This document shows, one piece after another, positions 1-64,000 of a stretch of DNA of 64,000 nucleotides (position 1 is its first letter; each line of letters starts with the position of its first letter). The stretch comes from Mageeibacillus sp. Lineage in GTDB: Bacteria > Bacillota > Clostridia > Saccharofermentanales > Saccharofermentanaceae. The translations under genes and the position numbers were made by a program. The notes beneath the pieces were generated by a model, which had not been told where the DNA came from, did not search any database, and worked only from the letters and a program-made list of their open reading frames with translations. The stretch is from positions 310,001-374,000 of the forward strand of contig JAKVLB010000001.1 in assembly GCA_022484595.1 (NCBI GenBank), written 5' to 3'.

Positions 1-370
1 CCTGGTCTGCCTCGTCAACAGTCTCGGCATCCGCAGCAGCCTGCTCAAGAATCTTCGTATTATCTTCAGTTATCAGATAAGAGTTGCCGTCGTAGACCAG
101 GTCATCCAAAACCGGGCATTCATCTCCGGCCGACGCGACATAAGTATAATCGTCTATAGAAATTGTTCTCGCGGCATTGTCACGTTCTTCGTCGTAATCT
201 TCGGTAACAACGCGCTCAGACGGCTGTGCCTGAAGGTCAACAGATTCATCGCTTCCGCAGTTTCCCGCATTAACCGCTCCTATGCACACAAATGCACCGA
301 CAACCAGCGTTATCAATCTGATCGAACATTTCCTCGCTATCAAGCTGTCTTTAATGACATTTGTATCCAT
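1..370 (-). CDS. Secreted protein of unknown function, N-terminal part only
   Basis: An open frame starts at the ATG complementary to 368-370 and runs off the left edge without a stop, giving about 123 residues. Residues 1-20 are basic and polar; a hydrophobic stretch at about 17-33 (RLITLVVGAFVCIGAV) then looks like a signal peptide or membrane anchor. The rest is acidic and low in complexity, with no recognisable domain before the window ends. The start is the first ATG, and the gap to the next gene upstream (371-449) is AT-rich. The function cannot be named from this fragment; a cell-envelope or secreted protein is the likeliest class. Confidence 0.6.
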   Translation of the reverse strand, partial: MDTNVIKDSLIARKCSIRLITLVVGAFVCIGAVNAGNCGSDESVDLQAQPSERVVTEDYDEERDNAARTISIDDYTYVASAGDECPVLDDLVYDGNSYLITEDNTKILEQAAADAETVDEADQ

Positions 371-449
371 ACTGAGATTTTATCATCGCGAAAAGCATAA
401 AATAAGCTCCCCGAAGCTGTGAATCTCTTTTGTAACCGTAATGTAAAAC

Positions 450-2195
450 TTACCTTGCCTTATCGGTTCCTTCAAAAGTCTCATAGAGCGCGACAATATC
501 GTCCTTCATCGACAGAAAAACCCTGCCGAGCATAGGGTCGAAATGAGTGCCGATATCCTTCTTAATTATCTCGAAGCACTGATCATAAGGCATCTGCTCC
601 TTGTAAGATCTCTTGCTCGCGAGAGCATCGAAAACGTCAACAATCGCCATAATTCTCGCCTCAAGCGGTATCTTCTCACCCCTTAGGTGATCCGGATATC
701 CGGTTCCGTTGTACTTCTCATGGTGATAATGCGCGACATTGGCCGCAACCTTGATAAATTCCTTATCATCTACATCCTTAAGAACCTTATGAACTATGTC
801 TGAACCCACTGTAGCATGAATCTTCATCTTCTCATACTCTTCATCGGTAAGTCCCGTCGTCTTGCGCAAAATAGCGTCATCTACCGCAATCTTGCCAAGA
901 TCATGAAGCACCGCCGCCTGCTTTACCGCGTACCAGTAAGATTCTGACATATTGAATTCCGGCAGAGTCTTAAGATGATCGACAAAAAGGGAGGCACACG
1001 CCGATGTTCTGTTGATGTGACCGCCTGTTGAGTTGTCACGGGATTCAATCATAGAGGCCATACCCAGAATTGTCGATTCCTGAAGGTTCTTAACCTTCGC
1101 GGTCTGCCTTGACACCTCACGCTGCGATCTGGAATCGCTGAATTTGAGCTGTTCAATCATGTTGTGCTGCTGAGTGATATCTTCCATCTCTATCAGATAT
1201 CCCATAACCCTGCGGTTTATTCCGAAATGAATATAGCTGAGCTCACACTCAAGGAACCGTCTCTTCTCCGGATCCCTGTCGTTTATGATAATACTCTTCG
1301 TAGACCTCTGCAGAACATCTTCAGGTTTGGAGTTCTCCTTTATCCAGTTGATAAGGTTCTTCACCGCATAATTGTCAATCTTGAGCGGAAAATCTATTCT
1401 GGCATCCTTTAGCTCAGGAAAATACTTCACTGCGGCGGCATTGCTTCCGGCATAATTGAGCTTACCGTCGAAAACGATATAGGCGTAGTTGCTGAGTTCA
1501 TCTATCTTCTCCTGAACACTCAGGTTTACATCATAAAGCATCGACCTTGTAGTGATATATATCAGAACCAGAGAACATCCTATGTAAAAGAACGGAACAA
1601 TATCATAATCAAGATTCGTTATCTTCTCTATTATGTAGGCGATAACACCGAATAACAGAGTTGACGCATAAAGAAGCATGGTCTTGAACGAAGCAGTCTT
1701 GCGGCCTATATATGTTAAAACCGTAAAGAACACCGACAACACCATCTCAACACCGAGAACCACAAGCCTTATGTAGTACAGGAATCCTCCCGTCTTTTTG
1801 AGTCTTGCAAAGTCTCCGTCGTAGACAAAGCGGATTGACTTATAGTAAAGCGGCACCTTTCCCGCGAACATCACGGCGAAGAACAGAATAACATTGATTA
1901 CAAGTATAAAATAAACAAACCATTTCGGCAGTTTGGACTTGGAAAAATCAGCAAGAATAAACATCACTATCATCGGCAGGAAAATACCGCCTATGTAGGC
2001 CAGGGTATTCGCAAGAAGTGCTTCATTAAGTCCGGTCGACATCGAGAGTTCAAAATATCCTATATTGCTGAACAGAAGAGTGACGGAAAGCACAATCTGC
2101 ATAAGGTTATTACCGCGCTTGGAAAAATAAATCAGTACGAAAGTACTGAGAATACTAAGAATAACTATTACACCCAATAAAACCTTGTAAACCAT
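450..2195 (-). CDS. Membrane HD-GYP domain c-di-GMP phosphodiesterase
   Basis: 581 residues. The first ~225 residues hold seven or so hydrophobic segments resembling the 7TM sensor module found in front of signalling kinases. A PAS-like region follows (about 230-345), then a short coiled coil. The C-terminal ~200 residues are an HD-GYP domain: the metal-binding HD is in AVLHDLGKIA, and the signature HHEKYNGTGYP is intact. HD-GYP enzymes hydrolyse cyclic di-GMP to pGpG or GMP, so this should be an inner-membrane sensor that lowers c-di-GMP. It is divergent from birA with about 120 bp between. The ATG at 2193-2195 is the only start that keeps the first membrane segment. Confidence 0.9.
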   Translation of the reverse strand: MVYKVLLGVIVILSILSTFVLIYFSKRGNNLMQIVLSVTLLFSNIGYFELSMSTGLNEALLANTLAYIGGIFLPMIVMFILADFSKSKLPKWFVYFILVINVILFFAVMFAGKVPLYYKSIRFVYDGDFARLKKTGGFLYYIRLVVLGVEMVLSVFFTVLTYIGRKTASFKTMLLYASTLLFGVIAYIIEKITNLDYDIVPFFYIGCSLVLIYITTRSMLYDVNLSVQEKIDELSNYAYIVFDGKLNYAGSNAAAVKYFPELKDARIDFPLKIDNYAVKNLINWIKENSKPEDVLQRSTKSIIINDRDPEKRRFLECELSYIHFGINRRVMGYLIEMEDITQQHNMIEQLKFSDSRSQREVSRQTAKVKNLQESTILGMASMIESRDNSTGGHINRTSACASLFVDHLKTLPEFNMSESYWYAVKQAAVLHDLGKIAVDDAILRKTTGLTDEEYEKMKIHATVGSDIVHKVLKDVDDKEFIKVAANVAHYHHEKYNGTGYPDHLRGEKIPLEARIMAIVDVFDALASKRSYKEQMPYDQCFEIIKKDIGTHFDPMLGRVFLSMKDDIVALYETFEGTDKAR

Positions 2196-2318
2196 AATTT
2201 AATTGTAACTCAAATCTGCGAAAAACAAACAACAAAATTTTTGTGATAATATTATCGAGAAGAGAAAAAATACTGACTGATTTTCGAACACTGAATTAAG
2301 ACTTAAGGAGCATTTTTT

Positions 2319-3317
2319 ATGACAAGAGATAGCGTGCTGGCAATACTGATTTCAGCTGATAATTACGTCTCGGGAGAGAAAATCAGTCAAAAGCTCGGAG
2401 TGTCCCGTGCGGCCGTCAACGCGGCGGTAAAACAGCTCAGAGAATCCGGATATGACGTAGTGTCTGTGACCAATAAAGGCTATCTGCTTAAGAATCACCC
2501 GGATATTCTGTCGCGCGGTGAGCTGCTCGGCATATTAGGCGACAGCAGAATGGAGAAGGTGACTGTCTTCAGTTCAGTTGAGTCGACAAACACCACTCTG
2601 AAAAACATGGCAAGAGACGGAGCCTGTGAAGGTACTGTCGTAATTTCGGATGAACAGACCGGAGGCAAAGGCAGACTGGGAAAGAAATTTCTCTCGCCGT
2701 CCGGCTGCGGAATTTATCTGTCTTATCTGATGCGCCCGACTTCCGGACTTGATACTATAAGCGAGATTACCGCCTGGACAGCGGTTGCCGTCTGTGATGC
2801 AATAAGTGATGCTTACGGCTTTGAATGCAATATCAAGTGGGTAAACGACCTTCTCATGAACCGCATGAAGATCGCCGGAATCTTGACAGAGCTGTCAGTC
2901 GAAGGCGAATCGGGACACATAGAGAGCGTCGTAATAGGTATCGGCATCAATGTAAATGAAAAGGACGGGGATTTTCCGCCCGAGCTGTCAGAAATAGCGT
3001 CATCCATTGCTCTGCAAAGCGGCGTCGCATGTCTTCCGCGCGCCCGCCTTGCCGCATCACTTATTAAGCAGCTTGATACACTTGTTGAATCCTGGCCATC
3101 CTGCAGACAGGTATATCTTGAGAAATACCGCCGCTGCAATATCACCGTCGGCAACAGAATTGCCGTTCACAGAACCTCAGAATCAGTCCCGAGAACAGGA
3201 ACAGCAGTCGCTCTGGCAGATGATTTCTCGCTGGAGGTTGTATTTGATGACACGAAGACACATGAGTTTGTCAAGAGCGGAGACGTCAGCGTGCGCGGGC
3301 TGTACGGATATACCTGA
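2319..3317 (+). CDS. birA: Bifunctional biotin--protein ligase / biotin repressor BirA
   Basis: 332 residues, the usual length for two-function BirA. Residues 1-60 form a winged helix-turn-helix (HTH_11) with ISQKLGVSRAAVNAAVKQL. The ligase core follows, with the biotinoyl-AMP loop GKGRLGKKFLSP (family consensus GRGRxGRxWxSP) and KWVNDLL (consensus KWPNDI). The last ~50 residues are the BPL C-terminal domain. It attaches biotin to carboxylase carrier proteins in the cytosol and probably represses biotin genes. An AAGGAG site sits about nine bases before the ATG. It is transcribed alone, away from the HD-GYP gene and convergent with comEA. No bio genes or clear BirA operator are visible here. 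Confidence 0.95.
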   Translation: MTRDSVLAILISADNYVSGEKISQKLGVSRAAVNAAVKQLRESGYDVVSVTNKGYLLKNHPDILSRGELLGILGDSRMEKVTVFSSVESTNTTLKNMARDGACEGTVVISDEQTGGKGRLGKKFLSPSGCGIYLSYLMRPTSGLDTISEITAWTAVAVCDAISDAYGFECNIKWVNDLLMNRMKIAGILTELSVEGESGHIESVVIGIGINVNEKDGDFPPELSEIASSIALQSGVACLPRARLAASLIKQLDTLVESWPSCRQVYLEKYRRCNITVGNRIAVHRTSESVPRTGTAVALADDFSLEVVFDDTKTHEFVKSGDVSVRGLYGYT

Positions 3318-3359
3318 ACGGCACATACCTAACACACGGAAGAAGCGCCGACATAAATC

Positions 3360-4145
3360 TCATACAGTTATCAGAGCCTTGATTCTGTCGAACTTGGCAT
3401 CCCCTATACCGGTGACGTTCCTGATATCATCTATGGTAACAAAAGGAGTCTTCTCGCGATACTGAATTATCGCGGAGGAGATGACATCACCTATTCCCGG
3501 CAGCATCATGAGCTCTTCCCTGCTCGCGGTGTTGATATTTACAGTCTCGGTATGTCCCGATAAAGCTGCCTGTCCGCCGGAACCGTCTTCTCCGGAACTT
3601 TGAGAATCGCCCCACACGCATACGCTGTCGTCTTCCCTTATCACATCGTCCTGCAAGTCCCCGAGATTGCCGGTATCTTCGAGATTCTCTTCGGAAGGTA
3701 TGTATACCGACATATTTGAGTAAATCTCATACACAAGATTAATTCTCGTAAGCTCGGCTCCGGGAGTAAATCCGCCTGCGAGTTCAGCAACATCATTAAG
3801 GATTGTACCGGCACTGACCTCGTAAACCCCTGGATTGTTAACCTCGCCGCATATATATACGCTTATCATATGTTCGGTGTTGTTATCTGTAACAGCCGAA
3901 TCTTCTGCTGTCGCCGCACTTCCGCCAGGCAGTGCACTGCCTGACATCCCGGTGCAATCATATCCGGACTCAATGGCGGAACATGATTCTGAAGTGAATA
4001 CCCCGGTTCCTTCTCCTCTGACAGAAGATATGAAGCCGCTTGAACTGCCGTTCATAAACAGCTTGTATGCAAGACTCAGTGCCGCCAGCACAACAAACGC
4101 CAACGGGTAGAGGAACGGCTTAAGTTTTTCTTTTCTATCAGACAT
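3360..4145 (-). CDS. comEA: ComEA-family DNA-binding competence protein
   Basis: 261 residues. One membrane segment lies at about 11-29, followed by a polar linker. An SLBB-type domain is at about 93-150 (ISVYICGEVNNPGVYEV), and tandem helix-hairpin-helix motifs at about 200-261 (NINTASREELMMLPGIGDV and VTGIGDAKFDRI). This order is typical of Gram-positive ComEA, which binds double-stranded DNA outside the membrane and passes it to the ComEC channel. A terminator separates it from rsfS, so it probably has its own promoter in 4146-4185 or depends on read-through. comEB and comEC are not in this window. Association with rsfS and nadD-yqeK matches the order in Bacillus. Confidence 0.9.
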   Translation of the reverse strand: MSDRKEKLKPFLYPLAFVVLAALSLAYKLFMNGSSSGFISSVRGEGTGVFTSESCSAIESGYDCTGMSGSALPGGSAATAEDSAVTDNNTEHMISVYICGEVNNPGVYEVSAGTILNDVAELAGGFTPGAELTRINLVYEIYSNMSVYIPSEENLEDTGNLGDLQDDVIREDDSVCVWGDSQSSGEDGSGGQAALSGHTETVNINTASREELMMLPGIGDVISSAIIQYREKTPFVTIDDIRNVTGIGDAKFDRIKALITV

Positions 4146-4185
4146 AGCTCAATGTTATCATGCATATATCCTGCCCGGGCCCGAC

Positions 4186-4228
4186 AAAAACATACAAAAA
4201 CCGACAGAGACATTATCGTCCCCGCCGG
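4186..4228 (-). terminator. Intrinsic terminator after rsfS
   Basis: Read on the minus strand, an 11-bp stem (with three G-U pairs) at 4201-4211/4218-4228 closes a six-base loop. It is followed by a T-run of five, then a second one. It should stop most transcription leaving rsfS before comEA. Confidence 0.75.
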
Positions 4229-4265
4229 TCCTAAAACACTTCTCAAAAGCTGTTATCCGGTCTGC

Positions 4266-4604
4266 TTAAGCTTCTTTGCCCTTTGCATTCCAAAGCTTCT
4301 CCAGAGAATAATTGGCGCGTTCCTCAGGATGGAACACATGAACCACAACATCCTTGTAGTCCAGCAGTATCCAGCGGTCGCCGGATCTCCCCTCAACATG
4401 GTCCGCATAAAGATTAAGATCCTTCTTGAGAATGAACTCTACTTCGTCTGCGAGAGCCTTGATCTGTGTGGTTGAATTGCCGCTCGCGATTACGAAATAA
4501 TCAGCAAGGGTTGTCTTGCCGGTAACGTCAACAATCTCAATATCTATGCCCTTCTTGGATTCAAGAATCTCAACAATCTTCTCGGCCAAATCTTTACTTT
4601 CCAT
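4266..4604 (-). CDS. rsfS: Ribosomal silencing factor RsfS
   Basis: 112 residues, the full family length (DUF143/Iojap). It contains the family features DIEIVDVTGKTTLADYFVIASG and DHVEGRSGDRWILLDY..VVVHVF. RsfS binds ribosomal protein uL14 on the 50S subunit and blocks subunit joining when nutrients are short. A GGAG site (AAAGGAGAACTGT) precedes the ATG. It lies 34 bp downstream of nadD-yqeK and shares its operon, as in Bacillus (yqeK-yqeL). Confidence 0.95.
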   Translation of the reverse strand: MESKDLAEKIVEILESKKGIDIEIVDVTGKTTLADYFVIASGNSTTQIKALADEVEFILKKDLNLYADHVEGRSGDRWILLDYKDVVVHVFHPEERANYSLEKLWNAKGKEA

Positions 4605-4638
4605 ACAGTTCTCCTTTAAGTTTTCAAAGATTATAACA

Positions 4639-5859
4639 TTAAAGTCCCAGATCGCGCATCATATCACCGGTAAGCGGGTGAAGCTCCCTGCCCTGCTTTC
4701 TGAATTTCGCAACAACACAGGCCGACGTCATCCTCATCGCTTCGTCAAGATCGGTCTCCGCCGCCTTGCGGATATCGCTCAGATCTGTATATGTGCGTGA
4801 AGGTTCAATCTTGTCAGCAAGATAAACAATCTTCTCAAGCAGTGTCATATTGCCTCTTCCCGTCGTGTGATAGCAGATGGCATCCAGAATTCCGCAGTCT
4901 GACACACCGTAATGGTCACGAGCGTAAGTCGCTCCGCCCGGCGAATGAAGCAGTTTCTTATCGGCGAAAAGGTCTCCGCTGTAGCTCTCCGCCAGCCTGC
5001 GCTGTTCCTCGATATCCTTCTCCTTCACACAGTCATGAAGCTGCCCGGCAATAAGCGCCTTGTCAGCATCCGCGCCGTAAACACCTGCGAGATGAGCAGA
5101 CAGAATACCGACGTTAAGAGTATGAAGCAGACGCTTCTCCTTAAGCTCCGGGTAAAGCTTCACGGCATTATCGAAAAACTGTTCACGGGCAATCTCGCTG
5201 CAGTTTGCGAGCTTTGTATTGTCCGTATAAAGAGAATGAATGTCAATAAACTCCCTGACAGCATCAGGGCAGCAGGCAAAATCACCTGTGCTGTTGATCG
5301 CAGAAGACGAACAGTTGACGCCGTCAAGTCTGAAGAACTCGACTTCTCCGCCAAAGTTGCCTGTGACAGAATCAGAAGCCCGGACGATATCCGTGTCATC
5401 ACCGGGGCGGACAGCAGCAAGAAGAGTAACATATTTCAGTATTGTCTCAGGTCTGTACCAGTGCTCAAATGTCGCTAAAGTATCTGAACCCATAATCCAG
5501 TAATAACTGTGTTTTTCCGAAGCGGCTTTGCAGCTCACACCGTTATTCTGAAGAAACCGCGAGATATATACGGGATCCGTAAGCATTGACAGCATCACTG
5601 CCGTATAACTCACGCCTTCGATACCGAACTCTACGTCGCTCACATAGAAGCCTTCAAGCCCGGACTTCTCTGCCGCATGTAAAGTCATGTAGTAGCGGTA
5701 AGGTGCCGCAAGTACCGCTGTATAGCGTTTGAACGAATTGCGGACTGACGGAACCGCTATCACGCAATCTACATATCCGCTTGCGAGAGCGCTTCTGACC
5801 ATAGCCTGATGGCCATTGTGGAAAGGGTCGAATGACCCCCCGTAAATTCCGATTCTCAT
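4639..5859 (-). CDS. nadD: Fused nicotinate-nucleotide adenylyltransferase and YqeK HD phosphohydrolase
   Basis: 406 residues in one frame. Residues 1 to about 210 are NadD: GGSFDPFHNGH carries the nucleotidyl-transferase HxGH motif, and SSSAINSTG-like residues match the ISSTxxR loop, here altered (SSSAINS, no Arg). Residues ~225-406 are YqeK: HTLNVGILSAHLA, LHDCVKEK (HD) and a later H-rich AICYHTTGRGN. NadD makes nicotinate adenine dinucleotide for NAD synthesis; YqeK-type HD proteins hydrolyse Ap4A. In Bacillus these are two adjacent genes. The ATG begins only three bases after the purD stop, so translation is probably coupled. Confidence 0.9.
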   Translation of the reverse strand: MRIGIYGGSFDPFHNGHQAMVRSALASGYVDCVIAVPSVRNSFKRYTAVLAAPYRYYMTLHAAEKSGLEGFYVSDVEFGIEGVSYTAVMLSMLTDPVYISRFLQNNGVSCKAASEKHSYYWIMGSDTLATFEHWYRPETILKYVTLLAAVRPGDDTDIVRASDSVTGNFGGEVEFFRLDGVNCSSSAINSTGDFACCPDAVREFIDIHSLYTDNTKLANCSEIAREQFFDNAVKLYPELKEKRLLHTLNVGILSAHLAGVYGADADKALIAGQLHDCVKEKDIEEQRRLAESYSGDLFADKKLLHSPGGATYARDHYGVSDCGILDAICYHTTGRGNMTLLEKIVYLADKIEPSRTYTDLSDIRKAAETDLDEAMRMTSACVVAKFRKQGRELHPLTGDMMRDLGL

Positions 5860-5862
5860 GAC

Positions 5863-7128
5863 TTAAGCTTTGCTTCCCAGGGTTCTGCCGATATCATGAC
5901 GATAGTGCATATCCTTGAAGGATATTTTCGATACTCCCTCATATGCGCCGTCAATAGCCTCGTCAGGAGTGCTGCCCTCGCCATAGACGCATAGAACGCG
6001 GCCTCCCGAAGTCACAAGCGTGCCGTCAGGCATAAGCTTTGTGCCGGCCTGGAAAACGAGTTTGCCGCAGGTGCTGATGCCTGTTATCTCGTAACCTTTT
6101 GCATAGCTCTCGGGATATCCGCCCGATGCCATGACAACAACGCAGGAACAGCATGGTTTCCATCTGATATCGAGCTTATCTATTCCGCCGCCGATGCAGC
6201 AGTCTATTATGTCCATAAAATCAGTCTCAAGTCTGGGAAGTATCGCCTGTGTCTCGGGATCTCCGAATCTGCAGTTATACTCGACAACCTTAGGTCCTTC
6301 TTCGGTAAGCATAAGGCCGAAATAAATGACGCCCTTGAACGGTCTGCCTTCCTTCTTGAGTGCCTCAATGGTCGGTACGATAATCTCGTCATTGATTCTT
6401 CTGTTGTCCTCGCAGGACAGCTCTGCTCCCGGTGTAACCGCGCCCATTCCGCCTGTATTGAGGCCTTCGTCATGATCAAGAGCACGCTTATGGTCTCTTG
6501 AAGATATCATGGCAACAGCCTTGTTACCGTCGGCGAATGCCAGTACCGTAAGCTCCGGACCTGTCATGCACTCCTCAATTACGACAGTATTGCCTGCCGA
6601 GCCGAACTTCTTATCAGCCATCATAGAATTGACCGCAGCTTTGGCCTCTTCAATTGTCTGCGCGATAATAACGCCCTTTCCGAGTGCGAGTCCGTCGCAT
6701 TTAATGACAATCGGCGCCTTCTGCGTATCGAGATATTTCAGTGCCGCCGCCTCATCATCGAAAAGCTCGTATTTTGCAGTAGGAATGTTGTACTTTCTCA
6801 TCAGATTCTTTGAAAATGCCTTTGAGGCTTCAATGACAGCCGCCGCGGCGGACGGTCCGAATGCCCTTATACCGTTTGCTTCAAGCTTATCGACAAGTCC
6901 CAAAGCAAGAGGGTCTTCCGGTGCCACAAACACCAGGTCAAACTTTCCGTTTACGGCGTACTGCGTAAGTTTATCAACCTCATTGGCCTTTATATCCACG
7001 CATGTGGCAATTGACGCTATGCCGCCGTTGCCGGGAGCACAGAAAATTTCAGTTACTCTGCGGCTCTGCGCAAGCTTGTAACAAATGGCGTGTTCTCTTC
7101 CGCCGCTGCCGACTACCAATACCTTCAT
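5863..7128 (-). CDS. purD: Phosphoribosylamine--glycine ligase PurD
   Basis: 421 residues, the standard length. It starts MKVLVVGSGGREHAI, the PurD N-terminal signature, and has the ATP-grasp core with EECMTGPELTVLAF, DHKRALDHDEGLNTGGMGA and YNCRFGDPETQ. The enzyme joins glycine to 5-phosphoribosylamine in step two of purine synthesis. A strong GGAGG site lies eight bases before the ATG. It is the first gene of a run purD - nadD/yqeK - rsfS. The other pur genes are not present in the window. Confidence 0.97.
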   Translation of the reverse strand: MKVLVVGSGGREHAICYKLAQSRRVTEIFCAPGNGGIASIATCVDIKANEVDKLTQYAVNGKFDLVFVAPEDPLALGLVDKLEANGIRAFGPSAAAAVIEASKAFSKNLMRKYNIPTAKYELFDDEAAALKYLDTQKAPIVIKCDGLALGKGVIIAQTIEEAKAAVNSMMADKKFGSAGNTVVIEECMTGPELTVLAFADGNKAVAMISSRDHKRALDHDEGLNTGGMGAVTPGAELSCEDNRRINDEIIVPTIEALKKEGRPFKGVIYFGLMLTEEGPKVVEYNCRFGDPETQAILPRLETDFMDIIDCCIGGGIDKLDIRWKPCCSCVVVMASGGYPESYAKGYEITGISTCGKLVFQAGTKLMPDGTLVTSGGRVLCVYGEGSTPDEAIDGAYEGVSKISFKDMHYRHDIGRTLGSKA

Positions 7129-7177
7129 ATCAATGTCCTCCTGTGGGGGTTATATTTAATCCTGCCAATAGATAATA

Positions 7178-7669
7178 TCACAGATTCTTCCCGTCACTTA
7201 TAATATCTTCCATTCCGTATTTGAGAACATGCAATCCCATAGCCTCATAGAAGGATTTGGCGGAATCGTTGTTCTCCCAGACATTGAGCGTGATGTTATA
7301 AACATTGTGACGTTTGGCGTAATCCCTGACAAAAGAATATATCTCGCGTCCGACACCTTTGCCTCTTGCACCTTCGTCAACACATATGTCGTCAAGATAC
7401 AATGTGCGTACAGGTGCCTGAGAGTGTCCGCTCTTTGCCTCATAGACTGAGAAACAGTAACCGAGAAGATCGTCCGCGTTCTCATCCGCGAAGCACACGA
7501 AAACAGGCGTCAGATCCGAGCGAATAATTCCGCTCAGCTCGTTATCCGTATATTTCTTCTCTCCCTTGATAAACAGATCCGGTCTTATCGAGGCATGAAT
7601 GTCGTTGACCTGATGAAGCAGTTCGTCAATCTTCGGAATATCCTTAAGTACAGCGCGTCTGATAAACAT
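7178..7669 (-). CDS. GNAT-family N-acetyltransferase
   Basis: 163 residues with the complete GNAT fold. Motif A, which binds acetyl-CoA pyrophosphate, is VDEGARGKGVGREIYSFV at about 96-113, and the NDSAKSFYEAMGL segment marks the C-terminal substrate side. The family acetylates amines, often amino acids, antibiotics or protein N-termini; the substrate here is unknown. It sits between hom and purD in the same direction, 18 bp after hom, so it may be co-transcribed with either. Confidence 0.85.
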   Translation of the reverse strand: MFIRRAVLKDIPKIDELLHQVNDIHASIRPDLFIKGEKKYTDNELSGIIRSDLTPVFVCFADENADDLLGYCFSVYEAKSGHSQAPVRTLYLDDICVDEGARGKGVGREIYSFVRDYAKRHNVYNITLNVWENNDSAKSFYEAMGLHVLKYGMEDIISDGKNL

Positions 7670-7687
7670 AGATATTCACCCGTTTCA

Positions 7688-8887
7688 TCAGGCCAGATAG
7701 TGAAGCCACTTTGCGCCGTTTACCTTGGATACAAGCGCGCCTATATCCCTATGCGCTATTGATTCTACAAGAATCGCATCAACGCCTAAAGTCCTGAACT
7801 TATAACCCTTGAAGGCAGCCGAAAGCTCGGTAAGATTGCCATCCGCGCGGACAACAATCGAAGCCTCGACGTCATCATAGCAGGCTATCTCTGTGCCTTC
7901 GTCTTTCCAGAGACGCGGCTCCGAAGGAACTCCTCCGGTTACGGCAACTTCTGCTATGTCACCGCATACAGCAGACGCCGTAGGGAGCATCCCCGCGCCC
8001 TGACCGTAGAACAGCGATTCACCGAGAGCGTTGCCTTCGACACTTATGGCGTTAAATACACCTCCGACACTGCTCAGAAGATTTGACGATGAAACATAGT
8101 GAGGTGCCACATATACTGAAGGCAGCCCGCCCCTGTTCTCGTAATACGCTATAAGCTTGAGTTCACAGCCGATTTTACGCTCGAACTTAATGTCGTCCAG
8201 TGTCAGAGAAGATATTCCCTCGGTCCTGATTCTGTCAGGCGCGATATAGTTACCGTCAAGAGCAATTGTTGAAAGGATTGAAAGCTTGCGCTGCGCGTCG
8301 ATTCCGTCGACGTCGGCAGACGGGTTGGCCTCGGCAAAGCCGTTATCCTGTGCCTGCTTCAGCGCATCCCCGTAGGAGATTCCCTCTTCTTTCATTTTCG
8401 AGAGTATATAATTGGTCGTACCATTGACGATACCGGCGATTCTGATGATTTTGTTGGCTGCAAGGCACTTGTAAAGAGGTCTTATAATAGGAATTCCTCC
8501 GCCTACGGCAGCTTCAAAGAGATATGAGCAGTTATGTTCCTCAGCAAGCTTAAGAAGCTCTACGCCGTGTGTGGAGACAAGCTCCTTGTTGGATGTCACC
8601 ACGCTTATGCCTGCCGTCAATGCCCTCCTGGTATACTCGTAAGCGATTCTCGCGCCTCCTATAGTCTCGACCGCGACATTCAGTTCACTGTCACCGAAAA
8701 CCTCATCGGCATTGTGTGTAACCAGAGAAGCATACGGGCTGTCAGGGAAATCCCTCAGATCAAGAATATGTTTAAGAACAATATCCTTTCCTGTCTTTCT
8801 TGCAATTGAATCCCTGTTCATGGAGAGCACTTCGGCAACGCCCGAACCCACAGTACCAAAGCCTAAAACAGCTACATTAAATGACAT
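7688..8887 (-). CDS. hom: Homoserine dehydrogenase
   Basis: 399 residues. An NAD(P)-binding Rossmann motif (AVLGFGTVGSGVAEVL) starts at residue 6, and the catalytic region includes AAVGGGIPIIRPL and GIVNGTTNYILSKM, which hold the family signature. Residues from about 335 resemble a short ACT-type regulatory tail. It reduces aspartate semialdehyde to homoserine, the branch point to threonine and methionine. It lies 13 bp after a small HTH-ACT protein, a common pairing in Firmicutes, which suggests control by an end product of this pathway. Confidence 0.95.
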   Translation of the reverse strand: MSFNVAVLGFGTVGSGVAEVLSMNRDSIARKTGKDIVLKHILDLRDFPDSPYASLVTHNADEVFGDSELNVAVETIGGARIAYEYTRRALTAGISVVTSNKELVSTHGVELLKLAEEHNCSYLFEAAVGGGIPIIRPLYKCLAANKIIRIAGIVNGTTNYILSKMKEEGISYGDALKQAQDNGFAEANPSADVDGIDAQRKLSILSTIALDGNYIAPDRIRTEGISSLTLDDIKFERKIGCELKLIAYYENRGGLPSVYVAPHYVSSSNLLSSVGGVFNAISVEGNALGESLFYGQGAGMLPTASAVCGDIAEVAVTGGVPSEPRLWKDEGTEIACYDDVEASIVVRADGNLTELSAAFKGYKFRTLGVDAILVESIAHRDIGALVSKVNGAKWLHYLA

Positions 8888-8900
8888 AATCGCTCCTCCT

Positions 8901-9347
8901 TTACTCGCGGCTTAGTATTGTGCACTTGCGCACGCCTGCGAGCTTGCCGATGTCATTCATGACATCATCGACCGAACCGAACATTGAGACGGTCTCGATT
9001 GATATCGATATATCGGCCAGACCATTAATCGGTATGTTCTGATTAATCGTAAGTATGTTTGCACGGGAACGCGCGACTATCTGAATAATCGAAGACAGTA
9101 TTCCCTGGAAATTCTCGACCGAGATAAGAAGTGTGACTTTCTTGCCCGAAGTAGCCTCATAGAACGGCAGCACTGAGTCTTTGTACTTATAATAAGCGCT
9201 TCGGGACAGTCCCGTCTTGCGAACCGCTTCATTAACCGACACCGATTCACCGGTATTAAGACGCTGCTTGACCTCCATCACTTTTATGAAGACTTCCGGC
9301 AGCACCTTTCTGTCTACGAGATAGTATTCAGGAGTGCCTTGTGCCAT
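8901..9347 (-). CDS. HTH-ACT domain protein, probable regulator of the hom operon
   Basis: 148 residues from the ATG at 9347, which has AGAGG nine bases upstream; an in-frame GTG at 9380 has no such site. The start MAQGTPEYYLVDRKVLPEVF matches the PheB/UPF0735 family. Residues ~35-55 (VNEAVRKTGLSRSAYYKYKD) look like a helix-turn-helix, and residues ~70-145 are an ACT domain (TLLISVENFQGILSSIIQIV) that normally binds an amino acid. It is first in the operon with hom. Inference: a repressor or allosteric partner for threonine or aromatic amino acid synthesis. It has been called chorismate mutase PheB in some genomes, which the sequence does not support. Confidence 0.8.
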   Translation of the reverse strand: MAQGTPEYYLVDRKVLPEVFIKVMEVKQRLNTGESVSVNEAVRKTGLSRSAYYKYKDSVLPFYEATSGKKVTLLISVENFQGILSSIIQIVARSRANILTINQNIPINGLADISISIETVSMFGSVDDVMNDIGKLAGVRKCTILSRE

Positions 9348-9446
9348 TTGCTTAAGCCTCTCTACATCAAGAATTTGCACAAGCCGTAAGATGTCACGAT
9401 ATGTACATCATAGGCGGACAATTGTACATGCCGGAAAATATTAACA

Positions 9447-10031
9447 TTATTCAGACAGTTTTTCAACCATAGCGCGAAGAGCTTTGCCACGGTGACTGAT
9501 AGCGTGTTTCTGTTCCGGCGGCATCTGCGCTGTTGTCATCTTAAACTCAGGGACATAGAATATCGGATCGTATCCGAATCCGTTCTCCCCTGCAGGAGTC
9601 TCGCAGAGCACACCGTTTACTTCGCCTCTTACCGTAAAAAAGGTGCCGTCCGGTCTGACAACCGCGATGGCACAAACAAAATGCGCGGTTCTTTCATCCT
9701 GCGGAACGCCCTTAAGCATCTCGAAAATCGCCGCGAATTTCTCCTCATAAGTCGAGTCTTCCCCGCAAAACCTTGCGGAAAATATTCCCGGTGCGCCGTT
9801 TAACGCATCTATGCAGAGTCCGGAATCATCCGCCATTACGTATTCTTTTGACAGGCTGTGTACAGCGCGCGCCTTGATAAGCGCATTCTCCTCAAAAGTT
9901 TTTCCGTCCTCGACAATAACCGGATTATAACCGGCATTCTTCATTGATACGGCTTCAAAGCCCGTACCCTGCAATATCTCATCAATCTCTCTTACTTTGT
10001 CTTCATTTCCCGTTGCAATTATAAGTCTCAC
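9447..10031 (-). CDS. rdgB: XTP/dITP diphosphatase (RdgB/HAM1)
   Basis: 194 residues, full length. It starts at a GTG with a GGAGA site about eight bases upstream. Signature elements are IIATGNEDKVREI, VMADDSGLCIDALNGAPGIFSARF and GFGYDPIFYVPE, and the end has HAISHRGKALRAM. The enzyme removes non-canonical purine nucleotides (XTP, dITP, ITP) from the pool by cleaving them to the monophosphate. It follows the RNA methyltransferase gene by 17 bp. Confidence 0.96.
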   Translation of the reverse strand: MRLIIATGNEDKVREIDEILQGTGFEAVSMKNAGYNPVIVEDGKTFEENALIKARAVHSLSKEYVMADDSGLCIDALNGAPGIFSARFCGEDSTYEEKFAAIFEMLKGVPQDERTAHFVCAIAVVRPDGTFFTVRGEVNGVLCETPAGENGFGYDPIFYVPEFKMTTAQMPPEQKHAISHRGKALRAMVEKLSE

Positions 10032-10048
10032 GGCAGTACTCTCCTTTT

Positions 10049-11473
10049 CTACATTATTCTCCAGGCCTTAGGATAAAGATTCTTTATTGTCTGCCCGCTA
10101 ATTTTACCGAATCCCAAAGGATAGTCCTTCACTCCGATTACGACGCTGCCGTTCTTCTTTGCTCTGCAATCTTCCGCCGTTATTGTCTCGCCCTTGAGAT
10201 ATCTTATTACTCTGTCATCGCCATAATCGAGCGCGATATATGAATCTTCCCTGATCATCCGGCGACTGAGCCACAGTGCAAGACTGTTTGACGGCGAGAA
10301 AACAGTCTTGTTGGATACGGCCTTGAAATCTCCTATGTAAAGACCTGTCTTGACCGTCTTCAAGTGCTCGAAAAGCTTCTCGTCAAACTCAATCAGAAAC
10401 AGACCGCTTCCGTGACATGTAAACGGCACGTCCGGCAGACTGCGGATTCCGTCTTCTGAAAGGATATCAGACAGAAGAAACTCACGCGCCAAATCCGCGC
10501 CACGCCTCGCAGAAGCCGGCACCTTGTAAGACGGGACAAATGACAGTTTCGTAATCCGGCGTTCCCCTGATTTTCGCAGATGAACGCAAAAATGCCCGTC
10601 GCCTCCGCTGATATGCGGCCATATTCTCATGGAGCCCGGCAGCAAAGAACCCTCGGCATTATGAGTGACACCTTTGATTTCCGGGTGACAGATTACCTCA
10701 TAACCGGGGTGAGATGCCATAAAAGCCGCTATCTGTCCCTCATCTTCATCCTCGCAGAAAGTGCAGGTAGAGTATACAATCTCTCCGCCGTCCTTAAGAC
10801 AGATGTCCGCGGCATCAAGGATTGACTTCTGAACGGGAGCTATCTGCGCCGGACCGTATTCTTCGTAACTCCTGCATGCCCTTGGATCACGCCGGAACAT
10901 ACCCTCGCCGGAACAGGGCGCGTCAATCAGAATCTTGTCAAAAAATCCGGGCAGTTCCCTCGCGATATTATCCGGATTCTCGTTGAGTATTACCACATTC
11001 GGTATCCCGGAACGTTCAATATTACGGAGCAGCGCCTTTGAACGTTCAAAACTTATCTCATTTGCCACGAGAAGACCGCTTCCGTGCAGATCTTCACCCA
11101 TGCGGCATGCCTTTCCGCCCGGTGCCGCACACATATCAAGTACCGTCTCTCCCGGTTTGACTGCAATAACCTCGGCAGGCAGCATGGCGGACGGTTCCTG
11201 CGGATAATATACACCTGCATGGTAATAGGGATTGCGGTTTGACATATCCGGCGATATATAATAACCGCATGAACACCACGGCACAGGCGACAGCTGTTCA
11301 GACAGGTCTTTGAGAAGAGAAGGTCTTACATCGGGAGCCGTCTTCGAACACGAGAAACGCACACCTCTGCGGCCTTCCAGGTCAAAGCTCTCATAGAAGC
11401 CTTCGCGGGCAATCTCAGGGTGCCTCGCGAAAAGTCCTTCCATCTCGGTTGCAAATTTCTCCGGCAGTTTCAT
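10049..11473 (-). CDS. RsmF/NOL1-NOP2-Sun family RNA cytosine-5 methyltransferase
   Basis: 474 residues. The SAM-binding motif VLDMCAAPGGKACRM is at about 109-124. The two Cys-containing catalytic motifs are present, DAPCSGEGMFRRD and STCTFCEDEDE. The C-terminal ~170 residues match the RsmF-type PUA-like extension that binds RNA. The protein probably makes 5-methylcytosine in 16S rRNA; the exact base cannot be told from sequence. Its ATG overlaps the stop of the M3 peptidase gene by four bases, so the two are translationally coupled. Confidence 0.9.
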   Translation of the reverse strand: MKLPEKFATEMEGLFARHPEIAREGFYESFDLEGRRGVRFSCSKTAPDVRPSLLKDLSEQLSPVPWCSCGYYISPDMSNRNPYYHAGVYYPQEPSAMLPAEVIAVKPGETVLDMCAAPGGKACRMGEDLHGSGLLVANEISFERSKALLRNIERSGIPNVVILNENPDNIARELPGFFDKILIDAPCSGEGMFRRDPRACRSYEEYGPAQIAPVQKSILDAADICLKDGGEIVYSTCTFCEDEDEGQIAAFMASHPGYEVICHPEIKGVTHNAEGSLLPGSMRIWPHISGGDGHFCVHLRKSGERRITKLSFVPSYKVPASARRGADLAREFLLSDILSEDGIRSLPDVPFTCHGSGLFLIEFDEKLFEHLKTVKTGLYIGDFKAVSNKTVFSPSNSLALWLSRRMIREDSYIALDYGDDRVIRYLKGETITAEDCRAKKNGSVVIGVKDYPLGFGKISGQTIKNLYPKAWRIM

Positions 11474-13173
11474 AATTCAAGGAACTTACAGCACTCGTAA
11501 GCTATTTTTTTGATTGTATCCGCATCGAAGGGAGACCTGATTCCTGCCGAAGCAATCAGGTTCAGAAAAGTGTCGTTGCCGCCGGCGATACAGAGCGTGT
11601 TGTATTTGGCGAGCGCAGAAGCCATATCAAGCCTGGATTCGTCCCAGAGCTCGAGCGCGCATATCTGCGACAGGCAGTAGTCTATGTAATAGAAAGGCGT
11701 TGTAAAAATATGGTCTTTCTTCATCCATGCGCCGCCCATGGCGTGAAATGGTTCATCTTCGTAGATTATGAACGGCTGGTACTTCTCTTCAAGTGACTTC
11801 CAGACGCCGTGACGTTCATCAGGCGTCAGCTCCGGATTATCATAGACAACATGCTGAAATTCATCGACCATGCACCCGTACGGCAGGAAAAGCATACCAT
11901 CCGTCATATGAAGCTCACAGTAGCTCGATGCCTTGTCACCGTAGAAAATATTCATATACGGATATGACATATATTCCATAGCTGTTGAGTGAATCTCGCA
12001 CGTCTCAAGCGTAGGCGACAGACATTCAGAGAAGGGTGACGACTCTGCGCTCTGTATCGCCGCGTAAGCGTGCCCGCCCTCATGTACAACAGTGGCAACA
12101 TCATCGAAGGTTCCGTTTCCGTTCATAAAGATAAAAGGTATTCCGTAATCTTCAAGGTACATGCAGTACCCGCCGGTAGCTTTGTTCTGACGTGACAGCA
12201 GGTCCGTATAGCCGTTGCCTGACAGCACATCAAAGAAACTCGGGGCTTTTCCGAACATCCTGCGGAAATACTCACCGGCCGCCTCTTCGTAGGTTTCCTT
12301 ACTGACGGTAGGAGTCGGGTTGCCGTTTCTGAAAAGACACGGCAGATCATAGAACATCAGCTCGTCAACGCCGAGACGTTCTTTCTGAAGTTTTCTTATC
12401 TGAGATGTAATCGGAACTATATATTTCAGTACATAGCCTCTGAAACGCTCCACATCCTGTCTCGAGTAATCAAACCTCTCCATGCGCTTGTAACCGAGCT
12501 CGGTAAAGCTCTCAAAGCCGAGCTTCCTTGCCGCGCGGGTTCTGACTTTTACCATATCGTCATATATTCTGTCAAAGGTTTCCTTACGGCTCATATAATA
12601 ATCATCCAGAGCTTTATGTGCCGTTTTTCTTACATTCCGGTCAGTAGACTGCAGATATGGCGCAAGAAGGCTTAAGTTAAGCTTCCTGCCGTCAAATTCT
12701 ATCTCTGCTTCGGACTGAAGCTGTGAGTACTCACTCTCAAGTGCTGATTCCTCCGCAAGCTCATCGAGAATTTCTTTTGAGATTGTCTCTTTCTGGTTGG
12801 CCGCTTTGCGAAAAATCATTTCCCCGTATTTTGCCTTGAATTCATCTGCACACGGACAGTCCAGCAAAGTAGACAGCACTGCCGACGCGAGTTCTGAAAT
12901 CTTCGCCATGTTCTCATCGTAGAAATCGTTCTCCTGCGAGAAAAATTCATCCGAAGTGTCAAGGTCGTGCATAACCGTACAAAGAGCGTACGCGGTATCA
13001 AAGCTGCTCTGCGCGTCTTCAAACTCTGTCATGGCGTCCATAGCCTGTTCAACTGTCTTCGCCGTCATGAGCCTGAATCTGACGTCCCTTACAAGCTCGC
13101 TGAATGCACCAATGTCCGGCCTTTTATACTTAATGTCTTTGAAATCCGGAATGTTAATTTCTTCTTGACCCAT
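11470..13173 (-). CDS. M3 family oligoendopeptidase
   Basis: 567 residues. The zinc-binding HExxH motif is present as VVHEGGHAYAA at about residue 366, followed by the downstream glutamate helix (SPTLETCEIHSTAMEY). There is no signal peptide, so it acts in the cytosol on short peptides. The length and motif fit the PepF/M3 oligoendopeptidase group. It lies between argS (15 bp) and the RNA methyltransferase (4-bp overlap), making one minus-strand transcription unit. Confidence 0.92.
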   Translation of the reverse strand: MGQEEINIPDFKDIKYKRPDIGAFSELVRDVRFRLMTAKTVEQAMDAMTEFEDAQSSFDTAYALCTVMHDLDTSDEFFSQENDFYDENMAKISELASAVLSTLLDCPCADEFKAKYGEMIFRKAANQKETISKEILDELAEESALESEYSQLQSEAEIEFDGRKLNLSLLAPYLQSTDRNVRKTAHKALDDYYMSRKETFDRIYDDMVKVRTRAARKLGFESFTELGYKRMERFDYSRQDVERFRGYVLKYIVPITSQIRKLQKERLGVDELMFYDLPCLFRNGNPTPTVSKETYEEAAGEYFRRMFGKAPSFFDVLSGNGYTDLLSRQNKATGGYCMYLEDYGIPFIFMNGNGTFDDVATVVHEGGHAYAAIQSAESSPFSECLSPTLETCEIHSTAMEYMSYPYMNIFYGDKASSYCELHMTDGMLFLPYGCMVDEFQHVVYDNPELTPDERHGVWKSLEEKYQPFIIYEDEPFHAMGGAWMKKDHIFTTPFYYIDYCLSQICALELWDESRLDMASALAKYNTLCIAGGNDTFLNLIASAGIRSPFDADTIKKIAYECCKFLEL

Positions 13174-13188
13174 ACTCTGCAGGACTCC

Positions 13189-14916
13189 TTACATCTTTTC
13201 GACCACATTTATTCCGAGCAGCTCAAGTCCGCTCCTGAGAACTTCGCAGACACAGCTGCAGAGCGCAAGACGCGCCTTCTTCTGTTCCGTACTGTCTGCG
13301 CTCAATATGCTGGAATTGTTATAAAATCTGTTGTAGCTTCTGGCGATAACAGCTATCTGGCGCGACACCATAAACGGCTCGTAACTTGCCGCCGCTTTCC
13401 TGATTGAATCCTTGTAATCCGCGAGATTCCTGATTACCGCATATTCGTCGTCCCCTGTGAGAAGTCCCAGCCCGCTTCCGCTCGCAATGTCAAGACCCAA
13501 TGAATCGGCTTTCCTCAGGATCGATCTTGTTCTCGCGTAAGTATAAATCAGGTAAGGCGCCGTATCACCCTCGAAATCGAGCATCTCATCCCAGTCAAAG
13601 AGAATATCCTTCTCTCTTCCTGACTTGAGATATGTGTACTTAACCGCTCCGATACCGATCTTCTCTGCAATCTCCGCTATCTCATCGGCACTCATGTCGT
13701 CTCCTCTCGCGGCGGCATTCGTCTTTATAATCTCTGCGGTCTTCTCAACCGTCTTGTTTAACAGATCGTCAAGAAGCACTATGTTCCCCTTGCGTGTTGA
13801 GAAAGCGGTGTTGTTCTTGAACTTGACCAGTCCGAACCCGACATGAACACAGTCGTCCGCACATTTGTATCCTGCCTTCCTGAGCACGGCGAAAACCTGC
13901 TTAAAGTGCAGCTGCTGCGGCAATCCTACCACGTAGATATTCTTGTCAAAATGATAGTTCTCATATCTGTACAGCACCGCCGCCAGATCTCTTGAAGCAT
14001 AAATCGTCGTTCCGTCGCTCTTGAGAATGATACATGGCGGCAGCCCTTCATCGTCAAGCTTTACAACCTGTGCGCCCTCGCTCTCCTCAAGCAGTCCCTT
14101 CTCCCTGAGCATATCTACGACCGCCGGAATCCGGCTGCTGTAGAACGACTCTCCGTTATAGTTGTCGAACTTCACGCCCATCCTGTTGTATGTCTTCTCG
14201 AAAACTTCAAGACTCAGCTTCCTGAATCTCTCCCAAAGCGCCACCTCATCACTGCAGCCCTCTTCAAGTTTTCTGAAATTCTCCCTTGCGGCATCTTCAA
14301 GCGAAGGATCTTTCTCGGCTTCTTCATGAAACCTGACGTATATTCTGAGAAGCTCGTCAATAGGAGCTTTACCGAGCGCCTCCTCATCCCCCCACAGCCT
14401 GTAGGCGGTTATCAGCTTTCCGAACTGCGTTCCGTAATCCCCGAGATGATTGAATCTCACCACGTTATATCCGAGTTTGCCGTATATGGCGGAAATTGAG
14501 TTTCCTAATATAGTCGTGAAGGCGTGACCCACATGAAAAGGCTTTGCGATATTCGGAGACGAAAACTCAACTATGACATTCCGGCCTTCGCCGATGTTCT
14601 CTTCACCGTAGCGTGAACCCTTCAGAATAATCTCCGTAAGCACTTCTTCTGCCAGCACCTTGCGGTCTATGAAAAAATTGACATAGGGGCCTGCATTCTT
14701 TGCCGTAACGGCACCGTCTGTCAGTTCATGATTGTCGCAGAGTTCCTGCGCGATTGCAGCCGGAGCCTTGTGCATCGTCTTTGCAAGCACAAAGCACGGG
14801 AAAGCGTAATCTCCGAGACTCATCTGAGGCGGAATCTCAATAAGGTCACTGACCTTTGCCTGCTCAAGTCCTGTGATCTTCGCGATATTCGAAGCAATTC
14901 TCTCTTTATAATCCAT
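13189..14916 (-). CDS. argS: Arginyl-tRNA synthetase
   Basis: 575 residues. It has the ArgS N-terminal additional domain (1-110), the class I HIGH-like motif as PFHVGHAF, and the KMSK counterpart STRKGNIV. The anticodon-binding helical C-terminus ends LGINVVEKM, close to the usual family ending. It charges tRNA-Arg; two tRNA-Arg genes (TCT and ACG anticodons) are in this window. It heads the operon with the M3 peptidase and the RNA methyltransferase, and is divergent from the MraY-like gene. Confidence 0.97.
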   Translation of the reverse strand: MDYKERIASNIAKITGLEQAKVSDLIEIPPQMSLGDYAFPCFVLAKTMHKAPAAIAQELCDNHELTDGAVTAKNAGPYVNFFIDRKVLAEEVLTEIILKGSRYGEENIGEGRNVIVEFSSPNIAKPFHVGHAFTTILGNSISAIYGKLGYNVVRFNHLGDYGTQFGKLITAYRLWGDEEALGKAPIDELLRIYVRFHEEAEKDPSLEDAARENFRKLEEGCSDEVALWERFRKLSLEVFEKTYNRMGVKFDNYNGESFYSSRIPAVVDMLREKGLLEESEGAQVVKLDDEGLPPCIILKSDGTTIYASRDLAAVLYRYENYHFDKNIYVVGLPQQLHFKQVFAVLRKAGYKCADDCVHVGFGLVKFKNNTAFSTRKGNIVLLDDLLNKTVEKTAEIIKTNAAARGDDMSADEIAEIAEKIGIGAVKYTYLKSGREKDILFDWDEMLDFEGDTAPYLIYTYARTRSILRKADSLGLDIASGSGLGLLTGDDEYAVIRNLADYKDSIRKAAASYEPFMVSRQIAVIARSYNRFYNNSSILSADSTEQKKARLALCSCVCEVLRSGLELLGINVVEKM

Positions 14917-15034
14917 AATCCAGCCTCCGGGAAGTCTAATATTCAGGCTAATATATTAACATAAACCACTGAAATATTCCGCTTTGTACACCGTTGGAGT
15001 ATAATGCCGGTATATTTTTAGATTGAGGTTTCAT

Positions 15035-16048
15035 ATGAATTACTGGTTGATTCTTGCGATTAGCGCCGTTGCCGCATTCGCTCTGACTTATCTGTTTATG
15101 CTCAAAAGACCCGCAGAAAAGATTCTTCTCGGTCACGACCGCGGACGCAAATTCGCTCAGGGAGCGGAAGTAAACATCGGCAAGCCGACCGGGGTAGGCG
15201 TATATTTCACAATATCATTTGTTCTGGTTTCAATGGCGGCGCTCGGCATCGCGATGCGCACTGCGTCTGAATCGGTTATTTTCGAGCCGGGCGTAATATT
15301 CGGCTTAGGTCTTACATTCATCGCTATGATTACAGGGCTGCTTGACGACCGTTCAGCCAAACCCTGGAACGAATATATCAAGGGCGGTCTCGATTTTCTC
15401 GTGTCGCTTCTCGGCGCGCTGAACTGCCTCGTTTTTTTCAATTCTCCTTTTGCAATAGTGACTCTCGGAATTAACGGGAAACCTGTGGTCTTGAACAGCG
15501 TCGTGTTCTTCATACTTGCAGCGGTTCTTTTCGTAGTCTCGATCAACGCGACAAACGCCACAGACGGAATCGACGGATTATCCGGAACACTCGCCGTTCT
15601 CACGGTGATTACCCTGGCGGCAATAGCGTACATCAACGCGAATCTCACACTGTCGGGTTTTCTGATCGGTGTCATATTCATCTGCGTTATTATCGCGTAT
15701 CTGATATTTAACTTTTTCCCGAGCAGTATGCTCATGGGCGACGCCGGATCGCGCGCCTGCGGTTTCTTTATAGCCTTCTATGCGATTTACCTGAGAATCC
15801 CGTTCGCATACCTGATTGTAGGACTTCCGTTCCTTATTGACGGCGGAATCTCAATTCTCAAGATTACCGTCGGCAGACTTACCCGCAAGAAAGTCATTCT
15901 TTTCAAGAACATAAGAACCCCGCTTCACGAAGAGCTTAAGAAGAACCGCGGATTCTCCGTTCCAAAGGTATGGAGAACCCTCGTCATTTCCGCGCTCGCA
16001 ATCGATATCATATACATTGCCGTGACAGTTGCCGTTCACTTCATGTGA
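15035..16048 (+). CDS. MraY-like phospho-sugar transferase, membrane bound
   Basis: 337 residues from the ATG at 15035, which has a TTGAGG site seven bases upstream; a TTG at 15023 is less likely. About ten membrane segments are visible. The family Asp motifs are LLDDRSAKP and NATNATDGIDGLSG, and the loop LMGDAGSRACG is kept. The C-terminal MraY motif (normally SPxHHHFE) reads TPLHEELKKNRG. Proteins of this family load a phospho-sugar onto undecaprenyl phosphate at the membrane. It stands alone, not in a cell-division cluster, so it may be a second MraY or a teichoic/polysaccharide initiator. A TATAAT at 15000-15005 is a possible -10 box. Confidence 0.8.
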   Translation: MNYWLILAISAVAAFALTYLFMLKRPAEKILLGHDRGRKFAQGAEVNIGKPTGVGVYFTISFVLVSMAALGIAMRTASESVIFEPGVIFGLGLTFIAMITGLLDDRSAKPWNEYIKGGLDFLVSLLGALNCLVFFNSPFAIVTLGINGKPVVLNSVVFFILAAVLFVVSINATNATDGIDGLSGTLAVLTVITLAAIAYINANLTLSGFLIGVIFICVIIAYLIFNFFPSSMLMGDAGSRACGFFIAFYAIYLRIPFAYLIVGLPFLIDGGISILKITVGRLTRKKVILFKNIRTPLHEELKKNRGFSVPKVWRTLVISALAIDIIYIAVTVAVHFM

Positions 16049-16136
16049 TAACAAATCATTTACAAACTGTCGCACATTTCCCGTACGGTTTTGGTTATAA
16101 TTCAGATGGACAGTCCGTCAGCAAAGGAGTTCATCT

Positions 16137-17120
16137 ATGATACACAATCAGTGGTATGCCGTCCTGCCGTCAAAAGCAGTCAGGAAGAACACAATTACAG
16201 GCGTCAGAAGACTCGGACTTGATCTCGCAATTTTCAGGGACAACAGCGGAAAACTCGGATGCGTCACAGACAGATGCACTCACCGCGGCGCCGCATTAAG
16301 CAAAGGCAGGATAAAAAACGATTGCATCGAATGTCCTTTTCACGGACTGAGATTCAGCGTAAACGGCGTATGCCGGCTGATACCTGCCAACGGCCGGTCA
16401 TCGGCTGAGTCTTTGACACGCTATAACGTTACAAGTTATCCGATATCTGAAGCTCACGGAATAATCTATATGAAGTATATTGATCCTGACAGCAGATCCG
16501 ATGCGGATGAGACGGAACCGGCACTGCCTTTTTTCGAAGGCGATATAGACGATAAAATGGTATACAGTGAGTTCTCTGACCTCTGGAATTCCCACTATTC
16601 AAGGTGCATTGAGAACCAGCTTGACGTAGTGCATCTCCCGTTTGTACACAGGACCACCATCGGCCGGGGCAACAGGACGCTTGTAAACGGACCTAAGACC
16701 GAACTTGTCGACGGAGGAATCATCACATCGGCGAACAACGATGTAGACGTCGGGCAAAAGCCTGTCAGAGCCGCGGACTGCGTGATCAAGAGCACTTATC
16801 TCAAGTTTATGTATCCTAACATATGGATGAACCACATAAGCGACAAAATCAAGGTTGTGATTTATTTCGCACCGGTGGACGACGAGAACACAATACTCTA
16901 CATCCGTTTCTACGACAATATTACAGGAGTCAGATTCATCGACCGCTTTATTGCCGCACTAGGGAAACCCGCCAACTTTATCATTGAACGCCAGGACAAA
17001 AGAGTAGTCATAACACAGAAACCAAAAGCATCTTCGTTTGTATCAAACGAGAAACTTGTCGCAGGAGACGCACCGATTATTCAATATCGCAAAATCCGCG
17101 ACAGTCTCAAGAACAGTTAA
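16137..17120 (+). CDS. Rieske [2Fe-2S] mononuclear iron oxygenase family protein
   Basis: 327 residues, no signal peptide. The Rieske cluster ligands are C47-x-H49 (CTHRG) and C66-x2-H69 (CPFHG). The second half has the non-haem iron motif N-x-x-D-x-x-H-x4-H in ENQLDVVHLPFVH, at about 162-174. Related enzymes (phenylpropionate/vanillate oxygenase alpha subunits) use O2 to hydroxylate or demethylate aromatic or sterol-like substrates. No ferredoxin or reductase gene is adjacent. AAAGGAG at 16123-16129 sets the ATG at 16137, with TATAAT at 16096-16101 upstream. The substrate is unknown. Ten bases separate it from the membrane protein that follows. Confidence 0.85.
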   Translation: MIHNQWYAVLPSKAVRKNTITGVRRLGLDLAIFRDNSGKLGCVTDRCTHRGAALSKGRIKNDCIECPFHGLRFSVNGVCRLIPANGRSSAESLTRYNVTSYPISEAHGIIYMKYIDPDSRSDADETEPALPFFEGDIDDKMVYSEFSDLWNSHYSRCIENQLDVVHLPFVHRTTIGRGNRTLVNGPKTELVDGGIITSANNDVDVGQKPVRAADCVIKSTYLKFMYPNIWMNHISDKIKVVIYFAPVDDENTILYIRFYDNITGVRFIDRFIAALGKPANFIIERQDKRVVITQKPKASSFVSNEKLVAGDAPIIQYRKIRDSLKNS

Positions 17121-17129
17121 AGGAAAGAT

Positions 17130-17822
17130 ATGTCAGTAATCAGTATTTTCAAAATCAAAGACCATCCGGTAAAGCGCATTCTTATGTCTGTATTCGGAGT
17201 GCTCGTGTGCGGCATAGCCGTGGGACTCTTCAGATGCGCGACTTTCGGTGTGGATCCGTTCCAGTCGTTTATGTCAGGCCTTGAGAGCCTTGTTCCGATA
17301 AGCTTCGGAACTCTCTATGTAATAGTAAATGCACTTCTGCTCATATTCAGCCTTGTATGCGACAGGCATTACATAGGAATCGCAACTTTTGTAAACCTGT
17401 TTCTCCTCGGCTATGTTGTACAGTTCTCGTATTACGTGTTGCAGCACGCTTTCCCACAGCCGTCTCTTGCCGTCAGGATTGTTTTCTTCATTATCGGCGT
17501 GGTCATCCTGTGCCTTGCCTCGGCGTTCTACATCACAGCTGATCTCGGCGTATCCACTTACGATGCGATTGCGCTGATAATCACGCAGACCTGGCAGAAA
17601 GGGCAATTCAGATTTGTAAGAATTATTACTGACGTAATCTGTGTTGCTTCCGGTGTAGTCCTCTTCCTTCTGTCAGGCGACAGACTGTCCGGTCTGTATT
17701 CGATAGTGGGAGCAGGTACAATCGTGCTTGCACTATTTATGGGACCTCTGGTCGATTTGTTTTCGCGAAAAATAGCGAAGCCTTTCCTCTTCGGAGTTAC
17801 TGCTGATTCTCGGGATTTGTGA
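17130..17822 (+). CDS. YczE/YitT-type integral membrane protein
   Basis: 230 residues with about five to six membrane segments and little else. The start region KRILMSVFGVLVCGIAVGLF and the GVDPFQSFMSGL motif match the YczE family. The biochemical role of the family is not settled. An AAAGGAAAG site precedes the ATG, and the gene is probably co-transcribed with the Rieske protein ten bases upstream, so transport linked to that enzyme's substrate is possible but unproved. Its 3' end overlaps the M28 peptidase gene on the other strand by 26 bp. Confidence 0.8.
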   Translation: MSVISIFKIKDHPVKRILMSVFGVLVCGIAVGLFRCATFGVDPFQSFMSGLESLVPISFGTLYVIVNALLLIFSLVCDRHYIGIATFVNLFLLGYVVQFSYYVLQHAFPQPSLAVRIVFFIIGVVILCLASAFYITADLGVSTYDAIALIITQTWQKGQFRFVRIITDVICVASGVVLFLLSGDRLSGLYSIVGAGTIVLALFMGPLVDLFSRKIAKPFLFGVTADSRDL

Positions 17823-18951
17823 GCAATACCTGAAGCAGCGGACTGAAAACGTGGAAGTGTGCGGACGCTCTGCCCGGAAAGTACCTGTTTAAGTTATCAA
17901 GCGTATCATAACGAGTGTTCATGAACATTCCGCCGTCGCCAAGCGTCACATCCGAGCTCTCATAATACCCCGTATATGATAAGGATTCATCGGTACCTGC
18001 CGCAAACCAGTTTGATGCCTCAAAATAGACATATGGTATTCCGGCTTCATCAAAAGCCGTGTGATCACTCCACGGTCCCGTTGAAGGTGAATTGATTCCG
18101 GGATTTAACGGAGCCGGGTTCTCGGCTGTCCACGGATTTGTATAAAGAGTATTGTCGGCAATCTCAGGTCCTTTGCCGTTTGCCGCAAAATACCCGTCAA
18201 GGTCTTCTGTCTTATATACATTTATCCCGAGTGTCTTCGCTTTTTCCACTGCCATGTCATACGCACCTAGATTAATGATAGCATCACCATCGGCAGAACC
18301 GCCGTATATGTTGCAGTAGTCTCCGAAAGCTACAGCGTCAATGTTAATCATATAGGCAGTACGCGCAATATCCTGACTGCTCATATTCTCAACATAGTTT
18401 TCGGAGCCGAACAGCCCTATCTCTTCAGCGTCAAAAAAGACAATTTTAAGATCTCTCTCAGGAACGATGTCTGCCATCGACACGGCATTTCCGAGAAGCA
18501 GTGCAATTCCCGATCCGTTGTCTCCGCAGCCGTCACCGTCATAATGACTGCCTGCTATAATCTGTGTGTCGCCTTTGCTTCCTTCTATCGACAGGACAAT
18601 ATTTGTACCGCTGTATGATTCTCCCGAATAATCATCAGTACAGTCAAAGTTCTGAAGCTCTATCTGACTGTCTGAATAACCTGCCGACTTCAGCTCTCCT
18701 ACTATCCAGTCTATCGTTTGCTGATGGCGGTTGTCTTCAGAAGGAGTCTGTCCGTCAGGAGTAATATCTCTGTTCTTGAGATTCTCACCGATATAATTGA
18801 GATATTTCATACAGCAATCCGTGCAATCGTAACTGCCGTCAGTCTGATTCAAATTATCTGTTCCTCCCGTCTGCTTCATTATGCTGCAGCCTCCGAGAAC
18901 AGTCACAAGCATCACACATGCTGCAAACACCGATAGTGATCTAATCTTCAT
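17797..18951 (-). CDS. Secreted lipoprotein, M28 family zinc metallopeptidase
   Basis: 384 residues from the ATG at 18951. This start gives a clean lipoprotein signal (MKIRS..., lipobox LGGC) with GGAG nine bases upstream; earlier ATGs at 18993, 18978 and 18966 only add a polar leader. Metal ligands are visible in GSHYDGDGCGDNGSG (H and D) and DAEEIGLFGSENY (catalytic EE), plus a downstream DHTAFDEAGIPYVY segment. M28 enzymes are amino- or carboxypeptidases, or occasionally glutaminyl cyclase-like. It is anchored outside the cell and probably trims peptides. Confidence 0.9.
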   Translation of the reverse strand: MKIRSLSVFAACVMLVTVLGGCSIMKQTGGTDNLNQTDGSYDCTDCCMKYLNYIGENLKNRDITPDGQTPSEDNRHQQTIDWIVGELKSAGYSDSQIELQNFDCTDDYSGESYSGTNIVLSIEGSKGDTQIIAGSHYDGDGCGDNGSGIALLLGNAVSMADIVPERDLKIVFFDAEEIGLFGSENYVENMSSQDIARTAYMINIDAVAFGDYCNIYGGSADGDAIINLGAYDMAVEKAKTLGINVYKTEDLDGYFAANGKGPEIADNTLYTNPWTAENPAPLNPGINSPSTGPWSDHTAFDEAGIPYVYFEASNWFAAGTDESLSYTGYYESSDVTLGDGGMFMNTRYDTLDNLNRYFPGRASAHFHVFSPLLQVLLTNPENQQ

Positions 18952-18999
18952 ACGCAAATTCTCCATCTCCACCGGCATCCCGAACCGGCACATACTGAC

Positions 19000-20667
19000 T
19001 CAGGCAAATACAAGCTTCTCAAATTTTGGCACAGGCATAGGCCTTGCATAAAAGAAACCCTGTACATAATTACAGCCTATTTTCTTGAGAAAATTCACCT
19101 GTTCTTCAGTCTCAACGCCCTCCATAATTACCGGAGTCTCAAGTTCCAGGGCAAGGTTTACCGTCGATTCGAGAATCTTGCGGCTTCGATTTCTGTCTGA
19201 CGTATCAGACAGAAATTTCATATCAATCTTAAGTACATCAACACTCACATCCTTTAGTGTGTTGAGTGAAGAATATCCGCTGCCGAAATCATCCATAAGA
19301 ATTACAAATCCCCTGCTCTGAAGCTCACTTACAACACTTGCCATTATTTCAGGGTCAGTCATGTATGCGCTCTCTGTCACTTCAAGTTCAAGAAGCTTCG
19401 GCGGTATTGAATACTTCTCGACAAGATTCTGTATAATTCTGACAATATGCGGATTATACATGTTTACGCGAGACACGTTTACGGAGACCGGCAACGGATC
19501 AATACCGCGCGCTATCCAGTCGTGAAGAAGCCTGCAGACAGTCTCCCAGACAAAGCAATCAACCTTGCATATAAAACCGTTCTGCTCAAAGACAGGTATA
19601 AACATTGCGGGCGAAAGAATTCCACGCGTCGGATGATTCCACCTTATAAGTGCTTCTGAACCCGAAGGGTAACCTCTGTTGATATCGTATTTGGGCTGAA
19701 GATAGACCTCAAACTGATTGGAATCCAGCGCATGCTGCATCTCATTAATCACCCACTGGTTCTCGAGAAGACGGCGGCTTATCTCGGGCCGGTAATATGC
19801 CAGATAATCAATAAAACTGCCTTTGCACTCCGTCGATGCCAGTTTTGCAAGCTCATACATCTTCTGAGGCTTATCCCACGGTTCCTCAACCTCATATACA
19901 CCGAATGAAGGAACGAGGCGGTACTTTTTGTTGTACACCGCAAGCTCATCAAAAGCGTTATGAGCAATCATCCCTATTTCATCCTTGAGGTCAGGCATAC
20001 AGATACAGAACGCATCTGCATTGATTCTGCCGTATATGCACGGTGGATAACGTTCAGATACGAGACGAAGCTGGTTGGCAATGGATCGGAGAAGCTTATC
20101 ACCTTCTTCCTCACCCCAGAAAGAGTTGTATGTCTGGAAATGATCAATATCGACTCTCACCATTGCGAATTTGATCTCAGGGTGGTTCGTCATAAGTTTA
20201 CCCGCTTCCGAGAAGAATGTGCTGCGGTTATAAAGACCGGTCAGCGGGTCGTGTTCGTATACATACTTCATTCTGCTTATTAGATAATACTGACTTCGAA
20301 TTATTACGTTCTTGAGCCTCGTCAGCAGCGTAGCCGGCTGATAAGGCTTTGAAATGAAATCCCATGCTCCCAGTTCAAGAACCCTTCGCTCTGTCTCATC
20401 GTCTTTATCTCCTGTTACAGCAATCAGCGGAAGCGCAGAGAAGTCAGAATCCTTAAAATATTCCAAAAACTGATAACCATCCATTACCGGCATCACAAGA
20501 TCCAGAAGTATTGCCGTTATCTCGGGACAATGTTCAAGCTTCTCGACAGCATCCGAACCATTCTCAGCTTCAATAACGTCATACTCCGGATTAAGCAGAT
20601 TAGACAGAATATCTCTGTTGATTTTCTGGTCTTCTACCACAAGAATTGTAAATTTCTCATTCTCCAT
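19000..20667 (-). CDS. Response regulator with degenerate GGDEF and intact EAL domains
   Basis: 555 residues. REC domain at 4-120 with phospho-acceptor D56 and K107. GGDEF fold at ~135-290, but the signature reads RINADAF at 214-220, so cyclase activity is unlikely. The EAL domain at ~305-550 keeps E337-A-L, DDFGSGYSS, KIDMKFL, the EGVET glutamate and QGFFYARP, so c-di-GMP hydrolysis is likely. It is the only output protein in the kinase cluster and lies 42 bp after the Hpt gene. Inference: phosphorylation by the Hpt protein changes c-di-GMP breakdown. The degenerate GGDEF may bind GTP as an activator, as in other composite proteins. Confidence 0.92.
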   Translation of the reverse strand: MENEKFTILVVEDQKINRDILSNLLNPEYDVIEAENGSDAVEKLEHCPEITAILLDLVMPVMDGYQFLEYFKDSDFSALPLIAVTGDKDDETERRVLELGAWDFISKPYQPATLLTRLKNVIIRSQYYLISRMKYVYEHDPLTGLYNRSTFFSEAGKLMTNHPEIKFAMVRVDIDHFQTYNSFWGEEEGDKLLRSIANQLRLVSERYPPCIYGRINADAFCICMPDLKDEIGMIAHNAFDELAVYNKKYRLVPSFGVYEVEEPWDKPQKMYELAKLASTECKGSFIDYLAYYRPEISRRLLENQWVINEMQHALDSNQFEVYLQPKYDINRGYPSGSEALIRWNHPTRGILSPAMFIPVFEQNGFICKVDCFVWETVCRLLHDWIARGIDPLPVSVNVSRVNMYNPHIVRIIQNLVEKYSIPPKLLELEVTESAYMTDPEIMASVVSELQSRGFVILMDDFGSGYSSLNTLKDVSVDVLKIDMKFLSDTSDRNRSRKILESTVNLALELETPVIMEGVETEEQVNFLKKIGCNYVQGFFYARPMPVPKFEKLVFA

Positions 20668-20709
20668 ATCCTTAGTCTTCTGACAGCTCCGGAACGCATC
20701 ACCGAAAAG

Positions 20710-21084
20710 TCAGGCTTCCTCCCTGTATAGTATCTGATCCAGTACAGTTTTATCACTGATCAGCTTATTGTATAGCTGTTCCGTTCCTTCCAGCGTTCCG
20801 GCCCGAAGCAGTTCAACAATCCTGCAGGTTGTCTCATACATCGGAGTAATTTCCATGTTCGCAAGAACTCCCTTGAGCATGTGTGCCGTCTCGAAACTTT
20901 CCTTAATGTAACCGTTCTTAAGCTGTGAACCAAGTTCGGTAAATCCTTTCTCTTCGTCAACTTCATAGATTAACCGGCAATAGAATGACTCATCACCCCC
21001 GAATCGCGGCATGGCACTGTCAATATCGCAGCCCCATTTCTTAAGACCTTCTATTATCTCAGTTACCCCTTCTTTTTCTCTCAT
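20710..21084 (-). CDS. Free-standing Hpt phosphotransfer protein
   Basis: 124 residues from the ATG at 21084, which has AAAGGAGG eleven bases upstream; an in-frame TTG at 21093 lies only two bases from that site. The Hpt signature ETAHMLKGVLANM places the phospho-accepting histidine at H68. The protein is a single four-helix bundle with no other domain. Hpt proteins shuttle phosphate from the receiver of a hybrid kinase to the receiver of a final regulator. It sits between a hybrid kinase (stop six bases upstream) and the REC-GGDEF-EAL protein, exactly where such a carrier is needed. Confidence 0.88.
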   Translation of the reverse strand: MREKEGVTEIIEGLKKWGCDIDSAMPRFGGDESFYCRLIYEVDEEKGFTELGSQLKNGYIKESFETAHMLKGVLANMEITPMYETTCRIVELLRAGTLEGTEQLYNKLISDKTVLDQILYREEA

Positions 21085-21089
21085 ATCTT

Positions 21090-24000
21090 TCAAGTCCTCC
21101 TTTTCATAATATATTCACGAACAGTCTCACACAGGCTTTCCGGGTCTATTGGTTTGGCTATGTGGCCGTTCATTCCCGCATCCAAACATTTCCTGACGTC
21201 TTCATCAAAAGCGTCGGCAGTCATGGCAATTATAGGAACAGTCCTGGCATCGTCCCTGTTGAGCCGCCTGATGTGTCTGGTCGCCTCGATGCCGTCCATA
21301 ATCGGCATTCTCACATCCATGAGTACAATATCATAGAAACCGTACGGTGAAGTGGCAAACTCGTTAAGTCCCCGTCTTCCGTCTTCAGCAATATTCACAA
21401 GTGCATTATTCTCGGTAAGCAGTCTCTTAACAATCTCCTGATTAAGCGGGTGGTCCTCACAAAGAAGCACATGGCAGTTTTCCGGAAGTGAAGATGACGG
21501 TGCGTTGTTCAATGACACACTGACAGCCTCCTGAGATGTAATGCAGTCAAATTCTCCGGTAATTGCAAATGACGTACCCTTGCCAAGATAGCTTTTAACG
21601 TTGACGCTGCAGTCCATAAGATCAAGCAGTTTCTTTACGATTGCAAGCCCGAGACCAGTGCCGCGCATTTCAGAACTGTCATCACGCATTTCTTGTGTAA
21701 ATGGCTCGAAAAGGTGTTTCTGAAAGTCTTCGCTCATACCGATTCCTGTATCCGCAACCGTGATTTCAACTGCCAGTCGTCCCTGCGCCGTAAGATGCTC
21801 CCTGAGCCTGAATGTCACGCTGCCGCCTTCCGGCGTGAACTTAACCGCATTTGAAAGCAGATTGAAAAACACCTGATTAAGTCTTAATGAATCCATCATC
21901 GGAATGTAATCAGTCAGCGGCTCCACATCCAATACGAATCTGATGTTCTTCTCCTTGCACAGCGGCAGTATCACAGAGCTCAGATATGCCTGAAAGTCCT
22001 GTATACGGTAAGGCTCAGGCCTGAGCTCTATTTTGCCGCTCTCGGCCTTTGTCATATCGAGCACCTCATTGATGAGACTCAGCAGGAATTTGGATGACAG
22101 ATCGATCTTGCGGAGATTATCACGCGCCTCTTCAGGCAGATCCATTTCCTGCGTCAGATAAGTCATACCGATAATTCCGTTCAGAGGGGTTCTGATATCG
22201 TGGCTCATACGCGACAGGAAGTCACTTTTCGCCGCATTTGCAGAATCGGCTGCAACTCGAAGCAGTTTCTCCTTATCCAGCTGCTTCTTGAGAGAATTCT
22301 CGAGCTCGACCTCATGGTCAACGACTCTGTACGTGGAATAGAATATATGTCCGTCAGGCCTTATCTCACGAAGTGTGCATTCTGTATTAACCCATATTAT
22401 ATTGCCGTCCGTCTGTACTATTCTGTAATTACCGCAACTGAACTTAAGAGAATTGAATCCGTCATGATACGCTTTTTTTACCCTCTCCGCATCATCCGGA
22501 TGAATCGAACCGAAAGCATCGCTTGTGTATCTGATGACAGCCGGGGCATTCTGCATCTTGCGTCTTGCTTCCGGCGAACTCGGTGTCTTAAGCCCGAAAA
22601 TTCTAAGCATCCGGTCATTCACAAATTCGACATCGACATGATTCTCATCAGGCATTCTGTGAACAGCTACACCCATACCCATAGAATCGATGATATCCTT
22701 GACATGTTCGGCCTCAACCTTTATCATTGCAGCCTCCTTCTGCTGCATGACAACTGTCTCCGTGACATCAAGCTGGAACAGAAGAATCGTATCCTTCTCA
22801 TCGTCAAGATAGTAATGCTCAATCTTGCGATACATAAACTCATTAGGATGTCCCGTATAGTGTCCGCGAAGATTGATGTCAAAGCTCTTCTTCTTCTCAA
22901 GGTTCAGAACAATATTTGATATTGTGCTCTCCTTAAGATATATATCACGGTCTTCATCAGCAATGAAAGAACCAATCGCAAACTGCCTGATATCCTCATA
23001 TCTGAAAAGATCCGGCGGATTGCGCAAAGATCTGTGGTACTTATCAAGAAGATTACTGCTCAGGTGAACAAATTCAAATCTCTGTGACTTTACATGAAGA
23101 AGAGCCACGTAATCATATTCCTGATCGCTGATAATTTTGAAGATACTGTCTCTTAAGACCTGGTGCGTAATGTCATTGGCATACGTGAAGCACTCGATAT
23201 CACCGCTGTCAGGATTCTTTATCAGTGAGAAGTAAGCCCTTACCCATGGCTTATCCTCTTCGTTGTGTCTGCTTCTGTATTCGACTGACAGCCTGGTGTC
23301 TCCGTTTTTCGCTGACTCAAGAAGAGCTTTGCGACTGAAACGGCGCTTATAGTCTTTGCGGATCTCATCGTCAGTAATCAATGTGGCCGCGCGTTCAAAG
23401 AACTCATCGGCAGTTTCAGTTGTAAGATAATTATATGTAAAATCTACCCGTGAAGTACCGCTTACAAAAGTATTCCGGGACAGGTTAATTCTGAAGCACC
23501 CCAATGAGTCCGGGTTCGTGGTCATAAGTGTCTGCACGGTTCTGCGGTATTCTTCTCTCTCCTGATGTTCCGTAGTAATATCAATTCCCACAGCATAGGC
23601 AAGAAGCGGCTTGCCGTAGTCATCATAAGTCATCGTACAGCGAATTCTCTCATAATGTTCAGGAATCCCCGGCTTGCTCTTGTAGCGGTATTCGCACTCA
23701 TAACTTGCCACACCGTCATCAAGCGCTTTATACATCCTCCTTATCTCATCCATATACTCCGCATCAACAAAACTCTCAAGCGAGTCAGGAACATTCTCTA
23801 AAATAATCGGGATTCCGTAAGTCTCTATGTCTTTTACAGCCGCCGAATTGTCAGACAGCGTGATTCTGTGCCTGCCAACATCATATACCCAGATTTTGAG
23901 ATGCCCGAGTTCAGCTGCGACCTCGTAAATCTTCTGGTTTTTGGCGCTCATTACCTCTGCATTGCGCTCCTGTGTCCTGTCCATAAGGCATGAGAACAGC

Positions 24001-25217
24001 AGCGTCTCGTCGCCGGCCTTAACAGACCTCGCCCGCATCTGATAACTTCTGGGCAATTCATTTTCGTTCCTGCGGTAATGGAAATCATAACTCACCTCGG
24101 TACCGGGTATCAGAAGACTTCTCATTTTCTTCATCATGTTGACCTTGTCATACCCGGACAGCCTCGACATCGCGATGTTGTCCGCATCTCCTGACTGCAA
24201 GTCAGATATACCGTACTGTTCACGTAACAGCGGATTGATTATCTTTGATACAGCTTTACCGTCTCTTACGCGGATCATGCTGACACCAACCGGGATATTG
24301 TTTATGACCTGTTCAAGTTCATCCCTGTGGTTTAATATTTCCTGCTCATTATTCCATCTTTCAATGGAATTGCCCGCTGCATAAGCCAGTGACAGCAGAA
24401 GATCCGCTGTCTTTCCGATAATATTGCGCCGAGGGTTGTCAACGCCGAACAAACCTATCAAACGGCCGTCACAATACATAGGCGCCACTATATAGCTCCC
24501 GATACCGTTGGCAGTCATTATGGAATATTCTTCCGGTTTGTTTTTCTGAATCTTACGTACATCGGAAACAACAAGTGCCTTCTTCTTTTTAAATCCGGGC
24601 ATCCAGTTATCGATAAGTCTGATGTCCGCTCCATGACAAAGACCATCTTTGGACCTGATGGCCGGAGAATACCATTCATAAGTACCGTGGGTATCGTTTG
24701 TTCCGTCTTCGCTTACAGGACATATGTAACAGCGATCAGCATCGTAATATTCACCGCAAAGCTTAAGACATCTGTCCAGTCTGTCGCCTATAGTACCAGT
24801 ACCGCAGACAGTCTGTATCGTCAGAATTACAAGGCGCTCGGTTGCAAGAATTGCCTTAAGTTCTGTCTCCCTTTTAACCTGTTCGGTAATATCAAGAATC
24901 CATGTGATTTTCGCATGATGACCGCTGAATACTACAATATTGTCAATACATCTCAGGTTCTTGCCAAGCTTGACATTGTATTGCTCCAGCTGACGTGTTC
25001 TGCCTTCAAAAAGGCCTGAATTTTTACAGAAGCTGCACGGAACCGACTGTCCTTCAAGAAGTTCATGACAGGTCTTTCCATAGTAATTCTCTACTTTATT
25101 AAGCTTCATGCAGGCACGGTTCATAAACAGAATTTCAAAGGTATCTATATCCGTTATCAATACAGGCATATCAAGTTCATCAAGGATTACTTTGCTGCTT
25201 ATATCAAATTCTTCCAT
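21090..25217 (-). CDS. PAS/GAF hybrid sensor histidine kinase
   Basis: 1375 residues, no clear membrane segments, so probably cytosolic. Order: PAS (~1-120), GAF (~130-310), several PAS domains (~310-1000, including PAC-like ends), short coiled coil, HisKA with SHDIRTPLNG, HATPase_c with NLLSNAVKFTPEGG, DTGIGM and GTGLGL, then a C-terminal receiver (~1248-1375) with LMDVRMPIMDG. The receiver needs an outside Hpt domain to pass phosphate on; the free Hpt gene follows directly. AAGGAG precedes the ATG. The ligand is unknown, and the GAF/PAS array suggests a small molecule, redox or haem signal. Confidence 0.93.
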   Translation of the reverse strand: MEEFDISSKVILDELDMPVLITDIDTFEILFMNRACMKLNKVENYYGKTCHELLEGQSVPCSFCKNSGLFEGRTRQLEQYNVKLGKNLRCIDNIVVFSGHHAKITWILDITEQVKRETELKAILATERLVILTIQTVCGTGTIGDRLDRCLKLCGEYYDADRCYICPVSEDGTNDTHGTYEWYSPAIRSKDGLCHGADIRLIDNWMPGFKKKKALVVSDVRKIQKNKPEEYSIMTANGIGSYIVAPMYCDGRLIGLFGVDNPRRNIIGKTADLLLSLAYAAGNSIERWNNEQEILNHRDELEQVINNIPVGVSMIRVRDGKAVSKIINPLLREQYGISDLQSGDADNIAMSRLSGYDKVNMMKKMRSLLIPGTEVSYDFHYRRNENELPRSYQMRARSVKAGDETLLFSCLMDRTQERNAEVMSAKNQKIYEVAAELGHLKIWVYDVGRHRITLSDNSAAVKDIETYGIPIILENVPDSLESFVDAEYMDEIRRMYKALDDGVASYECEYRYKSKPGIPEHYERIRCTMTYDDYGKPLLAYAVGIDITTEHQEREEYRRTVQTLMTTNPDSLGCFRINLSRNTFVSGTSRVDFTYNYLTTETADEFFERAATLITDDEIRKDYKRRFSRKALLESAKNGDTRLSVEYRSRHNEEDKPWVRAYFSLIKNPDSGDIECFTYANDITHQVLRDSIFKIISDQEYDYVALLHVKSQRFEFVHLSSNLLDKYHRSLRNPPDLFRYEDIRQFAIGSFIADEDRDIYLKESTISNIVLNLEKKKSFDINLRGHYTGHPNEFMYRKIEHYYLDDEKDTILLFQLDVTETVVMQQKEAAMIKVEAEHVKDIIDSMGMGVAVHRMPDENHVDVEFVNDRMLRIFGLKTPSSPEARRKMQNAPAVIRYTSDAFGSIHPDDAERVKKAYHDGFNSLKFSCGNYRIVQTDGNIIWVNTECTLREIRPDGHIFYSTYRVVDHEVELENSLKKQLDKEKLLRVAADSANAAKSDFLSRMSHDIRTPLNGIIGMTYLTQEMDLPEEARDNLRKIDLSSKFLLSLINEVLDMTKAESGKIELRPEPYRIQDFQAYLSSVILPLCKEKNIRFVLDVEPLTDYIPMMDSLRLNQVFFNLLSNAVKFTPEGGSVTFRLREHLTAQGRLAVEITVADTGIGMSEDFQKHLFEPFTQEMRDDSSEMRGTGLGLAIVKKLLDLMDCSVNVKSYLGKGTSFAITGEFDCITSQEAVSVSLNNAPSSSLPENCHVLLCEDHPLNQEIVKRLLTENNALVNIAEDGRRGLNEFATSPYGFYDIVLMDVRMPIMDGIEATRHIRRLNRDDARTVPIIAMTADAFDEDVRKCLDAGMNGHIAKPIDPESLCETVREYIMKRRT

Positions 25218-25265
25218 TACCTTTAACTCCTTCCGTCACCACGGGTGGTAGTGTCTTGGATTAAT

Positions 25266-28103
25266 TCACGTTGCTTTTCCGTCATCTTTCCTGTTTATCA
25301 GACTATCAAGCAGTTCAAGAAGCTTTCCGGCATCAACAGGCTTCGCGGTATGACCGTTCATACCGGCCGCAATGCACCGCTCTACATCTTCTTCATAGGC
25401 ATCGGCCGTCATGGCAATAATCGGAACTGTAACGGCATCGTTTCTGCGCAGCTGCCTTATGAATCGCGTAGCTTCATATCCATCCATCTCCGGCATATGA
25501 ATATCCATAAGTATTGCCGAATATTCACCCTCCTCCGACAGCTCAAACAGTTGTGTTCCTTTCTTTCCGTCCTCCGCGCAGATAACTTCAAATCCTTTTC
25601 CGGTGAGTATTGTTCTGGTTATCTCCGTGTTGATTCTGTTGTCTTCGATAAGCAGTACTTTCTTTCCGGAAAAATCATAGCTGTCTTCAATGCTTGCGCC
25701 TTCAACTATGTATCGCTTCTCTAAAGTAAGCGGAATCACTACCGAAGCTTCTGTTCCGATCCCCTTGTCGCTCTTGATATCGATGGTTCCGTCCATAAGT
25801 GAGACAATACGGTTGACGATATAAAGCCCGAGACCGCTGCCATCGGAATTATCCGTTTTCTGTTCATTCTCCTGCGAAAACGGCTCATATATATAAGGAA
25901 GGAATTTCTCTGATATGCCGATACCTGTATCTTTTACGGTAATCCTGATATACCAGCAGTCCTGGTTCATCTCGGAACGCTGCCGCACAGCGGTAAGTCT
26001 GACATTGCCGCCTTCAGGAGTGAACCTGACAGCATTTGTAAGCAGATTAAGGACAACATCCTGCATCTTCAGCTTGTCGACATAAGCATAGTCAAAATCC
26101 TCGAAATTGCTTTCCCATGAGAACGCGATTTTCTTATCCGCCGCCTGACTCTCGATGATCATTACTATGCCGGACAATAAATCGTTGACTCCTATCCAGT
26201 CATTATGGAGCTCCATTTTACCGTTCTCAATTCTTGACACTTCAAGAGTATCGTTGATAAGATTCATCAGCATCTCAGCTGACTTGCTCGATTTCTCGAT
26301 ATATTCCTGCTTTTTCTCAATAGAGCCGGCCTGCAGCGCGAAATTATTGAAACTGATAACACCGTTAAGCGGAGTTCTCATATCGTGGCTCATATTCGAC
26401 AGAAAATTAGATTTTGCTTCACTGGCTTTGTCGGCCCGCATCAGCGCAGATTGAAGTTCAGTATTCTTTGCTTCAATAACCTTGATATTCTTCTGCCTGA
26501 ACACCACATACGCCGACAGAAGTATAATCAAAGCAGCTGCCACTACCGCAACAACCAGAATCATAGGGTTCGCAAGAACCAGTTCCCTGAACGTCATTGA
26601 TCGTCCTATTCCTTCAGTCTGGGACAGGATGACCTCTTCGATGCTCTCGCCTCCAATGTTGTTGACTGCCTTATCCAGTATGGAAATAAGTCTGCAGTCA
26701 GACCCGTTACTCACAGCTATTGCGTAATCAATGCTGTATTGCGGCAGCAGCGTTGACTTAAGCACTCCGGTAATATCATTATTATTCATATATTGCTGAG
26801 CTGTATAATTGAGTACATAAGTAACATCTGCATCCCCGTCACGTACAGCATCAAGACATTCAGCAATTGTATCGTAGTGCATTACAGTAATGTCAGCTGT
26901 CAGTTCGTCGATAATATACGCTGCAGGATTATCGCTTGTAACAGCCGCTATGGAATGAAACGGTTCTTTGGTGCTACGTAAAGATACTGCAGACAGTGAC
27001 GCCGACAGATATGTTGAAGTAAGTTTATAGCCTAAATGTTCTGCCCTGTTATAGTCACTGTATGCGTCGAGACAGACACTTATGGAGCTGTCAGATGACA
27101 ATACACTGTCGTATTCCTGACGACTCTTCACCTCGACAATATTGAATTTAAGGCCTGTCATCTCTTCAATTTTCGCATATATTTCCGGAATTATTCCTTT
27201 GGCGACGCCCTTCTCAAAGTAGGAATAAGGCTCGTTGTCAGGTTCAACCAGGGCATTGAGTACTGTCCCGCTCTCCTCAAGTTCTCTGATATACGCCTTC
27301 TCATCAGCTGTAAGTGCTATTCCAGCATTACTGTCTGAGTAATACTTGTCCCATAGCGTATGACGCCAGTCAGACATATTGATATCCATCTGACTTATCG
27401 CATCGTTAATCTGTTCCAGAAACTCTGTATCATCTTTGCGGACCATACAATAAAAATCAGACGGATCAAATTCATCAAGAACCAGTTCATTGTCAAGCTG
27501 TCTCAGATTGCTGGACATGATTGCGTCGATGTTGTCACCGCTCTGGAGGTCATCTTCCATCTCTTCAACGGTATCATAGTATACCGGAACATATGTGAAG
27601 CCCTTCTGCCCGGCAAATTCCTCAAATTTATCATTCCTGCTGCTATCCTTGAGCAGTCCTACACGCATACCGTTATAAGATGCATAGTCACCGGCTGAAT
27701 ACCTGTCATCGCCGCTCTTAACAGTCAGTATCGCCGCGCTCGTTCCTATCGCTTTGTCCGAATAAGCGAAAAGCTGCTCACGCTCAGTAGTCTTCTGCGC
27801 GGATGTAAGCAAATCTATCTCACCGTCCGCAAGCATATCCTGCATCTGTGCCCAGCTCTTATCATATCCTACATACTCATAGGTCCAATCGCCGTATCTT
27901 GAAAGCATCTGGAGAAAATCATAACCATATCCGCTGCGGTTTCCCTGATCATCAACCATATGATAGCCGTCAAAAGCAAAGAAACCGACTTTGATTACTT
28001 TGTCGTTTCCGTTTGAGGCACATACCGTCGGAGATAATGACACAAAAAGACATGTTACAGTAATAAATGACGCAAGTAACCTGAATTTAAAACTGCTCTT
28101 CAT
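25266..28103 (-). CDS. Hybrid histidine kinase with tandem extracellular solute-binding domains
   Basis: 945 residues. A signal peptide (MKSSFKFRLLASFITVTC...) leads to two SBP_bac_3-type solute-binding domains (~35-250 and ~275-500; first begins IKVGFFAFDGYHMVDDQGN). A membrane segment at ~520-540 is followed by HisKA (SHDMRTPLNG), HATPase_c (NLLTNAVRFTPEGG, DTGIGI, GSGLGLYIV) and a receiver (LMDIHMPEMDG). BvgS-like kinases have this plan and sense small ligands, often amino acids. Unlike BvgS it lacks a terminal Hpt domain. GGAGG lies nine bases before the ATG; a GTG one codon earlier is also possible. Confidence 0.92.
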   Translation of the reverse strand: MKSSFKFRLLASFITVTCLFVSLSPTVCASNGNDKVIKVGFFAFDGYHMVDDQGNRSGYGYDFLQMLSRYGDWTYEYVGYDKSWAQMQDMLADGEIDLLTSAQKTTEREQLFAYSDKAIGTSAAILTVKSGDDRYSAGDYASYNGMRVGLLKDSSRNDKFEEFAGQKGFTYVPVYYDTVEEMEDDLQSGDNIDAIMSSNLRQLDNELVLDEFDPSDFYCMVRKDDTEFLEQINDAISQMDINMSDWRHTLWDKYYSDSNAGIALTADEKAYIRELEESGTVLNALVEPDNEPYSYFEKGVAKGIIPEIYAKIEEMTGLKFNIVEVKSRQEYDSVLSSDSSISVCLDAYSDYNRAEHLGYKLTSTYLSASLSAVSLRSTKEPFHSIAAVTSDNPAAYIIDELTADITVMHYDTIAECLDAVRDGDADVTYVLNYTAQQYMNNNDITGVLKSTLLPQYSIDYAIAVSNGSDCRLISILDKAVNNIGGESIEEVILSQTEGIGRSMTFRELVLANPMILVVAVVAAALIILLSAYVVFRQKNIKVIEAKNTELQSALMRADKASEAKSNFLSNMSHDMRTPLNGVISFNNFALQAGSIEKKQEYIEKSSKSAEMLMNLINDTLEVSRIENGKMELHNDWIGVNDLLSGIVMIIESQAADKKIAFSWESNFEDFDYAYVDKLKMQDVVLNLLTNAVRFTPEGGNVRLTAVRQRSEMNQDCWYIRITVKDTGIGISEKFLPYIYEPFSQENEQKTDNSDGSGLGLYIVNRIVSLMDGTIDIKSDKGIGTEASVVIPLTLEKRYIVEGASIEDSYDFSGKKVLLIEDNRINTEITRTILTGKGFEVICAEDGKKGTQLFELSEEGEYSAILMDIHMPEMDGYEATRFIRQLRRNDAVTVPIIAMTADAYEEDVERCIAAGMNGHTAKPVDAGKLLELLDSLINRKDDGKAT

Positions 28104-28200
28104 CACAAATCTCCTCCGCGCAAGAAAATTTCAAAAGATAATTTATAATAGCACTTACAAGTGACAGTTGCGTCTGTTCAGCATGAAGTTTTTATTATAT

Positions 28201-31200
28201 TTACACTTTATGGTAAACAGAACATTCTCCTCCTGATATTGAATCAGCTATTGTACTGTATAAAACACCCGGCTCGATAGGTTTTGTTATGTAACTGTTC
28301 ATTCCCGCCTCCGATGCCTCTTTTACACTTTCAAAAAATGCATCCGCAGTCATAGCTATAACAGGAACAGTACGGGCATCAGACCTGTTAAGACTGCGTA
28401 TCCGCCTTGTTGCTTCGTAACCATTCATCAGCGGCATACGGATATCCATCAGCACCGCATCAAATGAGCCTTCCTCTGATTCTTCAAATTTATCAACACC
28501 ATCGAGTCCGTTCTCGGCAGTTTCCACAATCATGCCCTTTTCTTTGAGAAGCATGACTGCAATTTCACGGTTCATGTAATTGTCTTCACAAAGAAGAATA
28601 TGTTTATCTTTCAGTACTGCATTAACATCAGTAATGCTGCTTTCCCTTTCAATATTCTCCTGCATGCTCTCAACGGGAATAACCACTTCTATCTGCGTTC
28701 CGCGGTGAAGTTTGCTGCTTACAGAAATACTGCCTCCTATAAGATCAAGGTACCTCTTCACAATTGACAATCCGAGACCTGTACCCTGTTCGGTTATGGC
28801 TTCTGACCGTTTCTCCTGTGAGAAAGGTTCAAACATGTTCTTGATAAACTCTTCACTTATCCCTATTCCTGTGTCATTGACATCAAGAACATACTGTATG
28901 TTATTTCCGTCGTTATTACTCTGCTTCAGATTAACAGAAACGCTGCCTCCGTCAGGAGTGTACTTAATGGCATTGGATATAATATTAAGGGCGATTCTCT
29001 GAATCTTCAGCTTGTCACACCATATGACTTTTGTATTATCAATATCAAAATCCGTAGTATATTTTATGTTCTTAAGCTCTGCTGAAGGGCGGAGAGAAAC
29101 AGCCACCGACGGAATAACATCTTCCGGAACAGCAGCTTCGTAATCTATGACTGTCTTTCCGCTCTCAATTTTAGACAGCTCAAGGACATCATTAATCAGA
29201 TCTCTGAGCAGCTTACCAGAAGTATCTATTTTACCGAGGTAATCCCTGATTTTATCATATTCAGTTTCCTTCAAAGCCAAAGCTGTATAACCGAGAACAC
29301 CGTTCAATGGCGTCCTCATATCGTGACTCATGCCGGACAGGAACATTGACTTGGCTTCATTGGCCTTGACCGCTTCAGTATTAGCCTTCTCAAGTTTAAA
29401 AATCTGCTCCTGTTCCTTGCGGTAGGTCTCCGTAACATCCTGCTGCATGCAAAGCAGTTCCCTGCGATCATTGTTGAGCCAGCTCAGTGTAATCAGCTTC
29501 TTGCATGGCCGCCCGTTATCTTTTCGCGAAAAATAATCGTATGCTATGACATATTGTTCCTTATCATCAAGAGCCTTAAGAATAACGTCAAGCTCACTCA
29601 TAGCAAGAAAGCTCGCGGACTTATCGTCAGATATGTAATTCTTGGTAAGAATGTCTCTCACAGAGTCAAAACTGAAGGACTTCTCTTCGATAATATAGTC
29701 ACAATCCCAGTTGTTATTCTGTACATTGAATGTCTTCTGCGCTACATCAATAACCGCAATATAATCACAATTGATTCTTGAAAGTCTTTCAACTATCTCA
29801 TTGATACGTTTCTGCCTTGTAATATCTTTGGTATATGTAATAACTTCAATGCTTCCGCTTTCAGGATTCTGGGTAAGATGTGTTGTCGTTGTAACCCACA
29901 TGATATCCCCGCGCGACGTTCTTACCGGATATATCTGTTCAAACTGCTGTTCTCCGCGCTTGTACATCTCAATCAGATTCTTGCAGTTGAATTTCTTCAA
30001 AACCTGTTCCCTTATCTCAGCATTATCGATTGTATCGGCAACCAGTCTGAAATGACCGTCTGCATCTGTTGACCTTCTTGCCTCTTCAACACCCTGATAA
30101 GGGCTGTATCCGCCTAAATATCTGTTGAGCGATATATCAAGATGCGTTGTACTGACTATGTTTGTAAGATTACCTGCAAATTGTGAGCGGAGTCTGTCAT
30201 ACTCTTCCTGCGCAAGCTTCTCACGTGTGATATTCTGTCCGATACCGTAAGCCCGGATCGGCACGCCGTTCCCGTTGAAAACAGTCGTATACATAATTCT
30301 CTCACACCTGGGTTCTGTACCGGGTTTCAGCTTATACCATACCTCGCATGAAGCATGCGGTTTACCGTCTTCTATCTGAGAATACATATCCAGGAACGCA
30401 TCAACAGATGAATCATCGATATAGCCAACAAGAGAAGCCGGCACATTCTCAGTAACTTTTGGAAGATTGAACTTGCGGTAGTCATACATGCTGAACTCAT
30501 TCTCTGCCATAATGACACGATGACTCACAATATCGAATTCCCAGACAACAAGCTTGGCATCTTCGACCGCCGCCTCATACATCCTGCGGATTTCACCCTT
30601 TGCTTGTTCCATAGCCTTCAGCTCATCCATATTGACAAAAGAAGCATAAAACTGATAAACATTACCGCTGCTGTAAGACAGATTGAACACCGAATTAATC
30701 CAATGAATCGCTCCGTCCTCGCCCGTAACTCTATAAGTCATGTTCCCGCGCTTCTTCTCACCGGACTTCATAGACTCAAACTCATTGATCAGCTGCTGCC
30801 GTTCTTCAGAAATAACCCCCTGCAGATAGTCAGAATTCTTATTGTTCCAATACTCCTGGCTTCCGCAATGAATCTCATAGAAAGCATTGTTGGCATAGTC
30901 AATTCTGAGCCTGTTGTCCTTATACACAAGAACCGCAACACCGCCCGGGATGTTATCCAGAATGGAAGTCATCGTATTGCTTATCTTCTCCAGTGACAAT
31001 TGTTTGCTTACGTAACTGTCAACATCAAAATACACTGCGAAAAAGCGTTCTGTGCCATTCTCAAGACGGATATGGTTGGCTCTCAGTCCGAGCCAGCAAT
31101 ATGAGCCTGTTCCGGTCAACACACGGCAGACAATCTCAAGCATACGTTTGTTGTCACGGATACACTCATGCGCAGCTCTTACAATCGTCCCGTAATCATC

Positions 31201-31380
31201 CGGATGGATAGCCTTGGCCGCGCCTCTGCCGAAATACTCCGAGCGATCCTCGCGTCTGGCACCAATCATCTGGTAATAACCGTCATTGAGATATACCGTC
31301 TCGATTCTGCTGCCGGTCAGATCATATACACCGACACCTGAAGGAATACTGTTGATAGTAATATAGTCATTGAGTTCCAT
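28201..31380 (-). CDS. Multi-PAS hybrid sensor histidine kinase
   Basis: 1059 residues from the ATG at 31380 (AGGA eight bases upstream; a TTG two codons earlier is less likely). No membrane segment is seen. About four to five PAS domains occupy ~1-660 (motifs such as GVGVYDLTG, YRVTGEDGAIHWINS, YPVRTSRGDIMWV). HisKA (SHDMRTPLNG), HATPase_c (NIISNAIKYTPDGG, DTGIGI, GTGLGLSIV) and a receiver (LMDIRMPLMNG) follow. It has the same overall plan as the 1375-residue kinase, and no Hpt. A TTGAGA/TATAAT promoter lies directly upstream, so transcription of the kinase cluster probably begins here. Confidence 0.92.
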   Translation of the reverse strand: MELNDYITINSIPSGVGVYDLTGSRIETVYLNDGYYQMIGARREDRSEYFGRGAAKAIHPDDYGTIVRAAHECIRDNKRMLEIVCRVLTGTGSYCWLGLRANHIRLENGTERFFAVYFDVDSYVSKQLSLEKISNTMTSILDNIPGGVAVLVYKDNRLRIDYANNAFYEIHCGSQEYWNNKNSDYLQGVISEERQQLINEFESMKSGEKKRGNMTYRVTGEDGAIHWINSVFNLSYSSGNVYQFYASFVNMDELKAMEQAKGEIRRMYEAAVEDAKLVVWEFDIVSHRVIMAENEFSMYDYRKFNLPKVTENVPASLVGYIDDSSVDAFLDMYSQIEDGKPHASCEVWYKLKPGTEPRCERIMYTTVFNGNGVPIRAYGIGQNITREKLAQEEYDRLRSQFAGNLTNIVSTTHLDISLNRYLGGYSPYQGVEEARRSTDADGHFRLVADTIDNAEIREQVLKKFNCKNLIEMYKRGEQQFEQIYPVRTSRGDIMWVTTTTHLTQNPESGSIEVITYTKDITRQKRINEIVERLSRINCDYIAVIDVAQKTFNVQNNNWDCDYIIEEKSFSFDSVRDILTKNYISDDKSASFLAMSELDVILKALDDKEQYVIAYDYFSRKDNGRPCKKLITLSWLNNDRRELLCMQQDVTETYRKEQEQIFKLEKANTEAVKANEAKSMFLSGMSHDMRTPLNGVLGYTALALKETEYDKIRDYLGKIDTSGKLLRDLINDVLELSKIESGKTVIDYEAAVPEDVIPSVAVSLRPSAELKNIKYTTDFDIDNTKVIWCDKLKIQRIALNIISNAIKYTPDGGSVSVNLKQSNNDGNNIQYVLDVNDTGIGISEEFIKNMFEPFSQEKRSEAITEQGTGLGLSIVKRYLDLIGGSISVSSKLHRGTQIEVVIPVESMQENIERESSITDVNAVLKDKHILLCEDNYMNREIAVMLLKEKGMIVETAENGLDGVDKFEESEEGSFDAVLMDIRMPLMNGYEATRRIRSLNRSDARTVPVIAMTADAFFESVKEASEAGMNSYITKPIEPGVLYSTIADSISGGECSVYHKV

Positions 31381-31424
31381 TGGCAATTCCTCTTTCCCCG
31401 GTTATTTGAAATAAGCTATCACAT

Positions 31425-31454
31425 ATTATAGGTGTATAACAACAACCTTCTCAA
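31425..31454 (-). promoter_or_regulatory. Predicted promoter of the hybrid-kinase cluster
   Basis: On the minus strand TTGAGA (31449-31454) and TATAAT (31425-31430) are separated by 18 bases and sit about 45 bp before the start of the multi-PAS kinase. This fits a vegetative sigma-A promoter. It overlaps the end of the small broken reading frame upstream. Confidence 0.55.
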
Positions 31455-31456
31455 TA

Positions 31457-31701
31457 CTATTTTATATCAGACAATTCCTTTCGCCACCACTGCAAATCTT
31501 CCGTTCTCTGTTTGATAAGGGAATATGAAGCATTGGATATCAATATTGCAACTCCGTTTAATTCAGTGCTCCTGCTGTTGCACAGTCTGCTTCCGGATCA
31601 AGTGCTGAGCCAGCCGCCGGTGATGCAATATCTGTTACTGCTACAGAACTGGTTTTCTTGGGTAGCAGGATAAGCTTATCAGGCAAAGACATAAAATGCA
31701 T
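31457..31701 (-). pseudogene. Possible small gene broken by a frameshift
   Basis: The 360-bp gap between two clear genes holds two overlapping protein-like frames. The first runs from an ATG at 31701 (or 31692) to a TAA at 31558: 47 residues, starting MHFMSLPDKLILLPKK. The second, in the -1 frame, is open from 31597 to a TAG at 31457 and ends in QWWRKELSDIK, but it has no ATG. Joined, they would make a protein of about 80 residues. There is no convincing ribosome binding site. It may be a decayed last gene of the acidic-protein operon, or chance coding-like sequence. No known family was recognised. Confidence 0.3.
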
Positions 31702-31740
31702 TTCCGTCTGCAAGAGGCCGAAAATTACTTAAATCAATAA

Positions 31741-32526
31741 TCAATAATCACCATCATCAAGAAATTCACTGAAATCGTCAAAAGTCTCTTCATCAGAAGC
31801 AATTACACTGCCGGCAGAACTGCTTTCGTTCTTCGCAGGCACGGGTTCTGCTTCAGAAGTCTTTTCTTCCGTAGCTTCAGGCACAGACTCTGCTTCAGCA
31901 GCCTTCTCTTCCGCGGCTTCAGACTCAATCTCTGCTTCAGCAGCATTTTTCTCAACAGTTTCCGGCGCAATATCTTCAGGCAGTTCGTCTTCAGAACCAT
32001 CGTCATCTTCCCGCTCAAGACGGTCTTCTTCGTCCTTTGATTTTGACTGTTCCCTTGACGCACGTTCTCTTGCTTCCTCAAGCATTCGCTGCTGAAGAAG
32101 CCTTCTTTCTTCTCTCGCACGGATCTTGGCGTCTTCTTCCTCTTTGCGCTCTTTCTCAGCTTTAAGATCGGCTTCAATTCTGGCACGGTCTTCATCACTT
32201 ACCTTGTTGTAATTATCCAGCTTAAGATTTGTCAAAGTCTCAGGAGCCTGAACAGCAGTACTGAGAATGACATTCATCCTCGCTCTGCTCTCCGAAGCCT
32301 GCTTCTCTTCGTCTGCAGCAATCTGGTCTCCCAAAGCCTGCATTCTTCGCATCTCTTCTGAAGTAGCTGCGTCAGGATGTCCGTCCGGCATAATTCTCGG
32401 AGCATGAGCCTTAACCTCAACACTGTCTATTCCGGATGCCGAGAAATCCGATGCGGCATGCTTTATAGCATCAATATCCGGAAGTTCAACTCCCGGAAGC
32501 AATTCATATTTTCGTTCCTTATCCAT
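31741..32526 (-). CDS. Acidic coiled-coil protein of unknown function, last gene of the vWA-PP2C operon
   Basis: 261 residues, no signal peptide or membrane segment. Residues ~60-170 are strongly helical and charged (DRARIEADLKAEKERKEEED), probably a coiled coil. Residues ~185-240 are Glu-Ala repeats of low complexity (EAAEEKAAEAES and close variants). The C-terminus reads FDDFSEFLDDGDY, much like the end of the vWA protein encoded two genes upstream (DVDDFMKFMDEDDK). GGGAGGG precedes the ATG. It lies 22 bp after the PP2C gene. Inference: a scaffold or phospho-substrate of the kinase/phosphatase pair. No known family was recognised. Confidence 0.75.
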   Translation of the reverse strand: MDKERKYELLPGVELPDIDAIKHAASDFSASGIDSVEVKAHAPRIMPDGHPDAATSEEMRRMQALGDQIAADEEKQASESRARMNVILSTAVQAPETLTNLKLDNYNKVSDEDRARIEADLKAEKERKEEEDAKIRAREERRLLQQRMLEEARERASREQSKSKDEEDRLEREDDDGSEDELPEDIAPETVEKNAAEAEIESEAAEEKAAEAESVPEATEEKTSEAEPVPAKNESSSAGSVIASDEETFDDFSEFLDDGDY

Positions 32527-32548
32527 TGTAATACCCTCCCTTGATATA

Positions 32549-33619
32549 TCAGTTAATCCACCCGATAATGGCGATAATCAGCAATACAGCGGAAAGTATC
32601 GCCAGTGCCACCGTGAGACGGCTCAAATGCTTGGGTACTGTCTTGTTGTCTGCCGCCGTGCCCTGTTTTGATTCGTCCGCCGAATCTTTCTCTGTTTTTA
32701 CGTTTTGTGCAGCCGAATCTGAAGCAGCGTCAGAACTCTTATGAGCAATAATCTCATGAGCCTTGACAAGCTCAGGCCTGATGGCCTTCATCAGTTCCGC
32801 AAAACTCTCGGACGATTTGCCGCATACTCCGGCCTGAGTCATGCACGCTGCAGCATCAGGCGCTCGAGTTCCGTCGAAAAGCATAACACCGAAACTTGCA
32901 TCATCGCTCATATTGCTTCCGGCCACTATATATTTCTCAATGGTCTCAAGCACAGCCTTCTCGCCGGCCTGTCTGCCTTCCGTAAATTCGTCGGCAAGTT
33001 TTACCACAACAGGTTTGACAAGGCACGAAGAATCATCATAAACATTGTCCTGTACGCCATCAGTCATAAGTGCTATTGCGTGACAATCATCAACTGTTGT
33101 CTTGATTAATCTGAGGTAATTGTCGGCGTGCGCCGCAGTAACAAAATACGTTTTTCCGTCCTTATCGTTCTGAGGCATAGATATAGGGCTTATGCCGGAA
33201 GGCGATATACGTACTATAAGTCCGTCGCCGATATGGCCTATCATCATCCTGCGGTCCTTAACAGCTGCAAACAGCAGCGTACATGACAGTCTGTCAATTA
33301 CATCAAGACTTCGCTCCTGCATTATTTTCGCAAACTCCACACGGAGCTTCGCCATAAGATAACCGCGCACTGCAGCGTCGCAATTCTCGGCATAGAGCGC
33401 ATCAAAATGCTCACACAGCACCGACGATATCGTCTCTACGGCACAGGCTGAACCAAAACGCGCGTCGGTATACTGTTTGCCACCGGCGCCGTCAGCAATA
33501 CAAACCACTGAAACTCCGTTCACGGTTGCAGCAAATGACGCATCCTCACAGGGCGTGTTGCGGTTCTTATGTTTGTTGCCTATGGTTGTGACGCAGCCGA
33601 CAGTAATAACTGAACACAT
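32549..33619 (-). CDS. PP2C-family serine/threonine phosphatase with C-terminal membrane anchor
   Basis: 356 residues. PP2C metal ligands are visible in CEDASF, ADGAGGKQ, IGHIGDGLI, MTDGVQDN and DDASFGVM. A polar linker (~265-330) leads to a single membrane helix at about 334-353, close to the C-terminus. It should dephosphorylate Ser/Thr residues at the membrane, opposing the kinase encoded two genes upstream. Its ATG overlaps the vWA stop codon by one base (TAATG), so the two are made together. The vWA-PP2C-kinase combination matches TerY-linked triads described in Ter stress systems. Confidence 0.92.
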   Translation of the reverse strand: MCSVITVGCVTTIGNKHKNRNTPCEDASFAATVNGVSVVCIADGAGGKQYTDARFGSACAVETISSVLCEHFDALYAENCDAAVRGYLMAKLRVEFAKIMQERSLDVIDRLSCTLLFAAVKDRRMMIGHIGDGLIVRISPSGISPISMPQNDKDGKTYFVTAAHADNYLRLIKTTVDDCHAIALMTDGVQDNVYDDSSCLVKPVVVKLADEFTEGRQAGEKAVLETIEKYIVAGSNMSDDASFGVMLFDGTRAPDAAACMTQAGVCGKSSESFAELMKAIRPELVKAHEIIAHKSSDAASDSAAQNVKTEKDSADESKQGTAADNKTVPKHLSRLTVALAILSAVLLIIAIIGWIN

Positions 33620-34356
33620 TACTTGTCATCCTCGTCCATAAATTTCATAAAATCATCTACGTCAACCGCTTCACCCTCAGGTTCAGCCGTCATGTTATAG
33701 AGTGCATCGTCATTCATTCCGGATGATACAATCGAAGAAGACGAAGAACCAAGAAACTCAAAGAGCTTCCCAAAGTCCGCAGAATTAACGGAGATAGGCG
33801 CCTCACGCTTCACGGAGAGCCTCTTGAGAATATCGAAATCAACGCCTGAACCGACACCGATATTGAACACAACCAGTTTATCGTTCTTCTCAAGCTCGTT
33901 ACACGCGGCAATCGCCAGTTCCATATTCTTCATGGCATTCGGACCTTGAGGCGCGCCGTCCGTAATAACAACAAGCCATGGCTGATAATACTTGATTCCG
34001 AATTCCTTATAGCCTTCCTTGCGGGCATTCAGAAGCTCCAGAGCTGTAATGATGCCCTCTCCTATAGGAGTAAGCGTTGTGGATGCGCTGATTTCCGGCA
34101 GTCCCCTTTCCTTGGATATCTTTCCGAAAGGCATTACAATATCTACCTTTGAACCAAATGTTATGATTGCGATATCAGTTGAAGACCTTGTCTCGTCATT
34201 AGCCTTGATTGACGCCATAAAATTCTGCAGACCCATGTTAAGCTGTTTTATCGGATTACCCATCATTGAACCCGATGTATCAAGCGCGAAACAAATCGGT
34301 AATCTTCTCTTGGTACTGCTTCCAAAATCTGAAGCACTGAAATTATCTTCAGCCAT
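33619..34356 (-). CDS. TerY-like von Willebrand factor A domain protein
   Basis: 245 residues from the ATG at 34356, preceded by GGAGG; an upstream TTG would add 15 unlikely residues. The vWA MIDAS is complete: DTSGSMMG, the Thr in STTLTPIGEG, and the Asp in ITDGAPQG. The fold runs from ~12 to ~190 and is followed by an acidic tail ending DVDDFMKFMDEDDK. No signal peptide, so cytosolic. TerY-type vWA proteins bind metal and act as adaptors in stress systems along with a kinase and a PP2C phosphatase. No TerD or TerC gene is near, so a tellurite phenotype should not be assumed. Confidence 0.9.
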   Translation of the reverse strand: MAEDNFSASDFGSSTKRRLPICFALDTSGSMMGNPIKQLNMGLQNFMASIKANDETRSSTDIAIITFGSKVDIVMPFGKISKERGLPEISASTTLTPIGEGIITALELLNARKEGYKEFGIKYYQPWLVVITDGAPQGPNAMKNMELAIAACNELEKNDKLVVFNIGVGSGVDFDILKRLSVKREAPISVNSADFGKLFEFLGSSSSSIVSSGMNDDALYNMTAEPEGEAVDVDDFMKFMDEDDK

Positions 34357-34407
34357 TATAAACCTCCGGCCACTATGGCAAATTAATATCTGTTCAAACA
34401 AATTATA

Positions 34408-36060
34408 TCAGAAAAGACCTAAGAATTTGCCTTTTTTCGAGGTATTCTCAACATCTGTCACGGCATTCTTCTGTTCTTCGTTATCCTGCGGTCTGAAATC
34501 CTTCGGAACATACTTTCCTGACGGTGCGTTTGTAAACGTCTTCTTAACATACCTCGGCTTTAACGGCTCATAAGAACCGCTGCCGGCAGTTTGCGCTGCG
34601 GTCAGCACAACAGAAGCCTGATCATAGTCAGACAACGGGAAAACCTTATATGCCTCGGGGCTGTCTATCTTCTGTCCCATAAGCTGTTCCTTATATGACA
34701 GGACAGCATCAAGCCATTCAATCGCCTCATAAACCTTTCCGTTGCGGAAGGTCTCATAAAGCATGACTCTGATACTCTCGGGAAGAAATCTCCATATCTG
34801 ATTGTACCCTCCGAGCGGAATATGTTCCTCCTCAGAATTATCGAGCGTATACGGGAAATTTCTGTTGATTATCTCTTCACGCAGAGTCTCCGCGCCACGC
34901 CTTGTCGCATAAGGATGAAGCCCGCAGAACAGCACTGAGAACACCAGCATGGCTATTGAATAATCTTCATCGCCAAGCGTTCTGACAAATCCGGAAAAAT
35001 TCCTTCCCCACAGCCTCGGATCAGTAAATTCCTCTGTTCCCACAGGACAAGGCAGGTTGCTGATCTGTACACTGTCCATATCGATAAGATAAACACTTGA
35101 AGAAGAATAAATAAGCGCATTCTTAAGCTGAATATCGCCGGCAATGACGTCATGCATATGAAGATAGAGATATTTCTCAATGAGGGACAGAAGAGTGTCA
35201 ACGACATCAAGTCTCGTCCACTTTGGAAACTGCTCAAGCAAAGCATCCGGACCGTCGAAAACGTTGCCAAGTGTCACGCCTCTCCCCAGCGTCATGGTAT
35301 AACCCACCGGCACATTCTGGAAGTACAGCAGCTGACGCGGAAGGCAGAAGCCTTCCCCGTTAATTCCAAGTTCCGACAGCTTTTTCAGCTTTGCCCAGCG
35401 TAAAGGTGTAATGACACCCTTGTGATAGATCTTGGCAACAATATTGCGCTGATCCGTAAGGAAGACCATTCCTTCGGCACCACCGCTCAGGCGCTTGACA
35501 AGTTCAAATGACATCGAACCGTCAGCAGTCTTAACCACATCCATGACACTTGCTATGGCAGAAGAATCTATATGGGTATTGTTGCCTGCAAGTCTGCTCA
35601 GAGCAGGCAGAGGCAACTGATCGGCAAGATCCCTGACAGAACCGAAAGTTCTGATTCCGTCAGAACAAAGAATTGCAAGAACGCATTTAAGCTCAGGCTG
35701 CTTCTCGTATAATCTCTTGGTAAAAATGCCTTTCCTTGTAGTAAGAATTACGCAATCGGGAACTGCATTTACTTTATCAATAAACGCGCAGGTCTCAATC
35801 TCCTGCACCAGATGAAGCCGGTGATCCGGCAGGAGAAATGAACAGATATTCTTCATCGCAATGTTGACATCGCTGTTCTTCACGTCTGTCTGATAAACGG
35901 AACAGTAATGCAATGTCTTAAACGTCTTGCTGACGTATACATCAACAGAACTTGTCATGATCCATTCAGTAAATTCATCGAAAACAGGAGTTCCGGCAAA
36001 CTCACTTATGACCGAATAATCAAGGGCAACAGCCCCATACTGCGAAATTACTTCAAACAT
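34408..36060 (-). CDS. Protein kinase-like protein with PIN-like N-terminal domain
   Basis: 550 residues. Residues 1-160 show a PIN-like pattern: ALDYSVI with D14, VYVSKTFKTL, then DCVILTTRKGIFTKRL. Some nuclease acids appear lost (TTR where TND is usual). The kinase domain spans ~185-460: glycine loop LSGGAEGMVF, ATP-binding lysine K210, catalytic GDIQLKN (D309, N314) and the DFG counterpart DMD (D327). The ~90-residue tail is polar and ends GKFLGLF. It resembles the kinases that accompany TerY vWA and PP2C proteins. It is the first gene of its operon, with a promoter at 36099-36127. Substrates are unknown. Confidence 0.85.
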   Translation of the reverse strand: MFEVISQYGAVALDYSVISEFAGTPVFDEFTEWIMTSSVDVYVSKTFKTLHYCSVYQTDVKNSDVNIAMKNICSFLLPDHRLHLVQEIETCAFIDKVNAVPDCVILTTRKGIFTKRLYEKQPELKCVLAILCSDGIRTFGSVRDLADQLPLPALSRLAGNNTHIDSSAIASVMDVVKTADGSMSFELVKRLSGGAEGMVFLTDQRNIVAKIYHKGVITPLRWAKLKKLSELGINGEGFCLPRQLLYFQNVPVGYTMTLGRGVTLGNVFDGPDALLEQFPKWTRLDVVDTLLSLIEKYLYLHMHDVIAGDIQLKNALIYSSSSVYLIDMDSVQISNLPCPVGTEEFTDPRLWGRNFSGFVRTLGDEDYSIAMLVFSVLFCGLHPYATRRGAETLREEIINRNFPYTLDNSEEEHIPLGGYNQIWRFLPESIRVMLYETFRNGKVYEAIEWLDAVLSYKEQLMGQKIDSPEAYKVFPLSDYDQASVVLTAAQTAGSGSYEPLKPRYVKKTFTNAPSGKYVPKDFRPQDNEEQKNAVTDVENTSKKGKFLGLF

Positions 36061-36098
36061 AGTCCCTCACAACCTAAAGAATGAAAATCTCCAACATA

Positions 36099-36127
36099 AT
36101 TTTATAATAAATGTGATTTTCGTTCAA
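36099..36127 (-). promoter_or_regulatory. Predicted promoter of the kinase-vWA-PP2C operon
   Basis: Minus strand TTGAAC (36122-36127), 17-base spacer, TAAAAT (36099-36104), about 40 bp before the kinase ATG. The region 36061-36226 is AT-rich and also holds an inverted repeat (CATTTG/CAAATG at 36202-36219) that could be an operator. Confidence 0.5.
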
Positions 36128-36226
36128 CAAAATTGAAGAAATTGTGTCAGATTTTGGCACAATAGTTAAAACTAAGAGTGAAATATCCTTTTGTGTTGAT
36201 CCATTTGACAAATCAAATGACAAAGT

Positions 36227-38077
36227 CTATACGATTCCGACAAGGCGCATAAGATACCGCGCATTTGACTCCCTGCTTATTCCCTCCCTGAGCATATAAT
36301 CAAATGTTATTCCGGAATCCGTATAATGCTCGCTGAAATGATAGTAAACAATGTTGTCAAACTTCTCGCATGTCCTGTCAATCATTGCGTAATCATGAGT
36401 CGTCATCATTCCGCAGATATGAGGCAAAGACAGGTTGTGAAGAACCGTCAGTGCGCCTTCGGTCCTGTCATCAGAGTTTGTTCCCCGGAAAATCTCATCT
36501 ATCAGAAACAGCATAGGAAGGCCTGTACCGGCGCCTTTGATAATTCCGGAAATTCTAATAAGCTCAGCCTTGAAGGTGCTGATATTGTCCTCCAGGCTGT
36601 CGACAATCCTCATCGAAGACATTATTCTCATACGTCCGAGAACCAGACTGTCGCAGTTAACCGGCGCGCCCGTGTATGCAAGAATGCAGGAAACACCTAC
36701 AGTTCGTATCAGCGTTGTCTTTCCTGACATGTTGGAACCTGTGATAAGAGCTATATCGGAATTGATTGTCACGGAGTTGGGAACTGCCGAGTCCTTTGAC
36801 AAAAGAGGATGAACAATCTGCTCACCTTTAAAATACGCATTGTCAGAGGGCTCATCTGACGCTACAAACTGCGGGAAATTGCTGTTTGCTGATGTCAGCA
36901 TCACCTGTGCCGCGCACATCATAGCCTCAATCTGACCGAGATTATCAAGTTCACCGGAAAGCTCCGAACCGTACTTTTCTGACCACTTTCCCATAAGGAA
37001 CGACACAAAATAGTCAAGCGGTAGAACCGAATTCAACAGCAGAGCAAATAGCGGCTGGTTTCTCAGAGACGCGAAAAACAGTGCGGTCGACAATGCAAAA
37101 AGCGAATCTGAAGTACGCCCGGCTCCAATCAGATCTGACAGAAGCTCAGACTTGAAGTCCGCTTTTTCGAGCTCCATAAACAGTCTCCACATAGTTCTGA
37201 CCTGGTTGCTCATTCCGTTCGCACTTCTCAGATATTCACTGTTTGCTCCGAGCCCGATAACCCAGAAAATGATATTGATCGCGATAACTCCAAGCGCAGC
37301 TGTTCCTGCGAGAGACGGATTGATAAAAATCATCACAAGCGGCACAATCCAAAGACATGGACCAATGCACATAACAGCTGTCGCCGCTTTGCCGGGTTTT
37401 CTTCCGTTGGCGCTGAAATCCATAAGCGCCTGCGGCAATCTCTCCATTCCGCCGTCTCTGGCTATTGCCTGATAACGTTCAAGGAAAAACGGACACTTTC
37501 CGAGTTCTTCAACAGATTTCTGGCGCATGACAAGTTCGGCAACGTTCCTTTTTCCTGAGTTGACTCCAAGCAGTTCATTTGCAAAAGCCTGACGGCCGAT
37601 TGCAGTTTCGGAAACATTATAGAGCGAGAAAATCGATTTTCTCCCGAACAGATCAAGGTCAAGACAATAGTCGTGATTTGCATCGAAATACTCTTTACCG
37701 GAGAATCTGTCCATCGCAGCCTCGATGTCATCGCGCCTCTTGAGTCCCATCACGGCTGCATTGCCCAAAGTATTGAAATCACCGTTTATTCTTGCTATAT
37801 ACTGTGAATTTACAAGTGAAAGCATCTCAAAGTAATTCTGCTTCTTGCGCACACCTTCATGAACAAAACACATCATAATAAACGCAAAAAAGAAGCACGC
37901 CGCGCTGAATCCTATGATTGATGCTTTATTTGCAACAGACCAGACCAGAGTTGATATGGCAAGAATAAACGTTGCAAACCTGACAATACTGAGGATTATG
38001 CTCTTGCTGCTGCTATCCTTTATATCACCGGTTATCTTCAGTTCACGTTCCTCAAACGCATTAAGATTTGCTTTCAT
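36227..38077 (-). CDS. Membrane-anchored MutS-type ATPase
   Basis: 616 residues from the ATG at 38077 (MKANLNAFEERE). A longer frame is open to 38203, but those 42 residues are only the out-of-frame end of the sirtuin gene. Two membrane segments lie at ~30-75 and two to three more at ~235-285 and ~345-375. The MutS-family domain V ATPase is C-terminal: Walker A GSNMSGKTTLIRT, Walker B LFLIDEIFRGTNSDDR, and MMTTHDY. There is no mismatch-recognition domain, so this is not a repair MutS. It starts 17 bp before the sirtuin gene ends, so the two are coupled. Its biological role is unknown. Confidence 0.88.
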   Translation of the reverse strand: MKANLNAFEERELKITGDIKDSSSKSIILSIVRFATFILAISTLVWSVANKASIIGFSAACFFFAFIMMCFVHEGVRKKQNYFEMLSLVNSQYIARINGDFNTLGNAAVMGLKRRDDIEAAMDRFSGKEYFDANHDYCLDLDLFGRKSIFSLYNVSETAIGRQAFANELLGVNSGKRNVAELVMRQKSVEELGKCPFFLERYQAIARDGGMERLPQALMDFSANGRKPGKAATAVMCIGPCLWIVPLVMIFINPSLAGTAALGVIAINIIFWVIGLGANSEYLRSANGMSNQVRTMWRLFMELEKADFKSELLSDLIGAGRTSDSLFALSTALFFASLRNQPLFALLLNSVLPLDYFVSFLMGKWSEKYGSELSGELDNLGQIEAMMCAAQVMLTSANSNFPQFVASDEPSDNAYFKGEQIVHPLLSKDSAVPNSVTINSDIALITGSNMSGKTTLIRTVGVSCILAYTGAPVNCDSLVLGRMRIMSSMRIVDSLEDNISTFKAELIRISGIIKGAGTGLPMLFLIDEIFRGTNSDDRTEGALTVLHNLSLPHICGMMTTHDYAMIDRTCEKFDNIVYYHFSEHYTDSGITFDYMLREGISRESNARYLMRLVGIV

Positions 38078-38987
38078 CTTTGGCTTTACCTTCAGAAGCC
38101 TTCTTCGGACCGGTCTTCTTTGCAGCCGTTTTCTTTGCGGCAGGCTTCGCTGAACCGGTCTTTTTTGACCCTTTACTCTTTGAATCAGACTTTTTTGCAG
38201 CACTTTGAGGTTTGTTTACACGTTTTGGTATGCACTTGTCAAGCACATCTCCGACATTGTCATGAATTGTAAGCAATGCCGTGAGATCCATATATGTTGA
38301 ACTCTTGTTGATAATAACTATCCTGTCGTGCTTGAGGAACTGGGCAAATGTCGCCGCCGGATAAACAGTAAGCGAAGTTCCGGCAATAATAAGCAGATCG
38401 CAATTCTTTACCGCTTTAATCGCGTCGTCAACATTCTTATGTTCAAGATTCTCCTCATAAAGAACTATGTCAGGTCTGACAATTCCGCCGCAGACATCAC
38501 AATGCGGAACGCCGGGCTGTGCCACAACATACTCGGTGTCAAACTTCTTGCCGCATTCCATGCAGTAATTTCTGAACACAGAGCCATGAAGTTCAATAAC
38601 ACACTTGCTCCCTGCCTCCTGATGAAGGTTATCGATATTCTGGGTAATAATCGCCTTGAGCTTGCCCTGTTTCTCAAGTCTGACAAGTGCCTTGTGAGCT
38701 TTATTCGGCTTGGCATCCGGATATATCAGTTTGCGCTTGTAGAAATCATAGAAATCTTCTGTGTGCGTCATGAAAAAATCATGTGCAATGATGTCTATCG
38801 GACGATATTTCGTACCGCTCTCAGTATTATAGATACCCGTTCCGCCTCTGAAATCAGGAATTCCGCTCTCCGTCGATACCCCGGCTCCTCCGAGGAAAAC
38901 TATATTGTTTGATTCGGCGATAAGCTGTTTCAGCTGTTTTAGTTTGTCTTCCTGAACACTGCCAAGCCTGTCTATTCTCGTTTCCAA
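38061..38987 (-). CDS. Sir2 NAD-dependent deacylase with lysine-rich C-terminal tail
   Basis: 308 residues; bacterial sirtuins usually have about 240. The core (1-257) has NAD motif GGAGVSTESGIPDFRG, TQNIDNLH, catalytic H134, zinc cysteines C142/C145/C163/C166 and GTSLTVYPA. Residues 258-308 are an Ala-Lys tail (SAAKKSDSKSKGSKK and similar), like bacterial histone-H1-type proteins. It removes acyl groups from lysines using NAD. The tail suggests binding to DNA, RNA or an acidic partner such as the protein encoded at 31741-32526. The start is a TTG with AGAGGTG upstream; no ATG is available before the core. Confidence 0.9.
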   Translation of the reverse strand: METRIDRLGSVQEDKLKQLKQLIAESNNIVFLGGAGVSTESGIPDFRGGTGIYNTESGTKYRPIDIIAHDFFMTHTEDFYDFYKRKLIYPDAKPNKAHKALVRLEKQGKLKAIITQNIDNLHQEAGSKCVIELHGSVFRNYCMECGKKFDTEYVVAQPGVPHCDVCGGIVRPDIVLYEENLEHKNVDDAIKAVKNCDLLIIAGTSLTVYPAATFAQFLKHDRIVIINKSSTYMDLTALLTIHDNVGDVLDKCIPKRVNKPQSAAKKSDSKSKGSKKTGSAKPAAKKTAAKKTGPKKASEGKAKDESKS

Positions 38988-39002
38988 AACGCACCTCTGC
39001 TA

Positions 39003-39464
39003 TTAATGATGATCGATTATATCGTCAAGGTCGAAATGACCGTCGCCGTTTATATCCCCTTCGGCCTGGCTGAACGCTCCGGCAGCTCCGAACATCTCTT
39101 TTCCGGTTACCCGCTTCTCATCACGTCTCTGTTCAACAAGCGTGCTGATAGCCTTGCTGACGCGTTCTACAGACTTTACGCTTTTAATCTCAACCAGCGG
39201 AGTCGATTTATCGGCCGTATTAAGAACAATCGTCCCGACGCCGAATATCTTCTGTCCGAATGAACGCTTTACCGAAATATCAAGGACACGGTACAGAAGC
39301 AGTTCCTCTCTGTCAACATTGAGCAGCCCCTTTGACATATAGAACTTTGATTTGCTGAAACTGTAATCTGTAAATGATACAGGAAGACCGAAATATCGTT
39401 TCTTGTCTTTCCATAATATCTCTTCGTCTTGTGTCAGTGCGGTAAGCTTATCAATTTTGGGCAT
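39003..39464 (-). CDS. PH-like domain protein with C-terminal EF-hand/dockerin-type loop
   Basis: 153 residues from the ATG at 39464, with AGGAGGA six bases upstream; an upstream in-frame start at 39485 is weaker. Residues ~12-110 resemble bacterial PH-like (bPH/YdbT-type) domains: ILWKDKKRYFGLPVSF then beta strands RVLDISVKRSFGQKIFGVGTI. Residues 137-148 read DINGDGHFDLDD, a perfect DxNxDGxxDxxD calcium-loop pattern. There is no signal peptide, so a secreted cellulosome dockerin is unlikely. It is the first gene of an operon with the sirtuin (15 bp) and MutS-type ATPase. Its function is unknown. Confidence 0.75.
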   Translation of the reverse strand: MPKIDKLTALTQDEEILWKDKKRYFGLPVSFTDYSFSKSKFYMSKGLLNVDREELLLYRVLDISVKRSFGQKIFGVGTIVLNTADKSTPLVEIKSVKSVERVSKAISTLVEQRRDEKRVTGKEMFGAAGAFSQAEGDINGDGHFDLDDIIDHH

Positions 39465-39563
39465 AAGTAATCCTCCTGTCTCCAATCACATACAGATATA
39501 TTATAGTATTTTCTCAGATATGACACTTTTTTTGTGACAAATGAAACGAAATATTAATATAAA

Positions 39564-41459
39564 TCACTCTTCAGAGTTTCTTGCCGGATCCAATATGGTG
39601 CTGACATCAAGTATTCTCGAATAGTCAATCTTTTCGAGAGTATTGCCGCTCAGAATGGCTCTGTCAAAATACAGATAGTTGTCGCCATATGTATAATACG
39701 GCCTTGAGCCTATTCCAAAGAATATCCGGAATCCCTGATTCTTTAGATATACAGCCCGTTCATCAGTGCCGTTGATATAATTTCCTCCCGGATAAACAAG
39801 CATATGCGTCTCGCCGAGCAAGGACCCTATCTGCGTCTTCCACTTATCGGTATCCGACTGAATTGTCGCCATATCACATTTTGACGCGTCCGCAAGATAC
39901 CCGTATGTACATGAAGCAAACTTCCATCCCGTATCCCGAAGTGTATTCGCTATCGCAGTCACACTGTTGCAATTTGCCTGTATATCAGCACTGCTCGGAT
40001 TGATGGACGGAAGATTCCTGGCATTGAGGTCGGCATTGCGGTCGTCGACTTCATCTTCGTTTACGACATAACCGAAACATGATTCAAAACCGCTTACCGA
40101 GATAACGCCCTTGGCGCCGTCATAAGTAAAGTCCGGATGTTCCTCCACGAAACTGTCCAATATACCGATTGCTTCCGCATTCCGGCTTACCACAAGCGAA
40201 TCGTCTCCGTTGTCACCTGTCTGCATATACTCACCGCACACCTGACCACGGTCATTAAGAACCAGCCTTCTGCATGTTCCGCAACTGAAATCCGAAGCAC
40301 TGTAGCTTAAGTTCTCAATTACGATTATCAGCGGTTTCTTGCCTGTCGGTATCGTAAGGTTCTGCTCCACCAGATAGGATGAATCACCCATGCCCGCAAG
40401 ATTCTCTCCGTCAACAAGACAATACCCCTCGCTGTAAAGCTGATTCAATATCGCAGTAAACTCATCACATGTAAGATAAAGACCACGGTCATTGCTGCCA
40501 TAGCTCTCGGCAAAAGCCGTATTGCGGTCTGCGATGAGCGATCTTACGCACAGAACTTCCACAGCTCCGTAATACTCCTGTGTCTGTGTCGTATGTCCCG
40601 TTGCCTCAAGCAGATCCGTCTTGATTCTCTCATCATCAGGGAATATAACAGCCAGATCCGACAGCAGCGATTCGGCGGAGTAATACCTGAAAGTATCAAG
40701 CATGTGTTCGCCTTCTTCCATCATCGGGTCATACATTATATCCTTGATTTCCGCTATTCTCTCAACTGAATAAGTGTTCACAAAACCATCGTACTTCCCG
40801 CTGATCTCCTGATATTTCTGAACCGCCGATATATAGTCCTCGTCAGCGAACGAGGCTTCTGCATTCTGAACATCGCCTGTCGCAGTCTCAATGTAATCAA
40901 TCTCTCGCAGAAGCGGCTTTGCGGTCGCGGAAAAATTGCTTATAGGCGACAGCTGGTCGAAAACAAATATCACATCAGGCTTCTCAAGCTGCCCAAGAAG
41001 GAACTGTACGCACAAATCATTAAGCCACTGTGACACAACCGAAGACGAAAGCTCTTCCATTGAATCAAGAAACAGTACATCTGAATTTGAAGGCACATAG
41101 CGCTCACCCAAGACTCTTGTACATATGGAATCAACCCTGGTCTTCACAATTGATTCCATATCGTCAAGCATGGAAGTCTCTTCCGTCATGTTCGCGGCTT
41201 CCTGCGGAGAGGCGGCAAGCACCTCATCCTGAACGTTTCTGTAAATTGATATCGCCTTGTCATAATCGCCGGAATCAATAGCCGCCTGGAAATCAGGAAT
41301 GGTCATGTTCTTGTACTCATTCATCTTTCCGATAACAACGAAAACAACGACAGCCGCAATCATGGTCACTGCGCACAGCAAGGCCGCAAGTCTGTAGCCC
41401 CATCCGGTTTTCTTTCTTTCCGGGTCACCAATGTTTAATTCAGTCGCAAAATTACTCAA
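39564..41459 (-). CDS. Membrane-anchored polysaccharide-deacetylase-like protein, probably inactive
   Basis: 631 residues. One membrane segment at ~25-45 follows a cytosolic start, so the bulk lies outside the cell. Residues ~55-300 have TPR-like helical repeats (SGDYDKAISIYRNV, DYISAVQKYQEI). The C-terminal ~270 residues resemble the NodB deacetylase fold in Firmicutes: PLIIVIENLSY stands where TFDDG is expected, and FASCTYGY stands where ASHTYGH is expected. The metal-binding Asp and both His are therefore replaced, suggesting a sugar-binding or structural role. It overlaps the parC stop by four bases (ATGA). Confidence 0.75.
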   Translation of the reverse strand: MSNFATELNIGDPERKKTGWGYRLAALLCAVTMIAAVVVFVVIGKMNEYKNMTIPDFQAAIDSGDYDKAISIYRNVQDEVLAASPQEAANMTEETSMLDDMESIVKTRVDSICTRVLGERYVPSNSDVLFLDSMEELSSSVVSQWLNDLCVQFLLGQLEKPDVIFVFDQLSPISNFSATAKPLLREIDYIETATGDVQNAEASFADEDYISAVQKYQEISGKYDGFVNTYSVERIAEIKDIMYDPMMEEGEHMLDTFRYYSAESLLSDLAVIFPDDERIKTDLLEATGHTTQTQEYYGAVEVLCVRSLIADRNTAFAESYGSNDRGLYLTCDEFTAILNQLYSEGYCLVDGENLAGMGDSSYLVEQNLTIPTGKKPLIIVIENLSYSASDFSCGTCRRLVLNDRGQVCGEYMQTGDNGDDSLVVSRNAEAIGILDSFVEEHPDFTYDGAKGVISVSGFESCFGYVVNEDEVDDRNADLNARNLPSINPSSADIQANCNSVTAIANTLRDTGWKFASCTYGYLADASKCDMATIQSDTDKWKTQIGSLLGETHMLVYPGGNYINGTDERAVYLKNQGFRIFFGIGSRPYYTYGDNYLYFDRAILSGNTLEKIDYSRILDVSTILDPARNSEE

Positions 41460-43720
41460 TTCATGTCATCAAAGCTGATCTGCTTCGCCTCTAAAGATTT
41501 CTCTCTGATATAGTAGCCGATTGCAGGAACCTTACGGATTCTGTAGTATTCCGGATCCGTCACATCGAGTTCCTCAAGTCTGTTAAGGCTCTTAAGAATT
41601 GAACCTTTCTTGGATGCAAGAAGCTGAACTCCCTGAGTCGTTCTTGTGGTCTTCAGCGGAATCAGCGATGACTTGAACACCGCCGCCTTGTCAACATTGT
41701 TGGTAACCACAAGATCCGGGTCTTCATCTTCAGAAAGAAGCAGAAATCCGACAGCCTTGCTTCCGTCATAATAGGCGTTGACGAGCTTCTTTCTGTTCTG
41801 TTTGGTCTCATAGGCCGATATAGGGAATCGCGCTGCCTTGCCGTTCTCGAACGCCACGAAAAACAACCCCTTGTAGTCCTGAGTTGATATCATGAACACC
41901 GGTGTCTCATCAGCATCCATGCCGAGCTCAGACCTCAGGAAATGGCCCAGATCCCCCGGTTTGGTATCTGTAAATTCATAGACATGCGACTTGTACAGGT
42001 TGCATTTATCGGTAAAGATAAGCAGATCGCTGCGGTTCTCAGCCTCAAACGCCATGAATATCTCGTCTTCTTCCTTTGTTCTCAGTTCTCCGGCACTTCT
42101 GAGTGACTGCATGGTATGCTTCTTAAGATAGCCGTGTCGGGTAAGCAACAGATGCAGTCTGTAATCAGGAATTACCTGTGTCTCCTCAAAAGCCGGCGTC
42201 TCCTGGGAAGATACCAGCTCCGTTCTTCTGGGCTGACCGTATTTTGCGGAGACTTCCTTAAGTGTCTTTGCAATTAAAGTATTGATTCTCTCCGGACGTT
42301 TAAGCGTGTCCTCGGTATCGGCAATATCTTTCTCAAGAGCTTCGCGATCCGCAACGCGGTTCATTATATACTGTTTGTTTATGTTGCGAAGCTTAATCTC
42401 CGCGACGTATTCAGCCTGCTCGTTATCAATATCAAAGCCCTTCATGAGGTTTGGAATAACGTCCTCTTCAAGCTCTGTATTGCGGATGATGTGTATGGCT
42501 TTGTCAATGTCCAATAAAATCGCTGCAAGACCGTCAAGAAGATGAAGCTTCTTTCTCATCTTTTCAAGATTGAACTCAAGCTCGCGTCTGATACAGCCGG
42601 TTCTCCACTTAAGCCACTCGGAGATAATCTCACTTACTCCCATAACCTTAGGGCTTCCGTCTATCAGTATGTTAAAGTTGCAGGAGAACGTATCCTGAAG
42701 CTTTGTAAATCTGAACAGCTTTGTCATCAGGGCATCGTGGTCAGTGCCTCTCTTGCAGTCTATCGTAATCTTAAGACCGTCAAGGTCTGTCTCATCTCTG
42801 ATATCAGATATTTCTTTTGCCTTTCCGGATTTGACGAGTTCCGCAATATTGTCAATTATCGCCTCAACGCTCGTAGAATAAGGAATCTGGGTTATCTCAA
42901 TAAGATTGTTCCTGCTGTCAACCTTATATTTGGATCTTACGCTTATGGAACCTCTGCCGGTCTCATATATCTGTCTCATCTGTTCCCTGTCATAAAGAAG
43001 CAATCCGCCACCCGAGAAATCCGGGGCCGGCATATAGTCCATAAGATCTACGCTTCTGTCTTTGAGATATGCCTCTGTTGCTGCACAGACTTCAGAGAGA
43101 TTGAATGAACAGATATTTGATGCCATTCCGACAGCTATGCCCTGATTGGCATTTACCAGCACAGCAGGGAACGTTGTAGGCAGAAGCGACGGTTCTTTGA
43201 GCGTACCGTCATAATTATCCATCATAGGAACTGCATTCTTATCGATTCCTTTGAAAATCTCTTCACACAGCTTCTCAAGTCTTACTTCAGTATAACGCGG
43301 CGCGGCGAACTGCATATCTCTTGAGTACTGTTTACCAAAGTTGCCCTTGGAATCAACATACGGGTGAAGCAGAGAAGCATTGCCGCGCGTAAGGCGTACC
43401 ATGGTCTCATATATTGCCATATCTCCGTGCGGATTGAGCTTCATCGTCTGGCCGACAACATTTGCCGACTTCGTCCGGTTGCCGCCGAGCAGACCCATCT
43501 TATACATCGTGTACAGGAGCTTGCGGTGCGCAGGCTTGAAGCCGTCAATCTCCGGAATTGCTCTTGAAACAATTACGCTCATCGCATACGGCATGTAGTT
43601 CACTTCGAGCATCTCGGTTATCGGCTGATCCACAGCAGGCATATCAGCGGCGTTCGCATCTGTGTAGCGCGCCTTTATAGAATCCTCGTTTCTGTTTGTC
43701 TCTTTACTCTTCTTACTCAT
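41456..43720 (-). CDS. parC: DNA topoisomerase IV subunit A
   Basis: 754 residues. The breakage-reunion domain has AHRKLLYTMYKM, NPHGDMAIYETMVRL and the active tyrosine in AAPRYTEVRL. A beta-propeller-like C-terminus follows from about 490. Topoisomerase IV unlinks replicated chromosomes. It lies 20 bp after parE in one operon, which argues for topoisomerase IV rather than gyrase; the gyrase GyrA-box is not seen. The gene after it overlaps by four bases. Confidence 0.92.
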   Translation of the reverse strand: MSKKSKETNRNEDSIKARYTDANAADMPAVDQPITEMLEVNYMPYAMSVIVSRAIPEIDGFKPAHRKLLYTMYKMGLLGGNRTKSANVVGQTMKLNPHGDMAIYETMVRLTRGNASLLHPYVDSKGNFGKQYSRDMQFAAPRYTEVRLEKLCEEIFKGIDKNAVPMMDNYDGTLKEPSLLPTTFPAVLVNANQGIAVGMASNICSFNLSEVCAATEAYLKDRSVDLMDYMPAPDFSGGGLLLYDREQMRQIYETGRGSISVRSKYKVDSRNNLIEITQIPYSTSVEAIIDNIAELVKSGKAKEISDIRDETDLDGLKITIDCKRGTDHDALMTKLFRFTKLQDTFSCNFNILIDGSPKVMGVSEIISEWLKWRTGCIRRELEFNLEKMRKKLHLLDGLAAILLDIDKAIHIIRNTELEEDVIPNLMKGFDIDNEQAEYVAEIKLRNINKQYIMNRVADREALEKDIADTEDTLKRPERINTLIAKTLKEVSAKYGQPRRTELVSSQETPAFEETQVIPDYRLHLLLTRHGYLKKHTMQSLRSAGELRTKEEDEIFMAFEAENRSDLLIFTDKCNLYKSHVYEFTDTKPGDLGHFLRSELGMDADETPVFMISTQDYKGLFFVAFENGKAARFPISAYETKQNRKKLVNAYYDGSKAVGFLLLSEDEDPDLVVTNNVDKAAVFKSSLIPLKTTRTTQGVQLLASKKGSILKSLNRLEELDVTDPEYYRIRKVPAIGYYIREKSLEAKQISFDDMN

Positions 43721-43740
43721 TATTTCTGTCTCCGGTCCTT

Positions 43741-45735
43741 TTATCCGATATCGAGCATATCAAGATACAGATGCCCGTCCTGTTCTATGTGAAGCTTTCT
43801 TCCCTGGAGGTTGTCTCCGAGCAGAAGTTCGAAAATCTCCGAGGTCTTTCTGGCCTCTTCCGGACAGACCTTGATAAGTCTCCTGGATTTCGGGTTCATT
43901 GTGGTCTGCCACATCATCTCCGGTTCATTCTCGCCTAAACCTTTGGATCGCTGTATGCTGCACAGCTTCTGGTCAATCCCTGCAAGGATCTCCGTCTTCT
44001 CCTTCTCATTGAAAGCGAACAGTGTCTGCTCCTGCGCATTCTTGCCCTTCGGCCTGTACGTAATCTCGAAAAGCGGAGACTCGGCAATATATACGAAGCC
44101 CTTTTCGATCAATGTAGGTGTAAGCCTGTAAATCATCGCAAGAATAAGCGTTCTTATCTGGAATCCGTCCACATCGGCATCAGTGCAGATAATTATCTTG
44201 TTCCATCTGAGATTCTCGAGATTAAAGGCACTCAGATCCTTGTTATGCTTGTTTGAGATCTCAACTCCGCACCCGAGCACCTTCAAAAGATCCGTAATAA
44301 TCTCGCTGTTAAAAATCGCGTTGTAATCCGCCTTAAGACAGTTGAGGATCTTACCCCTGACTGGCATTACAGCCTGAAACTCGGCATCTCTGCCGAGTTT
44401 GACGGAACCCAACGCCGAATCACCCTCAACTATATAGAGTTCCCTTCTGTCAACATCTCTGGTTCTGCAATCAACAAACTTCTTGATTCTGTTATTGATA
44501 TCAAGCGTCCCCATCAGCTTCTTCTTGATGTTTATCCTTGTCTTTTCCGCGTTCTCTCTGGAACGCTTGTTTACAAGAATCTGATCGACAACCTTATCTC
44601 CCGCTTCCTTGAACTCGGTAAACCATACCTCAAGATTGTCCCTGATAAGTGACGTCATGTACTCCTGGATGAACTTGTTGTTAATCGCCTTCTTTGTCTG
44701 GTTCTCATATGATGTCTGCGTCGAAAATGTATTCGTCACCAGTATCAGCGAATCCGCCACATCCTGAAACACAATCTTCGATTCGTTGGCCTTGTATTTG
44801 TCGCGCAGCTTGATCTGACGGTCAACTTCACTTACAAAGGCACTCTTCACAGCCTTGTCAGGCGATCCGCCGTATTCAAGAAAACTTGAGTTATGGAAAT
44901 ATTCAAGATAATTGTTCTCATTGTTGAAGCAGAAAGCAACCTCAGCCTTAACCTTGTATTCATCACGGTCAGCCTTATCTCTGCCCTTGCCCTCGCCGGT
45001 AAAAAAGAACGAATCCGTGAAGCCTTTCATATCCGAGAGCTCATCGACATAGGCTCTTATTCCTTCCGGATAACTGTAACTGAACTCCTGACCGCTCTCA
45101 GAGTCTTTGAGAACAAACTCGATTCCGCTGTTTATAACCGACTGTCTCTTGATTATCTCCTGAAATGTCTCAAGCGGAATCACCGTCTCGGTGAAGACTT
45201 CAGAATCAGGCTTCCAGCGCTGGATTGTACCTGTTCGCCTGAATTTATAAGGCTCTGATATAAGCTCTGTAGCAGCTTCACCCTTCTTAAAAGAAATATG
45301 GTACTTTGTCTTGTCGCGCATTACGGTTACATCAAAAAACTCGGACGCATACTGTGTGGCGCAAGCGCCGAGTCCGTTAAGTCCCAGTGAATATTCATAG
45401 TCACCGGAAGCATTATTGTTATATTTGCCGCCGGCATAAAGTTCGCAGTATACAAGCTCCCAGTTATATCTTTGTTCCTTCACGTTATAGTCAAGCGGTA
45501 TTCCTCTTCCGAAATCCTCAACCTCAATTGTTCCGTCCGGAAATCTTGTAATATTTATCCTGTCACCATAGCCTTCACGAGCTTCATCAATTGAATTTGA
45601 AAGAATCTCGAAGAATGAATGAATACATCCCTCCAGATTATCAGAACCGAATATAACGGCAGGACGAAGCCTGACTCTGTCGGCTCCCTTGAGCATTGAA
45701 ATACTCTCGTTACCGTATTCATCTTTCTTTGGCAT
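43741..45735 (-). CDS. parE: DNA topoisomerase IV subunit B
   Basis: 664 residues. The GHKL ATPase domain has ILSNSIDEAREG and the DFGRGIP loop; the transducer follows, then the TOPRIM domain with EGDSALGSVKLGRD and DADVDGFQIRTL. The C-terminus is complete, ending YLDMLDIG. Pairs with ParC encoded directly downstream. An extended -10 promoter lies just upstream, and the gap beyond contains the tRNA-Arg/Gly terminator. Confidence 0.93.
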   Translation of the reverse strand: MPKKDEYGNESISMLKGADRVRLRPAVIFGSDNLEGCIHSFFEILSNSIDEAREGYGDRINITRFPDGTIEVEDFGRGIPLDYNVKEQRYNWELVYCELYAGGKYNNNASGDYEYSLGLNGLGACATQYASEFFDVTVMRDKTKYHISFKKGEAATELISEPYKFRRTGTIQRWKPDSEVFTETVIPLETFQEIIKRQSVINSGIEFVLKDSESGQEFSYSYPEGIRAYVDELSDMKGFTDSFFFTGEGKGRDKADRDEYKVKAEVAFCFNNENNYLEYFHNSSFLEYGGSPDKAVKSAFVSEVDRQIKLRDKYKANESKIVFQDVADSLILVTNTFSTQTSYENQTKKAINNKFIQEYMTSLIRDNLEVWFTEFKEAGDKVVDQILVNKRSRENAEKTRINIKKKLMGTLDINNRIKKFVDCRTRDVDRRELYIVEGDSALGSVKLGRDAEFQAVMPVRGKILNCLKADYNAIFNSEIITDLLKVLGCGVEISNKHNKDLSAFNLENLRWNKIIICTDADVDGFQIRTLILAMIYRLTPTLIEKGFVYIAESPLFEITYRPKGKNAQEQTLFAFNEKEKTEILAGIDQKLCSIQRSKGLGENEPEMMWQTTMNPKSRRLIKVCPEEARKTSEIFELLLGDNLQGRKLHIEQDGHLYLDMLDIG

Positions 45736-45766
45736 TATAGATACCCCCGCTTGAAATTACCCGTTA

Positions 45767-45775
45767 ATTATAACA
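45767..45775 (-). promoter_or_regulatory. Extended -10 promoter element of parE-parC
   Basis: Minus strand TGTTATAAT, matching the TGnTATAAT extended -10 box, about 31 bp before the parE ATG. The -35 region is weak, as is usual for this promoter type. Confidence 0.45.
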
Positions 45776-45845
45776 TAAGGCCTACTGTCTGATTAAATGA
45801 GGCAAAAATATGAGACTCCCACCCGTTTCACAATTCAAAGCCCCC

Positions 45846-45878
45846 GAAAATAAAAAACCCGCATCAAAGCTGATGCGG
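45846..45878 (-). terminator. Intrinsic terminator of the tRNA-Gly/tRNA-Arg unit
   Basis: Minus strand: stem CCGCATCA with its complement (45871-45878 and 45859-45866), four-base loop, then GTTTTTTATTTT. It lies four bases beyond the CCA end of tRNA-Arg. Confidence 0.85.
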
Positions 45879-45881
45879 ATT

Positions 45882-45958
45882 TGGTGAGCCATGGGGGACT
45901 CGAACCTCCGGCCCACAGCTTAGAAGGCTGTTGCTCTATCCAGCTGAGCTAATGACCC
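45882..45958 (-). tRNA. tRNA-Arg (TCT anticodon)
   Basis: 77 nt including an encoded CCA. The acceptor stem GGGTCAT/ATGGCTC pairs fully with two wobbles. The anticodon loop is CTTCTAA with perfect ACAGC/GCTGT stem, anticodon TCT, reading AGA codons. By my pairing the T stem has one A-C mismatch (GGAGG with CCCCC). It starts at the base right after the CCA of tRNA-Gly, with no spacer. Confidence 0.93.
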
Positions 45959-46032
45959 TGGAGCGAGTGATGGGAATCGAACCCACGTGGTCAGCTTGGA
46001 AGGCTGAAGTTCTACCATTGAACTACACTCGC
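45959..46032 (-). tRNA. tRNA-Gly (TCC anticodon)
   Basis: 74 nt including CCA. Acceptor GCGAGTG/CACTCGC, anticodon loop CTTCCAA in a TCAGC/GCTGA stem, anticodon TCC, T loop TTCGATT. All arms pair well. Transcribed before tRNA-Arg in the same unit. Confidence 0.96.
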
Positions 46033-46039
46033 AAATCAT

Positions 46040-46067
46040 AAGCGCCGTAAATCTCTTTGCGGCGCTT
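46040..46067. repeat. Inverted repeat between the tRNA unit and the SH3 lipoprotein gene
   Basis: AAGCGCCG and CGGCGCTT form a perfect 8-bp stem around a 12-base loop. It lies after the SH3 lipoprotein stop and just before the tRNAs. It may be a transcription barrier, but there is no run of T on either strand to make a standard terminator. Confidence 0.5.
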
Positions 46068-46108
46068 GATATATTACACTAAGCTTCGAAATTTATCAAC
46101 TGCTTTTT

Positions 46109-46552
46109 TTATGCTGTTGGCGCCGTTGCGGAAAGATAAGTCTCAGACACATAGAATCCGTCCGAGGTCTTATACCAGCCTGTTCCGGTTCTCGCAACAA
46201 CAACTACCGTCTGACCTCTGGTAAGAGTGCCGGCTTTATTGTATTCGGTTCCCGGGCCTTTACGAACATTGAGAAATTCTCCGGCAGTTACTGTCGAATA
46301 CAGCGTAAGCTCAGCATCAAGAGGAGATTCTTCCCATGTTACCTCCTGGTCGTTTGCCAGAGGTCCGGAATACTCAGTAAGTACCGTAGTAGCTACCGTT
46401 GTTGTTGTAGTCGCACTCGCATCAGAAGACGCTGCAACTGACGCCGCCGTGGTCTCGGCTGTCTTGCTGCCGCACGCGGACAGACCCGCCATCATGGTTC
46501 CCGCAAGTAATATAGCAATTATTCTGCCTGTAATTAATTCTCTGTTCACCAA
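46109..46552 (-). CDS. SH3-domain lipoprotein
   Basis: 147 residues. A signal peptide with lipobox LSAC (about residues 24-27) is followed by a Thr/Ala-rich linker. The C-terminal ~65 residues are a bacterial SH3 domain (GEFLNVRKGPGTEYNKAGTLTRGQTVVVV..GWYKT). Such domains usually bind cell-wall peptides. GGAGGTG precedes the ATG. It is the last gene before the tRNA pair. The likely role is attachment to, or sensing of, the cell wall; no catalytic domain is present. Confidence 0.85.
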   Translation of the reverse strand: MVNRELITGRIIAILLAGTMMAGLSACGSKTAETTAASVAASSDASATTTTTVATTVLTEYSGPLANDQEVTWEESPLDAELTLYSTVTAGEFLNVRKGPGTEYNKAGTLTRGQTVVVVARTGTGWYKTSDGFYVSETYLSATAPTA

Positions 46553-46614
46553 TTATCACCTCCGAAGTTCAAGGATATCATCTCTATTATTGCATAGTTT
46601 CCGGAATTTAAATA

Positions 46615-47211
46615 TTAGTTTTTGGTTACAGCTCCGGGATTCAACAGATAATAAGCCTCATGATCCCGATAACTGCCGTTTATATGCATATATGATACTC
46701 TTTTTCCTTCATATTCAAAACCGCACCGCTTAACCAGTTCCAGCGATGCCCTGTTCTCAGGGAGTATAAACGCCTCTATTCTGTGCATATGGTATTCATT
46801 GAACATAAACTGAACCGCAGCCTTCAAAGCCTCAGTCATAAATCCCTTTGACGTATGGGCCTCATCAAGATGATATCCTGTCGCGCAGTTCATCATTCCG
46901 CCATAGGCTATATTGAAGAATGACACTCTTCCGATAATCAGTCCGGTCTCGCGCTCGATGATCCACAGCGGAACAAGTTCTCCGAACCTGAAGCTCTCAC
47001 AGTCATAATGAATGTACTTCTTCTGCTCAGACTCGGTAAAATAAGAGTCATCATGTGTTTGGGAGAATTCCTGGTGAAAGCTTCTGTTATTAACAAGATA
47101 CTCAGTTATTCGCCCGGCTTCACGCCTGCCCAGCACAGCAAGTCTGAGTCTTGCAGTATTAAGTGCAAGCAGTTCGCCTCTTGTACGTCTGGTATCAATA
47201 TCGTAAAGCAT
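46615..47211 (-). CDS. RimJ/RimL-type GNAT N-acetyltransferase
   Basis: 198 residues. The start RRTRGELLALNTARLRLAVL and the body match the ribosomal-protein acetyltransferase-like GNAT group: DEAHTSKGFMTEALKAAV for acetyl-CoA binding, then ENRASLELVKRCGF. It transfers acetyl groups to an amine; the target is not known. Its ATG overlaps the stop of the membrane protein gene upstream by one base (TAATG), so they are co-translated. Confidence 0.88.
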   Translation of the reverse strand: MLYDIDTRRTRGELLALNTARLRLAVLGRREAGRITEYLVNNRSFHQEFSQTHDDSYFTESEQKKYIHYDCESFRFGELVPLWIIERETGLIIGRVSFFNIAYGGMMNCATGYHLDEAHTSKGFMTEALKAAVQFMFNEYHMHRIEAFILPENRASLELVKRCGFEYEGKRVSYMHINGSYRDHEAYYLLNPGAVTKN

Positions 47212-47825
47212 TATTCATTTGCTTTTGCTTTGGCTGCTTTCATTTCTTTCTTATATTCGCTTCTGAGCTGATTATAGTATTTGATCATCTCTCCGCTGTA
47301 TCCGATCTGCGCATTCGGGCAGAACTGCTCAACAGTAGCATATATCTGATTGCGGACTTCCTCTTTCTTACCGTAAATGGATACCTGAATCGTATGTGAG
47401 ACTGTGCAAAGTTTGATAATATCACTGGTAGGAATACCGTTGGTTCTCGTTATATTCCTGTATGCCCACACAATGTCATTACGGGGAAGAATCGAGCAGA
47501 CATTATTAACCGAACCTATATAATCATCTGAAACAATGAAAAAATCATCTGTGTAAACAGGATTTGCCGTCAGTTTCTCGTACCACTCCGGAAGATTCGG
47601 ATTGCGTCGTACTATAAAACTCTTTCTGTAATCTGCTATGCTCATGGCTGATGTAACTGTCAGGAATATTCCGAAAGCAGCAATTATACCAAAGAAAACC
47701 GTCGCTATAATCTCTTCGTTTACCATAATAATTGCCATCGGCAATGAGATCAATGTAAGAACAATACCGCAGACAAGACCTACTATACTTTTGCGTTTAA
47801 GTACACTCTCTAAACTCTTTGACAT
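47211..47825 (-). CDS. Two-helix membrane protein of unknown function
   Basis: 204 residues from the ATG at 47825, preceded by GGAGGTGGG; the frame is open for seven more codons. Two membrane helices lie at ~13-60 (SIVGLVCGIVLTLISLPMAII and ATVFFGIIAAFGIFLTVTSAM). The rest is a soluble domain with FFIVSDDYIGSVN and IVWAYRNITRTNGIP, which recalls small bacterial PH-like domains that read membrane state. The C-terminus is Lys-Ala rich. Known families could not be assigned with confidence. It is coupled to the GNAT gene. Confidence 0.65.
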   Translation of the reverse strand: MSKSLESVLKRKSIVGLVCGIVLTLISLPMAIIMVNEEIIATVFFGIIAAFGIFLTVTSAMSIADYRKSFIVRRNPNLPEWYEKLTANPVYTDDFFIVSDDYIGSVNNVCSILPRNDIVWAYRNITRTNGIPTSDIIKLCTVSHTIQVSIYGKKEEVRNQIYATVEQFCPNAQIGYSGEMIKYYNQLRSEYKKEMKAAKAKANE

Positions 47826-47891
47826 AATACCCACCTCCAAAATCAAGATAATATATCATTCATAATAAATATAGTCAAGAATAAAGTACAG

Positions 47892-49580
47892 TCATCTCAG
47901 GTCAGTTCCGCTTTCCTCATGCATAAGCTTCTTCATGGCATACATGGAGTCGTCAGCGCGCCCGTAAACGGACTGACTGTTTATGTCAGTCGAAGGATCA
48001 TAGGCAGCTTCTCCGTATGCTATCGACACATGTCTGTGTTCCTCGCTGCGTTCAAGAATTGAAGGTTCTTCATTGAAATCAGCTATGAGCTCTTCACGTA
48101 TATCATATTCATTACCCATAAGTACAACTATGAATTCATCTCCGCCGATTCTGTAGACCGAACTTCGCGGAAAAGCTTTACAAAGTATCTCAGCCGTGGT
48201 GATTAAAGCCTCGTCGCCCGCCTGATGCCCGTATGTGTCGTTAATGACCTTAAGATAATTAAGGTCGCACATGACAAATGCGAAACGCACAGCCCCGTCC
48301 TTTATCATCTCGTCAATATCCATCTTCAGATTGCAGAAAGCCGCTTTATTCTTGACTCTCGTCATCTGATCCACATACGCCAGCGATTCCATCTCACCGG
48401 TATAGGCTCTCAGATGGTCAATTACAGTCTGAAAGCTGCCGGTAAGTTCTCCGATCTCGTCATTCGTCACAGGCGGAAGCTTAACATCGAAGCTTCCTCC
48501 GGCTATCCTGTTGGACGCGTTTCTCAATGCCATTATGGGCTTTGTTATCTCATTGGCGAAAATCGAACCCGCGATAACGACTCCTGTTCCGATGATGAAC
48601 GCAAAAATGACTATCCAGTCAATCAGTTGCTTCCTGCCGGAGAATACTTCGGTATAGCTGTCGCATATGACAAGCTTCATACCGTTTGCAAGAGTCTTGA
48701 ATGTCATTACCCGGTCATTGCCCTGATACTGATACCTGATCATGTATCCAGATGTGCTCTCACCATTCATCTTATCTGCGTTCTCGGTAATCATGTCCAC
48801 CTCATCGCCATGTGCTCCGGTATCCCTGTAATAATCAGGATGATAGTGAATTGATCCATCTCCGCTCTTGAGATATGCGTAACCGTTCTCAAGAACTGTA
48901 AATGTGGACACATAACTCATAAGATCATTGAAATCCATCGATATTCCTACAACACCCGCAAGCACATTGTCCTTATATATCGGAACGACATAAGATATTG
49001 TAAGTTCGTCATTTGCCGAGTCATAATAAGGCGCTGTCCACGTCGGTCTGTGATTACTGACTGTATCATAATACCAGCCGGCATAACCGCTGTCTTCGCT
49101 TCCGTGTTCCTCAAGATCCTGGTTCTCTGTCAGCGTCAGCCTGCCCTTTTCATCTTCCCTGTAAGTAAAGCCCTGTCTGCCGTCTCCGACAATATCAGGA
49201 TTGAATCTGACATAGCACGCGATAATACCTTGGGTATTCTGCGAAGTTGATACGAAAACACTCTCAAACTGCTGCTGGAACTGCTGACGATAAGTCGGAT
49301 CAGCCAGATCATAAGCCGATTCAATTGAGTTGATAACATAGGTATTTACACTGTCGGCTGCATCCTTCATTCTGTACAGTTTCTCATTTATCAGTGAAGC
49401 GTCTTTCCCGACAATCAGATTCATCTCATTTGTTATGTCATTAACAAGTACGGAACTGAGCATACTGTAGCATACAGAACCGACTGAACAAACTATAATC
49501 AGGACTACAATCAGTATAAACAGAATAAACTTATACTTGATTGAAACTCCTCTTCTGTTGTTTTTCCTTAATATACCCAT
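47892..49580 (-). CDS. dCache-HAMP-GGDEF membrane diguanylate cyclase
   Basis: 562 residues from the ATG at 49580. The frame is open to 49664, but that part overlaps the tRNA terminator. Membrane helix at ~17-40; an extracellular dCache domain ~45-305 (YAGWYYDTVSNHRPTW, VVGISMDFNDL); second helix ~318-340; HAMP ~342-393; GGDEF ~405-555 with intact RIGGDEF. It senses a small molecule outside the cell and makes cyclic di-GMP inside. It opposes the HD-GYP and EAL proteins in this window. The ribosome binding site is poor, so a weakly expressed sensor is likely. Confidence 0.92.
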   Translation of the reverse strand: MGILRKNNRRGVSIKYKFILFILIVVLIIVCSVGSVCYSMLSSVLVNDITNEMNLIVGKDASLINEKLYRMKDAADSVNTYVINSIESAYDLADPTYRQQFQQQFESVFVSTSQNTQGIIACYVRFNPDIVGDGRQGFTYREDEKGRLTLTENQDLEEHGSEDSGYAGWYYDTVSNHRPTWTAPYYDSANDELTISYVVPIYKDNVLAGVVGISMDFNDLMSYVSTFTVLENGYAYLKSGDGSIHYHPDYYRDTGAHGDEVDMITENADKMNGESTSGYMIRYQYQGNDRVMTFKTLANGMKLVICDSYTEVFSGRKQLIDWIVIFAFIIGTGVVIAGSIFANEITKPIMALRNASNRIAGGSFDVKLPPVTNDEIGELTGSFQTVIDHLRAYTGEMESLAYVDQMTRVKNKAAFCNLKMDIDEMIKDGAVRFAFVMCDLNYLKVINDTYGHQAGDEALITTAEILCKAFPRSSVYRIGGDEFIVVLMGNEYDIREELIADFNEEPSILERSEEHRHVSIAYGEAAYDPSTDINSQSVYGRADDSMYAMKKLMHEESGTDLR

Positions 49581-49653
49581 GAAATCCACTCTAAAAATTA
49601 ATAATTTATGATAACGCCATGCCCGCAATGAAACAATAAAGAAAATGTAAACA

Positions 49654-49689
49654 TAATAAAACAAAAACCTTCGGTGTTAACCGAAGGTT
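49654..49689 (-). terminator. Intrinsic terminator after the tRNA-Lys-Gln-His cluster
   Basis: Minus strand: nine-base stem AACCTTCGG/CCGAAGGTT (49666-49674 and 49681-49689) with a six-base loop, then TTTGTTTTATT. It ends transcription of the three tRNA genes just before the cyclase gene. Confidence 0.85.
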
Positions 49690-49699
49690 TATAAAGCTT

Positions 49700-49776
49700 T
49701 GGTGGCTCACTGGAGGCTCGAACTCCAGACCCCTTGATTAAAAGTCAAGTGCTCTACCTACTGAGCTAGTGAACCA
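49700..49776 (-). tRNA. tRNA-Lys (TTT anticodon), apparently with an eight-base anticodon loop
   Basis: 77 nt including CCA, one more than expected. Acceptor GGTTCAC/GTGAGCC, D arm and T arm (TGGAG TTCGAGC CTCCA) are normal. The anticodon stem is CTTGA/TCAAG. The loop reads CTTTTTAA, with five T where the usual loop CTTTTAA has four, so it is eight bases long. The identity as tRNA-Lys is clear. The extra base may be real, or a homopolymer error in the assembly. Confidence 0.85.
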
Positions 49777-49779
49777 TAT

Positions 49780-49852
49780 GGCTGGGGTGGCAGGATTCGG
49801 ACCTACGATGCGGGAGTCAAAGACCCGTGCCTTACCCCTTGGCTACACCCCA
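49780..49852 (-). tRNA. tRNA-Gln (TTG anticodon)
   Basis: About 73 nt including CCA. Acceptor TGGGGTG/CACCCCA, anticodon loop CTTTGAC with TTG. The base pair next to the loop is T-T (CGGGT/TCCCG). The T loop appears to be TCGAAT, one base short of the usual TTCGAAT. Position three nt upstream of tRNA-Lys, in the same unit. Confidence 0.85.
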
Positions 49853-49874
49853 GTGTAAGGTGCGAGCAAATAAT

Positions 49875-49952
49875 TGGGGTGGGATATGGGATTCGAACCC
49901 ATGATTTCTAGTGCCACAAACTAGCGCTCTAACCAGCTGAACTAATCCCACC
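49875..49952 (-). tRNA. tRNA-His (GTG anticodon)
   Basis: Acceptor GTGGGAT/ATCCCAC with the extra 5' G at 49952 opposite discriminator C73, the mark of tRNA-His. Anticodon loop TTGTGGC in a CTAGT/ACTAG stem, T loop TTCGAAT, CCA encoded. All arms are regular. Confidence 0.95.
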
Positions 49953-50011
49953 ATGCTTTTGCCGCGCCTATGAATTATAAATGTAAGTCCAAATCAAGTC
50001 AAGCACGATTC

Positions 50012-50041
50012 TTGCCATTGTATAAACCTTTGTACTATAAT
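50012..50041 (+). promoter_or_regulatory. Predicted promoter of argJ
   Basis: TTGCCA (50012-50017), 18-base spacer, TATAAT (50036-50041), 32 bp before the argJ ATG. Fits sigma-A. No ArgR box is obvious by eye. Confidence 0.5.
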
Positions 50042-50072
50042 CTAACGAAATTTATGAAAGCTGGTTCTCTTA

Positions 50073-51290
50073 ATGGAAAACGAATCAATCGAATCTTATA
50101 TTACCATGCCGAAAGGCTTTAAAGCAGCAGGCATCGCCTGCGGCCTCAAAGGAAACGGCAGCCTCGATCTCAATATATTGGAATCTGACATACCCGCTAC
50201 GGTTGCAGGTGTCTATACGTCAAACATCGTAAAGGGCCATTCCCTTCAGAGAACGATAGATGTAATCAGCAAAGGCAATCCCGTTCGCGCGGTCATAGTC
50301 AACGCGAGGAACGCAAACGCCTGCGTAGGCAGATGCGGCTACGAGGACGCTGAACTGATTGCCGGCAGCGCGGCCGGATCGATAGGCTGCAAATCAGATG
50401 AGATTCTGACCGCCTCCACCGGCGTTATCGGAATCAGACTTCCTGCGGAACTTGTTATCTCCGGTATTCCTTCTCTTGTCTCGTCAATGTCGTCTGAGCC
50501 GGAAGACGCTCATAACGCTGAACGGGCGATGATGACCACAGACACGATGCCCAAGGAAGTCAGTGCGACAATAACTCTTGCCGACGGCAAAGAAGTAACA
50601 ATTGCAGGAATGGCAAAGGGCTCCGGAATGATTTGTCCTAATCTCGCGACGATGATAGGTCTGTTCACAACAGACTGCGCCATTGACAGAGACTTTCTCT
50701 CAAAGTGTCTGAGCAAAGCCGTTTCACACACATTCAACAGAGTCAGCGTCGACGGCGATACATCCGTGTGCGACATGGTTCTTGTATTGGCTAACGGTGC
50801 GTCAGGGGCTTCCATAACGGCAGGCATAGAGGATGCTGACCTTTTCGAGGAAGCGCTCACATCATTGTCACTGGATCTTGCGAAAATGATTGCTTCCGAC
50901 GGAGAAGGCGCATCAAAATTCATCGAAGTTGAAGTCACCGGCGCCGCTTCTGAAGCTGACGCCAAACTTATAGTGAGCGCAGTGGCAAAATCCCCTCTTT
51001 GTAAGACAGCAATTTTCGGAGAGGACGCCAACTGGGGACGTATTTTGACTGCCCTTGGATACTCCGGCGCAAAGTTTGATCCCAATAAGGTTGACTGCTA
51101 TCTCTGCGGTCTTGAGGTCTGCAGGGACGGAGCTGCCGCCGACTACAGCGAAGATGAAGCGGCTGAGCTTATGAAGGCACACGACATCAATATCAGTCTG
51201 GTTCTTCACGAAGGCGAATACTCTGACAGAATGTTCACATGCGACTTCACGTACGATTACGTCAAAATAAACGGAAGCTACAGAAGCTGA
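50073..51290 (+). CDS. argJ: Bifunctional ornithine acetyltransferase / N-acetylglutamate synthase ArgJ
   Basis: 405 residues. The self-cleavage site is NLATMIGLFTTD (usual ATMLG), where the Thr becomes the N-terminal nucleophile of the beta chain. The end KINGSYRS matches the family terminus (INxxYRT). It recycles the acetyl group between N-acetylornithine and glutamate in arginine synthesis. Unlike most genomes it is not next to argC, argB or argD here. It is the only plus-strand gene in this region, convergent with tig through a shared terminator. Confidence 0.95.
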   Translation: MENESIESYITMPKGFKAAGIACGLKGNGSLDLNILESDIPATVAGVYTSNIVKGHSLQRTIDVISKGNPVRAVIVNARNANACVGRCGYEDAELIAGSAAGSIGCKSDEILTASTGVIGIRLPAELVISGIPSLVSSMSSEPEDAHNAERAMMTTDTMPKEVSATITLADGKEVTIAGMAKGSGMICPNLATMIGLFTTDCAIDRDFLSKCLSKAVSHTFNRVSVDGDTSVCDMVLVLANGASGASITAGIEDADLFEEALTSLSLDLAKMIASDGEGASKFIEVEVTGAASEADAKLIVSAVAKSPLCKTAIFGEDANWGRILTALGYSGAKFDPNKVDCYLCGLEVCRDGAAADYSEDEAAELMKAHDINISLVLHEGEYSDRMFTCDFTYDYVKINGSYRS

Positions 51291-51309
51291 CTGAGAAATC
51301 AACATAAGG

Positions 51310-51349
51310 AAAAGCTCCGGCAGCATTCAAATGCTTCCGGAGCTTTTTT
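51310..51349. terminator. Shared bidirectional terminator between argJ and tig
   Basis: GCTCCGG..AGCAT and ATGCTTCCGGAGC form a long stem with a short loop and one bulge. On the plus strand it is followed by TTTTTTA and on the minus strand by TTTTCC. It can serve both convergent genes, being stronger for argJ. Confidence 0.85.
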
Positions 51350-51379
51350 ATGTCCTGCTTCCTATAAAGAGAAAGAAGA

Positions 51380-52702
51380 TTACTTCTTCTCTTCCTCCTT
51401 GCTGTCTTCAGCAGGCTTAGGCTCAACCTTGACTGCCTTGGATGCAAGATACTCAACCGTCTTCCTTGCGCTGATAGAGTTCTTAAGGAACTCACTGTCC
51501 TCACCGACAGACTTCTTGACTTCTTCAGCATCCATGCTGTAAGACTTAGCGATTGCAGCAATCTCCGCTTCATAATCCTCAGCTGTAACCTCTGGCTTGA
51601 CAATCTCATTAATCTTCTCAACAACAAGAGAAGACTTGACTCTGACGCGGGCCATAGGCTCAAGAGACTTCTTAAAATCATCCATTGACTGTCCGACATA
51701 CTGAAGGTACATATCAAGACCTATACCCTGCTGCTGCATACGCATAGCCTGATCGTCAGCCATCTGACTGACTTCATTCTCAATCATGCAGTCAGGAATA
51801 TCGATCTCGCAGTTGTCACATACAACTCTGATAACTTCATTCTCGAATCCGGACTTGTTGTTCTCTTCGCAGCGTGCTTCCTGCTTGCCGCGGATATCTG
51901 CCTTGAGTTCAGCCAAAGTATCGAACTCAGAAACATCCTTTGCAAACTCATCATCAAGTGCAGGAATTACTTCTGTCTTTATGGTATGGAGCTTGACATT
52001 GAATGTCGCCTTTGCACCCTTAAGGTCTTCTGCGTGATAGTCTTCAGGGAATGTCACTTCAATGGCGAAATCATCATCTACATTGTGTCCGACAACCTGC
52101 TCTTCAAAGCCGGGAATAAAAGAATGTGAACCGAGCTTGAGGTTATATCCCTCGCCCTTGCCGCCTTCAAAAGCGACACCATCCTTGAAGCCCTCGTAAT
52201 CGATTGTAACCGTATCACCGTCCTGTGCCGCACGGTCTGTCACTTCTTCAAGAGACGAATTTCTCTTAAGCATTCTGTCGAGTTCAGCGTCAACATCGCC
52301 GTCTGCTACCGTTGAATCAGCGAAAGGAACTTCAACACCTTCATACTGTCCGAGCTCAAACTCAGGCTTTACTGAAACTTCAATAGTATACTTGACTCCT
52401 GTGTCGTCAATTCCGGTAACATCCATTGTCGGTCTTGAAACAACCTTCAGGTCATGTTCCTTGATAGCCTCCGGATACTGCTTGTTGGCAATCTCATTGA
52501 TTGCATCCTCATAAAGAACGCCTTCACCGTAGTACTGGCATACAAGAGCGTATGGAACCTTGCCCTTGCGGAATCCAGGAACCTGGAAACGGTTCTTGTT
52601 CTTCTGATAAGATACCTTGAGTGCCGCGTCAAATTCTTCCTTCGAAGCCTCAAGGCTGATAACTACCTGAGAGTGTTCTTTCTTCTCAATCGTGGATGCC
52701 AT
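51380..52702 (-). CDS. tig: Trigger factor
   Basis: 440 residues from the ATG at 52702, with GGAGG eight bases upstream; an earlier in-frame TTG overlaps that site. Ribosome-binding domain ~1-115 (the loop FRKGKVP is intact, consensus GFRxGKxP), FKBP-type peptidyl-prolyl isomerase ~150-235, and a long helical C-terminal chaperone domain. The C-terminus is rich in Glu and Lys. It binds uL23 at the ribosome tunnel exit and shields nascent chains. clpP and clpX, often nearby, are not in this window. Confidence 0.96.
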   Translation of the reverse strand: MASTIEKKEHSQVVISLEASKEEFDAALKVSYQKNKNRFQVPGFRKGKVPYALVCQYYGEGVLYEDAINEIANKQYPEAIKEHDLKVVSRPTMDVTGIDDTGVKYTIEVSVKPEFELGQYEGVEVPFADSTVADGDVDAELDRMLKRNSSLEEVTDRAAQDGDTVTIDYEGFKDGVAFEGGKGEGYNLKLGSHSFIPGFEEQVVGHNVDDDFAIEVTFPEDYHAEDLKGAKATFNVKLHTIKTEVIPALDDEFAKDVSEFDTLAELKADIRGKQEARCEENNKSGFENEVIRVVCDNCEIDIPDCMIENEVSQMADDQAMRMQQQGIGLDMYLQYVGQSMDDFKKSLEPMARVRVKSSLVVEKINEIVKPEVTAEDYEAEIAAIAKSYSMDAEEVKKSVGEDSEFLKNSISARKTVEYLASKAVKVEPKPAEDSKEEEKK

Positions 52703-52807
52703 TATTATTTCCTCCAATATGTTATAACTTATTTATAATAAACCGAGTTTGAATTGTAGCACAGAGAATACCTTCTTTGCAATCTCAAAAGCAAATTTTC
52801 TTCCCGT

Positions 52808-53332
52808 TCACTGCACTTTAACCTGAACTGCTCCCAGCACATCGAGCGCGGCTTCATTCAGCTTCGCGTCAAATGACGCTGTAAGAGCTTTATCGACTAT
52901 TATCAGCGCTTCCGGAGCGGCAGCCTTTGCAAGCATCGCATTCGATATTACACAGATGTTGGACACCAGCCCGCAAAGTTCTATCGAAGACAGCTCTTCG
53001 CTGATTCCGCTCAGATATTCAGCCAGCTCAAGGCTTCCGAATGTCGGTTTCTCGAAAAAACGGCAGCCGTCAAGATAAGGCTTCAGCGAGTCGTCAAGCT
53101 CAAATCCGCTGCTTCCTTTGACGCAGTGCACAACGGGAAGGTATCTTCCTTCCTGCGTATCCAGATAATCCGCGCCGTGTGTATCGAGAGTATAAATGAT
53201 CTCGTCGCCGGCTGCCCTGTATGATTCGATTCGTTCAATTATTCCCGGTATTATATTTTTCGCACCGTCAAAGCCCAATGTGCCGTCAATAAAGTCTTTC
53301 TGACAATCAACTACAATTAGTATCCTGTGCAT
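52808..53332 (-). CDS. Isochorismatase-family cysteine hydrolase, nicotinamidase-like
   Basis: 174 residues. The catalytic triad is visible as D9 (VVDCQKDF), the Lys-containing HCVKGSSG, and Cys in LVSNICVISNAM at about residue 127. The metal-binding DTHGADY is present. The HCxxG motif and length resemble nicotinamidases, which convert nicotinamide to nicotinate for NAD salvage; this would feed the NadD enzyme encoded at 4639-5859. The family includes other amidases, so the substrate is not certain. Confidence 0.85.
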   Translation of the reverse strand: MHRILIVVDCQKDFIDGTLGFDGAKNIIPGIIERIESYRAAGDEIIYTLDTHGADYLDTQEGRYLPVVHCVKGSSGFELDDSLKPYLDGCRFFEKPTFGSLELAEYLSGISEELSSIELCGLVSNICVISNAMLAKAAAPEALIIVDKALTASFDAKLNEAALDVLGAVQVKVQ

Positions 53333-53454
53333 ATGGTCTCACCTTTCTATATCAAGCCTAATAATTCTTATATAATTCTTATGTGGTAAACATATGCAAG
53401 AATATCACATTTATGTATGATTCTGCCACAAATTTCATCACGGCAGGTTATCAG

Positions 53455-53496
53455 ATAAAAAAACAAAACCCTTGAAACACAGAGGTTACAAGGGTT
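53455..53496 (-). terminator. Intrinsic terminator of tRNA-Arg (ACG)
   Basis: Minus strand: eight-base stem AACCCTTG/CAAGGGTT (53489-53496 and 53467-53474) with a 14-base loop, followed by TTGTTTTTTT. It lies just after the tRNA. Confidence 0.8.
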
Positions 53497-53500
53497 TATA

Positions 53501-53577
<77 letters not shown>

Positions 53578-53680
53578 ATACATGTCAATTAATGACAGCG
53601 CAATAATAATATTACTTGAACTGTTGATTGTCAACCTGAAAATGATGTATTATATCCGCGAAAATCCACGGAGGTCGTAT

Positions 53681-54427
53681 ATGTCTGATTTTAATCCCTC
53701 AACTCAGCTCATCGGGGAGCTGGCACTAATTAATTGCCGTGATCTTGGGGGAATGCCTCTTTCCGGAGGGCGGACTTTTCGCAAAGGGATATTCATCCGC
53801 AGCGGCTCACCGGAATGGCTGAATCACAATGAATTTCTCGCAGTTAAGAAATACGGCGTAACTACGGTTGTAGACCTGCGCGCAACCGCAGAGCTTGAGG
53901 AATTCGGCAATCCCTTCAAAGACGACCCTGACACGGATTTTTTCTCAATTCCGCTTTTTGTCGGCAACCCGAATGATTTGAATGACAAGACAATGGATTA
54001 TCTGCGCACACACCACCTGGGTGATTATTATGTGATAATAATGGAAGAACTGGGCAACCAGGTGTGTCAGGTTCTTAGGGTACTTCTGAATTCACAGGGA
54101 ATCACGCTTTTCCACTGCGCGCACGGCAAGGACAGAACCGGTGTCATCGCCGCTTGTCTCTATCTTCTTGCAAAAGCATCACGTGAAGACATCATCAATA
54201 ACTATAAGGTGTCTTTCGATTATCTCGGACACTTTCTTGACCCGCTTATGGCGCGGACTTCCGATGATATGAAGCACACTCTGCGTTCTGACGCGATAAA
54301 TATGGAGATCTTCCTCAATTATATTGACTCAAAGTGGAACGGTGATATAAGGCTGTTCATGAAGTCGAACGGTATGACAGACGTGGAAATCGGGTCGCTT
54401 TACAGCAAGTGCATCGGTGAATCGTAA
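53681..54427 (+). CDS. Tyrosine-protein phosphatase (Y_phosphatase3 type)
   Basis: 248 residues from the ATG at 53681, which has GGAGG about seven bases before it; the frame is open back to 53582 across the tRNA region. The active-site loop is HCAHGKDRTGV (HCx5R with Cys and Arg intact). The start LINCRDLGGMPLSGGRTFRKG matches the family N-terminal region. It dephosphorylates tyrosine or possibly phosphoinositide-like substrates; no signal peptide is present. It is a single-gene unit ending ten bases from the convergent lipoprotein gene. Confidence 0.9.
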   Translation: MSDFNPSTQLIGELALINCRDLGGMPLSGGRTFRKGIFIRSGSPEWLNHNEFLAVKKYGVTTVVDLRATAELEEFGNPFKDDPDTDFFSIPLFVGNPNDLNDKTMDYLRTHHLGDYYVIIMEELGNQVCQVLRVLLNSQGITLFHCAHGKDRTGVIAACLYLLAKASREDIINNYKVSFDYLGHFLDPLMARTSDDMKHTLRSDAINMEIFLNYIDSKWNGDIRLFMKSNGMTDVEIGSLYSKCIGES

Positions 54428-54437
54428 TACCGGACGT

Positions 54438-55754
54438 TCATTCAGCCTCTGAGACCTTGATCTGAGTGATGTTGTAATTCTCGTCATACTCGAAAGTCAT
54501 GTTATACGTCTCGCCGTCATAGACATATGAATAAATGAATCCGTACTCATCTATCACAGGATATATCAGCATAAGCTCTGACAGATTCATTCCGTAATAA
54601 ATATTGTTGCCGATGGTATAGTCTCCGTCGCCAAAGAGCTTGATTGAAACAATGTCACCTTCCCACGCGGTCTTGTCATCGCTTGTGTATCTGACGTTAA
54701 AGGCAATTGTCACGCCGTCATAAACCGCAACAAGTCTGTAGAGGTTGTACGAATTGCCGTCAGAATCGATTTTGCTGTCAATAATGTCGACGCCTCTCAC
54801 GTAGTATTTAGGGTCGCCCATCGTAGCGGTCAGAAGCTCGTTTGTAAACGAAGCACCGCATGTCAGGAGTCTTGAATTGGAGTCACAGAGATAGAGCTGT
54901 CCGTCGTCTTCAGCAGGAATCAGATCATTTATAAAAAACGTATTGTTACTGTTGATATATAGACTCACATCATGCGGTATTACCGAGACATCGTCAACAT
55001 CTACAGTCTCCGGAATCTCGAACGAGACCAGCACCGGAGAGAGTGTCACAAGCTGATAGTCATCAACACTGCTCTTAACCTTAAGCGTATAGTAATCGAC
55101 AATATAATCTGCCTTGGCCGCGATAACAGACGACAGATACAGGTCTGAAGCATAAGTAGGTGCAAGAATCGCCTCAAGCGCATTGATATTCTTGTCAGAA
55201 ATCATCGAGAAATAGTGTGATATGTAATCGTAAGCCACTATGGAATCCGATATATAACTTCCGGCAAGCATATAAGTTCCGTCGCTGCTTTGTTTAAGAA
55301 CAAATCTGCACGGAGTCAGCGGCTGCGTGTCATCGTCATAGCAAAGCTCGACTACCGAGAGATTTCCGTACTCATCCAATGACTTTATGTTGTCAATAGA
55401 GCTTCCGATATCATCGAAATATTCATTTGCTTCATCTGCGCTCAAAATTCTAAAGGACGTGACATTGCCATGCTTGACAGACATACCGCGCAATATTGAA
55501 CAGTATTCGGAGAATGCGGTATATGTCACACCATCGAGCTGTTTATCTGATATTGCAGAATAGCTGTCAGCGACATTGTTATCGGAAATAATGGCATCTG
55601 TAAGCAGTCTCGCGAGTTCCGGTTCGGTAAGTACCGAGCTTACGGTCTTAATCTGAGACGTAAGGCTGCTCAGAATATTGCAGGCAGAGAGCGGCATAAC
55701 AAGGCCTATGGCGATTATCAAAGCCACAACAGCTGTCAACGCTCTCCTTCTCAT
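54438..55754 (-). CDS. Large lipoprotein of unknown function
   Basis: 438 residues from the ATG at 55754, which overlaps the rlmB stop by one base (TGATG). A basic start MRRRALT and hydrophobic core lead to a lipobox LSAC at about residue 25. The rest is acidic and rich in Tyr, Asp and Ser, with beta-strand character (TLYKLRVAVYDGVTIAF-like stretches). No catalytic motif is evident. It is exported and membrane-attached; the coupling with rlmB is not informative for function. Domain family not recognised. Confidence 0.75.
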   Translation of the reverse strand: MRRRALTAVVALIIAIGLVMPLSACNILSSLTSQIKTVSSVLTEPELARLLTDAIISDNNVADSYSAISDKQLDGVTYTAFSEYCSILRGMSVKHGNVTSFRILSADEANEYFDDIGSSIDNIKSLDEYGNLSVVELCYDDDTQPLTPCRFVLKQSSDGTYMLAGSYISDSIVAYDYISHYFSMISDKNINALEAILAPTYASDLYLSSVIAAKADYIVDYYTLKVKSSVDDYQLVTLSPVLVSFEIPETVDVDDVSVIPHDVSLYINSNNTFFINDLIPAEDDGQLYLCDSNSRLLTCGASFTNELLTATMGDPKYYVRGVDIIDSKIDSDGNSYNLYRLVAVYDGVTIAFNVRYTSDDKTAWEGDIVSIKLFGDGDYTIGNNIYYGMNLSELMLIYPVIDEYGFIYSYVYDGETYNMTFEYDENYNITQIKVSEAE

Positions 55755-56518
55755 CACCGGTTCTCCTTCGCTTTCCTGCACTTCACAGCTTCGAAAACAA
55801 CCACACCGCAGGCAACCGCCGCATTAAGGCTGTTCACATGTCCGCTCATCGGTATGTTTACCATAAAATCACAGCATTTGCGGACTCCTTCGCGCATGCC
55901 GTCACCTTCGCTTCCTATAACTATGACCATGCTCCCCGAATAGTCGGCCTGATCATAGCTCATCTCACCGCTCATGTCGGTTCCGCATACCCAGAAGCCC
56001 TCTTTATCCTTAAGATCTCTCAAAGTCTGTGCAAGATTGGTAACTCTCGCGACAGGCACGTATTCCAAAGCACCGGCTGAAGCCTTGGCTACCATTGAGT
56101 CAAGAGCTATGGAACGTCTCTCAGGAATTATAACCCCGTCAACCCCGCAGCAATCGGAAATTCTCAGAATTGAACCGAGGTTATAGGCATCCTTAAGCTC
56201 ATCGAGCGCGACAAGAAGCGGCTGATGTCCTTCTTCTCTCGCATGAGCGATAATATCGTCAATTTCCGCATATTCATGTGCCGCAACAGAAGCAATTACG
56301 CCCTGATGATTATGAGTCGTGCTGAGCTTGTCGAGAACATTGCGCGGTGCGCGCGTTACGACAATTCCCTGTTTGTTGGCTTCATCAAGAATCTGCGCAA
56401 GTGCCGGTTCAAGCCTTCTTCCGCCGTCAGGCTTGAGCACCCATATTTTGTTTATTGTGCGACCCGCCGCAAGCGCCTCTGTAACCGCATTCTTGCCTTC
56501 AATCTTATCAGTATCCAA
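55754..56518 (-). CDS. rlmB: 23S rRNA 2'-O-ribose methyltransferase RlmB-type (SpoU family)
   Basis: 254 residues. The TrmH/SpoU knot motifs are present: LDELKDAYNLGSILR (motif 1), VIVIGSEGDGMREGV (motif 2) and IPMSGHVNSLNAAVACGVVVFE (motif 3). The N-terminal ~80 residues are the RNA-substrate-binding domain starting EGKNAVTEAL. It starts at a TTG, with GGAGG seven bases upstream. It methylates G2251 of 23S rRNA in the family. It follows mrnC by two bases in the conserved cysS-mrnC-rlmB order. Confidence 0.94.
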   Translation of the reverse strand: MDTDKIEGKNAVTEALAAGRTINKIWVLKPDGGRRLEPALAQILDEANKQGIVVTRAPRNVLDKLSTTHNHQGVIASVAAHEYAEIDDIIAHAREEGHQPLLVALDELKDAYNLGSILRISDCCGVDGVIIPERRSIALDSMVAKASAGALEYVPVARVTNLAQTLRDLKDKEGFWVCGTDMSGEMSYDQADYSGSMVIVIGSEGDGMREGVRKCCDFMVNIPMSGHVNSLNAAVACGVVVFEAVKCRKAKENR

Positions 56519-56520
56519 AA

Positions 56521-56931
56521 CTAGACCTCCGAAGTTCCGTCAATTATCTCAAAACTCTTGTAAATAATGTATTCCATCCTGTCATCCCTGTTGTCCATGA
56601 ACAGGAACCCTATCAGCGCCTCAAACCCGGTGGCATAGAGATAATCCACATGTGACGCGTTCTTAGACACCGCATGGGGATTGGAATTTTTTCCCCGTCT
56701 GAAATACTCTTCTTCCTCAGGCGTAAGTTCATCCATAAGTTCCTTTACAGCCCTTGACTGACCCTGCGCGCTGACATAACCTATCGTCTCCCTGTGCAGC
56801 CTGTTGTTATTGCCTGCACCGTGGGTTGCGGCATGACATCTCGCGTAAAGTTCGTACACCGAATCACCGATGTATGCAAGCACCAACGGTGACACTTCGC
56901 GCAAATCTGCAGCAATAAACGGCTTGATCAT
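56521..56931 (-). CDS. mrnC: Mini-ribonuclease 3
   Basis: 136 residues, the expected length, with only the RNase III catalytic domain and no dsRNA-binding domain. Motifs include LAYIGDSVYELYARC and FRRGKNSN, and the C-terminal YLYATGFEALIGFLFM. It processes 23S rRNA precursor ends. Its ATG overlaps the cysS stop by one base. Position between cysS and rlmB is the standard Gram-positive arrangement. Confidence 0.95.
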   Translation of the reverse strand: MIKPFIAADLREVSPLVLAYIGDSVYELYARCHAATHGAGNNNRLHRETIGYVSAQGQSRAVKELMDELTPEEEEYFRRGKNSNPHAVSKNASHVDYLYATGFEALIGFLFMDNRDDRMEYIIYKSFEIIDGTSEV

Positions 56932-58349
56932 CAGATTTTCTCAACCTGAGGACCGTTCGGCGTATCTTTTACGATGTATCCCTTTGCTTTGAGCTCATCG
57001 CGAATACTGTCGGCCTTTGCAAAGTCGCGTTCTTTCTTGGCGGCGGCACGTGCGTTCACCAGCTCCGTGATTTCGGATGGCACGCCGCCTTCATCGTTCT
57101 CGAAAAGGTTGATTCCAAGAACAGACGCGAGCTTTACTATCCAGTCTCTTGCATCAGTCAGCGCCATCACAGACACCTTGCCGGAAGCAAGAGCTGTGTT
57201 GGATATCTTGACGAGATTGAATATATCCGTTATCGCATCCGCTGTGTTGAGATCGTCATCCATATGCATGACAAAGCTGTCCCTTGCGGCCAGAATTGAA
57301 GCTGACAGCTCACTGTCACCCGGCTGGGCGTCAGTTGCAAGCTTTCCGGACTTTATAGCAAAATCAATGCTGCTGACGCATGTCGATATTCTCTCCAGGC
57401 TGGTCTTTGCAGCTTCAAGAAGCTGATCCGAAAAATTGATCGGGCTTCTGTAGTGACCCAACAGAATGAAGAACCTTATGACGTTATACGGATATGACTT
57501 AACTATGTCTCTTATGGTAAAGAAGTTGTTAAGCGACTTGCTCATCTTCTCACCGTCGACATTGACAAAAGCGTTATGAACCCAGAAGTTGGCAAGAGGG
57601 CAGCCGTTGGCGGCTTCACTCTGGGCAATCTCATTCTCATGGTGTGGGAATATCAGATCCTGTCCGCCGCCGTGAATATCGATGGTGTCGCCCAGATACT
57701 GCTTGATCATAGCGGAACACTCAATATGCCAGCCCGGTCTTCCTTCACCCCATGGTGATGACCAGAAAGGTTCTCCCTCCTTCCTGAACTTCCAGACGGC
57801 AAAATCTCCGGGATTGCGCTTGCCTTCATAGGAGGCCTTGCGCTCTCCGCCGCCGGCCTCAAGCTCATCAAGCTTGTAATGTGAAAGTTTGCCGTAATCC
57901 TTCTTCTTCGATACATCGAAATATACACCGTCGCCATCAATCACATAGGCAAAGCCCTTCTCCATCATCGAACCGATGAGCTTAATTATCGCGTCAATGG
58001 ATTCCGTGGCGCGGGGCTGAAAAGCCTGTCTCTTGATATTGAGTCCGTCGGCATCGATGTAGTATTCCTTAATGAAACGGTCTGCAAGCTCCGAAACGGT
58101 AATTCCTTCGGTGTTCGCGCGATTGATCATCTTGTCGTCAATATCGGTGAAATTCTGTACAAAGGTCACCTCATATCCCTTAAATTCAAGATATCTTCTG
58201 AGTGTGTCAAATGTCACGAACGGTCTGGCGTTACCGAGATGAAAATAGTTATACACCGTGGGTCCGCAGGCATACATCTTTACCTTCCCCGGTTCATTTG
58301 TCTTGAATTCTTCCTTGTATCTTGTAAGTGTATTGTATAGCTTAAGCAT
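56931..58349 (-). CDS. cysS: Cysteinyl-tRNA synthetase
   Basis: 472 residues. The HIGH motif is HLGN in GPTVYNYFHLGNARPF, and the KMSKS motif is KMSKSLNN. Zinc ligands are in the first (CGPTVYN) and the WHIECSAM regions. The anticodon-binding C-terminus ends DTPNGPQVEKI. It charges tRNA-Cys. It is 24 bp downstream of cysE. No T-box is visible directly upstream. Confidence 0.97.
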   Translation of the reverse strand: MLKLYNTLTRYKEEFKTNEPGKVKMYACGPTVYNYFHLGNARPFVTFDTLRRYLEFKGYEVTFVQNFTDIDDKMINRANTEGITVSELADRFIKEYYIDADGLNIKRQAFQPRATESIDAIIKLIGSMMEKGFAYVIDGDGVYFDVSKKKDYGKLSHYKLDELEAGGGERKASYEGKRNPGDFAVWKFRKEGEPFWSSPWGEGRPGWHIECSAMIKQYLGDTIDIHGGGQDLIFPHHENEIAQSEAANGCPLANFWVHNAFVNVDGEKMSKSLNNFFTIRDIVKSYPYNVIRFFILLGHYRSPINFSDQLLEAAKTSLERISTCVSSIDFAIKSGKLATDAQPGDSELSASILAARDSFVMHMDDDLNTADAITDIFNLVKISNTALASGKVSVMALTDARDWIVKLASVLGINLFENDEGGVPSEITELVNARAAAKKERDFAKADSIRDELKAKGYIVKDTPNGPQVEKI

Positions 58350-58373
58350 ATATATGGCTCCTTGTAATCAGTT

Positions 58374-59156
58374 CTATATTGTATCATTTGTACCGGCATT
58401 TCCGGAAATATCGTCACTTCCGCTGCCGTCGCAATCATTCATCTCTCCCGGACAGACCGTTGCGGTCTGTTTCTCCGTGCCGGCTCTGCTGACGCGTCCG
58501 AGTTCATCTTCCAATCTTCTCACCTGCTCCTGAAGAGCTATCATACCTGAACAAAGCTCACGTATCTCACATTCCAGGGGATCTTCCACATCCGTGTGGT
58601 CAAGCTCGATGGCGTGTGACGTAGGTCTCAAACCGTCTATCCTTACAATCTTTCCCGGAACACCGACAACAGTTGCACCTGCAGGAACATCATGAAGAAT
58701 AACCGCATTGGCCCCGATATTCGCATTGTCGCCTATCGTTATATTCCCGAGAAGCTTCGCACCGCTTCCGATAAGGACATTGTCGCCTATCGTAGGGTGA
58801 CGCTTCGTATGCTTCGCATGTCCGCGTCCGCCAAGTGTCACGCCGTGATAAATGGTGCAGTTATCGCCGATTATTGAAGTCTCGCCGATAACGATTCCGG
58901 CACCGTGGTCAATAAACAGACCTTTGCCGATTCTGGCACCGGGATGAATCTCAACTCCGGTATGGTGTTTACCACGTTCCGAAATCCATCTCGCAAGTCC
59001 GAGCCACTTGAGTCCGTAAAAAAAATGACTGATTTTGTAGTAAACCAGAGCATGAAAACCTGGATATAACAAAACAACACCTGCTACAGATCTTGCAGCA
59101 GGATCGCGCAACGCTATTTGTTTTGCATCATAAATCAAGCCCATTGGCAATATCAT
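58374..59156 (-). CDS. cysE: Serine O-acetyltransferase
   Basis: 260 residues. An N-terminal helical region (~1-65) is followed by left-handed beta-helix hexapeptide repeats ([43 protein letters not shown]). The active His are in IDHG and the GAxxxH region. The C-terminal ~70 residues are a longer, polar and helical extension. It makes O-acetylserine for cysteine synthesis. GGAG lies six bases before the ATG. It lies directly downstream of the putative 6S RNA gene, so it may be transcribed from the same promoter when the RNA terminator is read through. Confidence 0.93.
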
Positions 59157-59168
59157 GTTACTCCAATT

Positions 59169-59335
59169 AAAAACACCCGAGGAAAGCAGGCTCTGATTGA
59201 CACCCAGGATTATCCAGGGCGGTGCTCTGCGTCTGACTTCAATCTTCCAACTTAAAAGGCTTGATTTCCACCAAACGGTCCGGGCTCCATATTATGTCAT
59301 GTAGGTCCAATTTAGAGACCACTTAGCTCAGGATG
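59169..59335 (-). ncRNA. ssrS: Probable 6S RNA
   Basis: No reading frame exists here. Read on the minus strand, a promoter is followed by ~167 nt whose ends pair: CATCC-GAG near the 5' end with CTC-GGGTG at the 3' end, right before TTTTT. The helix continues with AAG/CTT, GG/CC, CTCT/AGAG, ATTG/CAAT and GACCTA/TGGGTGT, broken by small bulges, then opens into a bubble. A small hairpin (CCC-T-GGA, loop TAA, TCC-T-GGG) lies on the 3' side of that bubble. This long irregular hairpin with an open centre is the 6S plan. It mimics an open promoter to sequester RNA polymerase. An attenuating leader for cysE is the alternative; T-box and S-box motifs are absent. Confidence 0.6.
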
Positions 59336-59340
59336 GTTAT

Positions 59341-59369
59341 ATTATAAAATAAAACGCGTGATATTCCAA
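59341..59369 (-). promoter_or_regulatory. Promoter of the 6S-like RNA and possibly cysE
   Basis: TTGGAA (59364-59369), 17-base spacer, TATAAT (59341-59346) on the minus strand; transcription should begin near 59334. It lies directly after the comFC stop. Confidence 0.7.
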
Positions 59370-59372
59370 CTG

Positions 59373-60125
59373 CTAAAAAGGTTCTGCGTTTTTGACCTGT
59401 CTGTTGCCGGACAATGCCGAACACAGTACTTTTGATACACCGGCTGCATACAAGGCAATGCAGGCCTCATGAAGAGTGAACCCGGTTGTCGCCACATCAT
59501 CTGCCAGAATTACGGTAAGTCCGGAGACATCCCATTCATCTGACACCGCGAAGGCTCCGGACACGTTGTCAATTCTCGACGTATTGCTTGCCATCTCGGT
59601 CTGGCGGTTTGTCTCGCGGGTTCTTATGAGAACATTTTCCCCATATGCGAAGCCGCAGATTTTCGCCGCCGGGAAACAGATCTCACCTGCCTGATTGAAG
59701 CCCCTCTCCCTGAACCTTGCTGGCGACAAAGGAACAGGAACCATTATATCGGCACGGATATCGTCTTCCCGTAAAAGCCCGCCGTAAAGGATGCCAAGAA
59801 AACGCGCCAGTTCCTTTTTCCGCCCGAACTTGATTCCCGGTACAGCCCTGCTCATTGCTCCTTCATACGGAAACGGAACATAAAGAGGCTGTGACGGAAC
59901 AGGATCATGCTCAAACGGCTCGGAAAGGCATAGAAACCACCTCTTGTCACGATCCTGCGGAACTATTTGCGACAGACATTTGCCGCATATATGCAGCGTT
60001 GGCAGGACTCCGTAGATTCTCCTGTATATCTGTCCGTAGGAAGTGAATCTGTCGTCTCCGTCAGCAATTCCGCCGCAGATATCGCATACCGGCGGAAGCA
60101 TAAATGAGATTACACGGGTTATCAC
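59373..60125 (-). CDS. comFC: ComF-family phosphoribosyltransferase-like competence protein
   Basis: 250 residues. An N-terminal zinc ribbon (CDICGG, later CGKCLSQ) precedes the phosphoribosyltransferase-type fold with PRPP motif LADDVATTGFT. ComFC proteins are needed for DNA uptake and are thought to handle single-stranded DNA with ComFA. The start is a GTG overlapping the recD2 stop by four bases (GTGA), so they are co-translated. comFA is not next to it. Confidence 0.9.
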   Translation of the reverse strand: MITRVISFMLPPVCDICGGIADGDDRFTSYGQIYRRIYGVLPTLHICGKCLSQIVPQDRDKRWFLCLSEPFEHDPVPSQPLYVPFPYEGAMSRAVPGIKFGRKKELARFLGILYGGLLREDDIRADIMVPVPLSPARFRERGFNQAGEICFPAAKICGFAYGENVLIRTRETNRQTEMASNTSRIDNVSGAFAVSDEWDVSGLTVILADDVATTGFTLHEACIALYAAGVSKVLCSALSGNRQVKNAEPF

Positions 60126-62443
60126 AAAGCGCTCCGCTTGCCGTCAACAATTGCAAGAAAATCCTTGAGAGACGTGTCGCGCAGATTGCTGCTGCGATCC
60201 TTAAGAAAATGGCTGAGACAGTCACACGAGTCGATAATGACAACGCGCTTCCTGCCTCTTGTGACTGCGGTATACAAAAGCCTTTTCTGATAAAGCAGGT
60301 AGTTCATTTTTCCGAGCGTTATCAGCACTTTATCAAATTCAGCGCCCTGCGCCTTATGTACGGTAATTGCATATGCCAGTTCAAGTTCCTCAAGATTCTT
60401 CCTGTGATATAGGACTAACTTGCCATCATCGAATCTTACGCTGAGAGACGATTCAATGACATCGACGTCTTCCACAATGCCTATCTCACCGTTGAACACG
60501 CCCTGGGCAGTCTCAAGTGCCGCCTGATCAAACCATTCGATTGAGTAGTCGTTCTTTATCTGCATCACCCTGTCTCCGACAGCGAAATGGGTATGTGTGC
60601 CTTTTGACAATTTTCTGCTCTCGTCACCCGTGTTGACTTCCTGCATCATTTCGTTGAGCTTAACCGTACCCAGCTTTACATTCTCATTCTTGGTCGGTGT
60701 AAGGCAGGCAACATCGGAGTAGTCATTCTCGGTAGCGAGCTTACGCATCAGTTCAAACGCCTCGTCATCGCTGTCAGTCCTTATTATCTCAAAATCATCC
60801 GTTCCTCCGGAAGGCATCTGTCCCTGCAGAATCCTGTAGGCATTCTCGGCAATCATGCTGTTCTTTCCCTGACGGTGCCGGTATGTAAGCCGCACAGAAG
60901 GCACGCTCCTGCAGCTGAGAATGTCTGTAAGCACCTGTCCGCAGCCTACAGACGGCAGCTGATCCGGGTCTCCAACCAGTATAATCGACGTTGATTCACC
61001 TATGCTGTCAAGCAGACTGTCGAAAAGTCTTGTATCCACCATAGACATCTCATCAATTACGACTACCTTTGCCTCAAGCAAATTGTCCCTGTTGTGAACA
61101 AACTTTATATCCTCGTCTTTGTCATCACCGGTTCTCTGAACACCAAGAAGTCTGTGGATTGTGCATGCCTCACATATAACGCTCTCTGACAGCCTCTTTG
61201 CCGCACGCCCCGTAGGTGCCGCGAAGACAGCCTTGATTCCTTTCTGTCTGAAATGTTCGGCAAGAATTCCCATTATTGTGGTCTTTCCCGTTCCGGGGCC
61301 ACCGGTTATCACACATATTCTGCTGTACATGCAAAGATAAAGAGCTTCAAGCTGATCTTTGTCAGGAAGCAGTCCGAGCTCAGCCGCAACGGCCGTCATA
61401 GCGGCATCCGAGACACTCTTCAGCGGAACCTTGCGGCCCGTTTCTATCAGTTCCTCTATTCTTCGCTTTATATTCTTCTCGGCCTTGAAATACACTGCGG
61501 AACTGAATCTCGCATCCTTGTCACAGGCACTGCATCCCAAACATTTGCCGTCTTCAAATTTGTAAACAACTATCTTCCTGTCCGATACCGCAAGCTCACA
61601 TCCCTTGGCAAATCCGTCCTCAAACTCTTTTTCGCTCACCTTCGCTTTGCCGGAAAAATTCAGCTGTTGAAATGTGCTCTTCTTACATGTTTCTCTGTCT
61701 ATATAAGTTGACCCGGTATTCTCATGAAGCTTTATGATACTGCTTGCCACTGCAGCTGCAAAACGCTCCGGCATAAGTCTGTCGGCACATGACATACCTG
61801 CAATATGGTCGCACAGATCAAATCCTGCTATTCCCAAAATAAAAAGTCTGTATGGGTTGTCCATTATCTCCCGGTCGTCTGTGAATCCGTTTGCAAAACA
61901 TTCTTTAATACCTGCCTGAGACAGTCCTAGCAGCTTGAGCCTTAAGCCCCTGCGGTAAAACTCCTCGTTCAGGGTAACCGTGTCGCAAAACAAAACCGCC
62001 TTATCTTTTGTAAGTCCGCTGATATTCTCTGCGCAATCAAGGCAGTTATTCAAAAGCACATCAACTACTTTATCACCATACAGTCTGGCAAGTGCCGAAG
62101 CAATCTGCCTGCCTGCGCCCTTAAGATTATCTTCAAGAAATGACGCTATCAGCACACTATCATTGTTTCCTGTGCTACCGGCCCTGATAGACGTCAGTCT
62201 GATCTGCGGTCTCATATTCCATTCAGTCACCTTGCCGCTGACAAGATATGTTCCGCCTTCAATAATATCTGTTACGGAAGTGCCACTGACAGTAAAATGA
62301 CCTTCGGTTAAGAATGAAACAAAATTTCCGGAATTTCTCGGGCAGAAAACTTTAACCGCCGTAACAGTACAGTCAGTTATTGTCTCCCCTATGTCACCGA
62401 TACCGATCGATATCAGTTTGCCTGTTTCTTCTTCAATTTTCAT
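60122..62443 (-). CDS. recD2: RecD2 family DNA helicase
   Basis: 773 residues from the ATG at 62443; the frame is open to 62509, but that part overlaps the metK terminator. OB-like N-terminus, helix-hairpin-helix region, then superfamily 1 helicase motifs: Walker A GGPGTGKTT (380-388), VVIDEMSMVD, VGDPDQLPSVG, and the C-terminal AYAITVHKAQGAEFD. It is a 5'-3' helicase in DNA repair or replication stress. A C-x2-C-x2-C cluster at C301, C304 and C307 is unusual. Coupled to comFC. Confidence 0.95.
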   Translation of the reverse strand: MKIEEETGKLISIGIGDIGETITDCTVTAVKVFCPRNSGNFVSFLTEGHFTVSGTSVTDIIEGGTYLVSGKVTEWNMRPQIRLTSIRAGSTGNNDSVLIASFLEDNLKGAGRQIASALARLYGDKVVDVLLNNCLDCAENISGLTKDKAVLFCDTVTLNEEFYRRGLRLKLLGLSQAGIKECFANGFTDDREIMDNPYRLFILGIAGFDLCDHIAGMSCADRLMPERFAAAVASSIIKLHENTGSTYIDRETCKKSTFQQLNFSGKAKVSEKEFEDGFAKGCELAVSDRKIVVYKFEDGKCLGCSACDKDARFSSAVYFKAEKNIKRRIEELIETGRKVPLKSVSDAAMTAVAAELGLLPDKDQLEALYLCMYSRICVITGGPGTGKTTIMGILAEHFRQKGIKAVFAAPTGRAAKRLSESVICEACTIHRLLGVQRTGDDKDEDIKFVHNRDNLLEAKVVVIDEMSMVDTRLFDSLLDSIGESTSIILVGDPDQLPSVGCGQVLTDILSCRSVPSVRLTYRHRQGKNSMIAENAYRILQGQMPSGGTDDFEIIRTDSDDEAFELMRKLATENDYSDVACLTPTKNENVKLGTVKLNEMMQEVNTGDESRKLSKGTHTHFAVGDRVMQIKNDYSIEWFDQAALETAQGVFNGEIGIVEDVDVIESSLSVRFDDGKLVLYHRKNLEELELAYAITVHKAQGAEFDKVLITLGKMNYLLYQKRLLYTAVTRGRKRVVIIDSCDCLSHFLKDRSSNLRDTSLKDFLAIVDGKRSAL

Positions 62444-62480
62444 AATAAATAACCTAACAAAACATATCAGAAATAGCAAG

Positions 62481-62506
62481 AAAAAGGCTCCCTCCGCGGG
62501 AGCCTT
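62481..62506 (-). terminator. Intrinsic terminator after metK
   Basis: Minus strand: AAGGCTCCC/GGGAGCCTT with a five-base loop (62484-62492 and 62498-62506), ending in TTT. It lies between metK and recD2. Confidence 0.85.
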
Positions 62507-62523
62507 CAATTTCCGGAAAGCCT

Positions 62524-63717
62524 TCAGATTCCTGCCTTCAGGCGAAGAGTCTCAATTTTATCGGTAACTTCCCACGGAAGCTTTATGTCTGTTCTTCCGA
62601 AGTGTCCGTAACTTGCTGTCTGCGCATATATCGGTCTTCTGAGTTCAAGATCCCTGATGATTGCAGCGGGTCTCAAATCAAATGTTGAGTTTACTATCTC
62701 TGTAATCTTTGTGTCTTCGATGACTCCCGTACCGAACGTATCAACCATTACGGAAACCGGCTTCGCGACGCCAATGGCATATGCAATCTGAACCTCGCAC
62801 TCTTTTGCAAGACCTGCAGCAACTATATTCTTGGCGACGTAACGCATCATGTATGAAGCGCTTCTATCAACCTTCGTAGGGTCTTTGCCCGAAAAAGCTC
62901 CGCCGCCGTGACGCGCAAATCCGCCATATGTATCGACAATAATCTTGCGTCCCGTAAGTCCTGAATCTCCCTGAGGACCTCCGATTACAAATCTGCCCGT
63001 TGGGTTGACATAAATCTTGGTGTTCTCATCGACAAGCTCGGCCGGAATAACCGGTTCAATGACATATTTCCTTACAAAAGCTTCCAGTTCTTCCATAGCG
63101 ACATCAGCGCTGTGTTGAGTAGACACGACAATCGCATCAATTCTGCTTACTTTATTGCCGTCATATTCGACAGTAACCTGACTCTTTCCGTCAGGTCTCA
63201 GGTAATCAGCTTTTCCTTCTTTTCTTACATCAGCCAGCTGCTTCGTAAGTTTGTGGGCAAGTGAAATCGGCAGCGGCATAAACTCAGGCGTATCGTCGTT
63301 TGCATAACCGAACATCATTCCCTGATCGCCGGCTCCGGTATCAAGCTCACTCTTGTCTCCGCGCTTTGCCTCATAAGATCTGTCAACGCCCATTGCAATA
63401 TCAGGCGACTGATCGTCTATTGAAGTAAGAACGGCACACGAGTTATAGTCAAACCCGACATCACTGGAGTCATATCCTATTTCCTTGAGTCTTGATCTCA
63501 CTATGCTGGGAATATCAACGTACGCAGACGTTGTAATCTCGCCCATAACAAGAACCATTCCCGTTGTGGCACAAGTCTCGCAGGCTACTCTCGCCATGCT
63601 GTCCTGCTCCAGGATTGCGTCAAGAATCGAATCTGAAATCTGATCGCAAACCTTATCCGGATGCCCTTCTGTGACTGACTCCGAAGTAAAGAGCCATTTT
63701 CCTGTTCTGTTTCTCAT
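62524..63717 (-). CDS. metK: S-adenosylmethionine synthase
   Basis: 397 residues. Motifs [27 protein letters not shown] and [16 protein letters not shown] are complete. It makes SAM from methionine and ATP. It is controlled by the SAM-I riboswitch and terminator directly upstream, so product SAM shuts off its own synthesis. AAAGGAC lies seven bases before the ATG. Confidence 0.98.
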
Positions 63718-63750
63718 AAAGAGTCCTTTCTGTTCAATGCCCCTTATCGA

Positions 63751-63779
63751 AAAGAAAAACCTCCCCCAAAAGGAGAAGG
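63751..63779 (-). terminator. Riboswitch-controlled terminator of metK
   Basis: Minus strand: CCTTCTCC/GGGGGAGG stem with two G-U pairs, TTTT loop, then TTTTTCTTT. It lies just after the SAM-I aptamer and before metK, so it is the off-state hairpin. Confidence 0.9.
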
Positions 63780-63797
63780 CCGTCTGTATAAACGTTC

Positions 63798-63891
63798 CTC
63801 ATCTTTCAGGTTTCCCTGCCGGATTTGGCACCGCTGCTTTCCGCGGTTGCCGGGCTTCAAAGGGCCGGATCCCTCTACCACTCTTGATAAG
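63798..63891 (-). promoter_or_regulatory. SAM-I (S-box) riboswitch aptamer
   Basis: On the minus strand the conserved S-box elements appear in order: P1 CTTATC, AAGAG, the GGTAGAGGGA region, GGCCCTTTGAAGCCCGGCAACC, GGTGCCAAATCC, and AACCTGAAAGATGAG, whose end closes P1. SAM binding should stabilise P1 and allow the downstream terminator to form. Confidence 0.95.
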
Positions 63892-63920
63892 CAATGAACT
63901 CTAAATTTATTAGCAATGTA

Positions 63921-63949
63921 ATTCTATACAAAATACAACAGCATGTCAA
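63921..63949 (-). promoter_or_regulatory. Predicted promoter of metK
   Basis: TTGACA (63944-63949), 17-base spacer, TAGAAT (63921-63926) on the minus strand, about 30 bp before the aptamer. Fits sigma-A. The remaining 63950-64000 shows no gene or clear signal. Confidence 0.75.
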
Positions 63950-64000
63950 AACATATCTGTTTGACGTTATCGCAAGGCACATACTGTCTGCTGACACTAT

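What the first reader, a model, noticed from the sequence alone, without database searches (positions are those of the whole stretch)
31741..39464. Candidate signalling system: PIN-kinase, TerY-like vWA, PP2C and acidic partner beside a PH/EF-hand, sirtuin and membrane MutS operon
Seen: seven consecutive co-directional genes in two tight operons, with overlaps of 1 bp (vWA-PP2C) and 17 bp (sirtuin-MutS). Known: TerY vWA, PP2C phosphatase and a kinase form a recurrent triad in Ter-type stress systems. Inference: the triad may control the sirtuin, the membrane ATPase and the PH protein at the membrane. I do not know of this full set being described, and TerD/TerC genes are absent, so it may be a stress or defence system outside the tellurite group.
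Basis: partly seen in the sequence, partly recalled or inferred. Interest (0 to 1): 0.7.

Follow-up and report, generated by a model that had tools for sequence, protein, structure and literature searches.

The report
Core TerY-type phosphoswitch in Saccharofermentans relatives
A kinase, a phosphatase and a metal-binding partner of a type known from patchy defence or stress islands appear here as a fixed, probably membrane-tethered part of the core genome of one family of gut bacteria, while the sirtuin, MutS-like and PH genes beside them are neighbours with no shown role in it.

Summary
The seven genes are real, with the stated coordinates and overlaps. Kinase, vWA and PP2C are a TerY-P-type triad with conserved signature residues, but without a detectable PIN nuclease, zinc ribbon or OB-fold. 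It is core genome, not a defence island: kinase in 108 of 115 genomes of one Clostridia family (62 of 62 good ones); vWA in 0 of 73 genomes of sister families. Gene order is fixed (70 of 70 loci holding all seven), but so are topoisomerase IV and, in many species, a PLP decarboxylase between the two 'operons'; synteny therefore does not show one system. PH occurs without the rest in sister families and has left the cluster in one genus. New features: the phosphatase ends in a predicted membrane helix in 40 of 40 loci, the kinase in such a helix or a short basic-aromatic tail; the vWA is more conserved than ParC; vWA and acidic protein share a C-terminal [DE]F..F[LMIFV] motif (69 of 79 and 52 of 77) absent from 1023 control frames. 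Best reading: a domesticated, membrane-tethered TerY-P phosphoswitch with an acidic client that copies the vWA tail. Output unknown.

The parts
34408..36060 (-). Ser/Thr-type protein kinase (550 aa) with an N-terminal PIN-like domain (residues ~1-150) and a disordered C-tail ending KKGKFLGLF
   Evidence: motifs GD[IL]Q[LM]KN 40/40 and ID[MI]DS 40/40 in relatives
33619..34359 (-). TerY-like vWA protein (246 aa), MIDAS motif intact, C-terminal tail VDDFMKFMDEDD
32549..33619 (-). PP2C-type phosphatase (356 aa) with a predicted C-terminal transmembrane anchor (residues 337-355, hydropathy)
31741..32526 (-). acidic, low-complexity partner (261 aa) with a conserved N-terminal motif and a C-terminal tail FDDFSEFLDDGD that resembles the vWA tail
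36227..38077 (-). membrane MutS-like ATPase (616 aa; 5 hydrophobic stretches, Walker A GSNMSGKTT); conserved neighbour, link to triad not shown
38061..38987 (-). sirtuin (SIR2 family NAD-dependent deacylase, 308 aa); conserved neighbour, link to triad not shown
39003..39464 (-). bPH_2 protein (153 aa) with a variable C-terminal EF-hand-like loop; found without the rest in sister families
41456..45735 (-). topoisomerase IV-type subunits (GyrB-like 43741-45735, ParC-like 41456-43720), part of the same conserved segment

Best explanation
The triad is a TerY-P-type protein-phosphorylation switch that has become a fixed chromosomal locus of one family of Saccharofermentans-like Clostridia. SEEN IN THE SEQUENCE: a monophyletic, colinear triad through the family; conserved kinase, phosphatase and MIDAS residues; a predicted membrane helix at the end of the phosphatase; a predicted helix or a basic-aromatic tail at the end of the kinase; no detectable PIN nuclease site, zinc ribbon or OB-fold on the kinase; a shared C-terminal tail motif on vWA and the acidic protein. 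INFERRED: it was captured once, before the family diversified, from the patchy PIN-kinase triads. Kinase and phosphatase act as opposing enzymes at the inner face of the membrane and set the phosphorylation of the acidic protein and/or vWA. The vWA protein is the metal-dependent hub. Its own tail and the copy on the acidic protein compete for one docking site, so the phosphorylation state of the tails decides which partner is held. The sirtuin, MutS-like and PH genes are stable chromosomal neighbours, not shown members.
For: Kinase in 108 of 115 family genomes, 62 of 62 near-complete; vWA in 106 of 115 in the family and 0 of 73 in sister families; the 41 family vWAs lie on one side of a branch with full support. 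Relatives elsewhere are patchy (5 of 397 other phylum genomes; 4 outside the family among 391 class genomes); 7 of 9 such stretches hold kinase, vWA and PP2C; of 8 of their kinases scanned, 6 match PIN_4/PIN_12 and 5 zf_Tbcl, some below the curated cut-off. One triad lies on a conjugative plasmid next to transposase and recombinase genes. PP2C C-terminal helix in 40 of 40; kinase C-terminal helix in 6 of 6 g2-g4 and 8 of 12 g5 loci, absent in 22 of 22 g1 loci, which end in tails such as KKKFFGLF or GLFGKFKRGLFN. Tail motif [DE]F..F[LMIFV] in the last 22 residues: vWA 69 of 79, acidic protein 52 of 77, other open frames 0 of 1023; in the window only these two of 83 open frames have it. vWA median identity within the genus 0.81 against ParC 0.73. 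Catalytic motifs.
Against: No biochemical data; substrate and output are unknown. The tail pattern was chosen after seeing the sequences, and the rows are related, so the control is not a probability. Recovered acidic proteins of g2 and g4 are short (114, 126 aa) and lack the motif; in the two g3 loci none passed 1e-3. PIN homology of the N-terminal domain is not significant by profile, so descent from PIN-kinases rests on the kinase domain. Membrane helices are from hydropathy only. Loss of the zinc ribbon could predate capture; one distant kinase (L174) and one of two in L173 also lack it. 'Mobile ancestor' rests on few distant loci.
Confidence: 0.6

Rival explanations
1. One seven-gene membrane signalling system: the triad controls the PH protein, sirtuin and membrane MutS ATPase.
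For: 70 of 70 complete named loci colinear on one strand; sirtuin/MutS overlap (median gap -4) and PH/sirtuin gap median 16 bases; MutS-like and PP2C proteins have predicted membrane helices.
Against: The same fixed order includes ParC, and a PLP decarboxylase stands between the two halves in 22 of 80 loci. PH in 26 of 73 sister genomes, none with the vWA; in 20 of 20 fetched stretches no sirtuin, MutS-like or triad gene beside it. PH on another contig in both g2 genomes. MutS-like in 3 of 73 sister genomes without vWA. No distant genus was found with the full set.
Confidence: 0.15
2. An anti-phage TerY-P defence system like those tested in E. coli and P. aeruginosa.
For: Same three-protein logic as TerY-P, which protects against phage (passages of PMC7699616 and PMC10889362); phage families match vWA (phrog_28389, E 2e-32) and kinase (phrog_37888, E 4e-12) and 3 phage contigs hold vWA relatives; one distant triad lies beside type I restriction-like open frames (L177, sequence look).
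Against: Core gene in the family, vertically inherited, no defence genes among the conserved neighbours, PADLOC without a real match for the triad; the vWA is among the most conserved proteins of the locus, which does not look like an arms race; no zinc ribbon or OB-fold detected on the kinase.
Confidence: 0.1
3. A housekeeping regulator of envelope growth or chromosome segregation, parallel to the PASTA kinase/PP2C pair. This is a proposal for the output and can be true together with the best explanation.
For: Core distribution; predicted membrane tethering; location next to topoisomerase IV; the family also keeps a PASTA kinase in 58 of 58 genomes, so this would be a second membrane Ser/Thr switch.
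Against: Location alone is weak evidence; no known division or envelope protein was recognised in the conserved segment.
Confidence: 0.3

Closest known systems
TerY-P triad (TerY-like vWA, PP2C, kinase with C-terminal zinc ribbon), e.g. [quoted passage not shown]
   Same: Same three enzyme/adaptor families in one operon, MIDAS intact.
   Different: No zinc ribbon detected; PIN-like domain without nuclease signature; predicted membrane anchors; extra acidic partner; no restriction or Ter genes among conserved neighbours; fixed in the core genome of one family.
Stand-alone antiphage TerY-P-like modules (kinase with OB-fold; Gao 2020 as cited in PMC11090510 and PMC7699616; variant in P. aeruginosa, PMC10889362)
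   Same: Kinase, phosphatase and vWA as a self-standing unit.
   Different: No OB-fold detected, not patchy within its family, no defence neighbours seen; antiphage activity untested here.
PIN-kinase/vWA/PP2C triads found here in other Bacillota genomes and on plasmids (L173-L177; Paenarthrobacter plasmid NZ_CP136443.1)
   Same: Closest relatives of the kinase domain in the phylum sample (33-38% identity), same gene order kinase-vWA-PP2C.
   Different: PIN match in 6 of 8 kinases scanned and invariant D22, E61, D111 in 6 aligned rows; zf_Tbcl in 5 of 8; two vWAs in L173 and L177; vWA tails like GIKGWAEL instead of DDFxxF.
PASTA kinase PknB/PrkC with Stp-type PP2C
   Same: Membrane Ser/Thr kinase against a PP2C.
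   Different: No PASTA domain matched here; a PASTA kinase is present in 58 of 58 family genomes, in G000 at another place.

Membership tests
TerY-P triad | TerY-like vWA with MIDAS motif | tested here: met
   VWA E 9.1e-14; D.SGS 40/40, TP[ILM]GEG 40/40, TDG 40/40. 'TerY-like' is by relation to vWAs of such triads and recall, not by a TerY model
TerY-P triad | PP2C phosphatase in the same operon | tested here: met
   PP2C_2 E 4.3e-30; vWA/PP2C gap median -1 over 78 loci
TerY-P triad | Ser/Thr kinase in the same operon | tested here: met
   Pfam weak (E 0.089); fold matches PknB and other kinases; catalytic motifs
TerY-P triad | kinase fused C-terminally to a zinc ribbon (or OB-fold in the antiphage version) | tested here: not met
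   no Pfam hit up to E 1; residues 490-550 have pLDDT under 50; 5 of 8 relatives outside the family have zf_Tbcl
TerY-P triad | association with tellurite, restriction or DNA-processing genes | tested here: not met
   conserved neighbours are topoisomerase IV, PH, sirtuin, MutS-like and PLP decarboxylase; TerD 1 of 58. The MutS-like protein has a DNA-repair ATPase domain, but in a membrane protein
PIN-kinase (patchy relatives) | N-terminal PIN nuclease domain with its acidic site | tested here: inconclusive
   model gives an order like a PIN domain (topology recalled); D14 in 24 of 24 rows of A6 (Glu in one row of A1); TQD region reads TTRKS-like; profile match not significant
Anti-phage defence system | match to known defence models, patchy distribution, defence-island context | tested here: not met
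   PADLOC; core distribution
Anti-phage defence system | protection against phage | not testable with these tools
   needs plating assays
Single seven-gene system | joint presence or absence of both halves outside the family | tested here: not met
   the sirtuin was not searched for genome-wide

The most novel reading that the evidence does not exclude
A mobile stress/defence phosphoswitch was domesticated at the root of a bacterial family into an indispensable membrane regulator. The acidic protein is a new client class that works by mimicking the C-terminal DDFxxF tail of the vWA hub and competing for its docking site, with the opposing membrane-anchored kinase and phosphatase deciding the winner.
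Probability: 0.3. Interest if true: 0.75.

Novelty: new variant of a known kind. Interest (0 to 1): 0.5.

Why it matters
In the papers seen, TerY-P triads are parts of restriction, tellurite or antiphage islands. A version kept by every near-complete genome of a family (62 of 62), without detectable nucleic-acid-linked domains and probably tied to the membrane, isolates the bare phosphoswitch. It offers a way to find the substrate and the role of the vWA hub. The shared vWA/acidic-protein tail gives a concrete, testable docking motif.

Tried and rejected
Defence reading: PADLOC, distribution and neighbours speak against it. One-system reading: weakened by sister families and by genus g2. Substitute for a missing PASTA kinase: rejected, PASTA kinase in 58 of 58. 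A second kinase of the patchy type elsewhere in the order: none at E up to 1e-15 in 188 genomes apart from the family's own; one match in G915 covers only the zinc-rich end of the profile. PIN by profile-profile: not significant. Foldseek on the whole kinase listed only kinases among the 50 best shown in the PDB, so it says nothing on the N-terminal domain; the 50 best of the viral library held no recognisable PIN protein, several rows being unnamed. PDB sequence searches: vWA found only inter-alpha-trypsin inhibitor heavy chain (E 1.1e-6), PH one weak hit (E 0.0037). Promoter and terminator scans were within about 1.2 standard deviations of their shuffled means and were not used. Paper searches: TerY-P (7 papers, passages of 4 seen), TerY with vWA/PP2C/kinase (0), MutS domain V with transmembrane (2), Saccharofermentans with von Willebrand (1), PIN domain with TerY (2), TerY with tellurite (2), vWA/MoxR/PP2C (3); apart from the passages only listings were seen, and none pointed to this locus. 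Most subscription papers are not held, and Anantharaman 2012 could not be read. A MutS-like model was made (mean pLDDT 77, ATPase end weak); no fold search was run on it.

Corrections to my own labels: 'SPOC' in my scripts is only a handle for the membrane protein 39564-41459, not a SPOC domain; 'LYSA' is a PLP decarboxylase of the Orn/DAP/Arg type; 'TGASE' is a transglutaminase-like protein.
Full report
What is there. Seven genes on the minus strand, 39464 down to 31741, as reported: PH, sirtuin, MutS-like, kinase, vWA, PP2C, acidic protein. Pfam supports five; the kinase scores E 0.089 and the acidic protein nothing. The kinase is real: an AlphaFold model from 24 family sequences (mean pLDDT 83) matches PknB and other protein kinases in the PDB, and in 40 family orthologues GD[IL]Q[LM]KN is present in 40, ID[MI]DS in 40 and [VI]A[KR].[YF] in 39, the miss being L042. 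The four PP2C motifs tested are present in 40 of 40 in loose form (30 to 38 of 40 in strict form), and the vWA MIDAS motifs in 40 of 40.

Whose genome. Record titles of the 80 relatives kept (of 109 found) name Saccharofermentans, Mageeibacillus, Ruminococcaceae, Oscillospiraceae and Clostridiales/Clostridia bacteria, many from rumen and gut. The genome tool calls the family f1; I infer that it is the Saccharofermentans family but did not look up its name.

Distribution. The kinase is in 108 of 115 family genomes, in all 5 genera and in 62 of 62 that are at least 90% complete and at most 5% contaminated. It is single-copy except for G014, with two partial matches on different contigs. The vWA is in 106 of 115 and in 0 of 73 genomes of the other families of the order; G084 has a second, weak vWA match (E 1e-11) elsewhere. 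Five family genomes lack kinase, vWA, PH and MutS-like alike (G022, G033, G050, G070, G085; 64 to 87% complete). In the phylum sample 5 of 397 other genomes have a distant kinase; in a class sample of 391 genomes 4 outside the family do. I fetched all 9 of these places: 7 hold kinase, vWA and PP2C (L172-L177, L180), L178 lacks a PP2C match, and L179 has only the kinase. Of 8 kinases scanned, 6 match PIN_4 or PIN_12 and 5 match zf_Tbcl, some of them below Pfam's cut-off. In the plasmid collection 50 records have a distant kinase match; the two that I opened, in Paenarthrobacter and Lysinibacillus, are kinase-vWA-PP2C triads, the first close to Mu-type transposase and recombinase genes on a conjugative plasmid. 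A tree of 52 vWAs puts the 41 family rows on one side of a branch (100/100), with each genus grouped. A profile of the patchy kinases finds, in 188 genomes of the order, only the family's own kinase, one per genome, and a zinc-end fragment in G915. So the triad is core and vertically inherited here, and patchy and partly mobile elsewhere.

Gene order. In 80 named loci, 70 hold all seven genes and 70 of 70 are colinear on one strand; the other 10 are cut by contig ends, judged from lengths and match positions. Only L111 has more than 1 kb between vWA and PP2C, a two-component/ABC cassette (named by sequence look); L070 has about 1.9 kb between sirtuin and MutS-like. The fixed block is wider than the finding: parC and a membrane protein precede PH (parE too where the stretch reaches), and in 22 of 80 loci a PLP decarboxylase stands between the MutS-like gene and the kinase; in 3 more it precedes the kinase at a cut contig. 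These named loci overlap with the 40 unnamed-genome loci, so they are not an independent sample, and they are mostly the window's genus. The triad plus acidic gene is tightly packed (median gaps 36, -1 and 7 bases); the MutS-kinase gap, where direct, is wider (median 122).

Is it one system? PH is in 108 of 115 family genomes and in 26 of 73 others. I fetched 20 of those 26: no sirtuin, MutS-like or triad gene was found within the stretch in 20 of 20, though stretches run only from 3.5 to 19 kb. In both g2 genomes PH is missing from its place in the cluster and lies on another contig. The MutS-like protein is in 109 of 115 and in 3 of 73 others at E up to 1e-60. The sirtuin was not searched genome-wide. 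So PH and MutS-like can exist without the triad, and the linkage, though strict inside the family, is shared by plain housekeeping genes. One system is not excluded but is not shown.

What differs from the patchy triads. First, no zinc ribbon or OB-fold is detected on the kinase; two of the 8 distant kinases lack any zinc match too, apart from the weak L180. Second, the N-terminal domain keeps a strand/helix order like a PIN domain (topology recalled) and one conserved Asp (24 of 24 rows of A6; Glu in one row of A1), but the TQD region of the relatives reads TTRKS-like, and the profile match is not significant; a nuclease is unlikely. Third, membranes: by hydropathy PP2C ends in a helix in 40 of 40 loci; the kinase ends in one in 6 of 6 g2-g4 and 8 of 12 g5 loci, and in g1 (0 of 22 with a helix) ends in short basic-aromatic tails, as 3 g5 loci do. 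The swap of a helix for such tails between relatives fits a membrane-anchoring role; this is inference. The PP2Cs of seven distant triads show no such end by eye. Fourth, an acidic protein is added: found after PP2C in 77 of 80 named loci, and in 33 of 40 unnamed loci at BLAST E under 1e-3, 38 of 40 at 1e-2.

The tails. The pattern [DE]F..F[LMIFV] in the last 22 residues occurs in 69 of 79 vWAs, 52 of 77 acidic proteins and 0 of 1023 other open frames of the same loci. In the window, 2 of 83 stop-to-stop frames of 130 codons or more have it, and these are the two. The pattern was chosen after looking, and rows are related. Distant vWAs end in sequences like GESVKLDVEGIKGWGEL, which align by eye without gaps with GESVDVDDFFKFMEE, so the vWA tail is old and the acidic protein carries what looks like a copy of its family version. 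In recovered g2 and g4 acidic proteins the motif is absent.

Rates. Median identity within the genus and between genera: vWA 0.81/0.67, ParC 0.73/0.58, sirtuin 0.72/0.68, PLP decarboxylase 0.66/0.58, PH 0.63/0.52, PP2C 0.54/0.41, 39564-41459 protein 0.52/0.45, kinase 0.51/0.36, MutS-like 0.44/0.35, acidic 0.39/0.23. Between genera the sirtuin is as conserved as the vWA. A vWA more conserved than ParC, with fast partners, fits a hub with many contacts rather than an arms-race protein; this is inference.

Mechanism proposed. Membrane-held kinase and phosphatase oppose each other; vWA is the metal-dependent hub; the acidic protein competes with the vWA tail for one docking site; phosphorylation tunes the tails. 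Only the anatomy is seen. The family also has a PASTA kinase in 58 of 58 genomes searched, so this is a further Ser/Thr switch, not a substitute.

Known work. From passages of PMC11090510: TerY-P is a TerY-like vWA, a PP2C-like enzyme and a kinase fused to a zinc ribbon, accompanies CoCoNuT restriction systems, and a version with an OB-fold is antiphage by itself. Passages of PMC7699616 and PMC10889362 report activity against T7-like phages and protection in P. aeruginosa. Passages of PMC4978471 describe a TerY-P island in H. pylori that seems to have lost its mobility, so a stable triad is not without precedent. None of these passages describes a fixed family-wide version; my searches cover only open papers.

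Verdict. A real, conserved locus; a new variant of TerY-P rather than a defence island, and not shown to be a seven-gene system. Interest 0.5.

Noticed in passing
L111:12707-18338: A response regulator, sensor kinase and ABC transporter cassette (named by sequence look) is inserted between the vWA and PP2C genes in one relative, splitting the otherwise fixed triad without breaking either gene.
   Followed up: partly
window 25266-31386 (minus strand): Two large hybrid histidine kinases with response-regulator domains (946 and 1061 aa; one with SBP_bac_3, one with PAS domains) lie directly downstream of the cluster; no match to them was found in the fetched stretches of 40 relatives.
   Followed up: partly
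L047-L050, L054-L056, L058-L075: A PLP decarboxylase gene stands just before the kinase in 25 of the 40 unnamed-genome loci and is absent there in the window.
   Followed up: partly
window 39564-41459 (minus strand): Conserved protein of 631 aa with one predicted membrane helix between ParC and PH, no Pfam family at the curated cut-off; its gene overlaps parC by 4 bases in the window and at the median in relatives.
   Followed up: no
window 63796-63893 (minus strand): SAM riboswitch (Rfam RF00162, 76.4 bits).
   Followed up: no
L210:1287-8998: A conjugative Paenarthrobacter plasmid carries an HTH, PIN-kinase, vWA, PP2C set right after recombinase, Mu-type transposase and AAA ATPase genes, suggesting transposon cargo.
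   Followed up: partly
L177:13-16737: A distant triad lies among open frames that look like type I restriction-modification parts, possibly a defence island (sequence look only).
   Followed up: no
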